Positions 1-64,000 of a stretch of DNA of 64,000 nucleotides are shown in pieces. The notes beneath the pieces are model-generated. The model did not search any database. It was not told the DNA's origin and saw only the letters and a list, made by a program, of their open reading frames with translations. The stretch is from positions 2,418,001 to 2,482,000 of the forward strand of contig NZ_CP060295.1 of NCBI RefSeq assembly GCF_014302995.1, given 5' to 3'. The DNA is from Variovorax sp. PAMC26660 (GTDB lineage Bacteria; Pseudomonadota; Gammaproteobacteria; Burkholderiales; Burkholderiaceae_C). A program made the position numbers and the translations under genes. How positions within the stretch are numbered: the stretch's first letter is position 1; each line of letters starts with the position of its first letter.

Positions 1-638
<638 letters not shown>

Positions 639-730
639 CGGGGGGTTCTCCGCAGGGTGACGAAAAAACGCATTTTGCGCCCTGGAACGAGCGCGCGTAG
701 AGTGCGGGCGATCTCAACCGGGAGCGCAAT

Positions 731-1522
731 GTGAGCAAGGCAGCATCGACTCGGACCCAGGCGAACATCAAGGCAGGCATCGGCGGCTGGACCTACGAGC
801 CCTGGCGCGACAACTTCTATCCCAAGGGCCTCGCGCACGCGAAGGAGTTGAACTATGCGAGCCGCAAGGTGAGCGCCATCGAGATCAACGGCACCTACTA
901 CAGCACCTTCAAGCCCGAGCACTTCAGGAAGTGGCACGACGAGACGCCGGCGGACTTCATGTTCTCGCTCAAGGCCTCGCGCTTCGCCACCAACCGCAAG
1001 CTGTTGTCGGGCGCGGGCGATTCGATCAAGCGCTTCATCGACAGCGGCGTGGTCGAGCTGGGCGACAAGCTGGGGCCGATCGTGTGGCAGTTCATGCCGA
1101 CCAAGCAGTTCGATGCCGAAGACTTCGAGGCGTTTCTCGAACTGCTGCCGAAGAAGGAAGGCAGCCGCGCGCTGCGCCACGTGATGGACGTGCGGCACGA
1201 GAGCTTCATCGTGCCGGCCTACAAGGCACTCGCGAAGAAGCACAAGGTGTCGACGGTGTTCACCGACGCCGACAAGTTTCCGTCCTTCGAGGAGCCCGAG
1301 GGCGAGTTCGCCTATGCACGGCTCATGATGGCCGACGCGAAGCTCAAGACCGGCTATGGGCCGAAGGCGCTCGACACCTGGGCCGAACGCGCGCAGGGAT
1401 GGGCGGGATCGCCAACGAAGAAACGCGACGTGTTCGTCTACTTCATCAACGGCGCCAAGGAAAAGGCACCGGCCGCGGCCGGTGCCTTGCTGGAGCGCCT
1501 GGGATGGACGCCGCCGGCCTGA
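731..1522 (+). CDS. DUF72 domain-containing protein (YecE family)
   Basis: A 263-residue cytoplasmic protein of the DUF72/YecE family, a TIM-barrel fold of unproven biochemical function. The conserved opening (GGWTYEPWRDNFYP), the segment EINGTYYSTF and SLKASRFATNRK, and the C-terminal YVYFIN-type segment (VFVYFINGAKEKAP) are typical. The start is GTG at 731; the overlapping ATG at 729 is followed at once by TGA, so it cannot be used. The gene stands alone, divergent from the M20 peptidase and convergent with bactofilin (30 bp apart). Confidence 0.85.
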   Translation: MSKAASTRTQANIKAGIGGWTYEPWRDNFYPKGLAHAKELNYASRKVSAIEINGTYYSTFKPEHFRKWHDETPADFMFSLKASRFATNRKLLSGAGDSIKRFIDSGVVELGDKLGPIVWQFMPTKQFDAEDFEAFLELLPKKEGSRALRHVMDVRHESFIVPAYKALAKKHKVSTVFTDADKFPSFEEPEGEFAYARLMMADAKLKTGYGPKALDTWAERAQGWAGSPTKKRDVFVYFINGAKEKAPAAAGALLERLGWTPPA

Positions 1523-1552
1523 ACCCGGGCGGCGTGTAAACCGAAGACTGCG

Positions 1553-2059
1553 TTAAGCCTTGGCGCCGAAGCTGATTTCGCCCGACAGCTGGCCGCCTTC
1601 TTCGATCACGATCTTGCCGTAGCGGATCTTGCCGGTGACCTTGCCGGTCGAGTGAATGACCAGCTTCTCGCGCACCGTGAGGTTGCCGTCGAAGATGCCG
1701 CGGATTTCGGCGATGTCGATTTCGGCCGAGCCCTTGAACTCGCCCTGTTCGGCGATCTGCATCAGGCGCGAGTCCATGGTCGCTTCGACCAGGCCTTCGA
1801 CCACGAGCGTGTCGCAATCGGTGATCTCGACGCCCTTGAGCTTGATGTTCGGGCCGACGGTGAGCTTGCTGCCGCCTTCCTTGACGGCGGGTGCTGCTGC
1901 AGCAGCAGCACCGAGTCCGCCTTGTTGTGCGGTCAGCGATGAAGGATTGACGGGGGTACCGGAGAGATTGGTGCCCGAACCAACCAGCGGGGCGGGGCGG
2001 GATGTCAACGAGTCGGTGTCACGATCACGCTTGCCGAAAAAGGGGGACTGTGTAGCCAA
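1553..2059 (-). CDS. Bactofilin (polymer-forming cytoskeletal protein)
   Basis: A 168-residue bactofilin, a nucleotide-independent cytoskeletal polymer former that scaffolds envelope or morphogenesis proteins. Residues ~60-160 contain the repetitive beta-helix pattern (GVEITDCDTLVVEGLVEA, GSAEIDIAEIRGIFDGN, GKVTGKIRYGKIVIEEGG), flanked by a disordered Ser/Ala-rich N-terminus. I place the start at TTG 2059 (MATQSPFFGK) because GAGGAG lies just upstream at proper spacing; an upstream in-frame TTG at 2074 would overlap that ribosome binding site. No peptidase or morphogenesis partner is adjacent, so its client is unknown. Confidence 0.85.
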   Translation of the reverse strand: MATQSPFFGKRDRDTDSLTSRPAPLVGSGTNLSGTPVNPSSLTAQQGGLGAAAAAAPAVKEGGSKLTVGPNIKLKGVEITDCDTLVVEGLVEATMDSRLMQIAEQGEFKGSAEIDIAEIRGIFDGNLTVREKLVIHSTGKVTGKIRYGKIVIEEGGQLSGEISFGAKA

Positions 2060-2156
2060 AGGGGAGCTCCTCAAGAAAGGGACTATCGTAAGAACGCACT
2101 CATGGCATGCGGCACTTCATTGCGCAATAAGCGTAACTGAATAAATCGCCCTCGAC

Positions 2157-3086
2157 ATGACAATGCTCCGCATGAGCCGCCCGAACATCGAAGCCCTTTC
2201 CACCCCCGCCGCCACCGACTCGCGCTTCGACAAGCCCGCGCGCGGCTGGCGACGCAAGCTGTTCACCGTGATCTTCGAGGCCGACACGCCTGCCGGCCTG
2301 TGGTTCGACCTGGCGCTGATCGCGGTGATCGTGACCAGCGTGCTGGTGGTGATCCTGGACAGCGTGCAGTCGATCCGCGAGCAATGGCGCCCGGTGTTCA
2401 ACGCGCTCGAATGGGTGTTCACCATTCTCTTCACGCTGGAATACATCGCGCGGCTGTCGTGCGTGAACAAGCCCCTGCGCTATGCACTGAGTTTCTATGG
2501 CGTGATCGATCTGCTCGCGCTGCTGCCCACTTTTCTGGTGGCGCTGGCGCCCGAGCTGGCCTACCTGATCGACGTGCGCATCCTGCGGCTGTTGCGCGTG
2601 TTCCGCATCTTCAAGCTCTCGCGCTACTCGGTGGAATACCGCGCGCTGGTGCTGGCCGTGGCGTCGAGCCGCCGGAAGATCACCGTGTTCGTCGGCTTCG
2701 TGATGCTGGTGGTGCTGGTGATGGGCACGCTGATGTATGTGGTCGAAGGGCCGACGCACGGCTTCACCAGCATTCCGGTGGCGATCTACTGGGCCATCTC
2801 GACCATGGCCACGGTGGGCTTCGGCGACCTCGTGCCCAAGACCGACCTGGGCCGCGCGATCGCCTCGGTGATGATGTTGCTGGGCTGGGGCGTGCTGGCC
2901 GTGCCCACCGGCATCGTGACGGCAGAGATGGCACGGCGCGGGTCCGACGACGATGCGGCTCCGGTGGCTGTGGCGTCGCGCGGCGTGCTGGCGATGACGC
3001 CGCCGCCCACCGCCGCACCTGCGCGACGGATTACGCCTGCGGCCAGACGACGCGCCCTTGCGCAGCATCGTCGAGGCGGGCGATGA
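2157..3086 (+). CDS. Voltage-gated potassium channel-like ion transporter
   Basis: A 309-residue inner-membrane channel of the six-helix voltage-gated cation superfamily. Hydrophobic helices S1-S4 span about residues 45-180; S4 is arginine-rich (ILRLLRVFRIFKLSRYS). The pore loop carries the K+ selectivity filter TVGFGD (about residue 221), followed by S6 (MMLLGWGVLAVPTGIVTAE). The C-terminal tail past residue ~260 is low-complexity Ala/Pro/Arg and overlaps the end of the convergent YigZ gene by 56 bp. The filter predicts K+ selectivity; gating is unknown. Confidence 0.88.
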   Translation: MTMLRMSRPNIEALSTPAATDSRFDKPARGWRRKLFTVIFEADTPAGLWFDLALIAVIVTSVLVVILDSVQSIREQWRPVFNALEWVFTILFTLEYIARLSCVNKPLRYALSFYGVIDLLALLPTFLVALAPELAYLIDVRILRLLRVFRIFKLSRYSVEYRALVLAVASSRRKITVFVGFVMLVVLVMGTLMYVVEGPTHGFTSIPVAIYWAISTMATVGFGDLVPKTDLGRAIASVMMLLGWGVLAVPTGIVTAEMARRGSDDDAAPVAVASRGVLAMTPPPTAAPARRITPAARRRALAQHRRGGR

Positions 3087-3618
3087 AGGCATCGGCGTCG
3101 GGTGCGGGGAGCGTGAAGGCAAAGTGCACATCGTCGCCGTGCTGCACCTCATCGAGCACCGCGCCTGCTGCGGCAAGCTCGCGCCGCAACAGCCCCTCGA
3201 GCGCATAGGGCACTGCGCACCGCAGGCTGCGCTGCCGCACCAGCGGCACGAGCGTGGCGCCCAGCAGGGCCTGCGCGATGGCGTCGGTGTAGGTCCGCAC
3301 GAGGCCGCCCGCGCCGAGTTTCACGCCGCCGAAGTAGCGCACCACGGTCGCGAGCGCGCCCTCGATCTCTTGATGACGCAGCACTTCCAGCATCGGCCGG
3401 CCGGCCGTGCCGCCGGGCTCGCCGTCGTCGTTGGCCGCTGATTGGCCACCGGCCATCAAGGCCCAGCACACATGCGCAGCCGCGGGGTGCTCGGCCCGCA
3501 GCGAGGCGACGACGGCCAGCGCAGCGGCCCGGTCGGGCACCGGCTGCACGCAACCGATGAAGCGGCTCTTCTTGATGACCAGCTCGCTGTGAACCGGTTG
3601 CGCCAGCGTGAAGCTCAT
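3031..3618 (-). CDS. YigZ/IMPACT family protein
   Basis: A 195-residue protein of the YigZ/UPF0029-IMPACT family, thought to bind nucleic acid or translation components; no enzymatic reaction is established. The conserved N-terminus (ELVIKKSRFIGCVQPV), the HPAAAHVCWAL segment, DDGEPGGTAGRPMLEVL and VVRYFGGVKLGAGGLVRTY are all family hallmarks. I use the ATG at 3618 (MSFTLAQPV) since the residues of the longer frame upstream are not family-like. It lies 19 bp downstream of metW on the same strand, so it may be co-transcribed with metXW, though it has no known methionine role. Confidence 0.88.
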   Translation of the reverse strand: MSFTLAQPVHSELVIKKSRFIGCVQPVPDRAAALAVVASLRAEHPAAAHVCWALMAGGQSAANDDGEPGGTAGRPMLEVLRHQEIEGALATVVRYFGGVKLGAGGLVRTYTDAIAQALLGATLVPLVRQRSLRCAVPYALEGLLRRELAAAGAVLDEVQHGDDVHFAFTLPAPDADAFIARLDDAAQGRVVWPQA

Positions 3619-3637
3619 CCGGTGCGGCGCTTGCGGC

Positions 3638-4225
3638 TCAGCCGCCCCGCTCGAACTTGAAGACCGCCGTGCTGGCGCGCGCATTCGGCAGCCAGCGCAC
3701 GTCACGCCCGTTCTGCAGGCCGAACGAATCGAGCACGCGCAGCTTGTTCTTGCCGGCCAGCACTTCGAAGTCCTTGAAGGTGCCCACGCGGATGTTGGGC
3801 GTGTCGTACCACTGGTAGGGCAGGCGGCGCGTCACCGGCATGCGGCCGCGCGCCACGCTCAGGCGGTTGGGCCAGTGCGCGAAGTTGGGGAAGGCGACGA
3901 CGCCGATGCGGCCCACGCGCGCGGTCTCGCGCAGCATGACCTCGGCATTGCGCAGATGCTGCAGCGTGTCGATCTGCAGCACCACGTCGAACGAGGCGTC
4001 ATCGAACATCGCGAGGCCTTCGTCGAGGTTGAGCTGGATCACGTCGACGCCGCGGCGGATGCACTGCAGCACGTTGCCGTCGGCAATCTCCACGCCATAG
4101 CCGCTGCAGCCGCGTTCGCGCTGCAGCAGGTCGAGCAGGGCGCCGTCGCCACAGCCGAGGTCGAGCACGCGCGAGCCTTCGGGCACGAGTGCAGCGATGA
4201 GTCGTTGATTGTCGAGGTCGCTCAT
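3638..4225 (-). CDS. metW: Methionine biosynthesis protein MetW
   Basis: A 195-residue class I methyltransferase-fold protein. The glycine-rich SAM-binding motif is [15 protein letters not shown] (residue ~20), followed by a conserved acidic strand and [14 protein letters not shown]. In this phylum MetW is always found next to MetX and is needed with it for methionine synthesis, probably as an accessory factor for homoserine acylation rather than as a free methyltransferase (family knowledge). Its ATG overlaps the metX stop by 4 bases (ATGA), which implies translational coupling. Confidence 0.94.
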
Positions 4226-5376
4226 TGGAATTCCTGCGCCACGCGTTCGAAGTAGGAGCGCACCACGCCCATGTAGCGCACGTCGTCCAGCAGGAAGGCG
4301 TCGTGCCCGTGCGGCGCATCGATCTCGGCGTAGCTCACGTTGCGGCGGTTGTCGAGCAGCGCCTTCACCAGTTCGCGGCTGCGCGCGGGCGAAAAGCGCC
4401 AGTCGGTCTTGAAGCTCACGAGCAGGAACTTGGCCGTGGCCTGCGCCAGCGCGGTGCTGAGATTGCCGCCGTGGTTGCGGGCGGGGTCGAAGTAGTCGAG
4501 CGCGCGGGTGATCAGCAGGTAGGTGTTGGCGTCGAAGTACTCGCTGAACTTGTCGCCCTGGTAGCGCAGGTAGCTCTCGATCTGGAACTCGACGTCCTGC
4601 GTGGAGTAGCGGTAGTTAAGGCCGACCGTCTCGCCCTCGACAGCGCTGCGCAGGATGCGGCCGAACTTCTCGTTCATCACGTCGTCGCTGAGGTACGTGA
4701 TGTGGCCGATCATGCGGGCGATGCGCAGGCCGCGCTTGGGGATCACGCCGTGCTGATAGAAGTGGCCGCCGTGGAAGTCGGGGTCGGTCACGATGGCGCG
4801 GCGCGCGACTTCGTTGAAGGCGATGTTCTCGGCCGTGAGGTTGGGTGCGCTGGCCACCACCACGGCGTGGCGCACGCGGTCGGGGTACTGCAGCGTCCAC
4901 GACAGCGCCTGCATGCCGCCGAGGCTGCCGCCCATGACGGCTGCAAGCGTGCGGATGCCCAGTTCGTCCAGCAATGCGGCCTGGGCGTCGACCCAGTCTT
5001 CGACCGTCACCACCGGGAAGTCGGCGCCGTAGACCTGACCGGTGGCCGGGTTGACGTGCATCGGGCCGGTCGAGCCGAAGCAGGAGCCGAGGTTGTTGAC
5101 GCCGATCACGAAGAAGCGGTCGGTGTCGACCGGCTTGCCCGGCCCGACCATGTTGTCCCACCAGCCCTCGGAGCGGGCCTGGCCTTCGTAGACCCCCGCG
5201 ACGTGGTGCGAGGCATTGAGCGCATGGCACACCAGCACCGCATTGCTGCGGTCGGCGTTCAGCGTGCCATAGGTCTCGTAGGCGAGTGTGTAGTCGCTGA
5301 TCGACGTGCCGCTGCGCAAGGCCAGCGGGCCTGCGAACTGCATCGACTGCGAAGTGACGACCAAAGGTGACGGCAT
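4222..5376 (-). CDS. metX: Homoserine O-acyltransferase MetX
   Basis: A 384-residue alpha/beta-hydrolase enzyme that acylates homoserine (with acetyl- or succinyl-CoA; the two types cannot be separated here) to open methionine synthesis. Visible landmarks are [13 protein letters not shown] (oxyanion region), the nucleophile elbow [11 protein letters not shown], and the C-terminal catalytic [11 protein letters not shown] histidine. The ATG at 5376 has no clear Shine-Dalgarno site; instead a GC hairpin with a run of six T ends 5 bases upstream (see 5382-5414). It is followed by metW with a 4-base overlap. Confidence 0.94.
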
Positions 5377-5381
5377 GAATG

Positions 5382-5414
5382 AAAAAACCCGGCCTCGCCA
5401 AAAACGAGCCGGGT
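5382..5414 (-). terminator. Terminator-like hairpin abutting the metX start codon (possible attenuator)
   Basis: On the minus strand ACCCGGCTCG pairs with CGAG(G)CCGGGT (one bulged base) around a TTTTTGG loop, followed directly by TTTTTT and then, five bases later, by the metX ATG. This has the form of an intrinsic terminator, yet any promoter for metX must lie upstream of it. That suggests attenuation of metX, or readthrough control from the upstream gene. No leader peptide or known SAM riboswitch was recognised. Confidence 0.6.
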
Positions 5415-5436
5415 CCGGCAGCCGTCTTTAGCAGAA

Positions 5437-5464
5437 TTTATAAAGCGCCCGCAAGCTGTAGCAA
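5437..5464 (-). promoter_or_regulatory. Putative sigma-70 promoter of metXW
   Basis: On the minus strand TTGCTA (5464-5459) and TATAAA (5442-5437) are separated by 16 bases, giving an inferred start near 5430 and a leader of about 55 nucleotides that contains the hairpin at 5382-5414. It was assigned by eye only. Confidence 0.4.
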
Positions 5465-5485
5465 ATCGGCGCAGAGCAAGTATAT

Positions 5486-5574
5486 CCCCCAGGCTTCGCG
5501 CACTTCGTGTCGCTTCTCCAACCCCCTTTCCGGGGGCAACACCAGCGGCCCGGCAAAGCCGGTTCCGCGGTGTT
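5486..5574 (-). repeat. Structured intergenic repeat, copy A
   Basis: One of three ~89-bp copies in this window (others at 44434-44522 and 60092-60180), here in the minus orientation. The shared core contains CACCGCGGAACCGGC, TTTGCCGGGCCGCTGGTG, a GCCCCCGG...GGGGG element, and GCGACACGAAGTGCGCGAAG, which give three successive hairpins. It lies directly downstream of the GDT1 gene and upstream of the metX promoter. Spurious short reading frames through the copies give look-alike peptides, which is how the family shows up. Confidence 0.85.
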
Positions 5575-5594
5575 CCTGGAAGGAGCCCGCCCCT

Positions 5595-6158
5595 CTACCA
5601 GCCCACGATCATGACGACGCCCAGCACCAGGAAGATCGCGGCGGAGATGCCATGCACGAGCTTGATGGGAACGCGCTTGACGATCTTGTCGCCAAGCCAC
5701 ACCACAGGCGCATTGGCCAGCATCATGCCCAGCGTGGTGCCGGCAACGACCCAGAAATAGTCCTGGGTGAAGCGGGCTGCGAGCATGACGGTGGCGATCT
5801 GCGTCTTGTCGCCCATCTCGGCCAGGAAGAACGCGATGACCGTGGTGCCGAAGACGCCGAAGTGCGAGGCACCGGGGGCGTCGTCATCGTCGAGCTTGTC
5901 GGGAATCAGCATCCAGGCGGCCATCGCGATGAACGAGCCGCCCAGGATCCAGCGAAGGACCTCGGGCCCCAGCCAGTGCGTGATGTAGTTGCCGACGGCA
6001 CCCGCAAGGGCATGGTTGACGATGGTGGCGACGAAGATGCCCAGCACGATCGGCCAGGGTTTCCTGAAACGGGCAGCGAGCAAGAGGGCCAGAAGTTGGG
6101 TCTTGTCGCCCATTTCGGCGAGCGCAACTACGCCGGTTGCAACGAGAAAAGCTTCCAT
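5595..6158 (-). CDS. GDT1/TMEM165 (UPF0016) family Mn2+ exporter
   Basis: A 187-residue inner-membrane protein with the internal two-fold repeat of the UPF0016/GDT1 family. Each half carries the cation-binding signature E-x-G-D-K-T (ALAEMGDKTQLL near residue 14, FLAEMGDKTQIA near residue 115), separated by a short acidic cytoplasmic loop (DDDDAPG). About six transmembrane helices are visible. Bacterial members such as MneA export Mn2+, and the Mn2+-sensing riboswitch just upstream (6193-6350) supports that role here. It is monocistronic as far as the sequence shows, with repeat copy A following its stop. Confidence 0.92.
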   Translation of the reverse strand: MEAFLVATGVVALAEMGDKTQLLALLLAARFRKPWPIVLGIFVATIVNHALAGAVGNYITHWLGPEVLRWILGGSFIAMAAWMLIPDKLDDDDAPGASHFGVFGTTVIAFFLAEMGDKTQIATVMLAARFTQDYFWVVAGTTLGMMLANAPVVWLGDKIVKRVPIKLVHGISAAIFLVLGVVMIVGW

Positions 6159-6192
6159 GATGAACGTGGGTTCCTTGGGCCGAAGGACGCAA

Positions 6193-6350
6193 TTGACCGT
6201 GCAACACCTTCGGCCATATTTCCCGAAGTTGCACGGTCAAAGGTCTCGCCAGGTGTTTTCACTGCACGCGCCATGTCCTGTGTGGGGCAGGACAAGTCTG
6301 TTGACGCGGGCCCTTCTCGAAGTCGGAAGGCGGCTACTCCCCAATGACGG
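6193..6350 (-). promoter_or_regulatory. yybP-ykoY Mn2+ riboswitch with expression-platform hairpin
   Basis: On the minus strand the diagnostic elements occur in order: TTGGGGAGTAGCC (about 6344-6332), the GTCAACA segment (about 6305-6299) and GGCGAGACCTTTG (6251-6239). These are the L1/L3 metal-binding loops and closing helix of the yybP-ykoY aptamer, as in E. coli mntP and alx. The 3' strand of the aptamer runs straight into a long stem, TTGACCGTGCAAC (6240-6228) with GTTGCACGGTCAA (6205-6193), likely the switching element. No U-run follows, and AAGGA lies between the stem and the ATG at 6158, so control may be translational. Mn2+ binding should turn on the downstream exporter. Confidence 0.9.
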
Positions 6351-6418
6351 GGCGGATTCTACCTGCAGCCCTCAAGACCTCGGCTGAATTCGGTAAGCGT
6401 GCGCTCGCTTTTTTAGTT

Positions 6419-6614
6419 TTGACAAGTGCTACCTCAAGAATCAATTTTCTGCTTGCATTTCGCATATTTCACCCATAATGCAAGAGCCTCCCTCTTAATT
6501 TTGGTGGGGAGGCAGTTCGGTGATCGGTCAGTTTCGCGCGACTCGACGGCTCTCGTTTGAGTGATGCTTTCGGGACTCCATCGCTTTTCTTGATGTGTTT
6601 ATAGGAGTCCCTTG
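6419..6614 (+). promoter_or_regulatory. Promoter region and long leader of the RRM protein gene
   Basis: Two promoter-like pairs are visible: TTGACA (6419-6424) with CAATTT (6442-6447, spacer 17), and TTGCAT (6453-6458) with CATAAT (6474-6479, spacer 15). Either gives a leader of 120-165 nucleotides. The leader has a stable hairpin (GCCTCCC with GGGAGGC, about 6486-6513) and ends in AGGAG seven bases before the ATG. Long leaders of this sort are common for cold-induced RNA-binding protein genes, but no cold-shock element was proved here. Confidence 0.45.
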
Positions 6615-7178
6615 ATGGGCAACAAACTGTACGTCGGCAACCTGCCTTACTCGGTGCGCGACGGTGATCTCGAACAGGCCTTCGGCCAGTTCGGCGCAGT
6701 GACCAGCGCCAAGGTCATGATGGAACGCGACACGGGCCGCTCGAAGGGCTTCGGCTTTGTCGAAATGGGCAGTGACGCGGAAGCACAGGCAGCCATCACC
6801 GGCATGAACGGCCAGCCCCTGGGCGGCCGCAGCGTCGTCGTCAATGAAGCACGTCCCATGGAAGCACGTCCCCCGCGCAGCGGTGGTGGCGGCGGCTACG
6901 GTGGTGGCGGCGGTGGTTATGGCGGCGGTGGTGGCGGAGGCTACGGCGGCGGCGGTGGTGGCTACGGTGGTGGTGGCGGCGATCGCAGCGGCGGCGGCGG
7001 TGGTCGCTCGGGTGGCGGCGGCTACGGCGGCGGCGGTGGTGGCCGCAGTGGCGGCGGCGGCGGTGGTGGCGATGGCGGTTTCCGCAGCCCCTACGGCGCT
7101 GGCCCCCGTGGCGGCGGCGGTGGTGGTCGCAGCGGTGGTGGCGGCGGCTACGGTGGTGGCGGCAACAGCGGCTACTGA
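6615..7178 (+). CDS. RRM-domain RNA-binding protein with glycine-rich tail
   Basis: A 187-residue protein with one RNA recognition motif (residues 1-80), showing RNP2 LYVGNL and RNP1 KGFGFVEM. About 100 residues follow of G-G-G-Y/R-S-G repeats with scattered Tyr and Arg. This is the layout of the cyanobacterial and proteobacterial Rbp/cold-inducible RNA-binding proteins, which bind single-stranded RNA and act as chaperones; the Gly/Tyr/Arg tail resembles low-complexity regions that favour condensate formation (inference). The start is ATG 6615 because AGGAG at 6603-6607 is spaced for it; a TTG at 6612 is less likely. A terminator follows. Confidence 0.92.
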   Translation: MGNKLYVGNLPYSVRDGDLEQAFGQFGAVTSAKVMMERDTGRSKGFGFVEMGSDAEAQAAITGMNGQPLGGRSVVVNEARPMEARPPRSGGGGGYGGGGGGYGGGGGGGYGGGGGGYGGGGGDRSGGGGGRSGGGGYGGGGGGRSGGGGGGGDGGFRSPYGAGPRGGGGGGRSGGGGGYGGGGNSGY

Positions 7179-7206
7179 TTCCCGCGCTTCAACGCACACA
7201 GACAAA

Positions 7207-7229
7207 AGGCTCCCTCGGGAGCCTTTTTC
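7207..7229. terminator. Bidirectional intrinsic terminator
   Basis: AAAAGGCTCCC-TC-GGGAGCCTTTTT forms a GC stem with T-runs on both strands. It lies between the RRM gene and the convergent SDR gene and can serve both. Confidence 0.85.
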
Positions 7230-7265
7230 AATGGCAATGGATCTGTGCCTGGCGCTTTTTCTTCT

Positions 7266-8048
7266 TCAGGCTTCGCCGCTGCGCTTCTTGCGCTCGCGGC
7301 CCTGCACCGCCCGGTCAAGCACGGCATTGGGCAGCATGCGCATGATCTTGGCGACCACGCCCATCTGCCAGGGAATCACGCGGTAGCTCGTGCCGGACTC
7401 GATGGCGCGCAGCGCCTGCGCGGCGAAGTCCTCGGCCTTCATCAGGAAGGGCATGCCGTAGCGGTTGCCTTGCGTGAGCGGCGTGTCGATATAGCCCGGG
7501 CAGAGCGTGACGACCTTGACGCCGCTGTTGTGCAGCTCGCCGCGCAGGCTCTCGCAGTACGCGACCACGCCAGCCTTGCTGGCGCAATACGCGCCATGCC
7601 CCGGCAGCCCGCGAATGGCAGCGACGCTGGCGATGCCGACCAGCCGGCCGCTGCCGCGCTTTTCCATCGCTTTCACGAACGGATGGAAAGTAGCGGCCAG
7701 TCCGACGTTGTTGGTGGCGAAGGTCTGCGCCAGCACGTCGAGGTCCGCGCGCTGCGCCGTGTCGATGCCAACGCTGATGCCTGCATTGGCGATCACCACG
7801 TCGGGCAGCCCCTGCTGCGCGATGCAGGCGACGCCGGCAGCCACGATGCTGTCCGTTTGCGCCACGTCGGCGCTGTAGATTTGGTAGCGGTCTGCGCTTA
7901 GCTGACGGGCGTTCGCCCATGATTCGATCTCCGCCGTGCGCCGTGCGACCAGCGCCAGGCGATAGCCCGCGTCGCTGAAGCTCGCGGCCAGGGCCTGGCC
8001 GATGCCGCTCGATGCGCCGGTGATGAAGACAAGCGGGGACGTGGTCAT
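7266..8048 (-). CDS. SDR family oxidoreductase
   Basis: A 260-residue classical short-chain dehydrogenase/reductase. The NAD(P)-binding TGASSGIG is at residues 10-17, the NAG motif of strand 4 follows (VVIANAGISVG), then the catalytic Ser (GIASVAA) and the Y-x-x-x-K pair (AYCASKAG), and a PG motif (LCPGYIDTP). An arginine after strand 2 (VARRTAE) suggests NADPH preference. The substrate is unknown. It lies 34 bp downstream of lptC on the same strand, at the end of the kdsD-kdsC-lptC operon, where lptA-lptB would usually be found. Confidence 0.88.
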   Translation of the reverse strand: MTTSPLVFITGASSGIGQALAASFSDAGYRLALVARRTAEIESWANARQLSADRYQIYSADVAQTDSIVAAGVACIAQQGLPDVVIANAGISVGIDTAQRADLDVLAQTFATNNVGLAATFHPFVKAMEKRGSGRLVGIASVAAIRGLPGHGAYCASKAGVVAYCESLRGELHNSGVKVVTLCPGYIDTPLTQGNRYGMPFLMKAEDFAAQALRAIESGTSYRVIPWQMGVVAKIMRMLPNAVLDRAVQGRERKKRSGEA

Positions 8049-8082
8049 GCGTGAGTGGCTTCCGGGTGTTTTCTTTTTTTCT

Positions 8083-8742
8083 TCAGCGCTTCTTGGCCGG
8101 AGCCGCAGCCATCGCCGGCGACGGCATCAGCATGCCGCGCACCCGGCCGTTCAGGTTGGCTACGCCGCTCAGGTTGTCATAGTCGAGCGTGTCGCCCGTG
8201 AACTGGTCGGTGCCGCGAAGGAGCGTGACCGGCTGGTTCGACGTGACGCGCTCGGTGTCGAGAAAGGTGTGCAGGAACTCGCCGCGGAATTCGAGGCGCG
8301 GCATCGGCTTGCCGTTGGCGCCCACCGACGGGTCGCGAATGACGATGGCATTGCCGAACAGTTGGATTTCGCTGCCATCGGAGTTCGACAGACCGCGGTT
8401 GGCCGTCGAGCGCGTGACCAGTCCTTCGGGGGACACGGAGCGCATGCGCACCTTGTCCACCTCGATGGTGTCTGTGTCCGGATAGTGCCGCCCTTCAGTG
8501 CCATGAAGCTCGCTGCGCAGCTCGCCGCTGGGCAGGAAATTCTTGATCACGAAGTCGCGCATGAAGTAATCGGGCTCATGCGTGGGCGCGGTCTTGGCGG
8601 AAGGCTCCAGCAGCTTGGGCGCATTGCGCACCAGCCAGTAGGTGCCCAGCGCCACGGCCGCCGTCAGGATGATCGGCAGATAGATCGTCGCGCGGTCGAG
8701 CACATTGCGCACCTGGCTCCACACGCGTTGGATGTCGTTCAT
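8083..8742 (-). CDS. lptC: LPS export system periplasmic protein LptC
   Basis: A 219-residue bitopic protein with one N-terminal membrane segment (residues ~20-42) followed by a periplasmic OstA/LptC beta-jellyroll domain. LptC accepts lipopolysaccharide from LptBFG and passes it to LptA across the periplasm. The family pattern DYFMRDFVIKNF and HYPDTDTIEVDKVRM is present. Its ATG overlaps the kdsC stop by 4 bases. The usual neighbours lptA and lptB are not in the window; an SDR gene takes their place. Confidence 0.87.
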   Translation of the reverse strand: MNDIQRVWSQVRNVLDRATIYLPIILTAAVALGTYWLVRNAPKLLEPSAKTAPTHEPDYFMRDFVIKNFLPSGELRSELHGTEGRHYPDTDTIEVDKVRMRSVSPEGLVTRSTANRGLSNSDGSEIQLFGNAIVIRDPSVGANGKPMPRLEFRGEFLHTFLDTERVTSNQPVTLLRGTDQFTGDTLDYDNLSGVANLNGRVRGMLMPSPAMAAAPAKKR

Positions 8743-9287
8743 CGGTTCGGGCCCATGGCAGCCTCGAGCAGCGGCCGGTACTGGCCGCAGGCTGTCAGAA
8801 GCAGATCGCAGAATTCGCGCGCCGCACCTTCGCCGCCGCGCGCCTTGGTGACGTAGCGCGCAATGCCGCGCACCTCGGCGTGCGCGTTGGCCGGCGCTGC
8901 GGCAAAGCCGACGCGGGTCAACACCGGCAGGTCGGGCCAGTCGTCGCCGATGGCAGCGGCCTGCGCCCAGTTGAAGCCAAGCTGTTCGAGCATGGCTTGG
9001 GCGGCAGGCAGCTTGTCTTCGGTGCCGTAGCGCACGTGCTCGATGCCCAGCGCTTCGAGCCGCACGCGCAGCGGCTTGGAATCGCGCCCGGTGATCACGG
9101 CCGGCGTGATGCCCGCCTTGCGCAGCAGCTTCAGGCCGTAGCCATCGAGGATGCTGAAGCGCTTGAGCGTTTCGCCGTGTTCGGTGAAGTACACGCCGCC
9201 ATCGGTCAGCACGCCGTCGATGTCGAAGAAGACGATGCGCACATCCTGTGCGGCGAGCAAGGTCTCGGCCTGGAACTCGAGCGGCAT
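8739..9287 (-). CDS. kdsC: 3-deoxy-D-manno-octulosonate 8-phosphate phosphatase KdsC
   Basis: A 182-residue HAD-family phosphatase of the Kdo pathway, releasing phosphate from Kdo-8-P. The catalytic Asp pair is in VFFDIDGVLTDGG (residues ~20-30), motif II in VITGRD, and motif III/IV in KLPAA and AIGDDWPDLPVL. The small size without a cap domain matches tetrameric KdsC. The start is ATG 9287 (MPLEFQAE), whose first base is shared with the last base of the kdsD stop (TGATG); a longer open frame upstream is only the shadow of kdsD. Confidence 0.93.
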   Translation of the reverse strand: MPLEFQAETLLAAQDVRIVFFDIDGVLTDGGVYFTEHGETLKRFSILDGYGLKLLRKAGITPAVITGRDSKPLRVRLEALGIEHVRYGTEDKLPAAQAMLEQLGFNWAQAAAIGDDWPDLPVLTRVGFAAAPANAHAEVRGIARYVTKARGGEGAAREFCDLLLTACGQYRPLLEAAMGPNR

Positions 9288-10288
9288 CAGATGACCTTCG
9301 CGCGCATCAGGTCGTTGGTGTTGATCGCGCCAACGATCACGCCCGCGCCGTCGATCACGAACAGGCGGGTGATGCCGCATTGCTCCATCAGCTCGGCGGC
9401 TTCCACCGCCAGCGCGTCGACGCGGATGGTGCGCGGCTCGCGGTGCATCACGTCGGCGGCCTTGGGCGTGCGCAGGTCGGCGCCCGCTTCGATCAGGCGG
9501 CGCAGGTCGCCGTCGGTGAAGATGCCCGAGGCGCGGCCGTCCGGCTCGACCACGGCGGCAGCGCCGAAGCCCTTGATGCTCATGGCACGCATCAGCTCGC
9601 TGATGGTGGCGGACGGCGGCACGCGCGGCACTTCGTCGCCCGAGCGCATCACGTCGCTCACATGCGTGAGCAGCTTGCGTCCGAGCGCGCCGCCCGGATG
9701 CGAGCGCGCGAAGTCTTCGGAGCCGAAGCCGCGCGCGTCGAGCAGCGCCACCGCCAGCGCGTCGCCCATCGCCATCTGTGCGGTGGTGCTCGCGGTGGGG
9801 GCGAGGTTCAGGGGGCAGGCTTCCTTGGCCACGCCGGCGTCGATCACGATGTCGGCGTGGCGCGCCAGGGTGGAGTCGGCGCGGCCGGTCATGGCGATCA
9901 GGGGCACGCCCTGGCGCTTGACCACCGGCAGGATGACGGTCAGCTCGTCGACCTCGCCGCTGTTGGAAATCGCGAGCACCAGGTCGACCGACTTGATCAT
10001 GCCGAGATCGCCATGGCTGGCCTCGGCCGGGTGCACGAACATCGCGGGCGTGCCGGTGGAGGCGAGGGTGGCGGCGATCTTGCGGCCGACATGGCCGCTC
10101 TTGCCCATGCCCATCACGACCACGCGGCCGCGAACGTCGAGGATCTTGCGCACGGCCTCGACAAAACTCGGGCCGACCCGGGTCTTCAGACCAAGAACGG
10201 CTTCGGCTTCGATGTCGAAGGTGACGCGTGCCCGAGCGAGGATGGCTTCGGGGTCGACCACATGGGCCGGGGCGGGGCGGGAACTCAT
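9287..10288 (-). CDS. kdsD: Arabinose-5-phosphate isomerase KdsD
   Basis: A 333-residue KpsF/GutQ family isomerase that converts ribulose-5-P to arabinose-5-P, the first step to Kdo and LPS core. An SIS domain fills residues ~45-185 (MGMGKSGHVGRKIAATLASTG, then MFVHPAEASHGDLGM with the catalytic His). Two CBS domains follow (from VMRSGDEVPRV and from VMHREPRTIRV), as in the standard enzyme. It starts the kdsD-kdsC-lptC-SDR operon and is divergent from the Kef-type antiporter gene, 86 bp away. Confidence 0.94.
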   Translation of the reverse strand: MSSRPAPAHVVDPEAILARARVTFDIEAEAVLGLKTRVGPSFVEAVRKILDVRGRVVVMGMGKSGHVGRKIAATLASTGTPAMFVHPAEASHGDLGMIKSVDLVLAISNSGEVDELTVILPVVKRQGVPLIAMTGRADSTLARHADIVIDAGVAKEACPLNLAPTASTTAQMAMGDALAVALLDARGFGSEDFARSHPGGALGRKLLTHVSDVMRSGDEVPRVPPSATISELMRAMSIKGFGAAAVVEPDGRASGIFTDGDLRRLIEAGADLRTPKAADVMHREPRTIRVDALAVEAAELMEQCGITRLFVIDGAGVIVGAINTNDLMRAKVI

Positions 10289-10374
10289 TGGCCGATTTTA
10301 CGGGCCGGGCGGTGCCCGGAACCTCATGGCCCGGGGAAGCCCGGGGCACGGACATTGCTCTAGCATCGGCGCCT

Positions 10375-12360
10375 ATGTCTTCGTTCGATCTCACGCTGTT
10401 GTATCTGCTGGCCGCAGTGATCGGCGTGGTGGTCTGCCGGTCGCTGAAGCTGCCGCCGATGCTGGGCTACCTGTCGGCCGGCGTGCTGATCGGGCCGCAT
10501 GCGTTTGCGCTGGCGCAGAACTCCGAGGGCATCCGCCATCTGGGCGAATTCGGCGTGGTGTTCCTGATGTTCGTGATCGGGCTCGAATTCAGCCTGCCCA
10601 AGCTGCGCGCCATGCGCAAGCACGTGTTCGGGCTCGGCCTGCTGCAGGTGCTGCTGACGATGGCCTTCGCCACGATCGGCGCGCTGCTCATCTCCACGCA
10701 GTTGCCGCCGTCCTGGCGCCTGGGCTGGCAAACGACGCTGGCGCTGTCGGGCGCGCTCACCATGAGCAGCACCGCCATCGTGGTCAAGCTGATGGCCGAG
10801 CGGCTCGAACTCGAAAGCGAGCACGGCAAGCGCGTGATGGGCGTGCTGCTGTTCCAGGATTTGGCCGTGGTGCCGCTGCTGGTGCTGATCCCCGCGCTCG
10901 GCGCGCCGCCCGAGGCGCTGGCCAAGGCGCTCGGCCTGGCGCTGCTGAAGGCGACCTTCCTGATCGGCGTGCTGCTCTACGGCGGCCCGCGCATCATGCG
11001 CTGGTGGCTCACGCTGGTGGCCCGGCGGCGCAGCGAAGAACTGTTCATCCTTAACGTGCTGCTGATCACGCTGGGCCTGGCCTGGCTCACGGAGCTGGCC
11101 GGCCTGAGCCTGGCGCTGGGCGCATTCATCGCGGGCATGCTGGTGTCGGAGACCGAATACAAGCACCAGGTCGAGACCGACATCCGCCCCTTCCACGACG
11201 TGCTGCTGGGGCTGTTCTTCATCACGGTCGGCATGTCGCTCGACTGGCACATCGTGGTGCAGCGCTGGATGCTGGTGGGCGTGCTGCTGCTGGTGCCGCT
11301 GCTGTTCAAGCTGGCGCTGGTGACGGTGCTGGCGCGTGTGCTGGGCGCCACCTCGGGGGTGTCGCTGCGCACCGGCCTCTATCTGGCGCAGGCCGGCGAA
11401 TTCGGCTTCGTGCTGTTGACGCTGGCACAAGAGCGCAGCCTGCTGCCGCCGTGGCTGGCCAACCCGGTGCTGGCCTCGATGGTGCTGTCGATGCTGGCCA
11501 CGCCGTTCATCATCATGTACAGCAACGCCATCGTGCGAAAGCTGGTGGCCAGCGACTGGCTGCAACAGTCGCTGCAGATGACAAGCATCGCGCGCAAGAC
11601 CATCAACACCGCCAAGCACGTGATCATCTGCGGCTATGGGCGCTGCGGCCAGAACTTGGCACGCATCCTCGAGCGCGAAGGCATTCCCTACATGGCGCTC
11701 GACCTCGACCCCGACCGCGTGCGCCAGGCCGCCGCCGCCGGCGACTCGGTGGTGTTCGGCGACGCCGCGCGGCTGCAGGCCCTGATGGCCGCCGGCCTGG
11801 CCCGCGCCAGCGCCGTCGTCGTGACCTACCTCGACGTGCCGGGCGCGATGAAGGTGCTGGCCAACACCCGCGCCCACGCCGCGCATGTGCCGGTGATCGT
11901 GCGCACGCAGGACGACCACGACCTCGAAAAACTGCAGGCGGCCGGTGCGACGGAGGTGGTGCCCGAGGCCATCGAGGGCTCGCTGATGCTCGCGAGCCAT
12001 GCGCTGGCGCTGGTCGGCGTGCCGATGCGGCGCGTGATCCGCGTGGTGCAGGACCAGCGCGACGCCCGCTACAACCTGCTGCGCGGCTACTTCCACGGTG
12101 CCGACGACGACAACGCCGACGAGATCGACCACGAGCGGCTCAACAGCTTCACCCTCACATCGGGTGCACGCGCGATCGGCCAGACCCTCGAACAGATCGC
12201 GCTGCCGACACTGAACGTGCGCGTGGCCAGCCTGCGCCGCCACGACGGCCAACCCCGCACGCCAGCCGGCGACACGGTGCTGTCGGATGGCGACACCCTG
12301 GTGCTGTCCGGCAAGCCCACCGCGCTGGCGATCGCCATCGAGCGCCTGCAAAAAGGCTGA
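10375..12360 (+). CDS. Kef-type monovalent cation:proton antiporter (CPA2) with RCK domains
   Basis: A 661-residue inner-membrane protein. About 12 hydrophobic segments (residues ~5-385) form the CPA2 Na+/H+ exchanger domain, with the unwound-helix region and ion site near LALGAFIAGMLVSETEYKHQVE. A TrkA-N/RCK nucleotide-binding domain follows (HVIICGYGRCGQNLARIL, GxGxxG fold), then a TrkA-C domain (SGARAIGQTLEQI to the end). It resembles KefB/KefC/YbaL; whether it carries K+ or Na+ and whether glutathione adducts gate it cannot be read off. The ATG at 10375 is chosen because the reading frame upstream overlaps the divergent kdsD and lacks membrane character. Confidence 0.88.
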   Translation: MSSFDLTLLYLLAAVIGVVVCRSLKLPPMLGYLSAGVLIGPHAFALAQNSEGIRHLGEFGVVFLMFVIGLEFSLPKLRAMRKHVFGLGLLQVLLTMAFATIGALLISTQLPPSWRLGWQTTLALSGALTMSSTAIVVKLMAERLELESEHGKRVMGVLLFQDLAVVPLLVLIPALGAPPEALAKALGLALLKATFLIGVLLYGGPRIMRWWLTLVARRRSEELFILNVLLITLGLAWLTELAGLSLALGAFIAGMLVSETEYKHQVETDIRPFHDVLLGLFFITVGMSLDWHIVVQRWMLVGVLLLVPLLFKLALVTVLARVLGATSGVSLRTGLYLAQAGEFGFVLLTLAQERSLLPPWLANPVLASMVLSMLATPFIIMYSNAIVRKLVASDWLQQSLQMTSIARKTINTAKHVIICGYGRCGQNLARILEREGIPYMALDLDPDRVRQAAAAGDSVVFGDAARLQALMAAGLARASAVVVTYLDVPGAMKVLANTRAHAAHVPVIVRTQDDHDLEKLQAAGATEVVPEAIEGSLMLASHALALVGVPMRRVIRVVQDQRDARYNLLRGYFHGADDDNADEIDHERLNSFTLTSGARAIGQTLEQIALPTLNVRVASLRRHDGQPRTPAGDTVLSDGDTLVLSGKPTALAIAIERLQKG

Positions 12361-12393
12361 CGCCCTGCTGAGCGTCCGCCAGCCTGAGGCGGG

Positions 12394-13326
12394 CTAATTG
12401 ATCAGCGTGGGATTGCGCTTTTCTTCTTCGATGCGCTGCTGACGGCGCACCGCCTCGCATTGCGCGTGCGCCTTGTACTCGGGCTTCAGGCACTGGGCGG
12501 CCATGCATTGCGCCTTGGCGATGAAGTTGCGGTCGCCGCACATGGCCTGCGGCTCGGCCGCAGGAGCGGGCGCTGGCGGCGGCGGGGCTGCCGCGACGGC
12601 TGGAGCGGGGAGCTCGGATGTGTTCGGTGGCGGCGCGGCAACCGTCGCCTGCTTGCGCGGCTTGGCGGTGGGCTTGGGAGCCGTGGTCGTCGGAGTTGGC
12701 GGCGCTTCTGCCTCGGGCGCTGGCGCGGGCGGCTCGGCAGCCGGCGCTGCTGGCGGCGTTTCAACCGCTGGCACCGCTGCGGCAGCCGGCTCGGAAACAG
12801 GCGGCGCAGCCTCCTCGACAGCCACCGGCGTCTTGCGCGTGCCGTAGCCATACCAGCCCGCAACGATCATCAGCAGTGCCACCACCAGCAGGCCCAGCCA
12901 CAGGAGGATCACGCGCTTGCGCGGCGGCCGTTCGACGGGAACCGTTCGCCGGACCTTGACCCGGGTCTTTTTTCTTTCAGCCCTCTCGGCCCGGGCGGCA
13001 TCCGACATCGACGATGAAACAGAAGGCGACGAAGGCGCATGCGGCGGCTCACCGGGCGCCGCGATCAGGGTTCTTTCGTCCTCCGGCGGGGCAACAGGCG
13101 CCTTGCCGAAAAAGGACCGCGAAGGTACAGGCTCGCCAGGATCGAAGAGCGGCGCCGGAATGGTCGGTGCGCGCAACTGGGCCGGCGCGGTGGTGGCCCA
13201 TTCGCGATCGGGGCTCGGGGCCGGGGGCATCCGGGTCGTCATGGCAACCAATGGGTCACCGCAGCTTCTGCAGAAATTCGCGCCGTCACGGTTTTCCGTG
13301 CTGCAGACCGGACAGATCAAGGCCAT
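12394..13326 (-). CDS. Zinc-ribbon membrane protein with Pro/Ala-rich periplasmic linker, function unknown
   Basis: A 310-residue protein I do not recognise by name. Residues 1-25 form a zinc ribbon (CPVC...CRSC). A disordered cytoplasmic stretch leads to a basic patch (RKKTRVKVRRTVPVERPPRKR), one transmembrane helix (~residues 138-160), and a long Ala/Pro/Glu-rich linker. The C-terminal ~55 residues contain four cysteines (CGDRNFIAKAQCMAAQCLKPEYKAHAQC) and probably fold in the periplasm with disulfides. The layout fits a one-pass sensor or scaffold, but no function is inferred. It lies 33 bp past the antiporter gene, convergent with it. Confidence 0.8.
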   Translation of the reverse strand: MALICPVCSTENRDGANFCRSCGDPLVAMTTRMPPAPSPDREWATTAPAQLRAPTIPAPLFDPGEPVPSRSFFGKAPVAPPEDERTLIAAPGEPPHAPSSPSVSSSMSDAARAERAERKKTRVKVRRTVPVERPPRKRVILLWLGLLVVALLMIVAGWYGYGTRKTPVAVEEAAPPVSEPAAAAVPAVETPPAAPAAEPPAPAPEAEAPPTPTTTAPKPTAKPRKQATVAAPPPNTSELPAPAVAAAPPPPAPAPAAEPQAMCGDRNFIAKAQCMAAQCLKPEYKAHAQCEAVRRQQRIEEEKRNPTLIN

Positions 13327-13416
13327 GGCTTACTTACTGACTACTCTCGGGATCCAAAACGAAAAACAGCGGCGGCTGCCGCTGCGGGCCTGCTGGCGGT
13401 ACGTGTTGCTCGGGCT

Positions 13417-13878
13417 TCAGGTCACGGCAACGCGCTTGGAGCGGTGTGCCATGCGCTTGGCGATCACAGCGCCGAGCGCCATTGCGATTTCCAGCGCCAT
13501 GTTGGGCTGGCGGTTCGACATTTCCGCAAAGCGGATGGCGTTGAGCCGCCACACGCGACCCGCGCCGGTGACCACCACATTGGCCGAGTGCGGCTGGCGC
13601 GAGAAGAAAGAGCCTTCGCCGACGACCGAGCCGGGCGTGAGCACGGCAAGGCGCATCTGCTCCTTGCTGCTGACGCGGTGCACGCTGATGGCGCCGCTCT
13701 CGATGAAGAACACCGAGCGGTCCGGCGTGCCCTGTTCGATCAGCACGTCGCCGACGCTCGCGTCGATGGGCTGCAAATAGCCCGCAAGCGTTTCCCATTG
13801 CTGGACGTTGAACGTCAACGCAAAAGCGTCGAGGTTCGTGTTCTCCGCGATGGCGCGGCTCAGGTTCTGGATGGACAT
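13417..13878 (-). CDS. Stand-alone cyclic nucleotide-binding domain protein
   Basis: A 153-residue protein made of a single Crp/EAP-type cNMP-binding domain (residues ~25-135: GDVLIEQGTPDRSVFFIESGAI, VGEGSFFSRQPHSANVV). It has no helix-turn-helix, so it is not a transcription factor like Crp. The phosphate-binding cassette reads GEGSFFSRQPHSA; the usual Arg-Ala is replaced by His-Ser, so cAMP binding is doubtful. The start is ATG 13878; the open frame upstream is the shadow of mnmE. It is 100 bp downstream of mnmE on the same strand. Confidence 0.82.
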   Translation of the reverse strand: MSIQNLSRAIAENTNLDAFALTFNVQQWETLAGYLQPIDASVGDVLIEQGTPDRSVFFIESGAISVHRVSSKEQMRLAVLTPGSVVGEGSFFSRQPHSANVVVTGAGRVWRLNAIRFAEMSNRQPNMALEIAMALGAVIAKRMAHRSKRVAVT

Positions 13879-13978
13879 GTTTTTCTCAACCCCGCATCTG
13901 TGCCGAAGTATCCGCGATGGCCACGAGATTCGGCTACAAGTGTTTACGTTTTTGCCAGCCACCTGTCGCCAAGTGTCG

Positions 13979-15385
13979 CTATTTCCCGATACAGAAGCGC
14001 GAAAAGATGACGCCCAGCAGATCGTCGGCACCGAACTCGCCCGTGATCTCGTTGAGCGCGTTCTGCGCAAGCCGCAGCTCTTCGGCCAGCAGGTCGAGCA
14101 GCTGGGCCTGCGCCGCCAGGTGGCTCGCAGCCAACCCAAGGTGCGTTTCGACCCGGCCCAGCGCCTGCACGTGGCGCGCCCGCGCCAGGTAGACGCCCTC
14201 GGGCACAGACTGCCAGCCGGCCATGTGAAGCAGCCGATCGCGCAATGCCTCGATGCCCAGGCCGGTCTTGGCGGACAGCGCGATGCCCTGCGCCGGCTGG
14301 GCGGAAGGCGCCGCATCCTGCTTGTTCCACACGTCGAGCACGGGCACGCTCGCGGGCAACTTCTGGCGGAGGACGCGCAGGATCTCAGCATCGGCGGCCG
14401 CGTAGTCCGGCAGCTCGGCGCGTGTCAGGTCGTGCAGGAACAGCACGGCATCGGCGCTCTCGATCTGGCCCCAGGCGCGTGCCACGCCGATCTGTTCGAC
14501 CTCGTCGCTGCTTTCGCGCAGGCCGGCGGTGTCGGCCACATGCAGCGGCACGCCGTGGATCTGGATGGTCTGCGAGACCACATCGCGCGTGGTGCCCGCG
14601 ACCGCGCTCACGATGGCCAGCTCTGCGCCGGCCAGCGCATTGAGCAGCGAACTCTTGCCCGCATTGGGCTGCCCCGCAATCACGACCTTGATGCCTTCGC
14701 GCAGCAACGCGCCCTGTCGCGCACGCAATTGCACGGCTGCCAATTGCGACTGCAGCCTCACCAGTTGCCCGGCCGCGTCGGCCTTCTGGAGAAAGTCGAT
14801 CTCTTCTTCCGGAAAGTCGAGCGTGGCCTCGACCAGCATGCGCAGGTTGATCAGCGCGTCGCGCAGCGTGTGGATCTCGCGCGAGAAAGCGCCCGACAGC
14901 GAACGGCCAGCGCTGCGCGCGGCGGCCTCGGTGCTGGCGTCGATCAGGTCGGCAATGGCCTCGGCCTGCGCCAGGTCGATCTTGCCGTTGAGAAAGGCGC
15001 GCTGGCTGAACTCGCCGGGCTCGGCGACCCGCAGGCCGGGCAGGCGAGGCCGGCCGGTGACCGCATCGGGCTGCGCCGCCGCTTCGAGGCAGCGTGACAG
15101 CAGCAGTTGCAAAACAACCGTGCCGCCGTGGGCCTGCAGCTCGAGCACGTCTTCGCCGGTGAAGGAGTGGGGCGCGGGAAAGTGGATCGCCAGGCCGTGG
15201 TCGACCGGCTCGCCGTCCGCATCGCGAAAGGGCAGGTAGGTGGCCTCGCGTGGTTTGAGCGTGCGGCCGCAGATGGCATCGATCAACGGCGCCAGCCTGG
15301 CACCCGACACGCGAACGATGCCGACCGCCCCGCGCCCCGAGGCAGTGGCAATGGCAACGATGGGGTCGGAGGTGCGGGCGAGCAT
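13979..15385 (-). CDS. mnmE: tRNA modification GTPase MnmE
   Basis: A 468-residue GTPase that works with MnmG to add the carboxymethylaminomethyl group at wobble U34 of several tRNAs. The N-terminal tetrahydrofolate-binding domain ([20 protein letters not shown]) is followed by a helical domain, with the G domain inserted at about residue 218 (G1 [10 protein letters not shown]3 DTAGLRE, G4 NKQD). The C-terminal FCIGK motif supplies the catalytic cysteine. Length and motifs are complete. It lies downstream of yidC on the same strand but behind a strong terminator, so it probably has its own promoter. Confidence 0.96.
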
Positions 15386-15403
15386 GGTGCGGATTCTTTC
15401 AGC

Positions 15404-15430
15404 AAAAAGGGCCGCTTACGCGGCCCTTTG
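15404..15430 (-). terminator. Intrinsic terminator after yidC
   Basis: On the minus strand AAAGGGCCGC-GTAA-GCGGCCCTTTTT forms an 8-10 bp GC stem with a T-run. It is placed between the yidC stop and the mnmE start and should end the rpmH-rnpA-yidD-yidC transcript. Confidence 0.85.
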
Positions 15431-15458
15431 TCGGATGGCTGGGGTGATTGATGTGCGG

Positions 15459-17156
15459 CTACTTCTTGGTACCCAGCACGCCCAGCCGCTTGTTGATGAA
15501 CCACTGCTGCGCGATCGACAACGTGTTGTTCGTGATCCAGTACAGCACCAGGCCGGCCGGGAAGAAGATGAACATCACGCTGAACGCGAGCGGCATGATC
15601 CACATCAGCTTGGCCTGCATCGGATCGGGTGGCGTCGGGTTGAGCCAGGTCTGGAACAGCGAAGTGGCCGTCATCACGACCGGCAGGATGTACCAGGGGT
15701 CCGGCGCCGACAGGTCGGTGATCCAGAGAATCCATGGCGCATGGCGCATTTCGACCGACGACAGCAGCACCCAGTAGAGCGCGATGAACACCGGAATCTG
15801 GATCACGATGGGGAAGCAGCCGCCCATCGGATTGACCTTCTCGGTCTTGTAGATCCGCATCATCTCTTGCTGCATTTCTTGCGGCTTGTCCTTCAGCCGC
15901 TCGCGCATTTCCATGATCTTGGGGTTGATGGCCTTCATCTTGGCCATGCTGGCGTAGGCCTTGGCGTTGAGCCAGTAGAAGGCCGCCTTCAGCAGCACCA
16001 CCAGCGCCACGATCGACCAGCCCCAGTTGCCCAGGATGCCGTGCAGCTGGTTCAGCAGCCAGTACAGCGGCTTGGAGATGATCGCGAAGATGCCGTAGTC
16101 CTTCACCAGGTCCAGGCCCGGCGCAATGAGTTCGAGCTTCTTTTCTTCTTCAGGGCCTGCGAACAGCGTGCTGTTCACGACCTGCGTGGCGCCCGGGGCG
16201 ATCTTCGGCAGCGTGGCCACCATGGCCACGGTGAAGAGGTTGTCGCCCAGGTCCTTCACGCGGAATTCGCGACGCAGCTGTTCGCTGGCCGGGTCGCCCT
16301 TGAGCAGCCAGGCCGACACGAAGTAGTGCTGAACCATCGCGATCCAGCCGTCGTTGGCCGGCGGCGGCGGTTCGATCTTGCCCTTGGCGATGTCCTTGAA
16401 GTCCAGCTTGTGGAACTTTTTCTCGTTGGTGTACGCGGCCGGACCGGTGAAGGTGTTGGTGCCGAACATCGTGCCGGCGGCCACCGTGCCGTGGCGCAGC
16501 AGCTGCATGTACAGCTGGGCTTCACGGGGCTGGTCGCTCACATTGACGACTTCGTGGCGCACGCCGATGGCGTAGTCGCCGCGGTGGAACACGTAGGTCT
16601 TGATGTACTTCAGGCCGCCGACGGGCTCGCTCTCGAAGCTCACTTCCAGCGTGTTCTGGCCGTCGGCCATTTCGCGCGGACCTGCCTTCGGCGTCATCGG
16701 CGTCAGGTGGTTGGGGAAGCGGTCGCCGGTGTCGACCGTGTTCAGCAGGCCGGTCTGCGCCACATAGCGCGTGGCCGGGGAGCCGTTCTCGAACAGCACG
16801 ACGCGCTTGGTGCGGTCGGCTTCGTCGTACTTCAGCAGCTCGAGGTGGTTGACCGTGGCGCCTTCGCTGTCGATCGTGGCCTTGAACAGGTCGGTGGTGA
16901 CGTTGACCTGCTCACGGGGCACGGCCGCCGCGGCTTGCGTGGGCACGGCGCCGGCGTTGCCGCCGGTGGCGCTGGCAGCCGTGGGCACGCCATTGTTGGC
17001 AGCGGGCGTGCCGCCCGGGGCCGGGGCCACCACGGCGGGTTTGCTCGACGGCAGGAAGGTCGGCTTGTTGCCGTTGAAGACCTGCCATTGGTCCCACAGC
17101 AGCACCAGCGAGAACCCAAAAATCACCCACAGGATCGTGCGGCGGATATCGTTCAT
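15459..17156 (-). CDS. yidC: Membrane protein insertase YidC
   Basis: A 565-residue inner-membrane insertase/chaperone that acts alone or with Sec. It has an N-terminal helix (ILWVIFGFSLVLLWDQW), a ~300-residue periplasmic beta-supersandwich domain, and five C-terminal helices with the conserved hydrophilic-groove arginine region and the cytoplasmic hairpin (MKAINPKIMEMRERLKDK). The linker after TM1 is Ala/Pro-rich. It overlaps the yidD stop by 4 bases and so sits at the end of the classic rpmH-rnpA-yidD-yidC cluster. Confidence 0.96.
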   Translation of the reverse strand: MNDIRRTILWVIFGFSLVLLWDQWQVFNGNKPTFLPSSKPAVVAPAPGGTPAANNGVPTAASATGGNAGAVPTQAAAAVPREQVNVTTDLFKATIDSEGATVNHLELLKYDEADRTKRVVLFENGSPATRYVAQTGLLNTVDTGDRFPNHLTPMTPKAGPREMADGQNTLEVSFESEPVGGLKYIKTYVFHRGDYAIGVRHEVVNVSDQPREAQLYMQLLRHGTVAAGTMFGTNTFTGPAAYTNEKKFHKLDFKDIAKGKIEPPPPANDGWIAMVQHYFVSAWLLKGDPASEQLRREFRVKDLGDNLFTVAMVATLPKIAPGATQVVNSTLFAGPEEEKKLELIAPGLDLVKDYGIFAIISKPLYWLLNQLHGILGNWGWSIVALVVLLKAAFYWLNAKAYASMAKMKAINPKIMEMRERLKDKPQEMQQEMMRIYKTEKVNPMGGCFPIVIQIPVFIALYWVLLSSVEMRHAPWILWITDLSAPDPWYILPVVMTATSLFQTWLNPTPPDPMQAKLMWIMPLAFSVMFIFFPAGLVLYWITNNTLSIAQQWFINKRLGVLGTKK

Positions 17157-17440
17157 GACGAAGACTTCTTGTCGGAGGAGAGAAGAGACGAAAACAGCGA
17201 TCCTGACTTGTCAGTGCGACGCTGTGATTTCGGTGGAACCGGATCGTGGCCGCCCTGGCACCAGGGCTGGCAGCGCGCGATGCGGTGCAGGGTGAGGTAG
17301 CTGCCCTTGAGTGCGCCATGCACCTCGAGCGCTTCGATCGAATACACGGAGCAGGTCGGCGTGAAACGGCACGACTGACCGAGCCAGGGGCTCAGCAGCA
17401 GGCGATAGCCCTTCACGAGGCCGATCAGCAGGCGTTTCAT
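17153..17440 (-). CDS. yidD: Membrane protein insertion efficiency factor YidD
   Basis: A 95-residue peripheral inner-membrane protein that aids YidC-dependent insertion. It starts MKRLLIGLVKGYRLLLSPWLG and contains the signature CRFTPTCSVYSIEAL with the paired cysteines, and the C-terminal RCQPWCQGGHDPVP. Its ATG overlaps the rnpA stop by 4 bases and its stop overlaps yidC by 4 bases. About 15 residues past the usual end are basic and poorly conserved. Confidence 0.94.
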   Translation of the reverse strand: MKRLLIGLVKGYRLLLSPWLGQSCRFTPTCSVYSIEALEVHGALKGSYLTLHRIARCQPWCQGGHDPVPPKSQRRTDKSGSLFSSLLSSDKKSSS

Positions 17441-17877
17441 GGTGATCCGGAAGAAGGCGCGGAAGAAGAACGTTCGGAACGCTCGCGCGGCGGCGCCGGC
17501 GGGCGCGCGGCACGCGCCAGCAGTTGCTGCAGTTCAGCGCGCACGGCTGCCTTGAGCTTGTCCGAAGAGGCGCTCACGAATTCCTTGCGATCGAAACCCG
17601 CGCGCAGCCGCACCACGTGCGCAGCACGAGGCAGGCCGACGTCGGGTGCGGCGCTCACGGTATAGATCTGGCGCTTGATGGCGTTGCGCGTGACCGCGCG
17701 ACGCGCCCAGCGCTTGGGCACCATGGCACCCAGCCAGACATCGTCGGACGCGAACAACGGTTGTGCGCTCGATGCGAGATCGAGCGCACAACGGTGCAAT
17801 GCGAAATGAGCAGTGCGCGCCACGGTGGCACCTGCGAGGACGGCCTGGAATTGCGCGCGGGTCTTGAGCCGCTGCAT
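17437..17877 (-). CDS. rnpA: Ribonuclease P protein component RnpA
   Basis: A 146-residue basic protein subunit of RNase P, which trims the 5' leader of precursor tRNAs. The hallmark RNR motif is RRAVTRNAIKRQIY (residues ~62-75). The start is taken at ATG 17877 (MQRLKTRAQFQAVL), which gives the family N-terminus; the long open frame upstream overlaps rpmH and is spurious. A low-complexity tail rich in Pro/Ser/Arg extends ~20 residues past the conserved fold. Confidence 0.93.
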   Translation of the reverse strand: MQRLKTRAQFQAVLAGATVARTAHFALHRCALDLASSAQPLFASDDVWLGAMVPKRWARRAVTRNAIKRQIYTVSAAPDVGLPRAAHVVRLRAGFDRKEFVSASSDKLKAAVRAELQQLLARAARPPAPPRERSERSSSAPSSGSP

Positions 17878-17963
17878 GGAAGCCGGGCCGGGCACGTCAG
17901 ACGCGATGGCTGCGGGAGCCTGCGCTGGCGTGTCGGCTGCTGGCAACGGCAGGTGGGCTGCCG

Positions 17964-18098
17964 TCAGACAGCCAGGCGCTTGCGGCCCTTGGCGCGGCGT
18001 GCGTTGATGACGGCACGGCCGCCACGGGTCTTCATGCGGACCAGGAAGCCGTGGGTACGGGCGCGGCGGACTTTGGATGCTTGATAGGTGCGTTTCAT
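17964..18098 (-). CDS. rpmH: 50S ribosomal protein L34
   Basis: A 44-residue ribosomal protein: [18 protein letters not shown], then [20 protein letters not shown], which is near-universal in L34. The ATG at 18098 is preceded by AGGAAA at good spacing. It starts the rpmH-rnpA-yidD-yidC transcript, which diverges from dnaA across the 307-bp intergenic region. Confidence 0.96.
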
Positions 18099-18405
18099 GG
18101 TGATTTCCTAGTTCCCTGTTCACGCTGATCCTTCGCATGTAAAGCATGAAGAACCTGCGGGGCGCCGGGGGAGCGTGTTTGGGATGGCCCCCGAAAGACG
18201 CAATAGGTTTTCAGGGAAACCCGCAATTATCGCAAACATTGGCGCCGGGAACAATCTTCGACTGGATTTGCGGGCCTTTCACCGTCCTCGGCAGCGTGTG
18301 GATAAGGTTTTGACAAGTTAGAATGCCGGGCGCCTTCCAGCAGAGAATATCCACAATACCTATACCAAGAAATGCCCGAAGGTTTCCTCACTTTTTCAAG
18401 CGCCC
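18099..18405. promoter_or_regulatory. rpmH-dnaA intergenic region with DnaA boxes (dnaA autoregulation; possible origin element)
   Basis: This 307-bp gap carries one perfect DnaA box TGTGGATAA (18297-18305, reverse strand TTATCCACA) and a one-mismatch box ATATCCACA (18347-18355). They flank TTGACA (18309-18314) and TAGAAT (18319-18324), so the dnaA promoter probably lies between or under the boxes and is repressed by DnaA. No TAG-repeat DnaA-trio or clear AT-rich unwinding stretch is seen here, unlike the region at 58.55-59.1 kb. It also holds the rpmH promoter on the other strand, which I could not fix. Confidence 0.65.
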
Positions 18406-19785
18406 ATGTCGACTGACGGCATCGGTGAGAGCCTCTGGCAGGCCTGCGTCGACCAGCTCGCGCAGGAGCTGTCCGAGCAACAGTTCAACACCTGGATCAA
18501 GCCCCTGACAGCGCAGGTCGCCGACGACCTTTCGCGCATGACGGTGTTCGTTGCCAACCGCTTCAAACTCGACTGGATCCGGGCCCAGTACGCCGGCAAG
18601 ATCGCCGCAATGGCCGAGAAGATGTACGGCCAGCCAGTGGCTGTCGAGTTAGCGCTTGCTCCTCGCGAAGCCCCCGTGCGTTCTGCGCCTGTGGCAGTCA
18701 TGACCGAAACGGACGTGCCGCGCGACGTGGCCGGCCCGGGCGAAGAACCGGCGGCCGCCGGCTTCAAGAACCGCCTCAATTCCGGCCTCACTTTCGACAC
18801 CCTCGTCGAGGGCACGGCCAACCGCATGGCGCGCGCCGCGGCGATGCACGTGGCGGGCATGCCCGGCCATCTTTACAACCCGCTTTTCATCTACGGCGGC
18901 GTCGGCCTGGGCAAGACCCACTTGATGCACGCTGTGGGTAACCGGCTGCTGGCCGACAAGCCGGATTCCAAAGTTCTCTACATCCACGCCGAGCAATTCG
19001 TTTCGGATGTGGTCAAAGCCTATCAGCGCAAGACTTTCGATGAGTTCAAAGAGCGCTACCACTCGCTCGATCTGTTGCTGATCGACGATGTGCAGTTCTT
19101 CGCCAACAAGGACCGGACGCAGGAAGAGTTCTTCAATGCGTTCGAGGCCTTGCTCGCCAAGAAATCCCACATCGTGATGACCAGCGACACGTATCCGAAG
19201 GGGCTGGCCGACATCCACGAGCGCCTGGTGTCGCGCTTCGATTCGGGCCTCACGGTCGCCATCGAGCCGCCCGAACTCGAAATGCGCGTGGCCATCCTGA
19301 TCAACAAGGCACGCGCCGAATCGGCCGAAATGCCGGAAGAAGTGGCCTTTTTCGTCGCCAAGAACGTGCGCTCCAACGTGCGCGAACTCGAAGGCGCGCT
19401 GCGCAAGATCCTGGCTTACTCGCGTTTCAACCAGAAGGAGATCTCGATCGCCCTGGCGCGCGAGGCGCTGCGCGACCTGCTGTCGATCCAGAATCGGCAG
19501 ATCTCGGTCGAAAATATCCAGAAGACGGTGGCCGACTACTACAAGATCAAGGTCGCCGACATGTACAGCAAGAAACGCCCGGCCAGCATTGCGCGGCCAC
19601 GGCAGATCGCGATGTACCTGGCCAAGGAACTCACGCAGAAAAGCCTGCCGGAAATCGGCGAGCTGTTCGGCGGGCGCGACCACACGACGGTGCTGCACGC
19701 GGTGCGCAAGATTTCGGGCGAGCGCCAGCAGCTCACCGAGCTCAACCAGCAGCTCCACGTGCTCGAACAGACGCTCAAGGGCTGA
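18406..19785 (+). CDS. dnaA: Chromosomal replication initiator DnaA
   Basis: A 459-residue initiator AAA+ protein. Domain I is at residues 1-85 ([22 protein letters not shown]), followed by a short linker. Domain III has Walker [10 protein letters not shown] and Walker [11 protein letters not shown], plus sensor 2. Domain IV carries the DNA-binding signature [15 protein letters not shown] at the C-terminus. All key residues are present. ATG 18406 gives the standard N-terminus. It is first in the dnaA-dnaN-gyrB row. Confidence 0.97.
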
Positions 19786-19908
19786 AGCCGGATGTCGTTC
19801 AAAGTGTCCCTTCGGACAGCGGAGAATGGCGCCTTCGACGGGGCGGGTGAGGCTCCGATCTACGACTACCAAGCAGATTCAAAGAGATAAGAGAAGAGGT
19901 AAGCACAC

Positions 19909-21015
19909 ATGATCGTTTTGAAGGCAACCCAAGACAAAGTCCTCGCCGCGCTGCAGTCGGTGGCGGGCATCGTGGAGCGGCGCCATACCTTGCCGATCCT
20001 GGCGAACGTGCTGATCCGCAAGACCGGCGGCCAGCTGCAGCTGACCACCAGCGACCTCGAAATCCAGATCCGCACCACCGCCGAGCTCGGCGGCGACGAA
20101 GGCAACTTCACCACCACCATCGGCGCGCGCAAGCTCATCGACATCCTGCGCACCATGCCGTCCGACCAGACCGTGAGCCTCGAATCGAGCGCAAGCAAGC
20201 TGGTGCTCAAAGGTGGCAAGAGCCGCTTCACGCTGCAGTCGCTGCCCGCCGAAGACTTTCCGCTGGTGCAGGAAGCCGCCAATTTCGGCCCTGTGTTCAG
20301 CGTGCCGCAAAAGACGCTGAAGGACCTGCTCTCGCAGGTGTCCTTCGCAATGGCCGTGCACGACATCCGCTATTACCTGAACGGCATCCTGTTCGTTGCC
20401 GAAGGCAAGCAGTTGAGTCTGGTGGCCACCGACGGCCACCGCCTGGCTTTCTCTTCCGCCACGCTCGACGTCGAAGTGCCGCGGCAAGAAGTGATTCTTC
20501 CGCGCAAGACCGTGCTGGAAATGCAACGCCTGCTGTCGGACGCCGAAGGCGCCATCGAGATGCAGTTCGCGAACAACCAGGCCAAGTTCAGCTTCGGCGG
20601 CATGGAGTTCGTCACCAAGCTGGTCGAGGGCAAGTTCCCCGACTACAACCGCGTGATTCCGAAGAACCACAAGAACACTGTCACCCTGGGCCGCGCGCCG
20701 CTGCTGGCCAGCCTGCAGCGCACCGCCATCCTGACCAGCGAGAAGTTCAAGGGCGTGCGCCTGAACATCGAGCCGGGCACGCTGCGCATTGCATCGAACA
20801 ACGCCGAGCAGGAAGAAGCCCAGGACGAACTCGACATCGACTACGGCGGCGACGCCATCGAGATCGGCTTCAACGTCACCTACCTGATCGACGCGCTGTC
20901 GAACATGGACCAGGACATGGTCAAGCTGGACCTGGCCGACTCCAACAGTTCGGCCTTGTTAACCATCCCCGAGAACGCATCTTTCAAGTACGTCGTCATG
21001 CCGATGCGTATCTAG
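19909..21015 (+). CDS. dnaN: DNA polymerase III sliding clamp (beta subunit)
   Basis: A 368-residue clamp of three similar domains that encircles DNA and tethers polymerase III. The N-terminus MIVLKATQDKVLAALQSVAGIVERRHTLPIL and the C-terminal VMPMRI are diagnostic; the C-terminus contributes to the hydrophobic cleft for clamp-binding motifs. It is 123 bp downstream of dnaA, with no terminator seen between them, so co-transcription is likely. Confidence 0.97.
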   Translation: MIVLKATQDKVLAALQSVAGIVERRHTLPILANVLIRKTGGQLQLTTSDLEIQIRTTAELGGDEGNFTTTIGARKLIDILRTMPSDQTVSLESSASKLVLKGGKSRFTLQSLPAEDFPLVQEAANFGPVFSVPQKTLKDLLSQVSFAMAVHDIRYYLNGILFVAEGKQLSLVATDGHRLAFSSATLDVEVPRQEVILPRKTVLEMQRLLSDAEGAIEMQFANNQAKFSFGGMEFVTKLVEGKFPDYNRVIPKNHKNTVTLGRAPLLASLQRTAILTSEKFKGVRLNIEPGTLRIASNNAEQEEAQDELDIDYGGDAIEIGFNVTYLIDALSNMDQDMVKLDLADSNSSALLTIPENASFKYVVMPMRI

Positions 21016-21137
21016 CAGACAGACCACACAGCGCCTTGCGCACACAGCCCGCGGCCCTCCGCGGGTTTGCGCTTTCAAGAGGCGATGAATTGAGCTTTTG
21101 AGAGCCCGAAAAATCACGTGAATGCCGTGAGAGATAG

Positions 21138-23771
<2,634 letters not shown>

Positions 23772-23797
23772 GCCGTCCAGGCTTCCCAGCACCCCAG

Positions 23798-23824
23798 AAC
23801 GCCCGGCCTTTGCCGGGCGTTTTG
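23798..23824 (+). terminator. Intrinsic terminator after gyrB
   Basis: AACGCCCGGC-CTT-TGCCGGGCGTTTT forms a strong stem followed by T residues, 27 bp past the gyrB stop. It isolates gyrB from the Clp-like operon, which therefore needs its own promoter in the remaining ~70 bp; I could not identify one with confidence. Confidence 0.8.
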
Positions 23825-23894
23825 CTTGGCGGATGTGTCAAATCCTTGAGGCAGAATCTCCGCCAATTTCGTTCGCGCCCACAGGACTCCTCCC

Positions 23895-26800
23895 ATTCCC
23901 TCCAGCCTCGCCTTCTTCGAACTGACCACCGTGGCCGGCGAGACCGTCGTCACCTCGCTGGCCTTTCCCGAGATGGCGTGGCTCGGCAGCAGCGCGCATG
24001 CAATGGCGCGGCGCATGACGCAGGCGGTGCAGTCGCATCTGATCGACAAGGGCCGCTATCTCGAGGCCGTGCAGATCAGCGACCCGCCGGCATTCGAGCG
24101 GCATGAGTTCGAGGTCGACCTGCAGGGTGGCAGCGACCCGCTGCTGCACCCGCCGCGCCGCTGCCGACATGTCGCGTTTCTATCCAGCGGCCCGGCGAAC
24201 ACGCCCTGCATCGGCTACGTCCCCGCGCTGGGCATCGTCGCGCTCGCCGAGGCGGAGCGCCTGCGCGAAGCCGTGAGCGAGGCCATCGTGCTCGAACACC
24301 GCCGCACCGGCCGGCAGACCGACGTGCGTCGCCAGGTGGCCGCCCAATGGTTCGAACAGGTCGAGCTGGCGCAATTGCCGCTCGACCTCGTGTTCCACAG
24401 CGCCGAAGCCCTGCGCAAGCTGAAGGACGATCGCGCCAAGCCGCTGCTTCCCACGGTGGCCGACGAAATGAGCATCGGCTCGCGCACCGCCGTCGGGCTG
24501 GCTGTGCCGCTGACAGCGCTGAAGCGTGCAGCGGAAGGCCGGTTCGCGCGCAGCGTGTTGATCGTCGGCTCGGAAAGCAGCGGCAAGACGGCGCTGATCC
24601 ATCAGTACACACGCGAGCGCCGCGACCGTGCCGCCGGTTCTCCGTGGGAAACCAGCGCGGCACGGCTCATCCAGGGCCTGACGCGCGACGGCAGCTGGCA
24701 GCAGGCGCTGACCACGCTGTGCCGTGAACTGGCCGCGCGCGAGGTGGTGCTGTACGTCGGCCACCTGGCCGAGCTGTTCGAGGTCGGCCAGTACCAGGGC
24801 AACAGCATCAGCCTGGGCGATGCCTTGCGCGAGCCGCTGGCACGCGGCCAGTTGATGCTGCTGGCCGAAGCCACGCCCGCTGAACTCTCGCAGATCGACC
24901 TGCGCAGCCCCGGCTTCTCGGCGCTGTTTCAGACGGTGCGCCTGCCTGAACTGCCCGAGGCCGAGCAGGAGCGCACGATGCTCACCGCGGTGGCGGCCCT
25001 GGCGGCCGAACACCGTGTCGAGGTCTCGCCCGATGCGGTGTCCGAGCTGATCGCGCTCCAGCGCCGCTTCTCGCCGTACTCGGGCTTCCCGGGCAAGGGC
25101 ATCCGCTTCTTCGAGGAGTTGATCCTGCACATGCGCGGCCAGCAAGGCGCAGTGATCGGGCGCGATGACGCGCTCGCCGCGTTCTGCGCCGAGACCGGCA
25201 TGCCGCGGCGCATGCTCGACGCGCGCCTGCCGCTCTCGCTCGACGAAGTCGAAGGCTTCTTCCGCAGTCGTCTGTTCGGCCAGCCCGAGGCACTGTCCAT
25301 CGTGACGAACCTGCTTGTCACCACCAAGGCCGGGCTTGCGCGCGGCGGCAAGCCGATCGCGTCGATGCTGCTGATCGGCCCGACCGGTGTGGGCAAGACG
25401 GAGACGGCCAAGGCACTGGCCGAGTTCATGTTCGGCGACCCGCACCGCATGATCCGCATCGACATGAGCGAATACGCCGACCCGGCCGCCGTGCTGCGCC
25501 TGCTCGGCGATCTCGGCGGCGACGAGGGTGTGTTGATCGGCGCGGTGCGGCGCCAGCCGTTCTCCGTGGTGCTCTTCGACGAACTCGAAAAGGCCCACCC
25601 CAGTTTCTTCGATCTGCTGCTGCAGGTGCTCGGAGAAGGCCGCCTGACCGGCGGCGACGGCCTCACCGCCAACTTCTGCGGCAGCTTTGTGGTGATGACG
25701 TCGAACCTGGGCGCCGAGGCGATGCAGCGCATGCCGATGGGCCTGGGCGCGGTGCGCGGCGATCCGCGCGCTCACTTCGAGCAGGCGGTGCAACAGGCCT
25801 TGCGCCCCGAACTGTTCAATCGCATCGACCACATCGTGCCCTTCGCCACGTTGTCGGCCGCCGAGCGCGCGCCGATCTTCGGCCGCGAGATGACGCTGCT
25901 GCGCAAGCGGGAAGGCCTGCTCGAACGCAGCGCTGAAATGACGCTCGACGACGGCGTCGCCGCCCGTCTCGCCGCGCTGCCCGGCGACGAACGCTATGGC
26001 GCCCGCGACGTGCAGCGCGTGCTGCGCCAGCAACTGCTGCTGCCGCTCGCGCATGCGCTGTCGCCGCATGCCTACGTCACGCCGCTGGCTGTGCGGATCG
26101 GCACGGGCGAAGCCGGCCAGCCGCTCGGCGTGCGCGTCGACCCGCTGCAGCGCCCGATCGACAACGCGCCACTGCTGACCGCCGAGGCATTGGCCGACGC
26201 GCGCCGCCATTGGCAGCGCGTTACCGAAGGTCCGCTCTTCGTGAACCTGGTGAACCACGTGTTCCGCCTCGACGACGAACGGCGCCGCTACGAAAAAAAG
26301 CGCCACCGCGCACCGCACCTGCCACATTGGGACGGCACGCCGTCCGCCAGCCGCGCACGCACGCTGAGCGCTGTGCAGCAGACGGCGCAGGGCTTGTTCG
26401 CCGAGATCATGTCGCTCGAGGGTCAAGCCCTGCTCGCGTTGGTCGGCGAGTCCGATGCGCCGCCCGACATCGCCGCGTGGCGCGCCGGCTTCACCGCGTT
26501 CAAGCAGCAGGCCTTCCATGCGGTGCGGCCCGACAGCGGGGTCTGCACCGTGGGCCTCTACGCCGCACCGGCATTGGCCACCACGCTGCATGACGCGTGG
26601 TGCGAACTCGCGGCGCTCGCCGGTTTCGAATTCCGCTCGCAGGTGGTCCGGCTCGGCGACGAGCCCCGCAAGCCCGCGCCGCCCGCCGACACCGAGGCGC
26701 GCGATGAAAAGCGCGAGGAGAAAACCGATGACGAGGCACAGCCCAGCCCGTACCTGAAATTTCCCTGGCCGCAGGCATCGGGCCGCAAGAGCCTGATCGT

Positions 26801-27134
26801 GGGCTTCGAGATCGAACTCAAGGGCCCCGCGGTGTCCGACTACTTCCGCCAAGAAAGCGGCGTCTGGCGCATCTGGGTCGGTGACCGCAACAAATCCGAC
26901 GCCTGGGTCTCGGTGCGCAGCGGCACGCTCTCGGGCTTCAAGACGCCGCACAACGTGCATCGCCAGCACTTCTTCGACGGCCGGCCCGTGCACCGCGTTC
27001 TCAGGGAAGGCGTGCTGGCCGCGCAGCAGACCGACTGGCGCGCCCCGTTCCCGGATGCGCCCGCGTGGAAGCACGCGCTCGACGCCCAGTTCGACGTGCT
27101 GATGGATCGCATGCTGCTCGGGGAGGACGACTGA
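23895..27134 (+). CDS. Clp-like double AAA+ ATPase with C-terminal release-factor-like domain (system protein A)
   Basis: A ~1079-residue protein, first of three paralogs. Numbered from the proposed ATT start: an N-terminal domain shared with B and C (1-175); D1 with Walker A GSESSGKT (225-232) but a ruined Walker B (VVLYVGH, ~284-290) and no arginine finger (SPGFSALF); D2 of ClpA/B type and intact (Walker A GPTGVGKT 495-502, Walker B VVLFDE, sensor 1 TSN, arginine finger RPELFNR, sensor-2 GAR ~702). No GYVG pore loop or ClpB coiled-coil M domain is seen. Residues ~878-993 resemble the release-factor PCRF domain (WCELAALAGFEF, then KSLIVGFEIELKGPAV...ESGVWRIW), split by an acidic linker. The start is inferred: GTG 23931 is the first common start codon, but ATT 23895 has AGGA at 8-nt spacing and restores residues aligning to protein C. 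Function is unknown; ATP-driven remodelling is predicted. Confidence 0.75.
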   Translation: MPSSLAFFELTTVAGETVVTSLAFPEMAWLGSSAHAMARRMTQAVQSHLIDKGRYLEAVQISDPPAFERHEFEVDLQGGSDPLLHPPRRCRHVAFLSSGPANTPCIGYVPALGIVALAEAERLREAVSEAIVLEHRRTGRQTDVRRQVAAQWFEQVELAQLPLDLVFHSAEALRKLKDDRAKPLLPTVADEMSIGSRTAVGLAVPLTALKRAAEGRFARSVLIVGSESSGKTALIHQYTRERRDRAAGSPWETSAARLIQGLTRDGSWQQALTTLCRELAAREVVLYVGHLAELFEVGQYQGNSISLGDALREPLARGQLMLLAEATPAELSQIDLRSPGFSALFQTVRLPELPEAEQERTMLTAVAALAAEHRVEVSPDAVSELIALQRRFSPYSGFPGKGIRFFEELILHMRGQQGAVIGRDDALAAFCAETGMPRRMLDARLPLSLDEVEGFFRSRLFGQPEALSIVTNLLVTTKAGLARGGKPIASMLLIGPTGVGKTETAKALAEFMFGDPHRMIRIDMSEYADPAAVLRLLGDLGGDEGVLIGAVRRQPFSVVLFDELEKAHPSFFDLLLQVLGEGRLTGGDGLTANFCGSFVVMTSNLGAEAMQRMPMGLGAVRGDPRAHFEQAVQQALRPELFNRIDHIVPFATLSAAERAPIFGREMTLLRKREGLLERSAEMTLDDGVAARLAALPGDERYGARDVQRVLRQQLLLPLAHALSPHAYVTPLAVRIGTGEAGQPLGVRVDPLQRPIDNAPLLTAEALADARRHWQRVTEGPLFVNLVNHVFRLDDERRRYEKKRHRAPHLPHWDGTPSASRARTLSAVQQTAQGLFAEIMSLEGQALLALVGESDAPPDIAAWRAGFTAFKQQAFHAVRPDSGVCTVGLYAAPALATTLHDAWCELAALAGFEFRSQVVRLGDEPRKPAPPADTEARDEKREEKTDDEAQPSPYLKFPWPQASGRKSLIVGFEIELKGPAVSDYFRQESGVWRIWVGDRNKSDAWVSVRSGTLSGFKTPHNVHRQHFFDGRPVHRVLREGVLAAQQTDWRAPFPDAPAWKHALDAQFDVLMDRMLLGEDD

Positions 27135-30100
27135 TGAGCGGACGCGGCAGCCTGCGCATTCCGGTTTTCGTCACGCATCGAAAGGAAGCGGGCTACCGGC
27201 TGCGCTGCCTGTTCTTGCCGGAAATCGATGCGACGGCCATGCGCTACGAAGCGGCGCTGAACAAGCTGCGCCAGGCCGTCGTGCATCACTTCCGTGGCAC
27301 GCGCAGCACGCGCGCCACGCTCGACGAGCGCCTGTGGCTCGGCTTCGCACCCGAACTGCGTTTCGAGCTCGTGCCGCTGGGCTTCGACAGCGGCCGCCGC
27401 TGGGTCGAGGGCGCGTTTGCCGCGGCCCACTTCACGGTCGGCGGACGCCGCTACGCCTGCCTGCCGCAGCTCGACGGCACGGTGGCCGACCTCGGCGAAT
27501 CGCACCTCGACAAGGCGCAGCGCACCGAGCGGTTGGTGGCCAGCATCCAGGCCTGGTTCCGCGAGCAGCGCAAGGAGCGGGGCGACGCTTTCGACCCGCA
27601 ACGCTACCTGGCCGCGCCCAATGACGAACTCGGCGAGCTCGAAATCTCGATGCACCTGGCGCAGGGGCGCTTCCCGTTCGAGAGCGAGCACGACCTGCGC
27701 GCCGCGTTGCGCGACGACGGCATCGGCGACGGGCCGACCGAGATGGCGCGCGCCGCCGTCGACCTGAACGATCTCTACCCGGACGAACTGACCCAGGCGA
27801 TCCTGCGTGACGACGCGATCGAGGAACTGGGCCGCGCGATCTACCGGCCCGACGGCGGTGCCGGAGCCATCGTGCTCGTGGGTCCGCGCGGCGCCGGCAA
27901 GACGGCGCTGGTGCACGGCGCGCTGCGGCAATTCATGGCCTCCGAGACCGGCCGCGACCGCGCGAAGCTGCAGAAGATCTGGCATCTCGACCCGATGCGC
28001 GTGATCTCCGGCATGAGCGTGATCGGCCAATGGCAACGCCGCATGGCCGTGCTGCTGCAGCACCTGCAGTTCCGCCTGCGCGACGATTTCCGCATTGCCA
28101 GGCCCGACCATCTGTACTGCGACAACCTCGTCGCGTTGCTGGCGATCGGCAAGAGTTCGCAGAACACATTGACGCTGGCCGATGTGCTGCGCCCGCTGCT
28201 CGAAAAGCGCGCCTTCACCATGATTGGCGAGGCCACGCCCGAGGCCTGGCAGAAAGTGCAGCAGCGCGACCGCCGTTTTGCCGACCTTTTTCGCGTGATC
28301 CGCGTCGAGCCGCCATCGCGCGAGGCGGCCATCCGCATCGTCGGCTGGCGCCGTGCCGAGCTGGAGCGCCAGCACGAGTGCCGCATCGCTGCCGGCGCGG
28401 TGGCCGAGCTGCTGAAAATGGAGCGCCGCTTCGCCGCCGACGAGGTGCTGCCGGGCTCCGCGATCCGCGTGCTCGACCGGCTTGCCGTGCGCCACGCGCG
28501 CGGAGAGGTCGGCCGCGCCGAAGTGCTGGCCGCGTACACCGCGGCGTACCACTTCCGCGAGAAGCTGTTCTCCCGCCAGATCGGCCTGGCACCGGCGGAA
28601 GCCGCGGCGCATTTCGCGGCACGGTTGATCGGCCAGCCCGAGGCGCGCGCGCAACTGGTCGATGTCGTCGCGCTGATCAAGTCCGGCCTCGCGGCGCCTG
28701 GCAAGCCCCTGTCTTCGTTGCTCTTCATCGGACCGACCGGCGTCGGCAAGAGCGAGGCGGCGAAGCTGCTTGCCGACTTCCTGTTCGAGGACGAAGGCGG
28801 CCTGGTGCGCTTCGATATGAACGAATACGTCGACGGCGACGCGACTGGCCGCCTGATCGGCGACGCCTACCGTCCCGACGGCCAGCTCACCGCCGCCGTT
28901 CGCCAGCGCCGCGCCTGTGTGCTGTTGCTCGACGAGATCGAGAAAGCCCATCCGTCCGTGCACGACCTGCTGCTGCAGGTGCTCGGCGAGGGCCGGCTGA
29001 CCGATGCGCTGGGCCGCACCACCGACTTCTCTCAATGCGTGGTCGTGCTCACCTCGAACCTCGGCGCCAGCGCGGCAAGCCGCCACACCGGCTTCGTGCG
29101 GCAACAAGCCGATGTGGCGCACACCTACCGCGAGGCGGTCGAGCGCTTCTTCCGGCCCGAATTCCTGAACCGCATCGACCAGGTCGTAGGCTTCACGCCG
29201 CTGGGTGCGGACGACATCGCCGCCATCGCCCGGCTGCAGCTGGAGCGCGTGCTGGCACGCGACGGCTTCGTGCGCAGGCTGACCTTCCTGAACGTCTCGG
29301 CGCAGGCGCTGGATCATCTGGCGCGGCTCGGGCATGACGAGGCGCTTGGCGCGCGGGCGCTGAAGCGCGGCATCGAGCGTGCATTGACGCAGCCCATCGC
29401 GCAGCGCCTGGCGGCTTCGCACAGCGGCCAGCCGATGCTGCTGGACGTGGCCTTCGGCGAGGGCGGGCTGACGACCCGCGCCACTGTGCTCGACTACGCC
29501 ACGCGGCGCACGGTCCCGCTGCCGGAAGACATCGGCTCGGCCGCCGGCTACCAGGCACTGGCAACCAACGCCGACGCGCTGCACGAACGCCTGCGTGCGC
29601 AGCTCGACGCAGCGCCGGCAGAGCCCGAATCGCTGGCGTTGCGTGCGCTGCAAGTGCGGCTGGACCCGCTGCGCGAGGTGCTGGCACGCCGCAACTGGGA
29701 TCTTTCGGAGCACCGTGTCGCGCCGGGACGCACTGTCAGGCAAAGCCCGCCACGGCCACGCGAATGGCGCCAGACGGGCCACCAGCAGGTGCTCGACGAG
29801 TTGATAGCGCAGCAGGACATGCGGGAATTCTTCGAGCAACTGTTTGCGGGCGCGTCGCCAGTGCGCGGCATGGACACCGAACTCGTGCGCTGGCAGCTCG
29901 AGATTGACCAGTTAGCGGGCCGCGCCGACAGCCTCGGCCGGCATGGCATCGAGCGCGTGGCGGTGGAAATCGTGCCGCTGCAGACCGGCGCCGGCGAGGC
30001 CACAGTCGAGACTGCGTGGGCCGACTACGCAACGCTGATCGCGCAGCTCGATCTGCACGAACTGCCGTCGCCGCGCGCCGGCGTGCGTTGCTTCGAGGGC

Positions 30101-30412
30101 ATCGGCCTGCGCGACGCATTCAGCGGGGAATGCGGCATTCATCTCTGGTACGCCGGCGACGACCGGCCGTTGCCGCTGGCGGTGCGGCTGCTGTCCGCAG
30201 AGCAGGCAGCGCCCGATGCGGCGCCGACACCGCTGCCCACAGAGATCGTGCGCATCCGCCTCGAACCCGCGCGACCCGGCGACCATCGGCGCCTGACCGA
30301 TCTGCGCTCCGGCCGCGTGCGCAAGTTCAGCGGCTCGCTCACCGAAGAAGACTGGCGCCTGCTGCTGTGGGACGGCCGTGCTGCGGCCCGCACACCCGCA
30401 GCACAGGACTGA
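27134..30412 (+). CDS. Clp-like double AAA+ ATPase with C-terminal release-factor-like domain (system protein B)
   Basis: A 1092-residue paralog of A; its ATG shares one base with A's stop (TGATG) and has GGAGG upstream. The N-terminal domain is at 1-230. D1 has a good Walker A (GPRGAGKT 250-257), but the Walker B glutamate is Asn (LYCDNL, D330 N331) and the finger position reads DRRFADLF. D2 is intact (GPTGVGKS 533-540, LLLDEIEKAH with D600 E601, sensor-1 N642, arginine finger R680, GAR 739-741). After D2 comes a ~110-residue helical stretch and a domain at ~935-1007 that resembles PCRF (VAVEIVPLQTGAGEATVETAWADY, then GIGLRDAF...GIHLWY) but with no GGQ. Overlap with A and 21-bp spacing to C suggest a fixed-ratio complex. 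Role unknown. Confidence 0.75.
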   Translation: MSGRGSLRIPVFVTHRKEAGYRLRCLFLPEIDATAMRYEAALNKLRQAVVHHFRGTRSTRATLDERLWLGFAPELRFELVPLGFDSGRRWVEGAFAAAHFTVGGRRYACLPQLDGTVADLGESHLDKAQRTERLVASIQAWFREQRKERGDAFDPQRYLAAPNDELGELEISMHLAQGRFPFESEHDLRAALRDDGIGDGPTEMARAAVDLNDLYPDELTQAILRDDAIEELGRAIYRPDGGAGAIVLVGPRGAGKTALVHGALRQFMASETGRDRAKLQKIWHLDPMRVISGMSVIGQWQRRMAVLLQHLQFRLRDDFRIARPDHLYCDNLVALLAIGKSSQNTLTLADVLRPLLEKRAFTMIGEATPEAWQKVQQRDRRFADLFRVIRVEPPSREAAIRIVGWRRAELERQHECRIAAGAVAELLKMERRFAADEVLPGSAIRVLDRLAVRHARGEVGRAEVLAAYTAAYHFREKLFSRQIGLAPAEAAAHFAARLIGQPEARAQLVDVVALIKSGLAAPGKPLSSLLFIGPTGVGKSEAAKLLADFLFEDEGGLVRFDMNEYVDGDATGRLIGDAYRPDGQLTAAVRQRRACVLLLDEIEKAHPSVHDLLLQVLGEGRLTDALGRTTDFSQCVVVLTSNLGASAASRHTGFVRQQADVAHTYREAVERFFRPEFLNRIDQVVGFTPLGADDIAAIARLQLERVLARDGFVRRLTFLNVSAQALDHLARLGHDEALGARALKRGIERALTQPIAQRLAASHSGQPMLLDVAFGEGGLTTRATVLDYATRRTVPLPEDIGSAAGYQALATNADALHERLRAQLDAAPAEPESLALRALQVRLDPLREVLARRNWDLSEHRVAPGRTVRQSPPRPREWRQTGHQQVLDELIAQQDMREFFEQLFAGASPVRGMDTELVRWQLEIDQLAGRADSLGRHGIERVAVEIVPLQTGAGEATVETAWADYATLIAQLDLHELPSPRAGVRCFEGIGLRDAFSGECGIHLWYAGDDRPLPLAVRLLSAEQAAPDAAPTPLPTEIVRIRLEPARPGDHRRLTDLRSGRVRKFSGSLTEEDWRLLLWDGRAAARTPAAQD

Positions 30413-30433
30413 AAGAAAAAGACCCGCATCCGC

Positions 30434-32704
30434 ATGGCAACGCTTTCGTATCCCCTGGTGTGCTGGCAGCTCGACGACACGTCCGTCTGCGGCATCCTGC
30501 TCGGCACCGACTTCCAGGTGATCGAGCGCAACGCCCGCCGCGTGAAGGCTGCGCTGGCCGAGACCCTGCAGCGTGAACGCGAGCGCGACGGCTACGTGCC
30601 CGAGCCGGACATCGACAACGCGCGGCTCAAGCTGGTGCATGTGTCGGTGAATCTCGCGCACCGCACGGAGAAGGGCAGCTTCCCGGTGCCTCGGGCAACG
30701 GAGTTCCATGTGGCCGCCGTGTTCGGCGAGAACGAGGAAGACGGCTACGCCAAGTGCTACCTGCCCTGGCTCGACCAGAGCTTCTATTACTACGACGACG
30801 CGCAACTGCCGGTGCTGATCGAGCACTACACACGCGAATGCCTCGACGGACTCTCGCCCGAGGCCGCGCAACGCTTCCTGATGCCCGCCGCGCCGTGGCT
30901 CGACCAGATCGATGTGCGGCGCGACGACAAGACCACGAACAGGCAGCATGTGCCACGCCACCTGCGCGAGGCCTATGCGCAGCTCGATGCCGTGGCCGAT
31001 CGCTTGCCCGAGACCGGCGCGCGCCGCGGCCTGCATGTGTTTCCCGAAGTGGCCTGGGAGCAGGGCGCCCTGAGCGACGAGATCGCGGAGCGGCTCGCGC
31101 GCGGCGGCAACCTGCTGCTGGTCGGCGAGCCCGGCGTCGGCAAGAGCGTGGTGATCCTCGAGGCGATCCGCAAGGCGCACCGCCTCACGGTTGCGCGCGA
31201 CGCATCGCCGACCTTCTGGCGCAGCCATGCCGAGCGGCTCGTCGGCCGCGCGAAGTACCTCGGCGAATGGCAGGCGCTGTGCGACCAGACGGTCGAGTGG
31301 CTGGACATGTCGAACGGCCTGCTGTGGGTCACGGACTTCGTGAACCTGCTGCAGATCGGCGGCGAGAGCCCCGAGGAATCGATGGCCGCCTACCTGCTGC
31401 CGGCACTGCGCCGCGGCACGCTGCGGCTGGTCGGCGAAGCCAATCCCAGCGAACTCGAGATTGCGCGCCAGCGGCTGCCCGGATTCATCGACTGCTTCGA
31501 AACCCTGCGCCTGCCCGAGATGGACAGCGTGCGCGCGCGCCGCGTGCTCGAGCTCTTCGCGAGCCATGCGAAGAACACGCTGTCGATCGACATCGAGCGA
31601 CCGGCGCTGGACACCGGCTACCGGCTGCTCGGCCGCTATGTGCGCTACGACAGCTTTCCGGGCAAGGCAGTGCGCTTCTTCGGCGATTGCGTGCGCGAAG
31701 CCATCGCCGGGCAAACAGGCATCGTGACCGAGACCGCCACCATCGCGCACTTCGCGAAAAGCACCGGCCTGCCCGAGAGCTTCCTGCGCGACGACCATCC
31801 GCTGGACGACACGCAGGTGCACGACTTCTTCGCACAGAAGCTGTTCGGCCAGGACGCGGCCATCGGCCACCTGAAAGACGTGGTCTATCTCTTCAAGGCC
31901 GGGCTGAACGACCCTGCCAAGCCGATCGCGACCCTGCTGTTCGCCGGGCCGACCGGTGTCGGCAAGACCGCGGCAGCCAAGGCGCTGGCGCGCTACTTCT
32001 TCGGTGCTGGTGGTGGCACGGACCCGCTGTTCCGCATCGACATGAGCGAGTTCCAGCACGCCTTCCAGATCGCGCGCCTGATCGGCTCCGGCAAACGGCC
32101 CGGGAAGCTGGTGGAACATGTACGGCGGCAGCCGTTCTCGGTCGTGCTGCTCGACGAGATCGAGAAAGCCGATGCCTCGGTGTTCGACCTGCTGCTGACG
32201 GTGCTTGACGAGGGCCGACTGCGCGACAGCCGCGGACGCATGACCGACTTTCGCAGCACCGTGATCGTGATGACCACCAACCTGGGCGTGCGCCACGGCG
32301 CGTCGCTGGGGTTCGGCGAGCCGGCGCCGAGCGACGGCGCGGTGCACGACATCCGGCAGTTCTTCCGGCCGGAGTTCTTCAACCGGATCGACCGCGTCGT
32401 GCCTTTCGCACCACTGTCGCGCATGGCCATCGAGGCCATCGCCGTGCAGGAGCTGCAGGCGATCGCGCAGCGCGAAGGGCTGGCGCGCCGCGGCATGCGC
32501 CTGAACTTTTCGCCCGAGGTCGTAGCGTTCGTCGCGGACAAGGGGTTCAGCCCGAAGTACGGCGCGCGGCCTTTACAGCGCGCCGTCGAGCAGCATGTGG
32601 TGGCTGCGGTCGCGCGGGCGATGTTCGGGCCTGTCGCGGACGGGGCTTGCCTGGAGGTGGTGCTGGTGGACGGGTCGGTCGTGGCGAAGCCAGCGCCCAG
32701 CTGA
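30434..32704 (+). CDS. Clp-like double AAA+ ATPase, short form (system protein C)
   Basis: A 756-residue paralog of A and B that ends right after D2, lacking the release-factor-like tail. The N-terminal domain is at 1-200 (YPLVCWQLDD...IERNARRVKAAL). D1 has a textbook Walker A (GEPGVGKS 231-238) and keeps the ClpB-type pore motif (GRAKYLGEWQ, Y275), but Walker B reads LLWVTDF (D301, F302 in place of Glu) and the finger region reads LPGFIDCF. D2 is complete (GPTGVGKT 505-512, VVLLDEIE D574 E575, sensor-1 N616, arginine finger R651, GAR 710-712) without a GYVG loop. The stop is only 3 bp from that of the convergent gene. No ClpP partner is seen in the window. It could be the core ring to which A and B add specificity (inference). 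Confidence 0.77.
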   Translation: MATLSYPLVCWQLDDTSVCGILLGTDFQVIERNARRVKAALAETLQRERERDGYVPEPDIDNARLKLVHVSVNLAHRTEKGSFPVPRATEFHVAAVFGENEEDGYAKCYLPWLDQSFYYYDDAQLPVLIEHYTRECLDGLSPEAAQRFLMPAAPWLDQIDVRRDDKTTNRQHVPRHLREAYAQLDAVADRLPETGARRGLHVFPEVAWEQGALSDEIAERLARGGNLLLVGEPGVGKSVVILEAIRKAHRLTVARDASPTFWRSHAERLVGRAKYLGEWQALCDQTVEWLDMSNGLLWVTDFVNLLQIGGESPEESMAAYLLPALRRGTLRLVGEANPSELEIARQRLPGFIDCFETLRLPEMDSVRARRVLELFASHAKNTLSIDIERPALDTGYRLLGRYVRYDSFPGKAVRFFGDCVREAIAGQTGIVTETATIAHFAKSTGLPESFLRDDHPLDDTQVHDFFAQKLFGQDAAIGHLKDVVYLFKAGLNDPAKPIATLLFAGPTGVGKTAAAKALARYFFGAGGGTDPLFRIDMSEFQHAFQIARLIGSGKRPGKLVEHVRRQPFSVVLLDEIEKADASVFDLLLTVLDEGRLRDSRGRMTDFRSTVIVMTTNLGVRHGASLGFGEPAPSDGAVHDIRQFFRPEFFNRIDRVVPFAPLSRMAIEAIAVQELQAIAQREGLARRGMRLNFSPEVVAFVADKGFSPKYGARPLQRAVEQHVVAAVARAMFGPVADGACLEVVLVDGSVVAKPAPS

Positions 32705-32707
32705 ACC

Positions 32708-33376
32708 TCAGCGCTGCTGGGGGCACCCCAGCCTGAACTGCCGATCCCGTGTGCGCTTTCGCTCGTCGCGCAGCCCATCCTGTGAATACGCGCCCTGCGG
32801 TTGCCGTCCGACCGCGTCGATCCACTTGATGTGTTCGGCAAGGCCGCCGCACTCGGCCATTTCGTTCACTGCGTTCTGCGCGGCTTGCCGTTCGTACTGG
32901 TGCTGTTGCGCGGCGACGGCCGCGTTGTCGCGGATCGAGGCTTCGCGCGCTTCCGGGCTCATGCCGTCGGCGATGTTCACGTCGCGCCGCAGGCGGACCG
33001 TCGTGGCGCGCGAGCCTTCGGGACACGGGCCATCGGAGTAGGCCGCCTTGCCTGATGGGGTCAGGCACTTGGTCACATCGAAGGTGTCGAGTCCGGTCAC
33101 GCCGGGAGATGTCACGGGCGGGGCGGGCGCAGGCCGGGTCTCCTGCACGGGCGGAGCGACGCGGGATGGTGCCGCAACCGGTTCCGTGGGAAGCCTCGCC
33201 GCCCGTTGTTGCGCCAGCAGCCACTCGGCGCCCAGATAGAACAGGTACACCGCCAGCACGGCCAGCGCCAGCCACAGCGCCCAATGACGCTCCGGCTTCG
33301 GCCGTAGGCCTTGCTCCCACGCATTCATCGCCTCGCGGCGCTCACGTATCGGGTCGTAGTCGTCGTCGGGCTTCAT
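32708..33376 (-). CDS. Single-pass membrane protein with DUF4124-like C-terminal domain
   Basis: A 222-residue protein with a cytoplasmic N-terminus (DDDYDPIRERREAMNAWEQG), one transmembrane helix (~34-54), a Pro/Ala linker and a ~110-residue periplasmic part. The segment FDVTKCLTPSGKAAYSDGPCPEGS is the DUF4124 pattern (Cys...Y-S-D-x-x-C), a small domain of unknown function common in betaproteobacterial envelope proteins; a second Cys pair lies near the end (ECGGL, LGCPQ). The start is ATG 33376. It is convergent with the Clp-like operon and is probably not part of it. The 289 bp upstream (33377-33665) show no feature I can name. Confidence 0.75.
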   Translation of the reverse strand: MKPDDDYDPIRERREAMNAWEQGLRPKPERHWALWLALAVLAVYLFYLGAEWLLAQQRAARLPTEPVAAPSRVAPPVQETRPAPAPPVTSPGVTGLDTFDVTKCLTPSGKAAYSDGPCPEGSRATTVRLRRDVNIADGMSPEAREASIRDNAAVAAQQHQYERQAAQNAVNEMAECGGLAEHIKWIDAVGRQPQGAYSQDGLRDERKRTRDRQFRLGCPQQR

Positions 33377-33665
33377 GGGGCCGCAGTATCTCCGGCCCGC
33401 GATGCACCGCGGCGGGCGTGCGCCGTGCCCCTTTGCGGAATCCTGCACCAAGGCCGCCCGAAAACAGCCCATATCAGGGTTTCCGTGAGGTCTAAGTCAT
33501 AAAACTGACTTCATGCCCGTCACACGGGCGTCACCAGCTATGAAAACAATAGCATTCAACTTCCGGGCGAGGATCGTTCCTCGTAAACGCTATATCTAGC
33601 CCGACTCTTGCTAAGCAAAATCGTCGACGGATTTCACGTCACGCAAGATCGAGGACCACACAGCA

Positions 33666-34184
33666 ATGAACCCATCGCGTCTCCGCCGGCCTCTGGCCGC
33701 GCTGGTATTGGGCGGTACAGCAGCATTCCTCGGGGCCATGTCTTCGGCCCACGCGTTCTCGAACCCGCCCATCCAGGTGGCGCAGGGCATCGAATACATG
33801 TGCGGTGGCGCCGCCCGGGATGAAGCCGCCTTCATGGAAATGGTGTCGCCGCGCTGGGCCGCCACCATCGAATTCGGTGTGAGCGACGGCAAGGGCGCGC
33901 AGCAGCCGGGCTTCCCGGCCAAGGCCCTGGTCGAAGTGCGCCAGAAATACACCGGGCAGGTCGTGCTGGACGTGCAGTCGCAGGGGCCGTACATGCTGGC
34001 GCGGCTCAATCCGGGCGCCTACGACGTGAACGTGACGCTGGGTGGGCTGACGCTCACGCAGTCGCTGGTGGTGATTGCTGGGCTGCCGGCGCGTGCGTCC
34101 TTCGTCTGGCCATCGAATTTCGACATGGCTTCGGTGACGCCGCCGCTGCCGCAGGCGCTGGCGCAGACTTCCGCCGCACGCTGA
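33666..34184 (+). CDS. Secreted carboxypeptidase-regulatory-like (beta-sandwich) protein, paralog 1
   Basis: A 172-residue exported protein with a Sec signal peptide (PLAALVLGGTAAFLGAMSSAHA, cut at ~30). The mature part opens with NPPIQVAQGIEYMCGG and contains an Ig/transthyretin-like stretch (KALVEVRQKY...GPYMLARLNPGAYDVNVTLGG), the form seen in carboxypeptidase regulatory domains. Function is unknown. It is a tandem paralog of the gene at 34303: the openings, EMVSPRW versus ETVSPRW, and the AR-LxPG-Y core match. Confidence 0.8.
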   Translation: MNPSRLRRPLAALVLGGTAAFLGAMSSAHAFSNPPIQVAQGIEYMCGGAARDEAAFMEMVSPRWAATIEFGVSDGKGAQQPGFPAKALVEVRQKYTGQVVLDVQSQGPYMLARLNPGAYDVNVTLGGLTLTQSLVVIAGLPARASFVWPSNFDMASVTPPLPQALAQTSAAR

Positions 34185-34302
34185 GAGACACGGGCGCGTC
34201 CGAGCGGCGTGCCAGTCTTTGATCGGTCAGCCTTTCCTAAGCCACGCGCCGCACATTGGTCGCGTGGCCTCTTGCCACGACGACAAGGAAAGGACCCAGA
34301 CC

Positions 34303-34788
34303 ATGACCTCCCGTTTTCCATCGCGCACGCGGCCCCTGGCGGCCGCCATGCTGTTCGGCGCCGTCCTGCTGGGGGCGCTTTCGTCGGCCCACGCGACGGT
34401 GAACCCGCCGATCTACATGGCGCACGGCGTCGAATACATGAGCGGCGGCATCGGCAGCGATGAAGCGCAGCTGATGGAGACGGTGTCGCCGCGCTGGCCC
34501 GCGACCTTCGAGTTCGCGGTCAAGGATCACAAAGGTGCCGATTTCGCAGCCAACGTGCACGTGACGGTGCGCGACGGCAGCGGCACCGCGCTGCTCGACA
34601 ATGTGGTGTCGGGCGGCCCGTTCATGGTGGCGCGGCTGGAGCCGGGCAACTACGAAGTCGAAGCGCAACTCGGCAACCAGGTGTTGAAACAACCGCTGCA
34701 TGTGCTGCCGGGCGCGCCGACCAAGGCCACGTTCGTGTGGCCGGCGGGCACCGACATGGCTTCGGCCGGCACGCGCACGGTGCAGTAG
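34303..34788 (+). CDS. Secreted carboxypeptidase-regulatory-like protein, paralog 2
   Basis: A 161-residue secreted paralog of the preceding gene, with a signal peptide (LAAAMLFGAVLLGALSSAHA). The mature protein reads NPPIYMAHGVEYMSGGIGSDEA, METVSPRWPATFEF and MVARLEPGNYEVEAQLG. ATG 34303 with GGAAAGGA upstream is preferred over a non-ATG extension to 34219. The cysteine of paralog 1 (YMCGG) is Ser here. The 118-bp gap between them suggests tandem duplication and possibly shared transcription. Confidence 0.8.
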   Translation: MTSRFPSRTRPLAAAMLFGAVLLGALSSAHATVNPPIYMAHGVEYMSGGIGSDEAQLMETVSPRWPATFEFAVKDHKGADFAANVHVTVRDGSGTALLDNVVSGGPFMVARLEPGNYEVEAQLGNQVLKQPLHVLPGAPTKATFVWPAGTDMASAGTRTVQ

Positions 34789-34981
34789 CGCGGCGAAAGT
34801 GGGCACAGGCACCGCTTTTCGCCGGCGCAGATTCGCGGACCCGGCTCGGCCACAACGCCCGCTATCCGGGTGCCTTGCGCTATAGAAAAAATAGCGGCTG
34901 CCGCGTCTTCGAGCGCCTTGAATGCGCGGCATGCGCCTTGCAGATGGTGTATCCCGGGCAGTGCCCGAACCCATTGCCCCG

Positions 34982-36169
34982 ATGCCGATCCGCCCCCTGA
35001 GTGTCCTGACCGCGCTGCTGCACGTCTACATCGCGCTGCGCCTGCTGCCTGCGCTGGCCGTGCTCACGCCGGCGTGGCCGTTGGCGTTGCTCGCGCTGGT
35101 GGTGTCGGCGGCCACGATTCCCTTGCCCTTCGTGTCGCGCCGCATCGGGCGCGATGGTTCGCTGGACGACGTGCTCAAGTGGGTCGGGCTGATCAGCATG
35201 GGCTGGTTCTCGTCGATGTTCGTGCTGACACTGGTGCGCGACGCCGGCCTGCTGCTCGCCTGGCTGGCGAGCGCGCTGGGCGTGCTGCAGGTGCCGTGGA
35301 ACGCGCTGCGGCCATGGAGCGCGCTGGCCGTGCTGGCCATGGCCACGGCCACGTCGCTGATCGGTTTTTTCAACGCGCGCCGCACGGCCGGCGTGAAGCG
35401 GGTGGACGTGCCGATCAGCGGGCTGCCGCAGGCGCTCGAAGGCTTCACGATCGCGCAGCTCAGCGACATCCACGTGGGCCCGACGATCAAGAGCGCGTAC
35501 ATCCAGCGCATCGTCGACGTGGTCAACGGCCTGGGCGCCGACGCCATCGCGATCACCGGCGACCTGGTGGACGGCAGCGTGCCCGAACTGCGCGAGCACA
35601 TCGCGCCACTGGCCGGACTGCGGGCGCGCCACGGCACCTTCGTGGTCACGGGCAACCACGAGTACTACGCGGGCGCGCATGCCTGGATCGACGAGCTGCG
35701 CCGGCTCGGCCTGAAGGTGCTGTTGAACGAACACGTGGTGCTGCAGACGCGCAACGTGCGCGGCGCGCAGACCGACGAAGAGCTGTTTGAAAGCGCGCTG
35801 GTACTGGCCGGCGTGACCGACTTCACCGCCGGGCATTTCGACGCGGCACATGCCAGCGACCCGCATCTTGCGTTGTTCGACGCGCCGCCGCTGGTGCACA
35901 CGCGCGTGCTGCTCGCGCACCAGCCGCGCAGTGCAACGCTGGCGGCAGCGGCGGGCTACCAGCTGCAGCTGTCGGGCCACACGCATGGCGGCCAGTTCTT
36001 TCCGTGGAATCTGTTCGTGCCGATGCAGCAACCCTTCACGGCGGGCCTGCACCGGTTGCATGACATGTGGATCTATGTGAGCCGCGGCACCGGCTACTGG
36101 GGACCGCCGAAGCGCTTTGGCGCGCCCTCCGAAATCACGCTGCTGACGCTGGTGCCTGCACGGCCCTGA
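34982..36169 (+). CDS. Membrane-anchored metallophosphoesterase
   Basis: A ~395-residue protein with about four N-terminal transmembrane helices (residues ~5-135) and a calcineurin-like phosphoesterase domain. Metal-binding motifs appear in order: QLSDIHVG (D-x-H), ITGDLVDG (G-D), GNHEYY (G-N-H-E), LAHQPR and SGHTHGGQFFP (G-H-x-H). It is related to the YaeI/LpxH-like group of membrane-attached phosphodiesterases; the substrate is unknown. The start is uncertain: ATG 34982 puts the first helix at the N-terminus, and ATG 34922 would add 20 polar residues; neither has a clear Shine-Dalgarno site. Confidence 0.83.
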   Translation: MPIRPLSVLTALLHVYIALRLLPALAVLTPAWPLALLALVVSAATIPLPFVSRRIGRDGSLDDVLKWVGLISMGWFSSMFVLTLVRDAGLLLAWLASALGVLQVPWNALRPWSALAVLAMATATSLIGFFNARRTAGVKRVDVPISGLPQALEGFTIAQLSDIHVGPTIKSAYIQRIVDVVNGLGADAIAITGDLVDGSVPELREHIAPLAGLRARHGTFVVTGNHEYYAGAHAWIDELRRLGLKVLLNEHVVLQTRNVRGAQTDEELFESALVLAGVTDFTAGHFDAAHASDPHLALFDAPPLVHTRVLLAHQPRSATLAAAAGYQLQLSGHTHGGQFFPWNLFVPMQQPFTAGLHRLHDMWIYVSRGTGYWGPPKRFGAPSEITLLTLVPARP

Positions 36170-36196
36170 GCGTCGTCCTGCTCCGCGTCTTCGCCC

Positions 36197-36694
36197 TCAG
36201 GCTTGCAGCTCGGCCAGGCGCCGCGCATTCGACGTGGCCGCGGCATGGATGGGCTTGAGCCCTTCGCGCGCAATGCCGGCCGCTGCGTCCGACAACTGGC
36301 TTGCCGTGGTCGCGGTGCGCGTCGTGGCCCGCACGAGCGCATCGCTGTGCGCCGCCGCCTGCGCTGGCGTGACGCTGCCCGCCAGCGAGAAGAACGCCGT
36401 GGTGCCCTGCAACCATTGCTGCAACGCGCGGTTCGCCAGCGAGAAGTGGCTGCTGTGCCACTGCTTTGCCATCGCCATGCCCGATTCGCTCGCGGCCGCG
36501 AGCTTCTCGTGGCCCATGAGCTGGAACTCTGCGAGGTCGGCCGCGCTGGGCGTGAGCCCGGCCTTGGCGATGCGCTCGGTCCGCATGCGGATCACCGAGC
36601 CGGAAGAGAGCAGCATCTCGTGGGTCTTGACGGCCAGATCGACCCATTGCATCAATGGATCGGCAAGGCGGGCGGTGGAAGTAAGAGATGACAT
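36197..36694 (-). CDS. Phasin family protein
   Basis: A 165-residue helical protein with the phasin pattern: an amphipathic N-terminal helix (LADPLMQWVDLAVKTHEMLLSSG), then alternating Ala-rich helices (KLAAASESGMAMAKQW, RALQQWLQGTTAFFSL). Phasins coat polyhydroxyalkanoate granules in this order. ATG 36694 is taken as start; upstream in-frame sequence is not phasin-like. It is convergent with the metallophosphoesterase gene. Confidence 0.7.
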   Translation of the reverse strand: MSSLTSTARLADPLMQWVDLAVKTHEMLLSSGSVIRMRTERIAKAGLTPSAADLAEFQLMGHEKLAAASESGMAMAKQWHSSHFSLANRALQQWLQGTTAFFSLAGSVTPAQAAAHSDALVRATTRTATTASQLSDAAAGIAREGLKPIHAAATSNARRLAELQA

Positions 36695-36843
36695 GGGAGG
36701 CTGGCGCGTAGAGGTGGTGAGCCCACTATAGGCTTCGTGAGTTTCGATTGCTGCACCGCAACAAAAACGGCCTCTTTCGGTGAACAAGTCGTGCATTTCA
36801 GGACAAAAGGTGCGCGCTGATCGCACGCCGCCAGCTCACAAAG

Positions 36844-37800
36844 TTACGAATGACCCGATCGCAGCCGCTTGGCCCGCATTTCGGTGACCAGATAGCCCAG
36901 CGTGGCCACGACCAGCGGCAGCAAGTAATAAAGCGCGCGATAGGCCAGCAGCGCGCCCAACAGTTTCGTTTCGGCCACCTGGTGCGACAGCAGCGCCACG
37001 AACACGGCTTCGAGCACGCCGAGCCCCGCCGGCACATGCGTGATGACGCCCGCCACCGCCGCCACCAGCAGCACCGCAAGCACCTGCGGATAGTCGACCT
37101 TGCCCTGCAGCAGGAACCAGATCACGCCACCCATCAGCGACCAGTTGGCGCACGACATTGCCAGTTGCAGCAGCGCCAGCGGGAACCGGGGTGCACTGAA
37201 CTCATGACCCCGCACACGCCAGACGCGCCCCTTTGAAAAAGCGCACAGCGCCACGTAGGCCACTGCCAGCAGCAGCAACACCGCGCCCAGGATACGCAAG
37301 CCTTCGTTGTCGATCTTCCAGTCGGGCGGCAGCGTCAGCGGCCAGAAGCAGAAGGCCGCGCCGGCCACCACCAGGTAGCCGAGCCAGTTGGTCAGCATGC
37401 TGAAGCCCAGCACGCGCGTGATGGTCTCGTTCTCCAGCCCCAGGCGCGAATAGAGCCGGTAGCGAAACGCCACGCCGCCGACCAACGAACCCAGGTTGAG
37501 GTTGAAGGCGTAGCTGATGAAGGTCACGCCCATCACCGTGCCGGTGCCCAGCCTGTGCTTCGTCACATACCGGCCCAGCAGGTCGTAGGTGCTGTAAAGC
37601 GCAAAGCTGCAGGCCGCCAGCGCACCCGCCGCGAGCAAGGCGGACGCAGGCAGCATGTGGATCGCATCGAGCACCTCGTCCCACTCGATGGTGCGCGCCT
37701 GCTTCACGAGCAGCCACGCGATCAGCCCGAAGAAGCCCCACATCGCCACACGGCGGGCCCAGGGCCACCAGGACTGACGGGTGAGGGCCATCGTGCTCAT
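36844..37800 (-). CDS. ybhN: YbhN-like integral membrane protein (LPG synthase TM family)
   Basis: A 318-residue inner-membrane protein with about eight helices, of the UPF0104/lysylphosphatidylglycerol-synthase transmembrane family (NLNLGSLVGGVAFRYRLY, HVPAGLGVLEAVFVAL). Family members without the catalytic LPG synthase domain are thought to move or handle phospholipids. It follows clsB by 19 bp in the same order as the E. coli ybhP-ybhO-ybhN operon, which supports the call. The start is ATG 37800, with an alternative 9 bases further in. Confidence 0.83.
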   Translation of the reverse strand: MSTMALTRQSWWPWARRVAMWGFFGLIAWLLVKQARTIEWDEVLDAIHMLPASALLAAGALAACSFALYSTYDLLGRYVTKHRLGTGTVMGVTFISYAFNLNLGSLVGGVAFRYRLYSRLGLENETITRVLGFSMLTNWLGYLVVAGAAFCFWPLTLPPDWKIDNEGLRILGAVLLLLAVAYVALCAFSKGRVWRVRGHEFSAPRFPLALLQLAMSCANWSLMGGVIWFLLQGKVDYPQVLAVLLVAAVAGVITHVPAGLGVLEAVFVALLSHQVAETKLLGALLAYRALYYLLPLVVATLGYLVTEMRAKRLRSGHS

Positions 37801-37819
37801 GGTGGAGCCGGCGTCTGCA

Positions 37820-39103
37820 TCAAGCCGCTTCCGTGTGCGTGGCACCACCGGCCGAATCGCTCGTGCCGGTGTCGCGCCGGCTGGCAAGGTCGGTGGCCTC
37901 GGCAGGTGTCAGGCGCGGCACATGGCGCGGCAGCCGGCCCAACAGCGCCGGATACCAGCGCAGGATGTGGAAGACAAAGAAGCTGCGCACCAGCCGCCAG
38001 CCGCTCCATTCGCTCGCAAGGTCCGCCGTGTCGATCTGCTTGCAACTGTGCTGCATGAGCCGGTCCATGCGCTCCCACAGCACTTGGTTGAAGGCCGCGT
38101 CCCGCACGACCACATTGGCTTCGAGGTTGAGCGACAGGCTCAGCGGATCAAGGTTGCTCGACCCCACGGTGCTCCACTGGTCGTCCATCAGCGCGACCTT
38201 GCCGTGCAGCGGGCGGTCGCAGTACTCGTAGATGCGAACGCCGGCGTGCAGCAGGTGGTGGTACAGCATGCTCGCGGCGGTCTTGACGATCGGCATGTCG
38301 GGCTCGCCCTGCAGGATCAGCCGCACGTCCACACCGCGCCGCGCCGCGCGCCGCAGCTCCTTGATGAGCCGGTAACCCGGAAAGAAATACGCGTTGGCGA
38401 TCACGATGCGTTCGCGCGCAGCGCGAATCGCGGCGCGGTAGTGGCGCTCGATGTCGTTGGTGTGGCGCCGGTTGTCGCGGGTGACGAACATCGCGTCGGC
38501 CTCGCCAGCGTGGCTGCCGGTCGCGCGCGGCGCCTGCTTCAGACGCCGACGGAACCAGCCCGCGCCCTTGCCGCCGAGCGCGATGGCGCGCAGCACGAAC
38601 TGGTGGATCTCGGCCACGACCGGGCCCGTGAGTTCGACCGCATAGTCCTGCTTGGCCTTGGGGCCGAAGTCGAGCAGATGGTCGGCCGAGTAGTTGATGC
38701 CGCCCACAAAGGCACGCTCGCCGTCGATCACCACGATCTTGCGGTGCATGCGGCGGAACACGTTGAGCCGCTGCCCCATGAAGCGCTGGCCCGGGTCGAA
38801 CACCCGCACCTTCACGCCGACCGAGGTCAGCCCTTCGATGAACTCGCGCGAGAGGTCGGGCGAGCCGAAGCCGTCGATCATCAGATCGACCTTCACGCCG
38901 CGCCCGGCCGCCGATCGCATGGCAGCGTGCAATTGCAGGCCGACCTTGTCCTCGAACAGGATGAAGGTCTCGACGATCACTTCGCGCTGCGCCTGCCGGA
39001 TGGCGTCGAACACGCGCGGAAAGAACTGCTCGCCGTTTTCCAGCAGCTCGATGCGATTGCCGCCGATCCAGTGGTTGTCGTTGCTGTTGTCGTTGTTGCT
39101 CAT
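37820..39103 (-). CDS. clsB: Cardiolipin synthase B (phospholipase D family)
   Basis: A 427-residue enzyme with two HKD catalytic motifs (HRKIVVIDG near residue 120; HGKVALMDD near residue 303), each flanked by the family GGIN/GSSN pattern. ClsB/YbhO makes cardiolipin or phosphatidylglycerol by transphosphatidylation at the inner membrane. There is no N-terminal transmembrane pair, as expected for ClsB and unlike ClsA. The start is ATG 39103 (MSNNDNSND), 11 bp after the upstream ybhP-like stop. Confidence 0.92.
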   Translation of the reverse strand: MSNNDNSNDNHWIGGNRIELLENGEQFFPRVFDAIRQAQREVIVETFILFEDKVGLQLHAAMRSAAGRGVKVDLMIDGFGSPDLSREFIEGLTSVGVKVRVFDPGQRFMGQRLNVFRRMHRKIVVIDGERAFVGGINYSADHLLDFGPKAKQDYAVELTGPVVAEIHQFVLRAIALGGKGAGWFRRRLKQAPRATGSHAGEADAMFVTRDNRRHTNDIERHYRAAIRAARERIVIANAYFFPGYRLIKELRRAARRGVDVRLILQGEPDMPIVKTAASMLYHHLLHAGVRIYEYCDRPLHGKVALMDDQWSTVGSSNLDPLSLSLNLEANVVVRDAAFNQVLWERMDRLMQHSCKQIDTADLASEWSGWRLVRSFFVFHILRWYPALLGRLPRHVPRLTPAEATDLASRRDTGTSDSAGGATHTEAA

Positions 39104-39114
39104 GGCGGGGGTGT

Positions 39115-39906
39115 TCACAGATCGATGTCCGCCACCAGCGGAGCGTGGTCCGAGAGATGCGACCACGGCTTGCGCGGCAGCACCACGGGCGCATGCACGC
39201 CCGCGTTGCGCACGTAGATGCGATCGAGCGGCAGCACCGGAAAGCGCGCCGGAAAGGTCTTGGCCGCACGCCCGTTGGCATGCACGAACACTTCGCGCAG
39301 CCCGGCGCCTTGCGCCAGGATCTCGTGCGCGCGGCTGCGCCAGTCATTGAAGTCGCCGGCCACGATCAGCGGCGCACCCACCGGCACCTCGTCGCGCACG
39401 ATGTGGCACAACAGCTCCAGTTGCTGCTGCCGGTGCGACTCGGCCAGCCCGAGGTGCGCGCAAATCACATGCACATCGACAACGCGACCCGGCAGGCGCA
39501 GCACGCAATGCAGCAGGCCGCGCTTTTCGGGTCCGCTCACCGACACGTCGTGGTTGCGGAAATGCACGATCGGGAATTTCGACAGCACCGCGTTGCCGTG
39601 GTGGCCCTTGGGATACACCGCGTTGCGCCCGTAGGCGAACTGCGGCCACATGGTGTCGGCCAGGAATTCGTAGTGCGGCGCGTCGGGCCAGTTGCTCACC
39701 TTGCGCGAGTGGCGCGAATGCGTGCCCAGCACTTCCTGCAGGAACACCACATCGGCGCCCACCGTGCGCACCGCATCGCGCAGCTCCGGCAGGATGAACT
39801 TGCGGTTCAGCGCGGTGAAGCCCTTGTGGGTGTTCACCGTCATGACCTTGAGCGAGGTCGGCGGCGCGGGGGCCGCGGCAGCATCAGGAATGGGGGGAGA
39901 AGACAT
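39115..39906 (-). CDS. ybhP: Endonuclease/exonuclease/phosphatase family protein (YbhP-like)
   Basis: A 263-residue EEP-fold hydrolase: MTVNTHKG near the N-terminus, FLQEVLG with the metal-binding Glu, [15 protein letters not shown] and the final [13 protein letters not shown] with the catalytic Asp-His. Members hydrolyse phosphodiesters of nucleic acids or lipids; position before clsB-ybhN points to a lipid-related role (inference). The start is ATG 39906; the longer frame reaches into the intergenic dyad. Confidence 0.85.
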
Positions 39907-39941
39907 CGGTATGCCGGTTGTACGTTGGCCCGCCCGCCACA

Positions 39942-40002
39942 CCTGTAGGAACGCGCCACCTTCTTCACCGGCTTTCACGCCTGGGCGGTCGGCTCCTACA
40001 GG
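39942..40002. repeat. Inverted CCTGTAGGA / TCCTACAGG element (REP-like)
   Basis: CCTGTAGGA (39942-39950) and its exact reverse complement TCCTACAGG (39994-40002) flank 43 bases in the divergent gap between ybhP and the small secreted protein. GTAGGAGC-type arms resemble REP elements of Pseudomonas and relatives, but no second copy was found in this window. Confidence 0.5.
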
Positions 40003-40122
40003 CAGGCCTGCCGCACCCTCACACAGCGCGGATTTCGCGCCTCCTACGGTGGTTTCAGCGCTTGGAGAAAACAGCCCGCGCTTTCATCCATTGAATTCGA
40101 GACAAACCAGAAGGAGCATTCC

Positions 40123-40458
40123 ATGAAGCAAGTTATTTTTCGCACCACGGTCCTCGCCGCGCTGATGGGCACGGCCGGCATCGCCCTGGCCCAGGCCCCA
40201 TCCGAGCCGGCCTCCCGAGAGTCTGTAAAGGCCGAAGCCCGCGTGCAGAACCGCAACAACGACAACAGCATGGTGCCCAAGGGCGAGGCGACAACCACGG
40301 TCAATCACCAGCCCAATGCCATGCCGCAGCCGACCGGCGAGCGCTCACGCGCAGAAGTGAGCCAGGAGGCCCGCAAGGTCAAGCCACATTTCGGCGAGAA
40401 GGGCGAGCGCCCGGAGGTCGCGACCAATCCGACCGACAAGACCGGCACGCCGAAGTGA
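40123..40458 (+). CDS. Small exported hydrophilic protein, function unknown
   Basis: A 111-residue protein with a Sec signal peptide (TTVLAALMGTAGIALAQA, cut ~24) and a mature part that is charged and probably disordered (SRESVKAEARVQNRNNDNSMVPKGEAT). Similar short DUF4148-like proteins are abundant in Burkholderiales periplasm with no known role. It has a good ribosome binding site (AAGGAG) and is followed by a bidirectional terminator. Confidence 0.75.
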   Translation: MKQVIFRTTVLAALMGTAGIALAQAPSEPASRESVKAEARVQNRNNDNSMVPKGEATTTVNHQPNAMPQPTGERSRAEVSQEARKVKPHFGEKGERPEVATNPTDKTGTPK

Positions 40459-40478
40459 TCGACATACGCCGATGAATG

Positions 40479-40514
40479 AAAAAGCCCGCAGTGCTTTCGC
40501 GCTGCGGGCTTTTC
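40479..40514. terminator. Bidirectional intrinsic terminator
   Basis: AAAAAGCCCGCAG...CTGCGGGCTTTT makes an 8-bp GC stem with A/T runs on both sides, shared by the small exported protein gene and the convergent Spy-like gene. Confidence 0.85.
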
Positions 40515-40551
40515 TTCGATGGCGCCGTTGCCGGCGCCCTGGCGGCTGCGA

Positions 40552-41100
40552 TCAGCCCTTGGCAGGAGCGGCGCCGCGCGGGCCACCGTGGCCGCGATGG
40601 CCGTGGTCGCCGAAGTGCGCCGTTTCCGTGTCGAAGGTCTTCTGTTGCTCAGGCGTCAGCGCGGCATAGAAGGTCTTCGTGGCGTCGGCGCGCTTGGCGA
40701 ACATCGCGCTGCGCTCGGCCTGGCGGGTTTGCATGCGCTCCAGGCGTTCCGGCGTGGTCAGCTTGGCGAACTCGGCGCGGTCCATGTGCGGACGCGGGCC
40801 GGCGGGCGGCTGGCTCGCGGCGGTGAAGGTGCTCCATGCGCCTTCCTGGGCCGAGGTCAGCTTGAGCTTGTCCTTCAGCGCGGCCAGGCGCTTGGCGCGG
40901 CGCTCCTGCATGCGCTCCATGCGTTGGGCCGGGTCCATGCGCTTGTGCTGCGCCTTGGGGGCGGCAGCACTGTCGGCCTGGGCCACCGCGGCGGTGGGTG
41001 CGGTTGCAGCGGCCGGCGCTTGAGCGAAGGCGCCCGAAGAGGCGAGAGCGGCCGAACCCAACAGGCTGGCCCAGACGATGCGTTGGCGAAGAGAAATCAT
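40552..41100 (-). CDS. Spy/CpxP family periplasmic chaperone-like protein
   Basis: A 182-residue exported protein (signal peptide ending near SSGAFA) with the LTxxQ signatures of Spy/CpxP: LKLTSAQEGAWSTF and ALTPEQQKTFDTE, in a basic helical body rich in Arg/Met/Gln (RMERMQERRAKRL). A His/Gly-rich tail (HFGDHGHRGHGG) may bind metal. Spy acts as an ATP-independent chaperone and CpxP as a Cpx inhibitor; no cpx genes are adjacent here. Confidence 0.83.
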   Translation of the reverse strand: MISLRQRIVWASLLGSAALASSGAFAQAPAAATAPTAAVAQADSAAAPKAQHKRMDPAQRMERMQERRAKRLAALKDKLKLTSAQEGAWSTFTAASQPPAGPRPHMDRAEFAKLTTPERLERMQTRQAERSAMFAKRADATKTFYAALTPEQQKTFDTETAHFGDHGHRGHGGPRGAAPAKG

Positions 41101-41230
41101 GAGAAGTGCTTCCTTTCGAAGAAGCCCGCCACCGATGGGCAGCAGGTGAGACGAAGTGTGGAAGAGCCTTGTATCGCCACCGTTAGCCGGGAGTGAGCTT
41201 GCGTAAAGAACAGTGAACTCGCCCTACTAC

Positions 41231-42130
41231 CTACCCACCCAGCTTGCCGTTTTGAAAGTCATGGACGGCCTGCTTGATCTCTTCCTGCGTGTTCATCACG
41301 AAGGGGCCGTATTGCGCGATCGGCTCGTGCAGCGGCTTGCCCGCGATCAGCAATGCGCGCGCGGGGCTGTGGTTGGTGGCACCGGCGCGCAGCACCACGC
41401 CGTCGCTGTCCGCGTCATTGGCCAGGATGGCCATGCGGCGCGTCGGCACTTCACTGCCGGCGATCCAGAGCGATTCGCGAAACACGTAGACCAGCACGTT
41501 GTGGTCGTGCGGCAGCGGCTGCGCAAACTCGGCGCCCGGGGGCAGCGTGATGTCCAGGTACAGCGGCTCGGTGTGCTCGCGCCGCACCGCGCCCTCGATG
41601 CCGTGGCTCGCACCGGCGATCACGCGCACGTGCACGCCGGCAGCGGTGGTGTATTCGGGAATCTCTTCGCTCTGGATGTCGCGATACCAGGGGTCGCGCA
41701 TCTTGTCCTTGGCGGGCAGGTTGAGCCATAGCTGAAAGCCTTCCATCAGGCCTTCTTCCTGCTCCGGCAATTCGCTGTGCACGAGGCCGCGGCCGGCGGT
41801 CATCCATTGCACGCCGCCGTTTTCGAGCAGCCCTTCGTGGCCTTCGCTGTCGCGGTGGCGCATGCGGCCCGCGATCATGTAGGTGACCGTCTCGAAGCCC
41901 CGGTGCGGATGGTTCGGAAAGCCGCCGATGTAGTCGCCCGGGTTGTCGCTGCCGAAGGCATCGAGCATCAGGTACGGGTCGAGCCGTTTCTGCAGCGGCT
42001 GCTGCAGCACGCGGGTGAGTTTGACGCCGTCGCCATCGCTGGTGGAAACACCGGCCACGATGTGGTCGATGCCACGCGGCGTGGCCACGGGATCGGTGGG
42101 GTGGTTGGCGTGGTGATTGGCGTTCTTCAT
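41231..42130 (-). CDS. Pirin family protein
   Basis: A 299-residue bicupin. The N-terminal cupin holds the metal-binding set (GGFPNHPHRGFETVTYM, with two His; then GRGLVHSELPE, with His and Glu). A C-terminal cupin follows (FVMNTQEEIKQAVHDFQNGKLGG end signature). Pirins are Fe-binding and some, such as YhhW, oxidise quercetin; the native substrate is unknown. Confidence 0.9.
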   Translation of the reverse strand: MKNANHHANHPTDPVATPRGIDHIVAGVSTSDGDGVKLTRVLQQPLQKRLDPYLMLDAFGSDNPGDYIGGFPNHPHRGFETVTYMIAGRMRHRDSEGHEGLLENGGVQWMTAGRGLVHSELPEQEEGLMEGFQLWLNLPAKDKMRDPWYRDIQSEEIPEYTTAAGVHVRVIAGASHGIEGAVRREHTEPLYLDITLPPGAEFAQPLPHDHNVLVYVFRESLWIAGSEVPTRRMAILANDADSDGVVLRAGATNHSPARALLIAGKPLHEPIAQYGPFVMNTQEEIKQAVHDFQNGKLGG

Positions 42131-42203
42131 GCGGCCATGGTGGCACTAACGCGGCCGCCGCGCCACCCATGGCCTGTCAGCCAGCAACCCGCCGCAGGGT
42201 CGT

Positions 42204-43625
42204 TCATGCCGCCACTCCCTGTCCTTGTGCGAACCAGTTGCCATGAAATCCCACCGGCACGCGATGCGGCAACGAAGCCACGCAGAGCGGGCCCGCAGCC
42301 AGCGCGCGGGCGTCGAAGATCACGAGGTCGCTGGTGTGGGTGGCGCCGCGCCACACGGTGGCCAGCAGCCAGCCGTCGCCTTCTTCCGCGTCCGGCGCGC
42401 GCGGCACGAACACGCCTTCGGACACGACGTCGGGCGCGGGGAACATGAAGATGTCGCGCTTTGCCGTGGTGTGGTCGATGTGCACGAGCCCCGCATAGAG
42501 ACGCGGCGCTTCGCCGGGGCTGGAGGTACCGCGACACACGTACCAGCCGTGGCGGTAGGGCAGGCCGGCAAAGCGTTCGTCGATGCGCGGGAACTCGCCG
42601 GGCAGGTCTTCCAGCGGGGTCTGCGTGAATTCATGCACGGGGCTCGACAGGTCGAACTGCCAACGCACCAGCCGGCTGATCGGCGGTGCGTCGCTCACGG
42701 GCGAGCCATCGGGCTTCGGGAACAGCGGCGCCGTGGGGAACTGGATCACGTCGGCGAACAGGCTGCCGTCGGCCTCCCACGCATTCATGACGTGGAAAAC
42801 GTAGCAGGCTGGGCCGCGCCACCAGACGATGTCGGCGGTGCTGCCATTGCGCGGCATGAGGCCCACGCGCGTGCCGTATTCCGGCTCCCAGGCATAGGGC
42901 GGGCGGCCGCTTGTGGCGCGTTCCATGCTGGCGGTGAGCGGCATGATGGGGAACATGACGTGGCGGTCGGTCACCATGAAGTCGTGGACCATGCTGGCGT
43001 AGGGCGCCTCGAAACGCTCGAATCGGGTGACGCGGCCTTGCGGCGACATCACGCCGAAGCTCATGCCGTTCGACAGCGGCGCCGGCGTGCCGTAGCCGAA
43101 GAACAGCAGCTCGCCGGTTTGGGGGTCGATCTTCGGGTGCGCGGTGAAGCTGCCGTGCAAGTTGCCGTCGAAATCGGTGGCGCCGAGCGTGGCCAGCGTC
43201 GGCAGCTCCACCGCAACCGGCAGGTGCGCCTCTTCGAGCGCAAGCACACGGCCGGCATGGGAAATGACGTTGGTGTTGGCCGAGCCGTCGTCGTGCTGCG
43301 GCCTGGGTGCTTCGCTCAAAGGCGCTTTCTGGAAGCCGCCCGCCAGCCCCCGTCCTTCGGCGGCGGCCTGCCAGCGCGCGGTGCGCACCCAGCGGTTGCG
43401 GTAGCGCACCTGGCCGTCGGCCAGGCTGAACGCATGCAGCATGCCATCGCCCGAGAACCAGTGCTCCTTCGGATCGGGCGCCACCGGGTTCGGGCCGTTG
43501 CGCACCAGCGTGCCACGCAGGCCGGCGGGCAGGGTGCCTTGCAACGGCAGCGGGCCGGCCTCGGTTTCGAAGTCGATCGGCGCCATGTTGGGCGGGGGCG
43601 CGTTGCGGGGACGGGCATCGTTCAT
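42204..43625 (-). CDS. Carotenoid oxygenase family protein
   Basis: A 473-residue non-heme iron dioxygenase of the carotenoid-cleavage family (seven-bladed propeller). Four His ligands can be placed: TAHPKIDP, MVHDFMVT, VFHVMNAW and the C-terminal VGFHGNWF. The opening LRGTLVRNGPNPV and HWFSGDGMLHAF is typical. Bacterial members cleave carotenoids, stilbenes or lignin-derived compounds such as isoeugenol; the substrate is not predictable. ATG 43625 has GGAG six bases upstream. It is divergent from a TetR gene with twin operator-like sites between. Confidence 0.9.
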   Translation of the reverse strand: MNDARPRNAPPPNMAPIDFETEAGPLPLQGTLPAGLRGTLVRNGPNPVAPDPKEHWFSGDGMLHAFSLADGQVRYRNRWVRTARWQAAAEGRGLAGGFQKAPLSEAPRPQHDDGSANTNVISHAGRVLALEEAHLPVAVELPTLATLGATDFDGNLHGSFTAHPKIDPQTGELLFFGYGTPAPLSNGMSFGVMSPQGRVTRFERFEAPYASMVHDFMVTDRHVMFPIMPLTASMERATSGRPPYAWEPEYGTRVGLMPRNGSTADIVWWRGPACYVFHVMNAWEADGSLFADVIQFPTAPLFPKPDGSPVSDAPPISRLVRWQFDLSSPVHEFTQTPLEDLPGEFPRIDERFAGLPYRHGWYVCRGTSSPGEAPRLYAGLVHIDHTTAKRDIFMFPAPDVVSEGVFVPRAPDAEEGDGWLLATVWRGATHTSDLVIFDARALAAGPLCVASLPHRVPVGFHGNWFAQGQGVAA

Positions 43626-43660
43626 CGGGGATCTCCGGAAGTTTTGAAGGGTGTCCAGGC

Positions 43661-43730
43661 TTATCTTTCCAGTGGAAATATCTTCGAACCCGAGATTGAA
43701 GTCAAGAGATTTTTCCAGTGGTAAGATTTT
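43661..43730. promoter_or_regulatory. Two TTTCCAGTGG(A/T)AA operator-like sites between divergent genes
   Basis: TTATCTTTCCAGTGGAAATATCTT-like (43661-43684) and GATTTTTCCAGTGGTAAGATTTT-like (about 43708-43730) share the core TTTCC-AGT-GGWAA, an inverted repeat around AGT, 46 bp apart. The symmetric form and location between the carotenoid oxygenase and its TetR-type neighbour mark them as probable TetR binding sites controlling both genes. Confidence 0.65.
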
Positions 43731-43752
43731 TGACGTCCTTCCTCCTTCTCCA

Positions 43753-44415
43753 ATGACCACCGACGCCGACGACATTCCGATCAAGCGCTATCACCACGGT
43801 TCGCTGCCCGAAGCGCTGCTGGCGGCTTCCGAGGCCGTGCTGCTGCGCGACGGGATCGCCGGCCTGGGCCTGCGGGCCATCGCGCGGGAAGCGGGGGTGT
43901 CGCACACCGCGCCCAAGCACCATTTCGGCGACACGACCGGGCTGGTGAGCGAACTGGCCGCCGTGGGCTACCGGCGCCTGGCCGATGCGATGGGCGAGGC
44001 GGCCGGCGGACTTGCGGACGCGGCCGAGCGGCGCAGCGCCATCGCGCGCGCCTACGTGCACTTTGCCTACGGCAACGCGGCCATGTTCGGCCTGATGTTC
44101 CGCAACGAGAAGATCGACATGCACCGCCCCGCGCTGGCCGAAGCGGCCCGGGAGGCCATGCGCGTGATGGCCGCGATCATCGGCGCCAGGGCGGAAACGG
44201 AAGGGGAAACGCCGGTGTCACTCGGCAGCACCGAAGCCATGCGGATCACCACGGCCTGGGGCTATGTGCACGGGCTGGCCATCCTGCTGATCGACCAGCG
44301 CCTGGGCGGCATCGTGCAGGTGACGCCCGCGTTCGACAACCCGCTCGACCTGGTCGATGCCGCGCTGCGGGATGTGCGTTTCGGCTTCGTCTCAGCCGAG
44401 CCAACGAACAAGTAG
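43753..44415 (+). CDS. TetR/AcrR family transcriptional regulator
   Basis: A 220-residue repressor-type protein with an N-terminal helix-turn-helix (GLRAIAREAGVSHTAPKHHFGDTTGLVSEL, residues ~45-75) and a helical ligand domain like TetR_C_33 (VHFAYGNAAMFGLMFRNEKID). ATG 43753 is chosen because the longer frame would start inside the operator sites. It probably represses the divergent carotenoid oxygenase and itself. Confidence 0.88.
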   Translation: MTTDADDIPIKRYHHGSLPEALLAASEAVLLRDGIAGLGLRAIAREAGVSHTAPKHHFGDTTGLVSELAAVGYRRLADAMGEAAGGLADAAERRSAIARAYVHFAYGNAAMFGLMFRNEKIDMHRPALAEAAREAMRVMAAIIGARAETEGETPVSLGSTEAMRITTAWGYVHGLAILLIDQRLGGIVQVTPAFDNPLDLVDAALRDVRFGFVSAEPTNK

Positions 44416-44433
44416 AGCTGCGCCCCTTCGGGA

Positions 44434-44522
44434 AACACCGCGGAACCGGCTTTGCCGGGCCGCTGGTGTTGCCCCCGGCAGGGGGAAGGCGCAGCGACAC
44501 GAAGTGCGCGAAGCCTTGGGGG
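44434..44522 (+). repeat. Structured intergenic repeat, copy B
   Basis: Plus-orientation copy of the element described at 5486-5574. It lies between two convergent gene ends (TetR stop at 44415, GNAT stop at 44527) and keeps the three hairpins, including CACGAAGTG and the GGCTTTGCC loop. It is nearly identical to copy A over its 5' half. Confidence 0.85.
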
Positions 44523-44526
44523 CGAG

Positions 44527-45300
44527 TCAGTTCCTTGGCCACTGCTGGCGCTGCCAGTAGCGGTACTGCCACCGGGTCTCGAAACCGGCCCGCCGGTAGA
44601 GCGCCAGCGCGGGCTGGTTCGCTGCATCGACCTGCAGGAACACCCGCTCGAAGCCGTTCGACAGCGCCGCCTGCGCCAGCCCGGCCAGCACACGGCCCGC
44701 CAGCCCGCGGCCCCGGTGCGCCAGATCGGTCCGCATGCCGTGCACGCTGGCCCAGCCATGCCCGAAAGCCATCGCGCCGGCCGCGAGGGTTTTGCCGCCC
44801 TCGCGCACGCTGGCGTAGAGCGAGCCCTTGGCGCGCGCCAGCATCCGCACGCGATGCGCGCCGTCCACCGGGTCGAAACCTTCGCCCAGAAACAGCGCCG
44901 CCCAGGCGTCGTCGGGGGCGCGGTCCACATCGGCCAATGCACCGCCGGCCGCGACGACCTGCCGCATCCGCTGCGCCGAGCCGACCTGCACGCAGGTCGG
45001 GTTGTCGTCGGCATAGTGCCGCCGCTCCAGCTCGGTGCGCAGCCCGTCGAAGCAGGTCGCATCGGCCAGCCGCAGCGCGGGCGCGACCTGGCGGCTGTCG
45101 TAGCGGTCTTCGATGCGGTCGAGCGTGCTGTGATCGACCGTGCCCCGGTGCAACGGCACGGCCGATCTGGCGCGCTTGACGGTGCCGCCGTCGAAGGGCA
45201 GCAGCCAGCCGTCGAGTTCTTCGGTCACTTCGGGCGACACCGCCGCGATGGTGGCGCGCTCGATGGCTTCGATGTCGGCATCGGTCAGGAGAATGGTCAC
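44527..45300 (-). CDS. GNAT family N-acetyltransferase
   Basis: A 257-residue acetyltransferase-fold protein. The C-terminal half has the acetyl-CoA motif (MRTDLAHRGRGLAGRVLAGLAQAAL, i.e. R-G-x-G-x-A) and the motif-B ending (ANQPALALYRRAGFETRWQYRYW); the N-terminal ~120 residues are a second degenerate GNAT-like domain. The start is GTG 45300 with AAGG seven bases upstream; the nearby ATG is out of frame. It is 61 bp downstream of the GT51 gene, the last of the run of minus-strand envelope genes, but its own function may be unrelated. Confidence 0.83.
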   Translation of the reverse strand: MTILLTDADIEAIERATIAAVSPEVTEELDGWLLPFDGGTVKRARSAVPLHRGTVDHSTLDRIEDRYDSRQVAPALRLADATCFDGLRTELERRHYADDNPTCVQVGSAQRMRQVVAAGGALADVDRAPDDAWAALFLGEGFDPVDGAHRVRMLARAKGSLYASVREGGKTLAAGAMAFGHGWASVHGMRTDLAHRGRGLAGRVLAGLAQAALSNGFERVFLQVDAANQPALALYRRAGFETRWQYRYWQRQQWPRN

Positions 45301-45361
45301 TGCATCACCTTCGTGCTTCGCACTGCGGTGCGAGCTTGCTTGGGGCGGCCCGGCGCTGCGC

Positions 45362-46627
45362 TCATGGCGTGGCCTCCGGCGCCGTGAATCTGGCGGTGGC
45401 CACGCCCTTGAGCATGGCCTCGCGCTGGTTGCGGCTGATACCGCGAATGCCTTCGGCCACCCACTTGATGCGGTCGGCGTCGATCTGTCCGTCGCGCCGC
45501 CACTGCTCGAGCACGGCCTGCGGCTTGTGCAGCATCGCGGCCAGCCAGACGGCCTGCGCCGGTTCGAGCGTGCGCGCGCTGCGCTTGAAGTAGCGGCGAG
45601 CCGCGGCCTCGGCGCCGCAGATGTTGCCGCCCCACGGTGCGTTGTCGAGGTACAGCTGCAGGATGCGGGCCTTGCCCAGCGTCTGCTCCATCTCGACCGC
45701 ATAGAGCATCTCGCGCAGCTTGCGCTCGGCCGTGCGGTCGCTGCCCGTCACGAGCAGCTTGGCGAGCTGTTGCGTCAGCGTGCTGCCGCCGCGCCGGATC
45801 TGGCCGGGCTTCTGGTTGTTGTCGATCGACGCGAGGATCTCGGTCAGGTCGTAGCCGGTGTGGGTGAAAAAGCGCTGGTCTTCCGCCGCGATGACCGCGC
45901 GCGCCAGCCAACTGTCGTTGGTCAGCTTGGCCGATGGGCCGCAACTGGTGCGGGCGTTGAGCATGGCCTCGGTGCCCAGCCCTTCGACCGTGAACTGGCT
46001 GATGTTCGGCTGCACGGCGAAGGTGGCCTCGGGCAGCACGAGCTGGCCGTGCATCGCCAGCGTGCCGCCGATGCGCGCGCGCTGCAGTTCGGGCAGCGTG
46101 GGCACCAGCACCGCATACCAGCCGGCGATGGGCGCGTCCTGGATGTTCGCGCTGAGCTGCAGGTTCTTCGGCGTGAGCTTGCCTTCCCAGTGGCCCTGGA
46201 GCCGGGTGGCGTCGTTGTTCTGCGGTGTGGCTTCGAGCGTGCCGCTCAGCGTGTTGCCGTCACGCCGCACGGTGGCGACCAGCCGCTCGACCTTGATCGG
46301 CTGGGTGCCGAGCGCGGACACCTCGGCGCTGCAGGGGGCGCAGGTCATTTCGAGCAGCTCGCTGGTTTCTTTCCAGCCGAAGCGCACGGTGCCGAAGCGG
46401 GTGTCAAGCGAATGGCCGTCCAGGCGCGGCGCGAACCACGGCGAAGTGGCCAGGCGCACTGCGGTAGGCACGCCGATCTCGAAATTCAACGGGCCGGCTT
46501 TCACCGTGGTGCTCCATTCGCCGGAGGCTGGCGCGAGCACCAGCTTAACTATCAAAAAGATAGCTACACACGCTGTAATAACCAGGGCCATCAGCCCGAA
46601 AAGCACAAATCGCAGAGTCTTCTTCAC
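45362..46627 (-). CDS. Transglycosylase (GT51) domain protein with extra N-terminal domain
   Basis: A ~421-residue bitopic protein. An N-terminal membrane helix (VLFGLMALVITACVAIFLIV) is followed by ~185 residues of beta-rich periplasmic sequence of unknown type, then a monofunctional peptidoglycan glycosyltransferase domain with the GT51 motifs (IAAEDQRFFTHTGYD with catalytic Glu; RRGGSTLTQQLAKLL; KLREMLYAVEMEQTLGK). It lacks a transpeptidase domain. It is nearly twice the length of MtgA (~240 residues). It follows the exosortase and EpsI-like genes closely (11 bp), which suggests that wall synthesis and PEP-CTERM target sorting are linked. GTG 46627 or 46633 is the start. Confidence 0.83.
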   Translation of the reverse strand: MKKTLRFVLFGLMALVITACVAIFLIVKLVLAPASGEWSTTVKAGPLNFEIGVPTAVRLATSPWFAPRLDGHSLDTRFGTVRFGWKETSELLEMTCAPCSAEVSALGTQPIKVERLVATVRRDGNTLSGTLEATPQNNDATRLQGHWEGKLTPKNLQLSANIQDAPIAGWYAVLVPTLPELQRARIGGTLAMHGQLVLPEATFAVQPNISQFTVEGLGTEAMLNARTSCGPSAKLTNDSWLARAVIAAEDQRFFTHTGYDLTEILASIDNNQKPGQIRRGGSTLTQQLAKLLVTGSDRTAERKLREMLYAVEMEQTLGKARILQLYLDNAPWGGNICGAEAAARRYFKRSARTLEPAQAVWLAAMLHKPQAVLEQWRRDGQIDADRIKWVAEGIRGISRNQREAMLKGVATARFTAPEATP

Positions 46628-46638
46628 AGGCACGTTTC

Positions 46639-47208
46639 TCAGATCGGTCTCGCCACGGTGACAGCTTGCCACGGACCATGTGACTGGCCGCTGGCCGCTG
46701 CCCAGTACCAAGCTGAAGTGTCGGTGAAAGCCGTGCCCTGGGCATCGACGATGCGCTCGCAAACGCGGATCTTTTGCGCGCCGTGCCGTTGCGCAACAAA
46801 ACAGCGCCACAAACGTTCCTGTGCGTCGCGTTCCAGGCGCGCCTGCTCGATGCGATAGCCCAGCGCGCGGTAGCAATCGACCGCCGGATGCAGCATGCGC
46901 GTGGGCTGCTTCACCTCGCGCATCACCAGCGTCTGGGTGCCGTCCGTCATGCGGCCGATGGCGCCGGGGAAGCGGTCGGCAAAGCGCTGCTCGACTTCGC
47001 TCAGGGCCAGAGGGCGCAACGGAACGCCGTCCCACTGGCTGGGCCATTCGTGTGAGATCGCCACCTCCTCGGATGCGGCCGGTGCGCGCAAGGCCGCAGT
47101 GGTCGACCACAGCATGCACAGCAACATCGCCAGCGCAAAGGCCGTCTTGTGGCCGACGCGATTAATGAAATGGTTCGCGAACCAGCGCTCAAAGAACGGT
47201 GTCGACAT
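46639..47208 (-). CDS. EpsI-like exosortase-associated protein
   Basis: A 189-residue protein with one N-terminal membrane helix and a periplasmic part with the EpsI/exosortase-associated pattern: a conserved His-x-x-x-x-Cys segment (LHPAVDCYRALGYRIEQ) and a late aromatic/charged stretch (SAWYWAAASGQSHGPW). Many exosortases have such a partner; its role in sorting is not fully established. Its start overlaps the exosortase stop by 20 bp, a sign of coupled translation. Confidence 0.7.
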   Translation of the reverse strand: MSTPFFERWFANHFINRVGHKTAFALAMLLCMLWSTTAALRAPAASEEVAISHEWPSQWDGVPLRPLALSEVEQRFADRFPGAIGRMTDGTQTLVMREVKQPTRMLHPAVDCYRALGYRIEQARLERDAQERLWRCFVAQRHGAQKIRVCERIVDAQGTAFTDTSAWYWAAASGQSHGPWQAVTVARPI

Positions 47209-48118
47209 GGCGGCCTCCTTGCATCGTGATCAGGCCCGCAATGGGATGTTCCAGGGGTTCGGGTGCGGGGCGCGCCGGCACCATCAGCCGGGCGATGGCG
47301 CCGCACACGGCCGCCAGCACCACGAGGCCCAGCGCGTTGTGCGCCCAGGACACCAGCGGATGGCCCGCGCCCTCGAAAGCGATCAGCACGCTGTTGCGCA
47401 GGATGTTCCCGCCCAGCACCAGCACGCCGACCATCGGCAGCCGGCCGATGAAGCAGCGATCGCTGCGACGCGCCCACAGCGCGACGGCGCAGGCCGTGAA
47501 GTAGCCGAGCCACACCATCTGCACGCCCGAGCACGGCGCATCGACGATCACGAGCCGGCCATCGACCATCAGGCTGGCGCCTTCGCGTGCCACGTCGAAA
47601 CCCGGCGCCAGCAACCAGCGGCTGGCTTCGGCCGTCACCACGCGCAGCGGATAGCCGGCATAGAACTGCAGCGACGACAGCAAAGGCAGCGCCAGCACCG
47701 CAAGCCCCACCACCGGCAGTGCGGCCACGCGCCTCGGCAGGAAAGCCATCAACCCGCAGGCCAGCGACAGCACGGCCACCAGCCCCGCAGCCAGCGGCGG
47801 CAGCGCCGGCACGACGCCGAGCCCCGTGCGCAGCAGCGTCGCGAGCACGGTGCCCGCAGCTGCCAGTGCCAGCCAGCCCAACCGCGGCGAAGCACGCAGC
47901 TCGCGCCGGCGATGCCAGACCAGCGCGGCCAGCGCAACGAGCGCCAGCAGCCCCATCGGATCGTCGGAGCCGTCGCGCATGCGCTGGACCATCCACACCC
48001 AGGTCGGCGTCAGCGCGACGAACTGCAGCGCGAGCCAGCCGGCGGCCGGCGTGCGGTCGATGTGGATGCCCCAGTCCACGATCCGCGGGTGACGGTGGGC
48101 GAGCGTTGCCAAGGACAT
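47189..48118 (-). CDS. Exosortase (PEP-CTERM protein-sorting membrane enzyme)
   Basis: A 309-residue polytopic membrane protein of the exosortase/archaeosortase family, with about eight hydrophobic segments. The catalytic triad is recognisable: Cys196 in VDAPCSGVQM, Arg241 in GGNILRNSVLI and His260 in SWAHNALGL. Exosortases cleave and attach PEP-CTERM substrates. The letter type (possibly XrtQ) is not certain. ATG 48118 is used; the upstream frame is Arg-rich. It sits between its probable substrate (48156) and an EpsI-like partner. Confidence 0.85.
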   Translation of the reverse strand: MSLATLAHRHPRIVDWGIHIDRTPAAGWLALQFVALTPTWVWMVQRMRDGSDDPMGLLALVALAALVWHRRRELRASPRLGWLALAAAGTVLATLLRTGLGVVPALPPLAAGLVAVLSLACGLMAFLPRRVAALPVVGLAVLALPLLSSLQFYAGYPLRVVTAEASRWLLAPGFDVAREGASLMVDGRLVIVDAPCSGVQMVWLGYFTACAVALWARRSDRCFIGRLPMVGVLVLGGNILRNSVLIAFEGAGHPLVSWAHNALGLVVLAAVCGAIARLMVPARPAPEPLEHPIAGLITMQGGRHVDTVL

Positions 48119-48155
48119 TTTTCTTCTCTCTTCTTTTCGTTTCGTCTTCTCGTGT

Positions 48156-50216
48156 TCAGGCCGTGAAACGGCGCGGGTCGTTGCGGCGTGCGCGGCGGCG
48201 CAACATGGCCAGCATCGACAGCACGACCGCAATGGCGCCCAACGTTTCCGGCTCGGGCGTGCTCGGCACTTCGGCGCCCAGCGCCAGGTCACTCACGCCT
48301 TGCGGCAGCGGCAGTGGCTGGTTCACGTCCACGCTGTTCTGCGGCGCGAGGTTGCGCACCACCTTGTCGACCGCAATGAAGCTCGTGTACTGCGTGAGCA
48401 GGCTGTACTTCAGGCCCAGTTCGGTGATGCGTTCCTTGAAGGCGCCGCCGCCTTCCAGCGTTTCCTGGTCGCTCAGGCTCTCGATGCGGTGGCGGGCCCA
48501 CAGGGTGCGCAGCGCGGCGGTGTCCTGGCGGGTGCGTTCGTCGATGCGCACTTCCTGGCGGTAGGGACCGTTGGCGCTCTGGCCTTCGATGATCACGCGG
48601 CCCCTGGCTTCACCGCGCCACTTGCCGAACACGATCACCGGGCGTTCACCCAGCACGTCGGGCAGGGCTTGAGGTTCCACGTCGTACACATCGAGGCCGC
48701 CGAAGGTGGCCTTCACGCTGGTGAGCACCGGCGACTCCACCATGCGGCGAAAACGCGCGGCCTGCTCGGGCGCCTGGATCGGGTCGGTGATGATGAAGGG
48801 CTCGCCCATGCCGGCGCGTGCAATGCCTTCCATCAGGCTGCGGTTGACCGAGGAGCCGATGCCGAAGGCGAATACATTGGCCTTCGACAGGTTATTGCGC
48901 ACCAGCTCGAAGGCTTCGCGCTCGACCGTCACATAGCCATCGGTCACCACCACCACGGTGCGCGACACCTTGTCTTCCTTGGGCTCGGCGTAGACACGCT
49001 TGAGCGCCGGAATCAACTCGGTGCTGCCGCTGCCGCTGTAGTTCTTGATCGTCGCCAACGCCTGCTCGATGTTGGCGCGCGTGGCCGGCACCGACCTGGG
49101 CGACAGCATCTTGTTGCTGCCCGAGAACAGCAGCACGTTGAAGGTGTCGCTCGGACGCAGTCCGCCGATCAGCCGCTCCAGCACGGTCTTGGCGGTGTCC
49201 AGCGGAAAGCCATGCATCGAGCCCGAGATGTCGACCACGAAGATGTAGTCGCGCGGCGTGATCGCGCTCGCGGCCACGGCCTTCGGGGGCTCGACCATGG
49301 CCAGGAAGAAGTTCTCGGCGTTCTCGCCCTGGCCCTTGTAGAGCATCAGGCCCGATTCGATCTTCTCGCCGGCCAGGCGGTAGTCGAGCACGAAGTCGCG
49401 GTTGTCGGCAGGGCGGCCATCTGCCGTGAGCACGATGTCGGCATGCTGGTCTTCGTCGCTCTTCTTCACGTCGATGGCGTGCGTGGTCGAGCGGATTTCC
49501 TTCAGGCCCATCGGCGTGTCGATGGTGGCCTTGAGCTTGAAGCTGGTTGCGGGCGCAGTGCCGGCAGGCAGCGTGGGTTGCGCCACCCATTTCGCTTGCG
49601 CGTTTTCAGACTGCGGGCTGTTGTAGCGCGGGCCGACCACCGTCGGGAACACGAACTCGTAGTTGCCCGACTGCGGCACCAGCAGCTCGGTGTAGCGCAG
49701 CTCCACCTTCACGTCGTCGCCCGGCATGATGTTGGCGACGTTCATCTGGAACACATTGGGCAGGTGCTGCTCCAGCAGCGCGGCGGTCTTGCCTTCCTTC
49801 TTCGCGGTGTCGTACTCGATCTGTGCCTGCTGCTTCTCGCGGATCTGCGCGGTGATGAGCCGGTCGGCCAGCCGCACGTTGAGGCCGCTCACGGCCGCCT
49901 TGGTCGATCCGGGAAACACGTACTTTGCCTCGATGGCGCGCTGGCCTTCGTTGCGGTAGGTCTGCGTGACCGTCACGTCGGCGATCACGCCGGAAATCTT
50001 CACCGAGACCTCGGTGCCCTTGAGCGGCAGGCGATCGACCGACGGGTCGTCGCTCTTGACGAAGAAGTAGGGGCTCTCGGTCTTCAGGCGCGGGCCGGCA
50101 GGTGCTTCCTGTGCATGCAGCGGGCGCACGCCCAATGCGACGAAGCCCGCGGTCGCCAGGCTCACGGTGGCGAGCCAGAGCCAGCGGCCGGGGCGTGGGG
50201 TGATGTGAGCATCCAT
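48156..50216 (-). CDS. VIT and VWA domain protein with PEP-CTERM sorting signal
   Basis: A 686-residue exported protein. A signal peptide ends at ~35 (RPLHAQ). A VIT domain (about 65-195: SVKISGVIADVTVTQTYRN) is followed by a von Willebrand A domain whose metal site is intact (FVVDISGSMHG, residues ~327-336) and a C-terminal adhesin-like region. The last 34 residues carry the PEP-CTERM signal: PEPETL, a hydrophobic stretch (GAIAVVLSMLAML) and an Arg cluster. It resembles eukaryotic inter-alpha-trypsin inhibitor heavy chains and marine sortase-target proteins. It is the only PEP-CTERM protein in the window, so probably the dedicated substrate of the adjacent exosortase. The cre-tag at 50308-50339 lies just upstream. 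Confidence 0.88.
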   Translation of the reverse strand: MDAHITPRPGRWLWLATVSLATAGFVALGVRPLHAQEAPAGPRLKTESPYFFVKSDDPSVDRLPLKGTEVSVKISGVIADVTVTQTYRNEGQRAIEAKYVFPGSTKAAVSGLNVRLADRLITAQIREKQQAQIEYDTAKKEGKTAALLEQHLPNVFQMNVANIMPGDDVKVELRYTELLVPQSGNYEFVFPTVVGPRYNSPQSENAQAKWVAQPTLPAGTAPATSFKLKATIDTPMGLKEIRSTTHAIDVKKSDEDQHADIVLTADGRPADNRDFVLDYRLAGEKIESGLMLYKGQGENAENFFLAMVEPPKAVAASAITPRDYIFVVDISGSMHGFPLDTAKTVLERLIGGLRPSDTFNVLLFSGSNKMLSPRSVPATRANIEQALATIKNYSGSGSTELIPALKRVYAEPKEDKVSRTVVVVTDGYVTVEREAFELVRNNLSKANVFAFGIGSSVNRSLMEGIARAGMGEPFIITDPIQAPEQAARFRRMVESPVLTSVKATFGGLDVYDVEPQALPDVLGERPVIVFGKWRGEARGRVIIEGQSANGPYRQEVRIDERTRQDTAALRTLWARHRIESLSDQETLEGGGAFKERITELGLKYSLLTQYTSFIAVDKVVRNLAPQNSVDVNQPLPLPQGVSDLALGAEVPSTPEPETLGAIAVVLSMLAMLRRRARRNDPRRFTA

Positions 50217-50307
50217 GGCGGAGGTCCTTGTCCGTGCGAACTTGCACAGCCGCAACTGTCGGCACCGCACGAGAAGCCAGTTGGAAGGCTCTTTGAAGTC
50301 GCACGCC

Positions 50308-50339
50308 GTGAATGCCCCGCCGTGTGAAGTCTGTGTGAA
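50308..50339. promoter_or_regulatory. CreB-binding cre-tag (TTCAC-N6-TTCAC) between creD and the VIT/VWA gene
   Basis: On the plus strand GTGAA at 50324-50328 and at 50335-50339 are six bases apart, so the minus strand reads TTCAC-N6-TTCAC, exactly the E. coli CreB recognition sequence. A third GTGAA is at 50308-50312. The tag lies ~82 bp before creD and ~108 bp before the divergent VIT/VWA gene, and can serve both. Confidence 0.75.
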
Positions 50340-50420
50340 GTAAGGCGGCTCGGGTGCTTCACACGGCCTTCGGGTGGCGCGAAGAGCATCGCGGCTTCGC
50401 TACAGACAAGGAGAGAAAAA

Positions 50421-51884
50421 ATGCTTCAGTTCCTGAGAGCCCTGCAGAGCTCGATGCTGGTCAAGGTGGCAGGGCTGTTCTTCCTGGTGTTGCTGCTGTG
50501 CATTCCGCTGGCGGAGATCGACTCGATCAACCGCGAACGCGGTGAGAGCCAGCGCGAAGCGGGCCGCGAGCTGGCCGCCACCTACGCCGGCCGCCAGACC
50601 GTGGTCGGCCCGCTGCTGCTGGTGCCGTATGTCGAGCGCTGGATGGAGCCGATGCGCGATGCGCAGGGCAAGCTGATCGGCCAGGAGCCGCACAGCAAGG
50701 AAATGACCCACGTGGTGTTTCCCGACAAGCTGCACATCGAAGGCACGATGGCACCGCAGGAGCGCTACCGCGGCATCTTCAAGATTCCGTTCTACACGCT
50801 CAACGCCACGCTGACCGGCGGCTACGCGGCCTTCGATCCGAAGGCCGTGGCGCACAGCGAGACCGATTCGACGATCGAGCTGAAGACGCCTTTCATTGCC
50901 TTCAACGTGAGCGACCTGCGCGGCCTCGACGGCTCGCCGGCGCTGGTGATGAACGGCGAGACGCTGCGCTTCAGGCAGCGCGTGCCGGGCATTGCCGACG
51001 ACGCCTGGTTTGCCAACGGCATCCACGCACCAGTGACCGGACCCGCGCTCGCGGCATGGCAGGCCGGCACGGCGCTGCCCTTCGAGATGAAGCTCGGCCT
51101 GGTCGGGCAGGACACGCTGGCCATCGCGCCCATCGCCGAGGAAACGACAGCGCACCTGGGCTCGCCCTGGGCGCACCCCAGCTTCGGCGGCCGCTTTCTT
51201 GCGTCCGAACGCAGCGTGACGCCGGGCGGCTTCGATGCCCGCTGGCGCGTGTCCTCGCTCGTGACCACGGCGCGCGAGCAGGTGCGCGCAGGGCTCGCCG
51301 GACGCGGTGTCGACCCGGACAGCGACGCCCAGGCCGTCACCCAAGCCGCCGGTGCCGCGCGCCGCAACCTGGGCCCGCTGCAAACCTTCGACGTGTCGCT
51401 GGCACAGCCGATCAACGTCTATTCGATGAGCACGCGCGCCGGCAAGTACGGCATGCTCTTCATCGGCCTGGTGCTGATGGCGGCCTTCATGTTCGAGCTG
51501 TTCCGCAAGCTGCGGCTGCATCCGATCCAGTACGGTCTGGTCGGTTTGTCGATCGCGCTGTTCTTCCTGCTGCTGCTCGCGCTGTCGGAGAAGTTCACGT
51601 TCTGGATGGCCTATGCGGGCGCGGCAACGGCCAGCGTCACTTTGCTCGCCGTGTACTTCAGCGCGGTGCTGGGTGGCTGGGGGCGCGGGCTGTCGTTCGG
51701 CGCTTTCGTCGCGCTGCTCTACGGCGCGCTCTATGGTTTGCTGGCTTCCGAAAGCAATGCGTTGCTGCTCGGCGCGCTGCTGATCTTCGGCATGCTGGCC
51801 ACGCTGATGCTGGTCACGCGCAGGGTCGACTGGTATGCGCTCTCGCGGCGCAATGAAACAGCGCCGGCCGCACCAGCGGCATGA
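50421..51884 (+). CDS. creD: Cell envelope integrity protein CreD
   Basis: A 487-residue inner-membrane protein with one N-terminal helix (VKVAGLFFLVLLLCIPLAEI), a large periplasmic domain and about five C-terminal helices, the CreD layout. In E. coli and Stenotrophomonas creD is the main target of CreBC and supports envelope integrity, with links to beta-lactam tolerance (family knowledge). Here a cre-tag precedes it and creBC are 5 kb downstream. It has a strong ribosome binding site (AAGGAGA) and overlaps the GH3 gene by 4 bases. Confidence 0.93.
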   Translation: MLQFLRALQSSMLVKVAGLFFLVLLLCIPLAEIDSINRERGESQREAGRELAATYAGRQTVVGPLLLVPYVERWMEPMRDAQGKLIGQEPHSKEMTHVVFPDKLHIEGTMAPQERYRGIFKIPFYTLNATLTGGYAAFDPKAVAHSETDSTIELKTPFIAFNVSDLRGLDGSPALVMNGETLRFRQRVPGIADDAWFANGIHAPVTGPALAAWQAGTALPFEMKLGLVGQDTLAIAPIAEETTAHLGSPWAHPSFGGRFLASERSVTPGGFDARWRVSSLVTTAREQVRAGLAGRGVDPDSDAQAVTQAAGAARRNLGPLQTFDVSLAQPINVYSMSTRAGKYGMLFIGLVLMAAFMFELFRKLRLHPIQYGLVGLSIALFFLLLLALSEKFTFWMAYAGAATASVTLLAVYFSAVLGGWGRGLSFGAFVALLYGALYGLLASESNALLLGALLIFGMLATLMLVTRRVDWYALSRRNETAPAAPAA

Positions 51885-53173
51885 AGCTGCTGCGGGTCGC
51901 CTTCGGCGCACTGGGCTGGCTGGCCCTGGCCACGCTGTGGTTCTGGGCCTGGCATCTGAAAGACCCGCATCTGCGCTTCATGCGTGCGTGGGAACTGCCG
52001 CTGCTGCTCGGTGCGCTGACCATCGGCATTGCGCTCATCTGGCGATGGGCACGCGGCTGGTTGCGTCCGGTCGCGCTGGGCCTGGCGTTCGCTGCGGTGC
52101 TGACGGCACTGTGCAACGAAGCAGCCTCGGTGCAGCACCGGGCCGAGGTGAACGCCGCCTCGGGCCCGATGGCGCAGGCGCTCGGCGCGCACTTCATCGT
52201 CGGCTACGACGATGCGAAGAACCTGCGCGAGCTGGCACGCAAGGGACTGATCGGCGGCATCTTCGTGACCGGCCGCAACGTGCAAGGCCGCACCGCCACC
52301 GAACTGCGCGAAGAAATCGCCGGCCTGCAGGCGCTGCGCCGCGAAGCCGGCCTGCCACTGTTGATCGTCGCGACCGATCAGGAAGGCGGCGCGGTGTCGC
52401 GCCTTTCGCCACTGGTCGAACGCCAGCCCGCGCTCGCCACGCTGCTGGAGGCCGACGTGCCCGACGAAGACCTCGCGCAACGCGCCCATGCCTACGGCGC
52501 GCAACAGGGCAGGGCACTCGCGGCGCTGGGCATCACGCTCAACTTCAGCCCGGTGGTCGACCTGCGCACCGGCCGCGCACCGGGCCGCTGGGATCTTCAC
52601 ACCCGCATCGACGAACGCGCCATCTCGGCCGACCCCGAACTCACCGCGCAGGTAGCGCTCGCTTATGAAAGAGGCCTTGAATCGGCTGGCGTTCGCGGCA
52701 CGCGGAAGCATTTTCCCGGCCTCGCCGGCGTGACCGAGGACACCCATCACTTCAGCGCCAGGCTGCGCACGCCGGTCTTTCGGCTTGCAACACATGACTG
52801 GAAACCATTTCAAGAAGTGTCGAAACAATCTGACGCAGCCATCATGCTCGGGCATGTGATCCTTGCAGAACTCGATGCGGAATCTCCGACTTCTTTCTCG
52901 CGCAAAATCGTGCAGCAGGTGATTCGGGGCGAATGGGGCTATCAAGGCCTGCTCGTCACCGACGATCTCACGATGGGCGCGGCCTACAACCACGGCCTGT
53001 GCAATGCCACCGTGCGTTCGCTGAACGCCGGTGTGGACCTTCTGCTGATCGCCTTCGACCACGACAAGTATTTCGACGCCATGCATTGCGCGCAGCAGGC
53101 CGCTGGACGCGGCGCACTCGATCTGCCGATGCTGGAACGCAGCAGCGCGCGGCGGCTCCAATCCTTTCGCTAG
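51881..53173 (+). CDS. Membrane-anchored GH3 (NagZ-like beta-N-acetylhexosaminidase)
   Basis: A 430-residue protein with three N-terminal membrane helices (residues ~5-95) and a NagZ-type glycoside hydrolase family 3 domain (from ~105). The conserved DQEGGAVSRL (substrate binding), ITLNFSPVVDL, KHFPGLAGVTEDTHHF (catalytic His loop) and VTDDLTMGA (nucleophile Asp) are all present. NagZ normally is a soluble cytoplasmic enzyme of peptidoglycan recycling; the membrane anchor is unusual and, if N-terminus is inside, three helices would put the enzyme in the periplasm. It overlaps creD by 4 bases and is followed 17 bp on by mrcA. Confidence 0.86.
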   Translation: MKLLRVAFGALGWLALATLWFWAWHLKDPHLRFMRAWELPLLLGALTIGIALIWRWARGWLRPVALGLAFAAVLTALCNEAASVQHRAEVNAASGPMAQALGAHFIVGYDDAKNLRELARKGLIGGIFVTGRNVQGRTATELREEIAGLQALRREAGLPLLIVATDQEGGAVSRLSPLVERQPALATLLEADVPDEDLAQRAHAYGAQQGRALAALGITLNFSPVVDLRTGRAPGRWDLHTRIDERAISADPELTAQVALAYERGLESAGVRGTRKHFPGLAGVTEDTHHFSARLRTPVFRLATHDWKPFQEVSKQSDAAIMLGHVILAELDAESPTSFSRKIVQQVIRGEWGYQGLLVTDDLTMGAAYNHGLCNATVRSLNAGVDLLLIAFDHDKYFDAMHCAQQAAGRGALDLPMLERSSARRLQSFR

Positions 53174-53190
53174 TTAGTTAGCCCATTTCT

Positions 53191-55593
53191 ATGTTCAAAC
53201 GTTCAAGCTCCCCAAAACCCGACGACGGCACCGCGCCGGACGGACGCAACCGCCGCTGGAAGCGCATCGCAGGATGGGGCGCCATCGCGGTGGGCTCCGG
53301 CGCGCTGGTGGTGATCGTTGCTGCCATCGTCGCGGTCGTTGCCATCTATCCGAAGCTGCCCGATGTCTCGGCGCTTTCCGACTACCGGCCCAAGCTGCCG
53401 CTGCGCGTGTACTCGGCCGAAGGCCAGTTGCTCGGCGAGTTCGGCGAAGAGCGCCGCAACCTCACGCCCTTCGCCAACATTCCGAAGGTCATGAAAGACG
53501 CGGTGCTGGCCGTGGAAGACGCGCGCTTCTACGACCACGGCGGCGTCGACTACAAGGGCTTCCTGCGTGCAGCGGTGGCCAGCCTGAAGGGCGGACGCAA
53601 GCAGGGCGCGTCGACCATCACGATGCAGGTGGCGCGCAACGTCTACCTGAGTTCAGAGCGGACCATGAGCCGCAAGACCTACGAAATCCTGCTGGCGCTG
53701 CGGCTCGAGCAACAGCTCACCAAGGACCAGATCCTGGAGATCTACCTGAACCAGATCTACCTGGGCAACCGCGCCTACGGTTTCGCCGCCGCCGCCGAAA
53801 CCTACTTCGGCAAGCCGCTGCAGAACGTCACCATCGCCGAAGCCGCGATGCTCGCCGGCCTGCCGAAGGCGCCCGGCGCGAACAACCCGGTGGCCAACCC
53901 GCGTCGCGCGCGGGCGCGCCAGCTCTACGTGATCGACCGGATGCAGGAAACCGGCTTCATCACCGCCGAGCAGGCCGCCGCCGCGAAGAAGGAAGAATTG
54001 CATCTGCGCGATGCCGCCGACCCGAACCGCCTGCATGCCGAGTACGTGGCCGAGACGGTGCGCCAGATGATGTACGCGCAATACGGCGACAGCATCTACA
54101 CCAGCGGCCTGAAGGTCTACACCTCGCTGGTCGCGGCCGACCAGGCCGCCGCCTACAAGTCGCTGCGCAAGGGCATCATGGATTACGAGCGCCGCCAGGC
54201 CTATCGCGGGCCCGAGAAGTTCGTCGACCTGCCGACCGAGCAGAAGGAAGTCGATGAAGCCGTGGACGACGCGCTGGCCGAACACCCCGACAACGGCGAC
54301 GTGGTCGCGGCCGTGGTGCTCGATGCCAACGCGAAAGAAATCAGCGCCGTGCGCGCCAATGGCGAAACCATCCAGATCACCGGCGAAGGCCTCAAGCCTG
54401 CGCTGTCGGGTCTTGCGGCCAAGGCACCGCCCAACATCAAGATCCGCCGCGGCGCGGTGATCCGCGTGGCGAAGACGCTGAAGAACACCTGGGAGATCAC
54501 GCAACTGCCCGAGGTCGAAGCCGCCTTCATCGGCATGGACCCGCGCACCGGCGCCATCAAGGCGCTGGTGGGTGGTTTCGATTTCGGCAAGAACAAGTTC
54601 AACCACGTCACGCAGGCGTGGCGCCAGCCGGGTTCGAGCTTCAAGCCCTTCATCTATTCGGCCGCACTCGAAAAGGGCTTCACGCCCGCGACCATCGTCA
54701 ACGACGCGCCGCTGCATTTCGATGCCAGCGAAAACGGCGGCCAGCCCTGGGAGCCGAAGAATTTCGAAGGCACCTACGAAGGCCCGATGCCGCTGCGCAC
54801 CGCGCTGATGAAGTCGAAGAACCTCGTGACGCTGCGCGTGCTGCAGTCGATCGGCGCGCCTTACGCGCAAGACTGGGTTACCAAGTTCGGCTTCGACAAG
54901 GACAAGCAACCGGCCAACCTGCCGATGGGCCTGGGCGCCGGCTCGGTCACGCCGATGCAGATGGCCGTGGGCTACTCGGTGTTTGCCAATGGCGGCTACC
55001 GCGTCAATCCGTACCTGGTCACGCGCGTCACCGACCTGCGCGACAAGGTGCTGATGGAAACCGAGCCTCCGGTGCTCGATGAATCGCGCCGCGCCATTCC
55101 GCAGCGCAACGCCTTCATCATGAGTTCGCTGCTGCAGAGCGTGGTGCGAAACGGCACCGGCTTCAAGGCCTACCAGGCGCTCAAGCGCGACGACCTCTAT
55201 GGCAAGACCGGCACCACCAACGATTCCTTCGACACCTGGTTCGCGGGCTTCCAGCCGACCATGGTCGGCATCGCGTGGGTCGGCTACGACACGCCGCGCC
55301 AGCTCGGCGTGCGCGGTGAAACCGGCGGCAGCCTGAGCCTGCCGATCTGGACGGGCTACATGCAGACCGCACTGCAAGGCGTGCCCGTGACGCAACCGGC
55401 CGAGCCTGCGGGCGTGGTCCACGTCGATGGCGAGTGGTACTTCGACGACTTCACGCCGGGTCACAACGTGGCGAGCCTGGGCCTCGACAGCGCCGAGGCG
55501 TTGCCACCACCGGCGGAAGAACTCACGGGCGCGCCAATCGGTGCACCACCACCACCCGAAGAGCGCAACAAGATCCTGGACTTCTTCAGGTAA
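53191..55593 (+). CDS. mrcA: Penicillin-binding protein 1A (bifunctional)
   Basis: An 800-residue class A PBP: a membrane helix (GAIAVGSGALVVIVAAIVAVVAI), a GT51 transglycosylase domain (AVEDARFYDHGGVDYKG; GASTIT...QVARN), an OB/linker domain and a transpeptidase domain with the active Ser in QPGSSFKPF (SxxK), the S-x-N triad (KSKN) and KTGTT. Length and order match PBP1A. It lies 17 bp after the GH3 gene in a creD-GH3-mrcA unit. A second mrcA-type gene is not excluded elsewhere in the genome. Confidence 0.94.
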   Translation: MFKRSSSPKPDDGTAPDGRNRRWKRIAGWGAIAVGSGALVVIVAAIVAVVAIYPKLPDVSALSDYRPKLPLRVYSAEGQLLGEFGEERRNLTPFANIPKVMKDAVLAVEDARFYDHGGVDYKGFLRAAVASLKGGRKQGASTITMQVARNVYLSSERTMSRKTYEILLALRLEQQLTKDQILEIYLNQIYLGNRAYGFAAAAETYFGKPLQNVTIAEAAMLAGLPKAPGANNPVANPRRARARQLYVIDRMQETGFITAEQAAAAKKEELHLRDAADPNRLHAEYVAETVRQMMYAQYGDSIYTSGLKVYTSLVAADQAAAYKSLRKGIMDYERRQAYRGPEKFVDLPTEQKEVDEAVDDALAEHPDNGDVVAAVVLDANAKEISAVRANGETIQITGEGLKPALSGLAAKAPPNIKIRRGAVIRVAKTLKNTWEITQLPEVEAAFIGMDPRTGAIKALVGGFDFGKNKFNHVTQAWRQPGSSFKPFIYSAALEKGFTPATIVNDAPLHFDASENGGQPWEPKNFEGTYEGPMPLRTALMKSKNLVTLRVLQSIGAPYAQDWVTKFGFDKDKQPANLPMGLGAGSVTPMQMAVGYSVFANGGYRVNPYLVTRVTDLRDKVLMETEPPVLDESRRAIPQRNAFIMSSLLQSVVRNGTGFKAYQALKRDDLYGKTGTTNDSFDTWFAGFQPTMVGIAWVGYDTPRQLGVRGETGGSLSLPIWTGYMQTALQGVPVTQPAEPAGVVHVDGEWYFDDFTPGHNVASLGLDSAEALPPPAEELTGAPIGAPPPPEERNKILDFFR

Positions 55594-55681
55594 CGACCAC
55601 ACGGCGCGAAAACGAAAGCGGATTGCGGTGCCTACACTCGGTGCTGCCTCCCGCTTCTTTTTCTTTTCTCTCCACGCATTC

Positions 55682-56287
55682 ATGGAAATTCTTACCCTGG
55701 TGGCGTTGATCGCCGCCGGCGCCTACATCCTCAAGTCCAGAGACCAGCGCCAGCGCATCGCGCTGCTGGGCACGCACCTGGGTCGCTACCAGATCGAGAA
55801 GCTGATGGAGAGCCTGACTTCGGGTTACCTGCGCTGCCTCGGCGAAGACGATCCCGAGCGCCGCCAGCAGATCTGGAGCCTGCTCGATTCCACCGAAGAA
55901 AAACTCTCGACTCAGTTCAACAGCTTCGCCGCCGAGTTCGCGCGCACGCCGGAAGCCGACACGCGCGTGAGCAAGCTGCCCATCGCGATTCCCTTCGCAC
56001 ACAAGCTGTTCCCGTCCGCGACCTTCGACCTGCGACAAGCGCTGGTGATTCATGCGCGCGGCATCGCCGCCGTGATGAAGAACGAAGCGAATCGCTCGGC
56101 CAAGTCCAAGGCCTTCACCATGTCGGCCGAGCTGTTCCTGATGCAGCACACCTGCCACTGGTACTGCAAGTCGAAGACCGTGGCCTCGGCGCGCATGCTC
56201 ACGCGCCACCAGACTTCGTACGAGCAACTGATCGATGCGGTGAGCCCCGAGACGCGCGAGGCTTATCTCGCCCTGATCGGTTCCTGA
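55682..56287 (+). CDS. Conserved hypothetical protein with N-terminal membrane helix
   Basis: A 201-residue protein that I do not recognise. It starts MEILTLVALIAAGAYILKSRDQ, a single membrane helix, followed by a helical cytoplasmic domain (GRYQIEKLMESLTSGYLRCLGEDDPERRQQIW; SAELFLMQHTCHWYCKSKTVAS). No catalytic motif is apparent. It sits between mrcA (88 bp) and the convergent creC, in the envelope cluster, but a shared role is only a guess. Confidence 0.75.
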   Translation: MEILTLVALIAAGAYILKSRDQRQRIALLGTHLGRYQIEKLMESLTSGYLRCLGEDDPERRQQIWSLLDSTEEKLSTQFNSFAAEFARTPEADTRVSKLPIAIPFAHKLFPSATFDLRQALVIHARGIAAVMKNEANRSAKSKAFTMSAELFLMQHTCHWYCKSKTVASARMLTRHQTSYEQLIDAVSPETREAYLALIGS

Positions 56288-56320
56288 GGGTTTCCGCCTG
56301 CCGGCCTCGCCGGCGTCTGT

Positions 56321-57760
56321 TCAGTGATGTGACAACAGCGGCAGCGTGAGCGTCGCGACCGCGCCGCCACGCGATGCATTGCCCAGCTCGATGCGACCGC
56401 GGTGCAAGGCCGCGATTTCCTTCACGAACGCGAGACCCAGCCCCGTGCTTTTCTTCTGGCTGTGCGGCCGCGCGAGCGAATAGAACTTCTGGAAGACTTT
56501 TTCCTGTGCGTAGTCCGGAATGCCGGGGCCGTGGTCTCGAACGGTCACGCGTGCAAGCCTGGAGGTGGTCTCCAGCGTCAGCAGCACTTCGCTGTCGCGC
56601 GGTGAAAAATCGATGGCATTGTCGAGCAGGTTGCTGATGGCGCGGCGCAGCAAGAACGGATCGCCTTCGGTGCTCGCCTCGTCGCGGATGTTCACCAGCA
56701 GGCGGATGTTGCGCTTGGCCGCCGCAGGCTGTGCGCTGAGTGCGATGTCGTCGATCAATGACGCAAGCGCCACCGGCTCCGTGCGGTCCAGCGCGCGCCG
56801 CGTTTCGAGCGCAGTGAGTTCCATCATGCGGTCGACGATTTCCTGGATGCGCTGCGTCTCGCTTTCGATGTTTTTCAGAAAGCGTTCGCGCTCTGCATGC
56901 GGCATCGACGGCTCCTGCAGCAGCTCGGCTGCGCCACGGATCGCCGAGAGCGGGCTTTTGACTTCGTGCGTGAAGGTCTGCACGTAGTCGGCCACGTAAT
57001 TGCGTCCGGTGAGCGCATCGCGCATTTCGCCGAAGCCGCTGCGCACGGTATCGACCGCGCGGCGCGCCATGCGCGACAGGCTCAGGGTGCGCTGCGCACG
57101 CACCCAGGTCCAGTAATCCGAAATCAGCCCGAAGGGCCGCACCAGCCAGATCGACACGATCACCGCGAGCAGCAACAGCGCAAGGCCGGAGCCCACGCCG
57201 ACCCACAGCGTGCGGGCGCGGGCGTCTTCCACGAACTGGCCGAAGCTCTGCACCGGCTTGCCGACGCTGACCATGCCGACGATCTCGTTGTTCCACCGGA
57301 TCGGCGCACCGACGTACATGACCGATGTGCGCGGATCGCCGTCGACGTCGCGCGAAGTGCGCGCGCCGTAGAGGCCGGCGAGCGTGCGGCTCACGTCCAT
57401 CCACTGCGAATAGTCGGCGCCCAGGTGCCTGCCGAGCGAATCGAACATCACGCGGCCATTGCGGTCGGTGACGTACACGCGCAGTTCGACGCGGTTCTTG
57501 TGCAGGTTGTAGATCTGGGCCGAGAACTCGCGCGCGTAGACGGTGCGAAACAGTGGCTCCAGCCGCGCGGTGTTGATGGCGCCGGCAATCACGTCCTGCT
57601 CGACCAGGCTGGCAACGAGCTGCGAGGTTTCGACCAATGATTCTTCGGCCGACTCGCGGTAGCGCGGATCGATGTCCGACATCACGCGGTAGAGCAGGAA
57701 GGCGATGCCTGCCGTGTAGATCAGCAGGATGCCGATGAAGATCCGCGTGCGTCTCGTCAC
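56321..57760 (-). CDS. creC: Sensor histidine kinase CreC
   Basis: A 479-residue membrane sensor kinase: two transmembrane helices (residues ~6-26 and ~190-212) flank a periplasmic domain (YVTDRNGRVMFDS, SVMYVGAPIRWNNEIVGMVSVGKP) closely matching E. coli CreC. A HAMP-like linker is followed by HisKA (FTHEVKSPLSAIRGAAELL, phospho-His) and HATPase_c (NLLDNAIDFSP N-box, DHGPGIPDYAQEKVFQKFYSL, GLGLAFV). Start GTG 57760 overlaps the creB stop by 4 bases. It signals to CreB, whose probable targets here are creD and the VIT/VWA gene. Confidence 0.92.
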   Translation of the reverse strand: MTRRTRIFIGILLIYTAGIAFLLYRVMSDIDPRYRESAEESLVETSQLVASLVEQDVIAGAINTARLEPLFRTVYAREFSAQIYNLHKNRVELRVYVTDRNGRVMFDSLGRHLGADYSQWMDVSRTLAGLYGARTSRDVDGDPRTSVMYVGAPIRWNNEIVGMVSVGKPVQSFGQFVEDARARTLWVGVGSGLALLLLAVIVSIWLVRPFGLISDYWTWVRAQRTLSLSRMARRAVDTVRSGFGEMRDALTGRNYVADYVQTFTHEVKSPLSAIRGAAELLQEPSMPHAERERFLKNIESETQRIQEIVDRMMELTALETRRALDRTEPVALASLIDDIALSAQPAAAKRNIRLLVNIRDEASTEGDPFLLRRAISNLLDNAIDFSPRDSEVLLTLETTSRLARVTVRDHGPGIPDYAQEKVFQKFYSLARPHSQKKSTGLGLAFVKEIAALHRGRIELGNASRGGAVATLTLPLLSHH

Positions 57761-58551
57761 GAAGACTTGGCTGGCAATTCTTCGTTCAGCGCGTAGCCGG
57801 TGCCGCGCAGCGTGCGGATTGGCTCCACATCGGGCGCGACGGTCTTGAGCTTGGCGCGCAAGGTCTTGATGTGCGCGTCGACCGTGCGGTCGAAGCTGTC
57901 GCTGGCATCGTCCCAGACCAGTTGCAGCAATTCGTCGCGCGTGAAGACGCGGCCGGGGCGCTGCACCAGCAACCGGAGCAGGCCGTACTCGTAGCGCGAG
58001 AGTTCGAGCAGGCGTCCGTAATACCGGATCTGCATCCGCTCGTTGTCGAGCGAAAAGGGCATTGCGGGTGCCTGTGGGGTCGCTGGAGGCGCCGTGGGCG
58101 CGATTTGATGGGGAGCCCCATGGTTTGCTCCGGCAGCGGCTGACGAGGCTCCTGGGCCGTTTCTCGCACTCCGTCTCAGGATCGTTCTGACGCGAGCGAC
58201 GAGCTCGCGCGGCGAAAAAGGCTTGGCGATGTAGTCGTCCGCACCCAGTTCGAGGCCCACCACGCGGTCTATTTCGTCGCTGCGGGCGGTCAAAAACACC
58301 ATGGGTACCTCCGGGCCACCCATCGACTGATTCAGCGCCTGGAGGCGTTTGAAGAGCTCGAAACCGTTCAGATCGGGCAATCCGATGTCCAGGATCGCCA
58401 GCGCCGGCGGTTCCAGCGCGAACTGCGCGATTGCCTCTTCGGCCGTGGCGCACCAGACCGGAGTGAATCCGTCGCTCTTCAGGACGTACTGCAGCGTGTC
58501 GGCAATGCCCGACTCGTCTTCGGCAATCAGGATCCGCGGTTTGAAGCTCAT
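57757..58551 (-). CDS. creB: Response regulator CreB
   Basis: A 264-residue OmpR/PhoB-type regulator. The receiver domain (residues ~1-125) has the acidic pocket (AEDES), phospho-acceptor Asp in AILDIGLPDL and the conserved Lys in AKPFSPREL. A winged helix follows (MQIRYYGRLLELSRYEYGLL, DASDSFDRTVDAHIKTLRAKL). Between them is an unusually long, low-complexity Ala/Pro/His linker of ~40 residues (e.g. HQIAPTAPPATPQAPAM). Its cognate recognition sequence TTCAC-N6-TTCAC is found at 50324-50339. Confidence 0.92.
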   Translation of the reverse strand: MSFKPRILIAEDESGIADTLQYVLKSDGFTPVWCATAEEAIAQFALEPPALAILDIGLPDLNGFELFKRLQALNQSMGGPEVPMVFLTARSDEIDRVVGLELGADDYIAKPFSPRELVARVRTILRRSARNGPGASSAAAGANHGAPHQIAPTAPPATPQAPAMPFSLDNERMQIRYYGRLLELSRYEYGLLRLLVQRPGRVFTRDELLQLVWDDASDSFDRTVDAHIKTLRAKLKTVAPDVEPIRTLRGTGYALNEELPAKSS

Positions 58552-59101
58552 CCACGGATGTTAGCGAGGGGAAGCAGGGCGCTCGGGCCCGTTTTTTCGT
58601 CCGAGGCGCCGGAGACCGGCGCGGCCGTCCGCGGCTTTTTTTTGACGCGGCGCTTTCCCCGTTCCCTATTTCTTATTCTTCTTATTCAAATTAGTAGTAG
58701 TAGATAAGGGTTGGCCTCTTCTGTGGACAGGGCACTTTTTTCGTTATGTGACAACGAGTTGTCATGCCTGCGTCACTGTGCGCAGCCGCGCTTCCGAGGT
58801 GTACCCGCGAAATGAACAACATTGGGTAACCCGTCGGCGCTGTGGATAACCGATGGCTTGTGCAAAAACTGTCCCCAGAGTTGTCCTTTGACACCCCCGG
58901 GAAAATCTGCGAAAGGCGGTTTTCGGGCAAAGAAATTCAGTGCTCAAAATTTGAGCAATATGTAGATTTCCTTTGTAGATCAATGACTTGCAACGCCCCT
59001 ACACAGCAGTGCCGGGGTTATCCACAGAGTTGCTCAAGGTTTGTGGGGAGAACGTTCGCAGGAACCTTCGGGCGGTCGAACACCCGAACTTCGTCCTTCA
59101 T
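58552..59101. other. Candidate chromosomal replication origin (oriC-like DnaA-trio region)
   Basis: This 550-bp gap between divergent creB and the TerB-like gene is AT-richer than its surroundings and holds: an AT/pyrimidine stretch at 58664-58690 (TATTTCTTATTCTTCTTATT); four TAG triplets at 58692-58703 (TTAGTAGTAGTAGATAAG), like the DnaA-trio element; a GC-rich spacer; a two-mismatch DnaA box TGTGGACAG (58722-58730); perfect DnaA boxes TGTGGATAA (58841-58849) and TTATCCACA (59018-59026); and palindromes TGACAAC-GA-GTTGTCA (58749-58764) and TGCTCAAA-A-TTTGAGCA (58941-58957). DUE, trios, GC spacer and DnaA box occur in the same order and orientation as in B. subtilis oriC. It is 40 kb from dnaA, so it may instead be a DnaA titration site. 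Confidence 0.6.
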
Positions 59102-60073
59102 ATGACGAAAACCTCGAACATGACACCTTCAGAAACAACGGCCATCGTGACCCTGAGCCTGCTGGCGGCCTTCGTCGACGGCGAAAAGCACGAACGCGAA
59201 CGTGCGGAGATCAAGCGGATCGCGGAAGGCCTGTCGCAAGCCGACGGCCTGAATTTGCCGACGCTCTACCAGGACGTGCTGATGAAGCGCGTCTCGCTGG
59301 CGTCGGTGGCCGGGGCGCTGAAGAGCACCGAATCGCGGCAGCTCGCCTACGAGATGGCGGTGTGCGTGTGCGATGCCGACGGCACGCAGTCGGAGGCGGA
59401 GCGCATGTTCCTGATGGATGTGCGCACCTCGCTCGGGCTGGATGCGTCAGCGGGCGGGTTTTCGCAGCGGGCCGAGGAAATTGCGGCGGTGCCGGTTGGC
59501 GCCGCTGTTGGTGCAGGCGCAGCAACGGCCGCCGTCGCCGTGGCGGCCAATGCGCCGGACAGCGCCGAACTGGACAAGTCGATCCTCAATGCGGCCATCC
59601 TCAACGGCGCGCTCGAACTGCTGCCCGAAACGCTGTCGACCATGGCGATCATTCCGCTGCAGATGAAGCTGGTCTACCGCATCGGCCAGGCGCATGGCTA
59701 CCAGCTGGACAGCGGCCACATCAAGGATTTCCTGGCCACGGTCGGCGTGGGCCTGACCTCGCAATACCTGGAACAGGCCGGGCGCAAGCTGCTCGGCGGC
59801 CTGCTGGGCAAGGTCGGTGGCGGCTTGCTGCGCGGGCTGGGCAACCAGGCCGTGAGTTCGGGCATGAGCTTCGCGTCGACCTATGCACTGGGCCATGTCG
59901 CCAAGCGCTACTACGCCGGCGGCCGCACGCTCTCGACGCAGATGCTCAAGGACGCGTTCTCGGGCGTGGTGAAGGAAGGGCAGGGCCTGCAGACGCAATA
60001 TCTGCCCGCCATCCAGGAGAAGGCCCGCACGCTGGATGCTGGCAAGATTCTTTCGCTGGTTCGCGGCGCTTGA
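59102..60073 (+). CDS. TerB-like N-terminal and DUF697-like C-terminal membrane-associated protein
   Basis: A ~323-residue protein. Residues ~10-115 have the TerB/DjlA-N helical pattern (LLAAFVDGEKHERERAEIKRIAEGL; AVCVCDADGTQSEAERMFL), a domain tied to tellurite resistance and envelope stress. An Ala/Val-rich stretch follows, then a hydrophobic, Gly-rich region like DUF697 (MAIIPLQMKLVYRIGQAHGYQLDSGHIKDFL) which can associate with membranes. The start is taken at ATG 59102, with ATG 59120 possible. Its promoter must lie within the candidate origin region. Confidence 0.75.
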   Translation: MTKTSNMTPSETTAIVTLSLLAAFVDGEKHERERAEIKRIAEGLSQADGLNLPTLYQDVLMKRVSLASVAGALKSTESRQLAYEMAVCVCDADGTQSEAERMFLMDVRTSLGLDASAGGFSQRAEEIAAVPVGAAVGAGAATAAVAVAANAPDSAELDKSILNAAILNGALELLPETLSTMAIIPLQMKLVYRIGQAHGYQLDSGHIKDFLATVGVGLTSQYLEQAGRKLLGGLLGKVGGGLLRGLGNQAVSSGMSFASTYALGHVAKRYYAGGRTLSTQMLKDAFSGVVKEGQGLQTQYLPAIQEKARTLDAGKILSLVRGA

Positions 60074-60091
60074 CTCTTTCTCTTCGCCAGA

Positions 60092-60180
60092 GACACCGTG
60101 GAACCGGCTTTGCCGGGCCACTGGTGTCGCCCCCGGCGAGGGGGTTGGCGTAGCGACACGAAGTGCGCGAAGACTGGGGG
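60092..60180 (+). repeat. Structured intergenic repeat, copy C
   Basis: Third copy of the element at 5486-5574 and 44434-44522, plus orientation, most diverged (GTGTC for GTGTT, GAGGGG arm) but with compensating structure kept: GACACC...CTGGTGTC and CACGAAGTG hairpins. It lies between the TerB-like stop (60073) and the convergent cueR stop (60191). Confidence 0.83.
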
Positions 60181-60190
60181 AGTGCTTGGT

Positions 60191-60604
60191 CTAGACCTTG
60201 CTCAGGTCATCGAGGATCGGGCAATCCGGCCTGGCGTCTCCGTGACAGCAGTGAACCAGATGGGACAGCGTATTGCGCATGGATTGCATGTCCGCGATGC
60301 GCTGCTCCAGCTCACCCAGGTGCTTTTCGGCAATGCGCTTGACGCTCGAACTCGCACGCCGACGGTTGTGCCACAGGCCGACCAGCTCGGCGATTTCCTC
60401 CATCGAGAAACCCAGGTCGCGTGAGCGCTTGATGAAGCGCAGCGTGTGGATGTCGGCGTCGTTGTACTGGCGATAGCCGCTCTCGGTGCGCGCCACCGCC
60501 GGCAGCAGGCCCAGCCCCTCGTAATGCCGGACCATGCGGGCCGACACGCCCGACAGGCGCGCGGCCTCGCCGATGGCGACCTGCCGGCCTCCGGTGTCCG
60601 TCAT
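60191..60604 (-). CDS. cueR: CueR-like MerR family copper-responsive regulator
   Basis: A 137-residue MerR-family activator: helix-turn-helix (AIGEAARLSGVSARMVRHYEGLGLL), a dimerisation helix, and the metal loop CCHGDARPDCPIL with the two cysteines spaced as in CueR. Cu(I) or Ag(I) is therefore the probable inducer. It overlaps the copZ stop by 4 bases and so is transcribed with it. No copA-type ATPase is adjacent, which differs from the usual copA-copZ-cueR arrangement. Confidence 0.88.
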   Translation of the reverse strand: MTDTGGRQVAIGEAARLSGVSARMVRHYEGLGLLPAVARTESGYRQYNDADIHTLRFIKRSRDLGFSMEEIAELVGLWHNRRRASSSVKRIAEKHLGELEQRIADMQSMRNTLSHLVHCCHGDARPDCPILDDLSKV

Positions 60605-60795
60605 TGAACGGCGTAGCCCGCGTTCTCGATCGCCGCCACGATGTCCTTGCGCGGCTGTTCGCTCAGCACGTCGACATGGCCGGTCGAAAGATCGACCGTG
60701 ACCTGCGCTTCGGGATCGACCGTTTGTACCGCGTTCTGCACTGCGTTCACGCAGTGGCCGCAGCTCATGCCCGTGACCTGGAATTTCTGGCTCAT
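60601..60795 (-). CDS. copZ: Copper chaperone CopZ-like heavy-metal-associated protein
   Basis: A 64-residue HMA-fold protein with the metal motif GMSCGHCVNAVQ (M-x-C-x-x-C). It carries Cu(I) in the cytoplasm to an ATPase. The start is ATG 60795 with AAGGAG nine bases upstream; a non-ATG extension to 60819 would overlap the ribosome binding site. It leads the copZ-cueR pair. Confidence 0.9.
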   Translation of the reverse strand: MSQKFQVTGMSCGHCVNAVQNAVQTVDPEAQVTVDLSTGHVDVLSEQPRKDIVAAIENAGYAVQ

Positions 60796-60860
60796 CGTCG
60801 TGGCTCCTTTTGAATTCACCTGAATGAATGATGGGTGGGTTGCGAGGCTAAGCCGCGAGT

Positions 60861-60882
60861 TTGAACCCTCTCACGATGTCAA
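60861..60882. promoter_or_regulatory. Possible CueR operator / copZ promoter dyad
   Basis: On the minus strand TTGACATCGTGAGAGGG leads into TTCAA, an imperfect dyad with TTGA/TCAA ends about 66 bp before copZ. It has the look of a MerR-type promoter (TTGACA -35 with an embedded inverted repeat), but I could not place a -10 box at 19-20 bases with confidence. Confidence 0.35.
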
Positions 60883-61013
60883 TGTCCAGCGAAGGGGCAC
60901 TGTCGCTGCGCGGCAGTGTTGGCAACGACCTGCGACGTTATCGCTTTCGGGCCGGATGTTGCGCACAATCGCGAACCCATGAGCACTCCCTACCCGGTCA
61001 CGCAGAGGCCCGT

Positions 61014-61817
61014 TTGAAACTTGCGCAACTCCTGCGCCACCTGCGCACAGACCGGAAGATCAGCCAGCTTGAACTGTCGCTGCGCCTGGATGTTTCGCAA
61101 CGGCATGTGAGCTACATCGAGGCCGGGCGCGCACGGCCGAGCCGCGAATTGCTGCTGGCCTGGCTGGCCGAACTGGAAGTGCCGACCTCGGTGCGCAATG
61201 CTGCGCTGCTGCACGCGGGCTTCGCGTTGCCGCAGGAAAAGATGGCGCTCGACAGCCCCGAACTCGCGCCCGCACTGCAGGCACTGCGGCGCACGCTGGC
61301 CGCGCACGACCCGAACCCTGCGCTGGTTTTCGATGCCGACTGGCGCACGGTCGACCAGAACCGTGGCGCGACCTGGCTGTGGTCGCTCGTCATGCCCGAA
61401 CTGGCTGCGAGCGCCGGGTGCCAGGTGCGCGGCATGGACATGATCACCGCGCTCGGCCATCCGAAAGGCCTGCTGTCGCGCATGCATGAACCGTGGACTG
61501 TCGGTTCGGCGCTGTTGGCGCAACTGCATACCGAGGCCAGCGCGACGCCCGCGCTGCAGGCCAGGATCCAGCGGCTTTCCGAAGCCCTGACCCAAAGGCA
61601 CAAGCCGGCTGAAGGCTCCACCAGTCAGCCGGGCCATGCGGCGCCCTACCTGAGCTTCACGTTCGACACGGCGCTCGGCACGCTTTCGTACTTCTACGTG
61701 CAGAGCGTTTTCGCATTGCCGCAGGACGTGACGCTGGCGTCCTTGCGGATGGAACTCTGGTTTCCGCTCGACAGCCACACCGCCGAGGTATCGCGGCGCC
61801 ATGTGTCGCTGAACTGA
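61014..61817 (+). CDS. XRE-family regulator with MmyB-like ligand domain
   Basis: A ~267-residue transcription factor: an N-terminal Cro/C1-type helix-turn-helix (LRTDRKISQLELSLRLDVSQRHVSYIEAGRARPS) and a C-terminal MmyB-like domain (NPALVFDADWRTVDQNRGATWLW, HEPWTVGSALL). The start is unclear: TTG 61014 gives the normal short N-terminus of this family and has AGG upstream; ATG 60876 would add 46 atypical residues. An out-of-frame ATG at 60979 is followed by a stop, so a frameshift near 61000 is possible. Ligand unknown. Confidence 0.75.
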   Translation: MKLAQLLRHLRTDRKISQLELSLRLDVSQRHVSYIEAGRARPSRELLLAWLAELEVPTSVRNAALLHAGFALPQEKMALDSPELAPALQALRRTLAAHDPNPALVFDADWRTVDQNRGATWLWSLVMPELAASAGCQVRGMDMITALGHPKGLLSRMHEPWTVGSALLAQLHTEASATPALQARIQRLSEALTQRHKPAEGSTSQPGHAAPYLSFTFDTALGTLSYFYVQSVFALPQDVTLASLRMELWFPLDSHTAEVSRRHVSLN

Positions 61818-61827
61818 GCGTCCGCTG

Positions 61828-62205
61828 TCACGGTTGGCGCACGGGAACCTGCTGCGCGGGGTCGTAGAAGAAGGTCTCCGCCGCGATGCGTTCGCCTTCC
61901 CAGTGCTGGCAGGCCATCTCTTCCATCCGCGTGACCGATCCGTCGAGCCATTCGAAGCGAAAGACCCAGCGCACGACCACGTCGTCGCCGTTGACGAACA
62001 CGGGCGGCAGGCATTGCGAGCTCACCGACCTGGCACGTGCGAGCACCTTGCGCTCGTGGGCGACCAGCGTGTCCCGCCCGATCCGTGGTGGCGACTGGTT
62101 CTCTTGCATGGAGGCTTGCGGCGTGTAGAACTCCTCGATGGCTTCCACGTGCGCGTTCTGTTCGACGCGTGCGATGAATCGGGCCAGGGTGTCGGGTGTG
62201 GGCAT
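61828..62205 (-). CDS. NTF2/SnoaL-like domain protein
   Basis: A 125-residue cone-shaped alpha+beta barrel protein of the nuclear transport factor 2-like superfamily (LARFIARVEQNAHVEAIEEFYTPQASMQENQ; VVVRWVFRFEWLDGSVTRMEEMACQHWEG). Members are isomerases, hydrolases or ligand binders; no catalytic set is clear. ATG 62205 is used. It is convergent with the XRE gene, 10 bp apart. Confidence 0.8.
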   Translation of the reverse strand: MPTPDTLARFIARVEQNAHVEAIEEFYTPQASMQENQSPPRIGRDTLVAHERKVLARARSVSSQCLPPVFVNGDDVVVRWVFRFEWLDGSVTRMEEMACQHWEGERIAAETFFYDPAQQVPVRQP

Positions 62206-62315
62206 GGCGATGCTTTCTGCAAAGAGGCTTGCGGCCGCATGGGTGTTTGTGCGTGCCGGCAAGTCTGGCGATTGCCTTTGCCGTTGTCGATTACCTGCCT
62301 GGTCGCAGTGCAGGA

Positions 62316-62798
62316 TCAGTCGACCAGCAGCGCCATCATGTGGTCGTCGATGGCCTGCGCATCGGCGGCCCGCTTGTAGAACTTGCGCAGCGTGCCTTCG
62401 TGTTGGAAGCCCAGCTTTTCGTAGAAGCGCAGCGCGGGCGCGTTGTCGCTTTCGACGATGAGTTCGATGCGCTTGACGCCCGCCGATATCAGCGCGTCGA
62501 TGGCTTCGGTCACCATGGCCAGTGCCACGCCTTGCCCGTGCAGGGCCGGATCGACAGCGAGCGTGCCGAGGCTGGCCACGTGCTGCACGCGACCCGGGTA
62601 GCGCGTGGCGCGGTAGAAGCCGGCGATCTTTCCATCGCGCTCGTAGATGCGGAAGCAGCGGCCGTCGATCAGCTCCTGGTAGATCGCGCGAAAGTCTTCG
62701 AGCGGCATCGGGTCGTAGCCCAGGTAGGGCACGACTTTCTCGTGCATGTAGAGGGCGAAGACGGTATCGATGTCCTGCGGGGTGGCCAGCCTGTGCAT
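62316..62798 (-). CDS. GNAT family N-acetyltransferase
   Basis: A 160-residue acetyltransferase. The acetyl-CoA site is GTLAVDPALHGQGVALAMVTEAI (Q/R-x-x-G-x-G/A variant, HGQGVA) followed by RIELIVESDNAPALRFYEKLGFQHEGTLR. The substrate is unknown; the group includes RimI- and PhnO-like enzymes. ATG 62798. It lies 110 bp before the NTF2-like gene and 69 bp after the desaturase gene on the same strand. Confidence 0.86.
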   Translation of the reverse strand: MHRLATPQDIDTVFALYMHEKVVPYLGYDPMPLEDFRAIYQELIDGRCFRIYERDGKIAGFYRATRYPGRVQHVASLGTLAVDPALHGQGVALAMVTEAIDALISAGVKRIELIVESDNAPALRFYEKLGFQHEGTLRKFYKRAADAQAIDDHMMALLVD

Positions 62799-62867
62799 GG
62801 TGTTTGGAGCTTCCGAAGCGATGAAGCGCCGAGCATAGCGAGGCGTGAAAACGCCTGCCAAAGAGCC

Positions 62868-63995
62868 TCAGGCCAGCATGACCGCCGACACCGCCAGCAA
62901 CACCACCTGCACGCACCAGGCCCAGCGCAGCCGCAGGCGCGAGTCGAGCACCGCGCCAATCGCCCAGAAGCCACCGACTGCCAGTGCGAGCAGGACCAGC
63001 CCGGTCTGGAAAGCCAGGTCGTCGGCGCGCCACAGGAAGGCCAGCGTCACGCCGACCCAGCCGGCGAAGTGGATGGCGGCCGACGCGACCTGGGCGCGCG
63101 TCAGCACCGGGTCATGGATGTGCATGGCTTCTTCGAGCGAGAAAGGGGCTTCCGGAAAACGCGCCGCCACATCGGCCGGGCGCCAGCCCGGCGGCTTGAA
63201 CCAGACGGCGAGCTTGTCCCGCCATCGCCGCGTGTACCAGGCATCGCGCAGCAGGGGAACGTAAGGCCCGAGGATCGCGCGCACCGGATCGAAACTCGCG
63301 ACCGCCTTGCGCGTGCCGTAGACGCAGCGTTCGCCTTCTTCCGCGAAGGTGCCGAACATGCGGTCCCACACCACCAGCATGCCGCCGTAGTTGCGGTCGA
63401 CGTAACCGTCGTTCACGGCGTGGTGCACGCGATGGTTGGAAGGCGAGGAGAACACGCGGTCGAACCAGCCGAGCTTGCCGATGTGCTCTGTATGAATCCA
63501 GAACTGGTAGACCAGCACGATCAGTCCCGCCAGGCCGAACTGCTCGGGCGGCACGCCCACCACCGCCATCGGCAGGTAGAAGACCCAGCCGAGAAAGGCC
63601 ACGGCGCTTTCCTGCCGCAGTGCGGTGGAGAAGTTGAATTGCTGGCTCTGGTGATGCACCGAGTGCGCGGCCCAGAACACGGCCGACTCGTGGCCCGCGC
63701 GGTGCAGCCAGTAGTCGAAGAAGTCGAACAGCAGCACCGCAGCGATCCAGCCCATGGCGCTGTCCCAGAAGCTGGGACGCGTCCAGATCGCGACGGCCGG
63801 GTAGACCATCGCGTACAGGCCGATCTGGAAGAGCTGGGTGCATACGGCGAGCGACTGGCTCAACAGGCCCTGGCTCAGGCTGCCGAGCGTGTCATTGAAA
63901 CGGTAGGTATTGCGTCGCTTGAGCCAGCCCCATGCGAATTCGCACGCCATGAGCAGCGCGAACACGGGCACGACGAAAACGACCAGCCGATGCAC
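62868..63995 (-). CDS. Sterol desaturase / fatty acid hydroxylase family membrane protein
   Basis: A 375-residue (or longer) integral membrane di-iron protein. The histidine clusters appear in order: WLHRAGH, HSVHHQSQ and SSNHRVHHAVN, as in fatty acid hydroxylases and sterol desaturases. Several membrane helices surround them, and a further C-terminal set of helices follows (SAAIHFAGWVGVTLAF; GLVLLALAVGGF). GTG at 63995 is the first start in the window, but the frame is open to the edge, so the true start may lie outside. Confidence 0.87.
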   Translation of the reverse strand: MHRLVVFVVPVFALLMACEFAWGWLKRRNTYRFNDTLGSLSQGLLSQSLAVCTQLFQIGLYAMVYPAVAIWTRPSFWDSAMGWIAAVLLFDFFDYWLHRAGHESAVFWAAHSVHHQSQQFNFSTALRQESAVAFLGWVFYLPMAVVGVPPEQFGLAGLIVLVYQFWIHTEHIGKLGWFDRVFSSPSNHRVHHAVNDGYVDRNYGGMLVVWDRMFGTFAEEGERCVYGTRKAVASFDPVRAILGPYVPLLRDAWYTRRWRDKLAVWFKPPGWRPADVAARFPEAPFSLEEAMHIHDPVLTRAQVASAAIHFAGWVGVTLAFLWRADDLAFQTGLVLLALAVGGFWAIGAVLDSRLRLRWAWCVQVVLLAVSAVMLA

Positions 63996-64000
63996 CGTGT

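Follow-up and report, generated by a model that had tools for sequence, protein, structure and literature searches.

Bacterial ribosome rescue is carried out by tmRNA, Arf factors and RqcH-type quality control, and Clp proteases act after release. Among the Clp motors, those of the ClpA/ClpC class (Hsp100) are the nearest described counterparts of the three proteins analyzed here, designated A, B and C, which share with them a double AAA+ core, a ClpA-like spacing of the Walker motifs and the ATPase motifs of the second ring (D2). A, B and C differ from this class by the loss of the catalytic Walker-B Glu in the first ring (D1), the lack of the D2 GYVG motif and the presence of another N-terminal domain, but also because they are three co-occurring paralogues, two of which (A and B) carry tails related by sequence profile to release factor 2 (RF2, PrfB). 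These tails have domains 1 and 2 in common with RF2, and they probably end in a domain-4-like part; unlike in RF2, the peptide-release (GGQ) domain is missing or degenerate, the codon-reading tripeptide is lost, and the tails are fused behind a Clp motor.

ClpI of Actinomycetota, an additional class of double-ring Clp proteins described not long ago, some of which possess LGF motifs, keeps its ATPase modules intact and contains an M-domain, unlike A, B and C, and the expression "release factor" does not occur in the corresponding paper (PMC10149685). A paper on release-factor evolution does not contain the word "Clp" (PMC6514570), and a third one mentions PCRF solely as a family name (PMC5581361). 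No description of the A-B-C trio was found in the open-licence literature searched. We propose here, with a probability of about 0.42, that A, B and C form a heteromeric unfoldase of the ClpA/ClpC class with a non-hydrolysing D1, a D2 motor and pseudo-RF2 arms aiming at ribosomes or at RF2 partners. That the parts exist as described below is much surer than the aim of the machine, and indeed highly probable.

The A-B-C locus

The DNA analyzed (hereafter the window) is a stretch of 64,000 nucleotides of Variovorax sp. PAMC26660, whose genome is a single contig of 7.39 Mb. In this window, dnaA, dnaN and gyrB, recognised by eye, precede A-B-C. An earlier note had described three adjacent genes of 1079, 1092 and 756 residues, and the corresponding plus-strand open reading frames were confirmed together with their junctions: the ATG of B overlaps the stop codon of A (TGATG, 27132-27136), and a spacer of 21 bp (30413-30433) separates B from C. 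The features of the locus are the following.

23802..23825, + strand: hairpin 3' of gyrB, then TTTT; weak terminator candidate
23895..27134, + strand: gene A, 1079 aa, likely start ATT; N-domain, D1, D2 and RF2-derived tail
23895..24404, + strand: N-terminal domain of A, residues ~1-170, without Pfam family
24435..26147, + strand: double AAA+ core of A, residues 181-751; Walker-B Glu absent from D1, ATPase motifs intact in D2 but GYVG pore loop lacking there
26166..27131, + strand: tail of A, residues ~758-1079; RF2-like domains 1 and 2 with a probable domain-4-like end; GGQ domain absent
27134..30412, + strand: gene B, 1092 aa; N-domain, D1, D2 and RF2-derived tail
29537..30409, + strand: tail of B, residues ~802-1092; RF2-like domains 1 and 2, with an end that by eye resembles domain 4; GGQ domain absent
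30434..32704, + strand: gene C, 756 aa; N-domain, D1 and D2 with an LGF loop in D2, without tail

The gyrB terminator that had been thought to isolate the operon is visible as a hairpin with an 8-bp stem, but only four T follow it and a pattern-based terminator scan does not call it. At the 5' end of A, position 23895 holds no ATG, GTG or TTG, and ATT is the likely start codon: it is kept in three distinct Variovorax sequences (the window; L014, identical at this place to L125; L016, identical at this place to L127), with an ATG near the A start instead in Aquabacterium (L013) and Albitalea (L015). A start at the first GTG of A (23931) would remove the first modelled strand (residues 3-12). 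For B and C, named Variovorax relatives match at 84-95%.

A 254-aa ORF of the minus strand, DUF4124-like by eye, adjoins the cassette (32708-33472), and a similar ORF is also found 3' of the cassette in Variovorax sp. E3 (L016); two similar small genes lie side by side further downstream in the window (33666-34184 and 34219-34788). The E3 locus (3396-12269) holds A in two pieces, B, and a C piece with a short frame, so that the cassette may be decaying in this organism.

A degenerate D1 and a putative D2 motor

A, B and C are double AAA+ modules, with AAA_2 and ClpB_D2-small recognised by Pfam in the D2 of all three, and structure searches with whole-chain models give ClpA/ClpC-type proteins as best matches. 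Motifs were examined in 108 of the 119 A, 107 of the 116 B and 81 of the 106 C relatives listed, which were drawn from the best 120 matches per search, the rows dropped being mostly near-duplicates. The D1 ring is degenerate, as the earlier note had it, since not a single row retains the catalytic Walker-B Glu (0/108 A, 0/107 B and 0/81 C), which is present in the D1 of ClpA from the same genome. The Walker-A Lys of D1 is kept in all A (108/108) and C (81/81) rows and in 83 of the 107 B rows, the other 24 having an Arg. In D2, Walker A, Walker B and the Arg finger are present in A, B and C, and Walker B is kept throughout the relatives (108/108 A, 107/107 B, 81/81 C). The D2 described as an intact ring of the ClpA/B type is thus intact as regards its ATPase motifs, but the GYVG pore loop is missing: it was not found at the D2 pore-loop site of the aligned family rows, and counting these letters anywhere in the protein, irrespective of their place, gives 0/108 A, 0/107 B and 1/81 C.

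A, B and C are devoid of the ClpB M-domain: the spacing between the Walker A motifs of D1 and D2 (270 in A, 283 in B and 274 in C) is near that of the ClpA of the same genome (281) and not that of its ClpB (404). While ClpB is the best-scoring NCBIfam name for the three proteins, their 257-317 bits fall under the 1232 cut-off of TIGR03346, and they reach 192-317 bits against cut-offs of 1232-1900 for the ClpB, ClpG and ClpK disaggregases. ClpV of type VI secretion systems has an AAA_2 D2 as well, but identity with ClpV was rejected on the basis of scores of 209-233 bits versus a TIGR03345 cut-off of 885 and of a Walker spacing of 270-283 versus 411 in the ClpV-like protein of the same genome. 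Furthermore, a search for a named system by family in Pfam, NCBIfam and PADLOC yielded only generic Clp/AAA matches. Neither these resources nor the open-licence papers searched give the family a name, in line with the first description of it as one that could not be named, and no named system, ClpV/type VI secretion or defence, scored.

At the ClpP-type loop site, the window's own proteins have MGL (A), TGF (B) and LGF (C). The strict pattern [ILV]G[FL] is found in 26/108 A, 56/107 B and 64/81 C rows, hence in most C rows, a possible likeness to ClpA/ClpC, compared with 4-6% of random windows, and a looser pattern in 70/108 A, 99/107 B and 74/81 C rows. The genome has a ClpP gene at another place, with the stronger match at 7073718. 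A second ClpP-like protease is found in a 366-aa frame (G000:C1:3940452-3940964).

RF2-derived tails of A and B

The release-factor-like character of the A and B tails, proposed from the sequence, was recovered by profile searches. The tail alignments comprise 24/24 A and 28/29 B tails, the shorter B-set tail of L016 being left out. Against 177,635 PDB sequences, RF2 comes first with both the A-tail profile (E 1.3e-7, the top 21 matches all being RF2) and the B-tail profile (E 8.2e-7, the top 7 all being RF2); the E. coli RF2 entry 1gqe is found with the former and is missing from the 16 PDB matches of the latter. Pfam gives no match in the tails of the window's own A and B, and PCRF is found above its curated cut-off in three relatives (P0115, 1.0e-12; P0118, 9.8e-7; L078, 1.2e-14). 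Taken singly, 3/24 A and 1/28 B tails reach an E-value of 0.05 or lower against PCRF. RhgB_N, matched by 2/28 single B tails (best 0.0033), was taken as chance and rejected as the B-tail family. Profile-profile comparison with hhalign gives Prob 94 and 91 for A tails versus release factors, weak values for B tails (Prob 45 and 34 over 21-24 columns), and Prob 80 and 14 between A and B tails. Since the AAA core fills the match lists of whole-model fold searches (PDB and a viral library), the RF2 identity of the tails rests on sequence profiles and not on fold search.

By these profiles, the A and B tails descend from RF2 and retain its domains 1 and 2, with the GGQ domain missing or degenerate. 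They probably hold a domain-4-like end, a stretch over which the A-tail profile matches weakly (-1.1 bits). The tail of L078 alone matches RF2 in the PDB with E 1.3e-15 over RF2 residues 25-201 and weakly over a second stretch, 322-363 (7.5 bits), and nothing matches in between, at the GGQ domain. In the models of A and B, read by eye, about 22 and 16 residues, respectively, would stand in place of this domain. Not one of 213 tails of A and B contains the G[AST]GGQ motif in its release-factor context, against 29/29 release-factor controls, which all come from genomes of the order to which the window belongs; the bare letters GGQ occur in 14/213 tails, at unaligned positions. The stop-codon tripeptide of class I release factors, SPF or PxT, is found in 0/207 tails with the E-x-G anchor versus 27/29 controls. 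With the GGQ domain missing and the tripeptide lost, the tails would amount to a pseudo-release factor whose fold may serve something else.

Such another use, the chief rival of the proposal made above, is quite possible, if short of even odds: within the same heteromeric Clp unfoldase, the RF2-derived tails would be reused as structural or substrate-adaptor arms making no ribosome contact, the machine acting in protein quality control or on a lifestyle-specific client. The disappearance of both RF2 functional motifs from every A and B tail tested speaks for it, as do the tailless C, the sporadic spread of the family and its neighbourhood, given that no translation or rescue gene recurring beside the trio was found among the 40 largest neighbour clusters or in a by-eye reading of part of the neighbours. 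However, two paralogues that have diverged from each other can still be recognised, in several phyla, as carrying RF2 domains 1 and 2, which goes beyond the need of an arbitrary adaptor. Of the link to translation or DNA put forward at first, the RF2 descent of the tails is what was found on the side of translation, and nothing was found that supports DNA.

Several relatives display other domain arrangements. P0118 (928 aa) and P0122 (954 aa) are shorter Clp-PCRF-like proteins, the former beginning near D1 without an N-domain. In the metagenome-assembled genome G249, where no B or C was found, L078 (4697-8053) encodes an apparently single-gene Clp-RF2 protein, possibly an ancestor-like form of the fusion. 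The C gene of L091 (7659-10971) does not end as expected and continues, by eye, into an FGE-sulfatase-type domain; this tail is no relative of release factors. In the Myxococcota trio L082, weak PCRF matches are seen in the first and third tails (0.0046 and 0.0034); possibly, then, C once had a tail that has since been lost.

N-terminal domains

The N-terminal domain presented as common to the three proteins is found in A and B with hhalign (P 3.2e-6, Prob 88) and weakly between A and C (P 8.4e-5, Prob 60), but is not seen between B and C (P 0.034, Prob 1.5). Clp_N is not among the Pfam matches of the three window N-domains, nor among those of the N-domains of relatives scanned singly (35/37), for which no family is matched by more than one. 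The model of the A N-domain contains two strand-strand-strand-helix units. By eye, the N-domain resembles two HicB-type units.

Distribution and phylogeny

Loci with C relatives were taken from at most 80 places, and 79 were kept. Among these, A, B and C are encoded in this order on one strand in at least 15 contiguous loci of five phyla, namely Pseudomonadota (L013, L014, L015, L017), Myxococcota (L033), Verrucomicrobiota (L069, L070, L085, L086, L088), Planctomycetota (L071, L076, L077, L091) and Acidobacteriota (L083), and no three-gene A/B/C locus in another order was found among the 79. The other configurations are B and C (L073), A and B near a contig end (L079, L080), three divergent members of unsure classes (L082, L089) and C with a weakly scoring Clp on the opposite strand (L020, L045). 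A single member is found in 56/79 loci, 31 of which extend over at least 4 kb on each side; these belong mostly to Saprospiraceae and other Bacteroidota. At the level of whole genomes, at least three members are present in 21 of the 23 genomes behind the chosen loci, a set conditioned on a match and including drafts. This agrees with the claim that a paralogous Clp-like trio travels together, and not with homologues that would be mostly single and unlinked. Contiguity itself is not general: A, B and C are all present but apart in ten Bacteroidota genomes (G230-G239), which brings the spread of the trio to six phyla, and G251 and G249 have two members and one, respectively.

In a tree of 82 hand-chosen rows (quick method, midpoint root drawn, 31/79 inner branches weak, no row for the own ClpV-like locus L008), each of A, B and C has a clade of its own, with SH-aLRT supports of 98, 100 and 100, respectively, and every one of these clades spans at least five phyla. 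The grouping of the B clade with two Myxococcota rows and P0120 has a support of only 88, and the PCRF-tailed P0115, P0118 and L078 branch outside the three clades.

At a finer scale, the trio is rare in the genus of the window: out of 81 genomes, the 3 that have A are also the 3 that have C (E 1e-150), the matches of G007 being partial and its A having an internal stop. C is found in 1/150 genomes of the order and B in 1/398 genomes of the phylum, each time only the window's own, with a search that scores few candidates per genome. In two of the seven non-carriers with the site (G005 and G008), homologues of window 33582-35080 lie directly 3' of gyrB, and the cassette thus occupies a variable site; nothing matches downstream of gyrB in the other five. 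The patchiness within the genus, these flanking genes directly after gyrB and the partial A and C matches of G007 would suit an accessory system of conflict with phages or other invaders, whose Clp ring and pseudo-RF2 arms would sense or act on translation during infection. We consider it improbable because PADLOC gives no full-length defence match (the best, PDC-M37B and DolB, cover AAA stretches only, and the others are short and weak), because the A, B and C clades are deep and separate, and because a search of 72,556 plasmid (E 1e-60) and 50,697 phage records gave none in which 80% of C is covered, a result on which a mobile or phage origin was rejected too. A conserved fourth gene was likewise discarded: among the 40 largest neighbour clusters, only the trio family itself is widely cross-phylum, the larger clusters being found in Bacteroidota loci only, while a few clusters from 3 loci look generic or due to chance. 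Finally, that three independent homomeric Clp paralogues travel together by chance is very improbable, for although each has a complete D1-D2 core and the genes lie apart in ten Bacteroidota genomes and singly in G249, the A-B-C order recurs in 15 loci of five phyla and all three genes are present even where apart (10/10).

Proposed mechanism

A heteromeric unfoldase whose pseudo-RF2 arms address ribosomes or RF2 partners is the reading that we favour. The A-B-C order in 15 loci, the presence of at least three members in 21/23 genomes, the occurrence of A and C in the same 3/81 genomes and the separate clades all suggest one unit, against which the single gene of G249 has to be counted. A, B and C would then be subunits of one double-ring unfoldase, in which the D1 ring probably binds ATP without hydrolysis and serves as a scaffold or gate, and the D2 ring would be the motor. 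The pseudo-RF2 arms would most likely serve to dock this motor on the ribosome, at the A-site and the stalk side contacted by RF2, or on RF2-binding partners. Once docked, the motor would pull either on a nascent chain that has stalled or on a protein bound to the ribosome, and the client could possibly be passed to ClpP.

In ClpA and ClpC, C-terminal tails are on the side where ClpP docks, so they might get in each other's way. Also to be counted against the proposal are the minority share of the strict ClpP-type loop in A, the MGL and TGF of the window's own A and B, the absence of the canonical D2 pore loop, and the weakness of the B-tail hhalign and domain-4 matches. A more specific version, in which the three subunits are obligate and the dead release-factor arms enter the ribosomal A site without codon reading and extract the nascent chain or a bound factor, appears rather doubtful.

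If the proposal is true, a Clp motor with a built-in dead release factor would join unfolding directly to the ribosome. It would also be a Clp ring with its labour split over three paralogues, unreported within the open-licence literature searched, and its carriers include Saprospira, Aureispira, Uabimicrobium and planctomycetes, whose biology is little understood.
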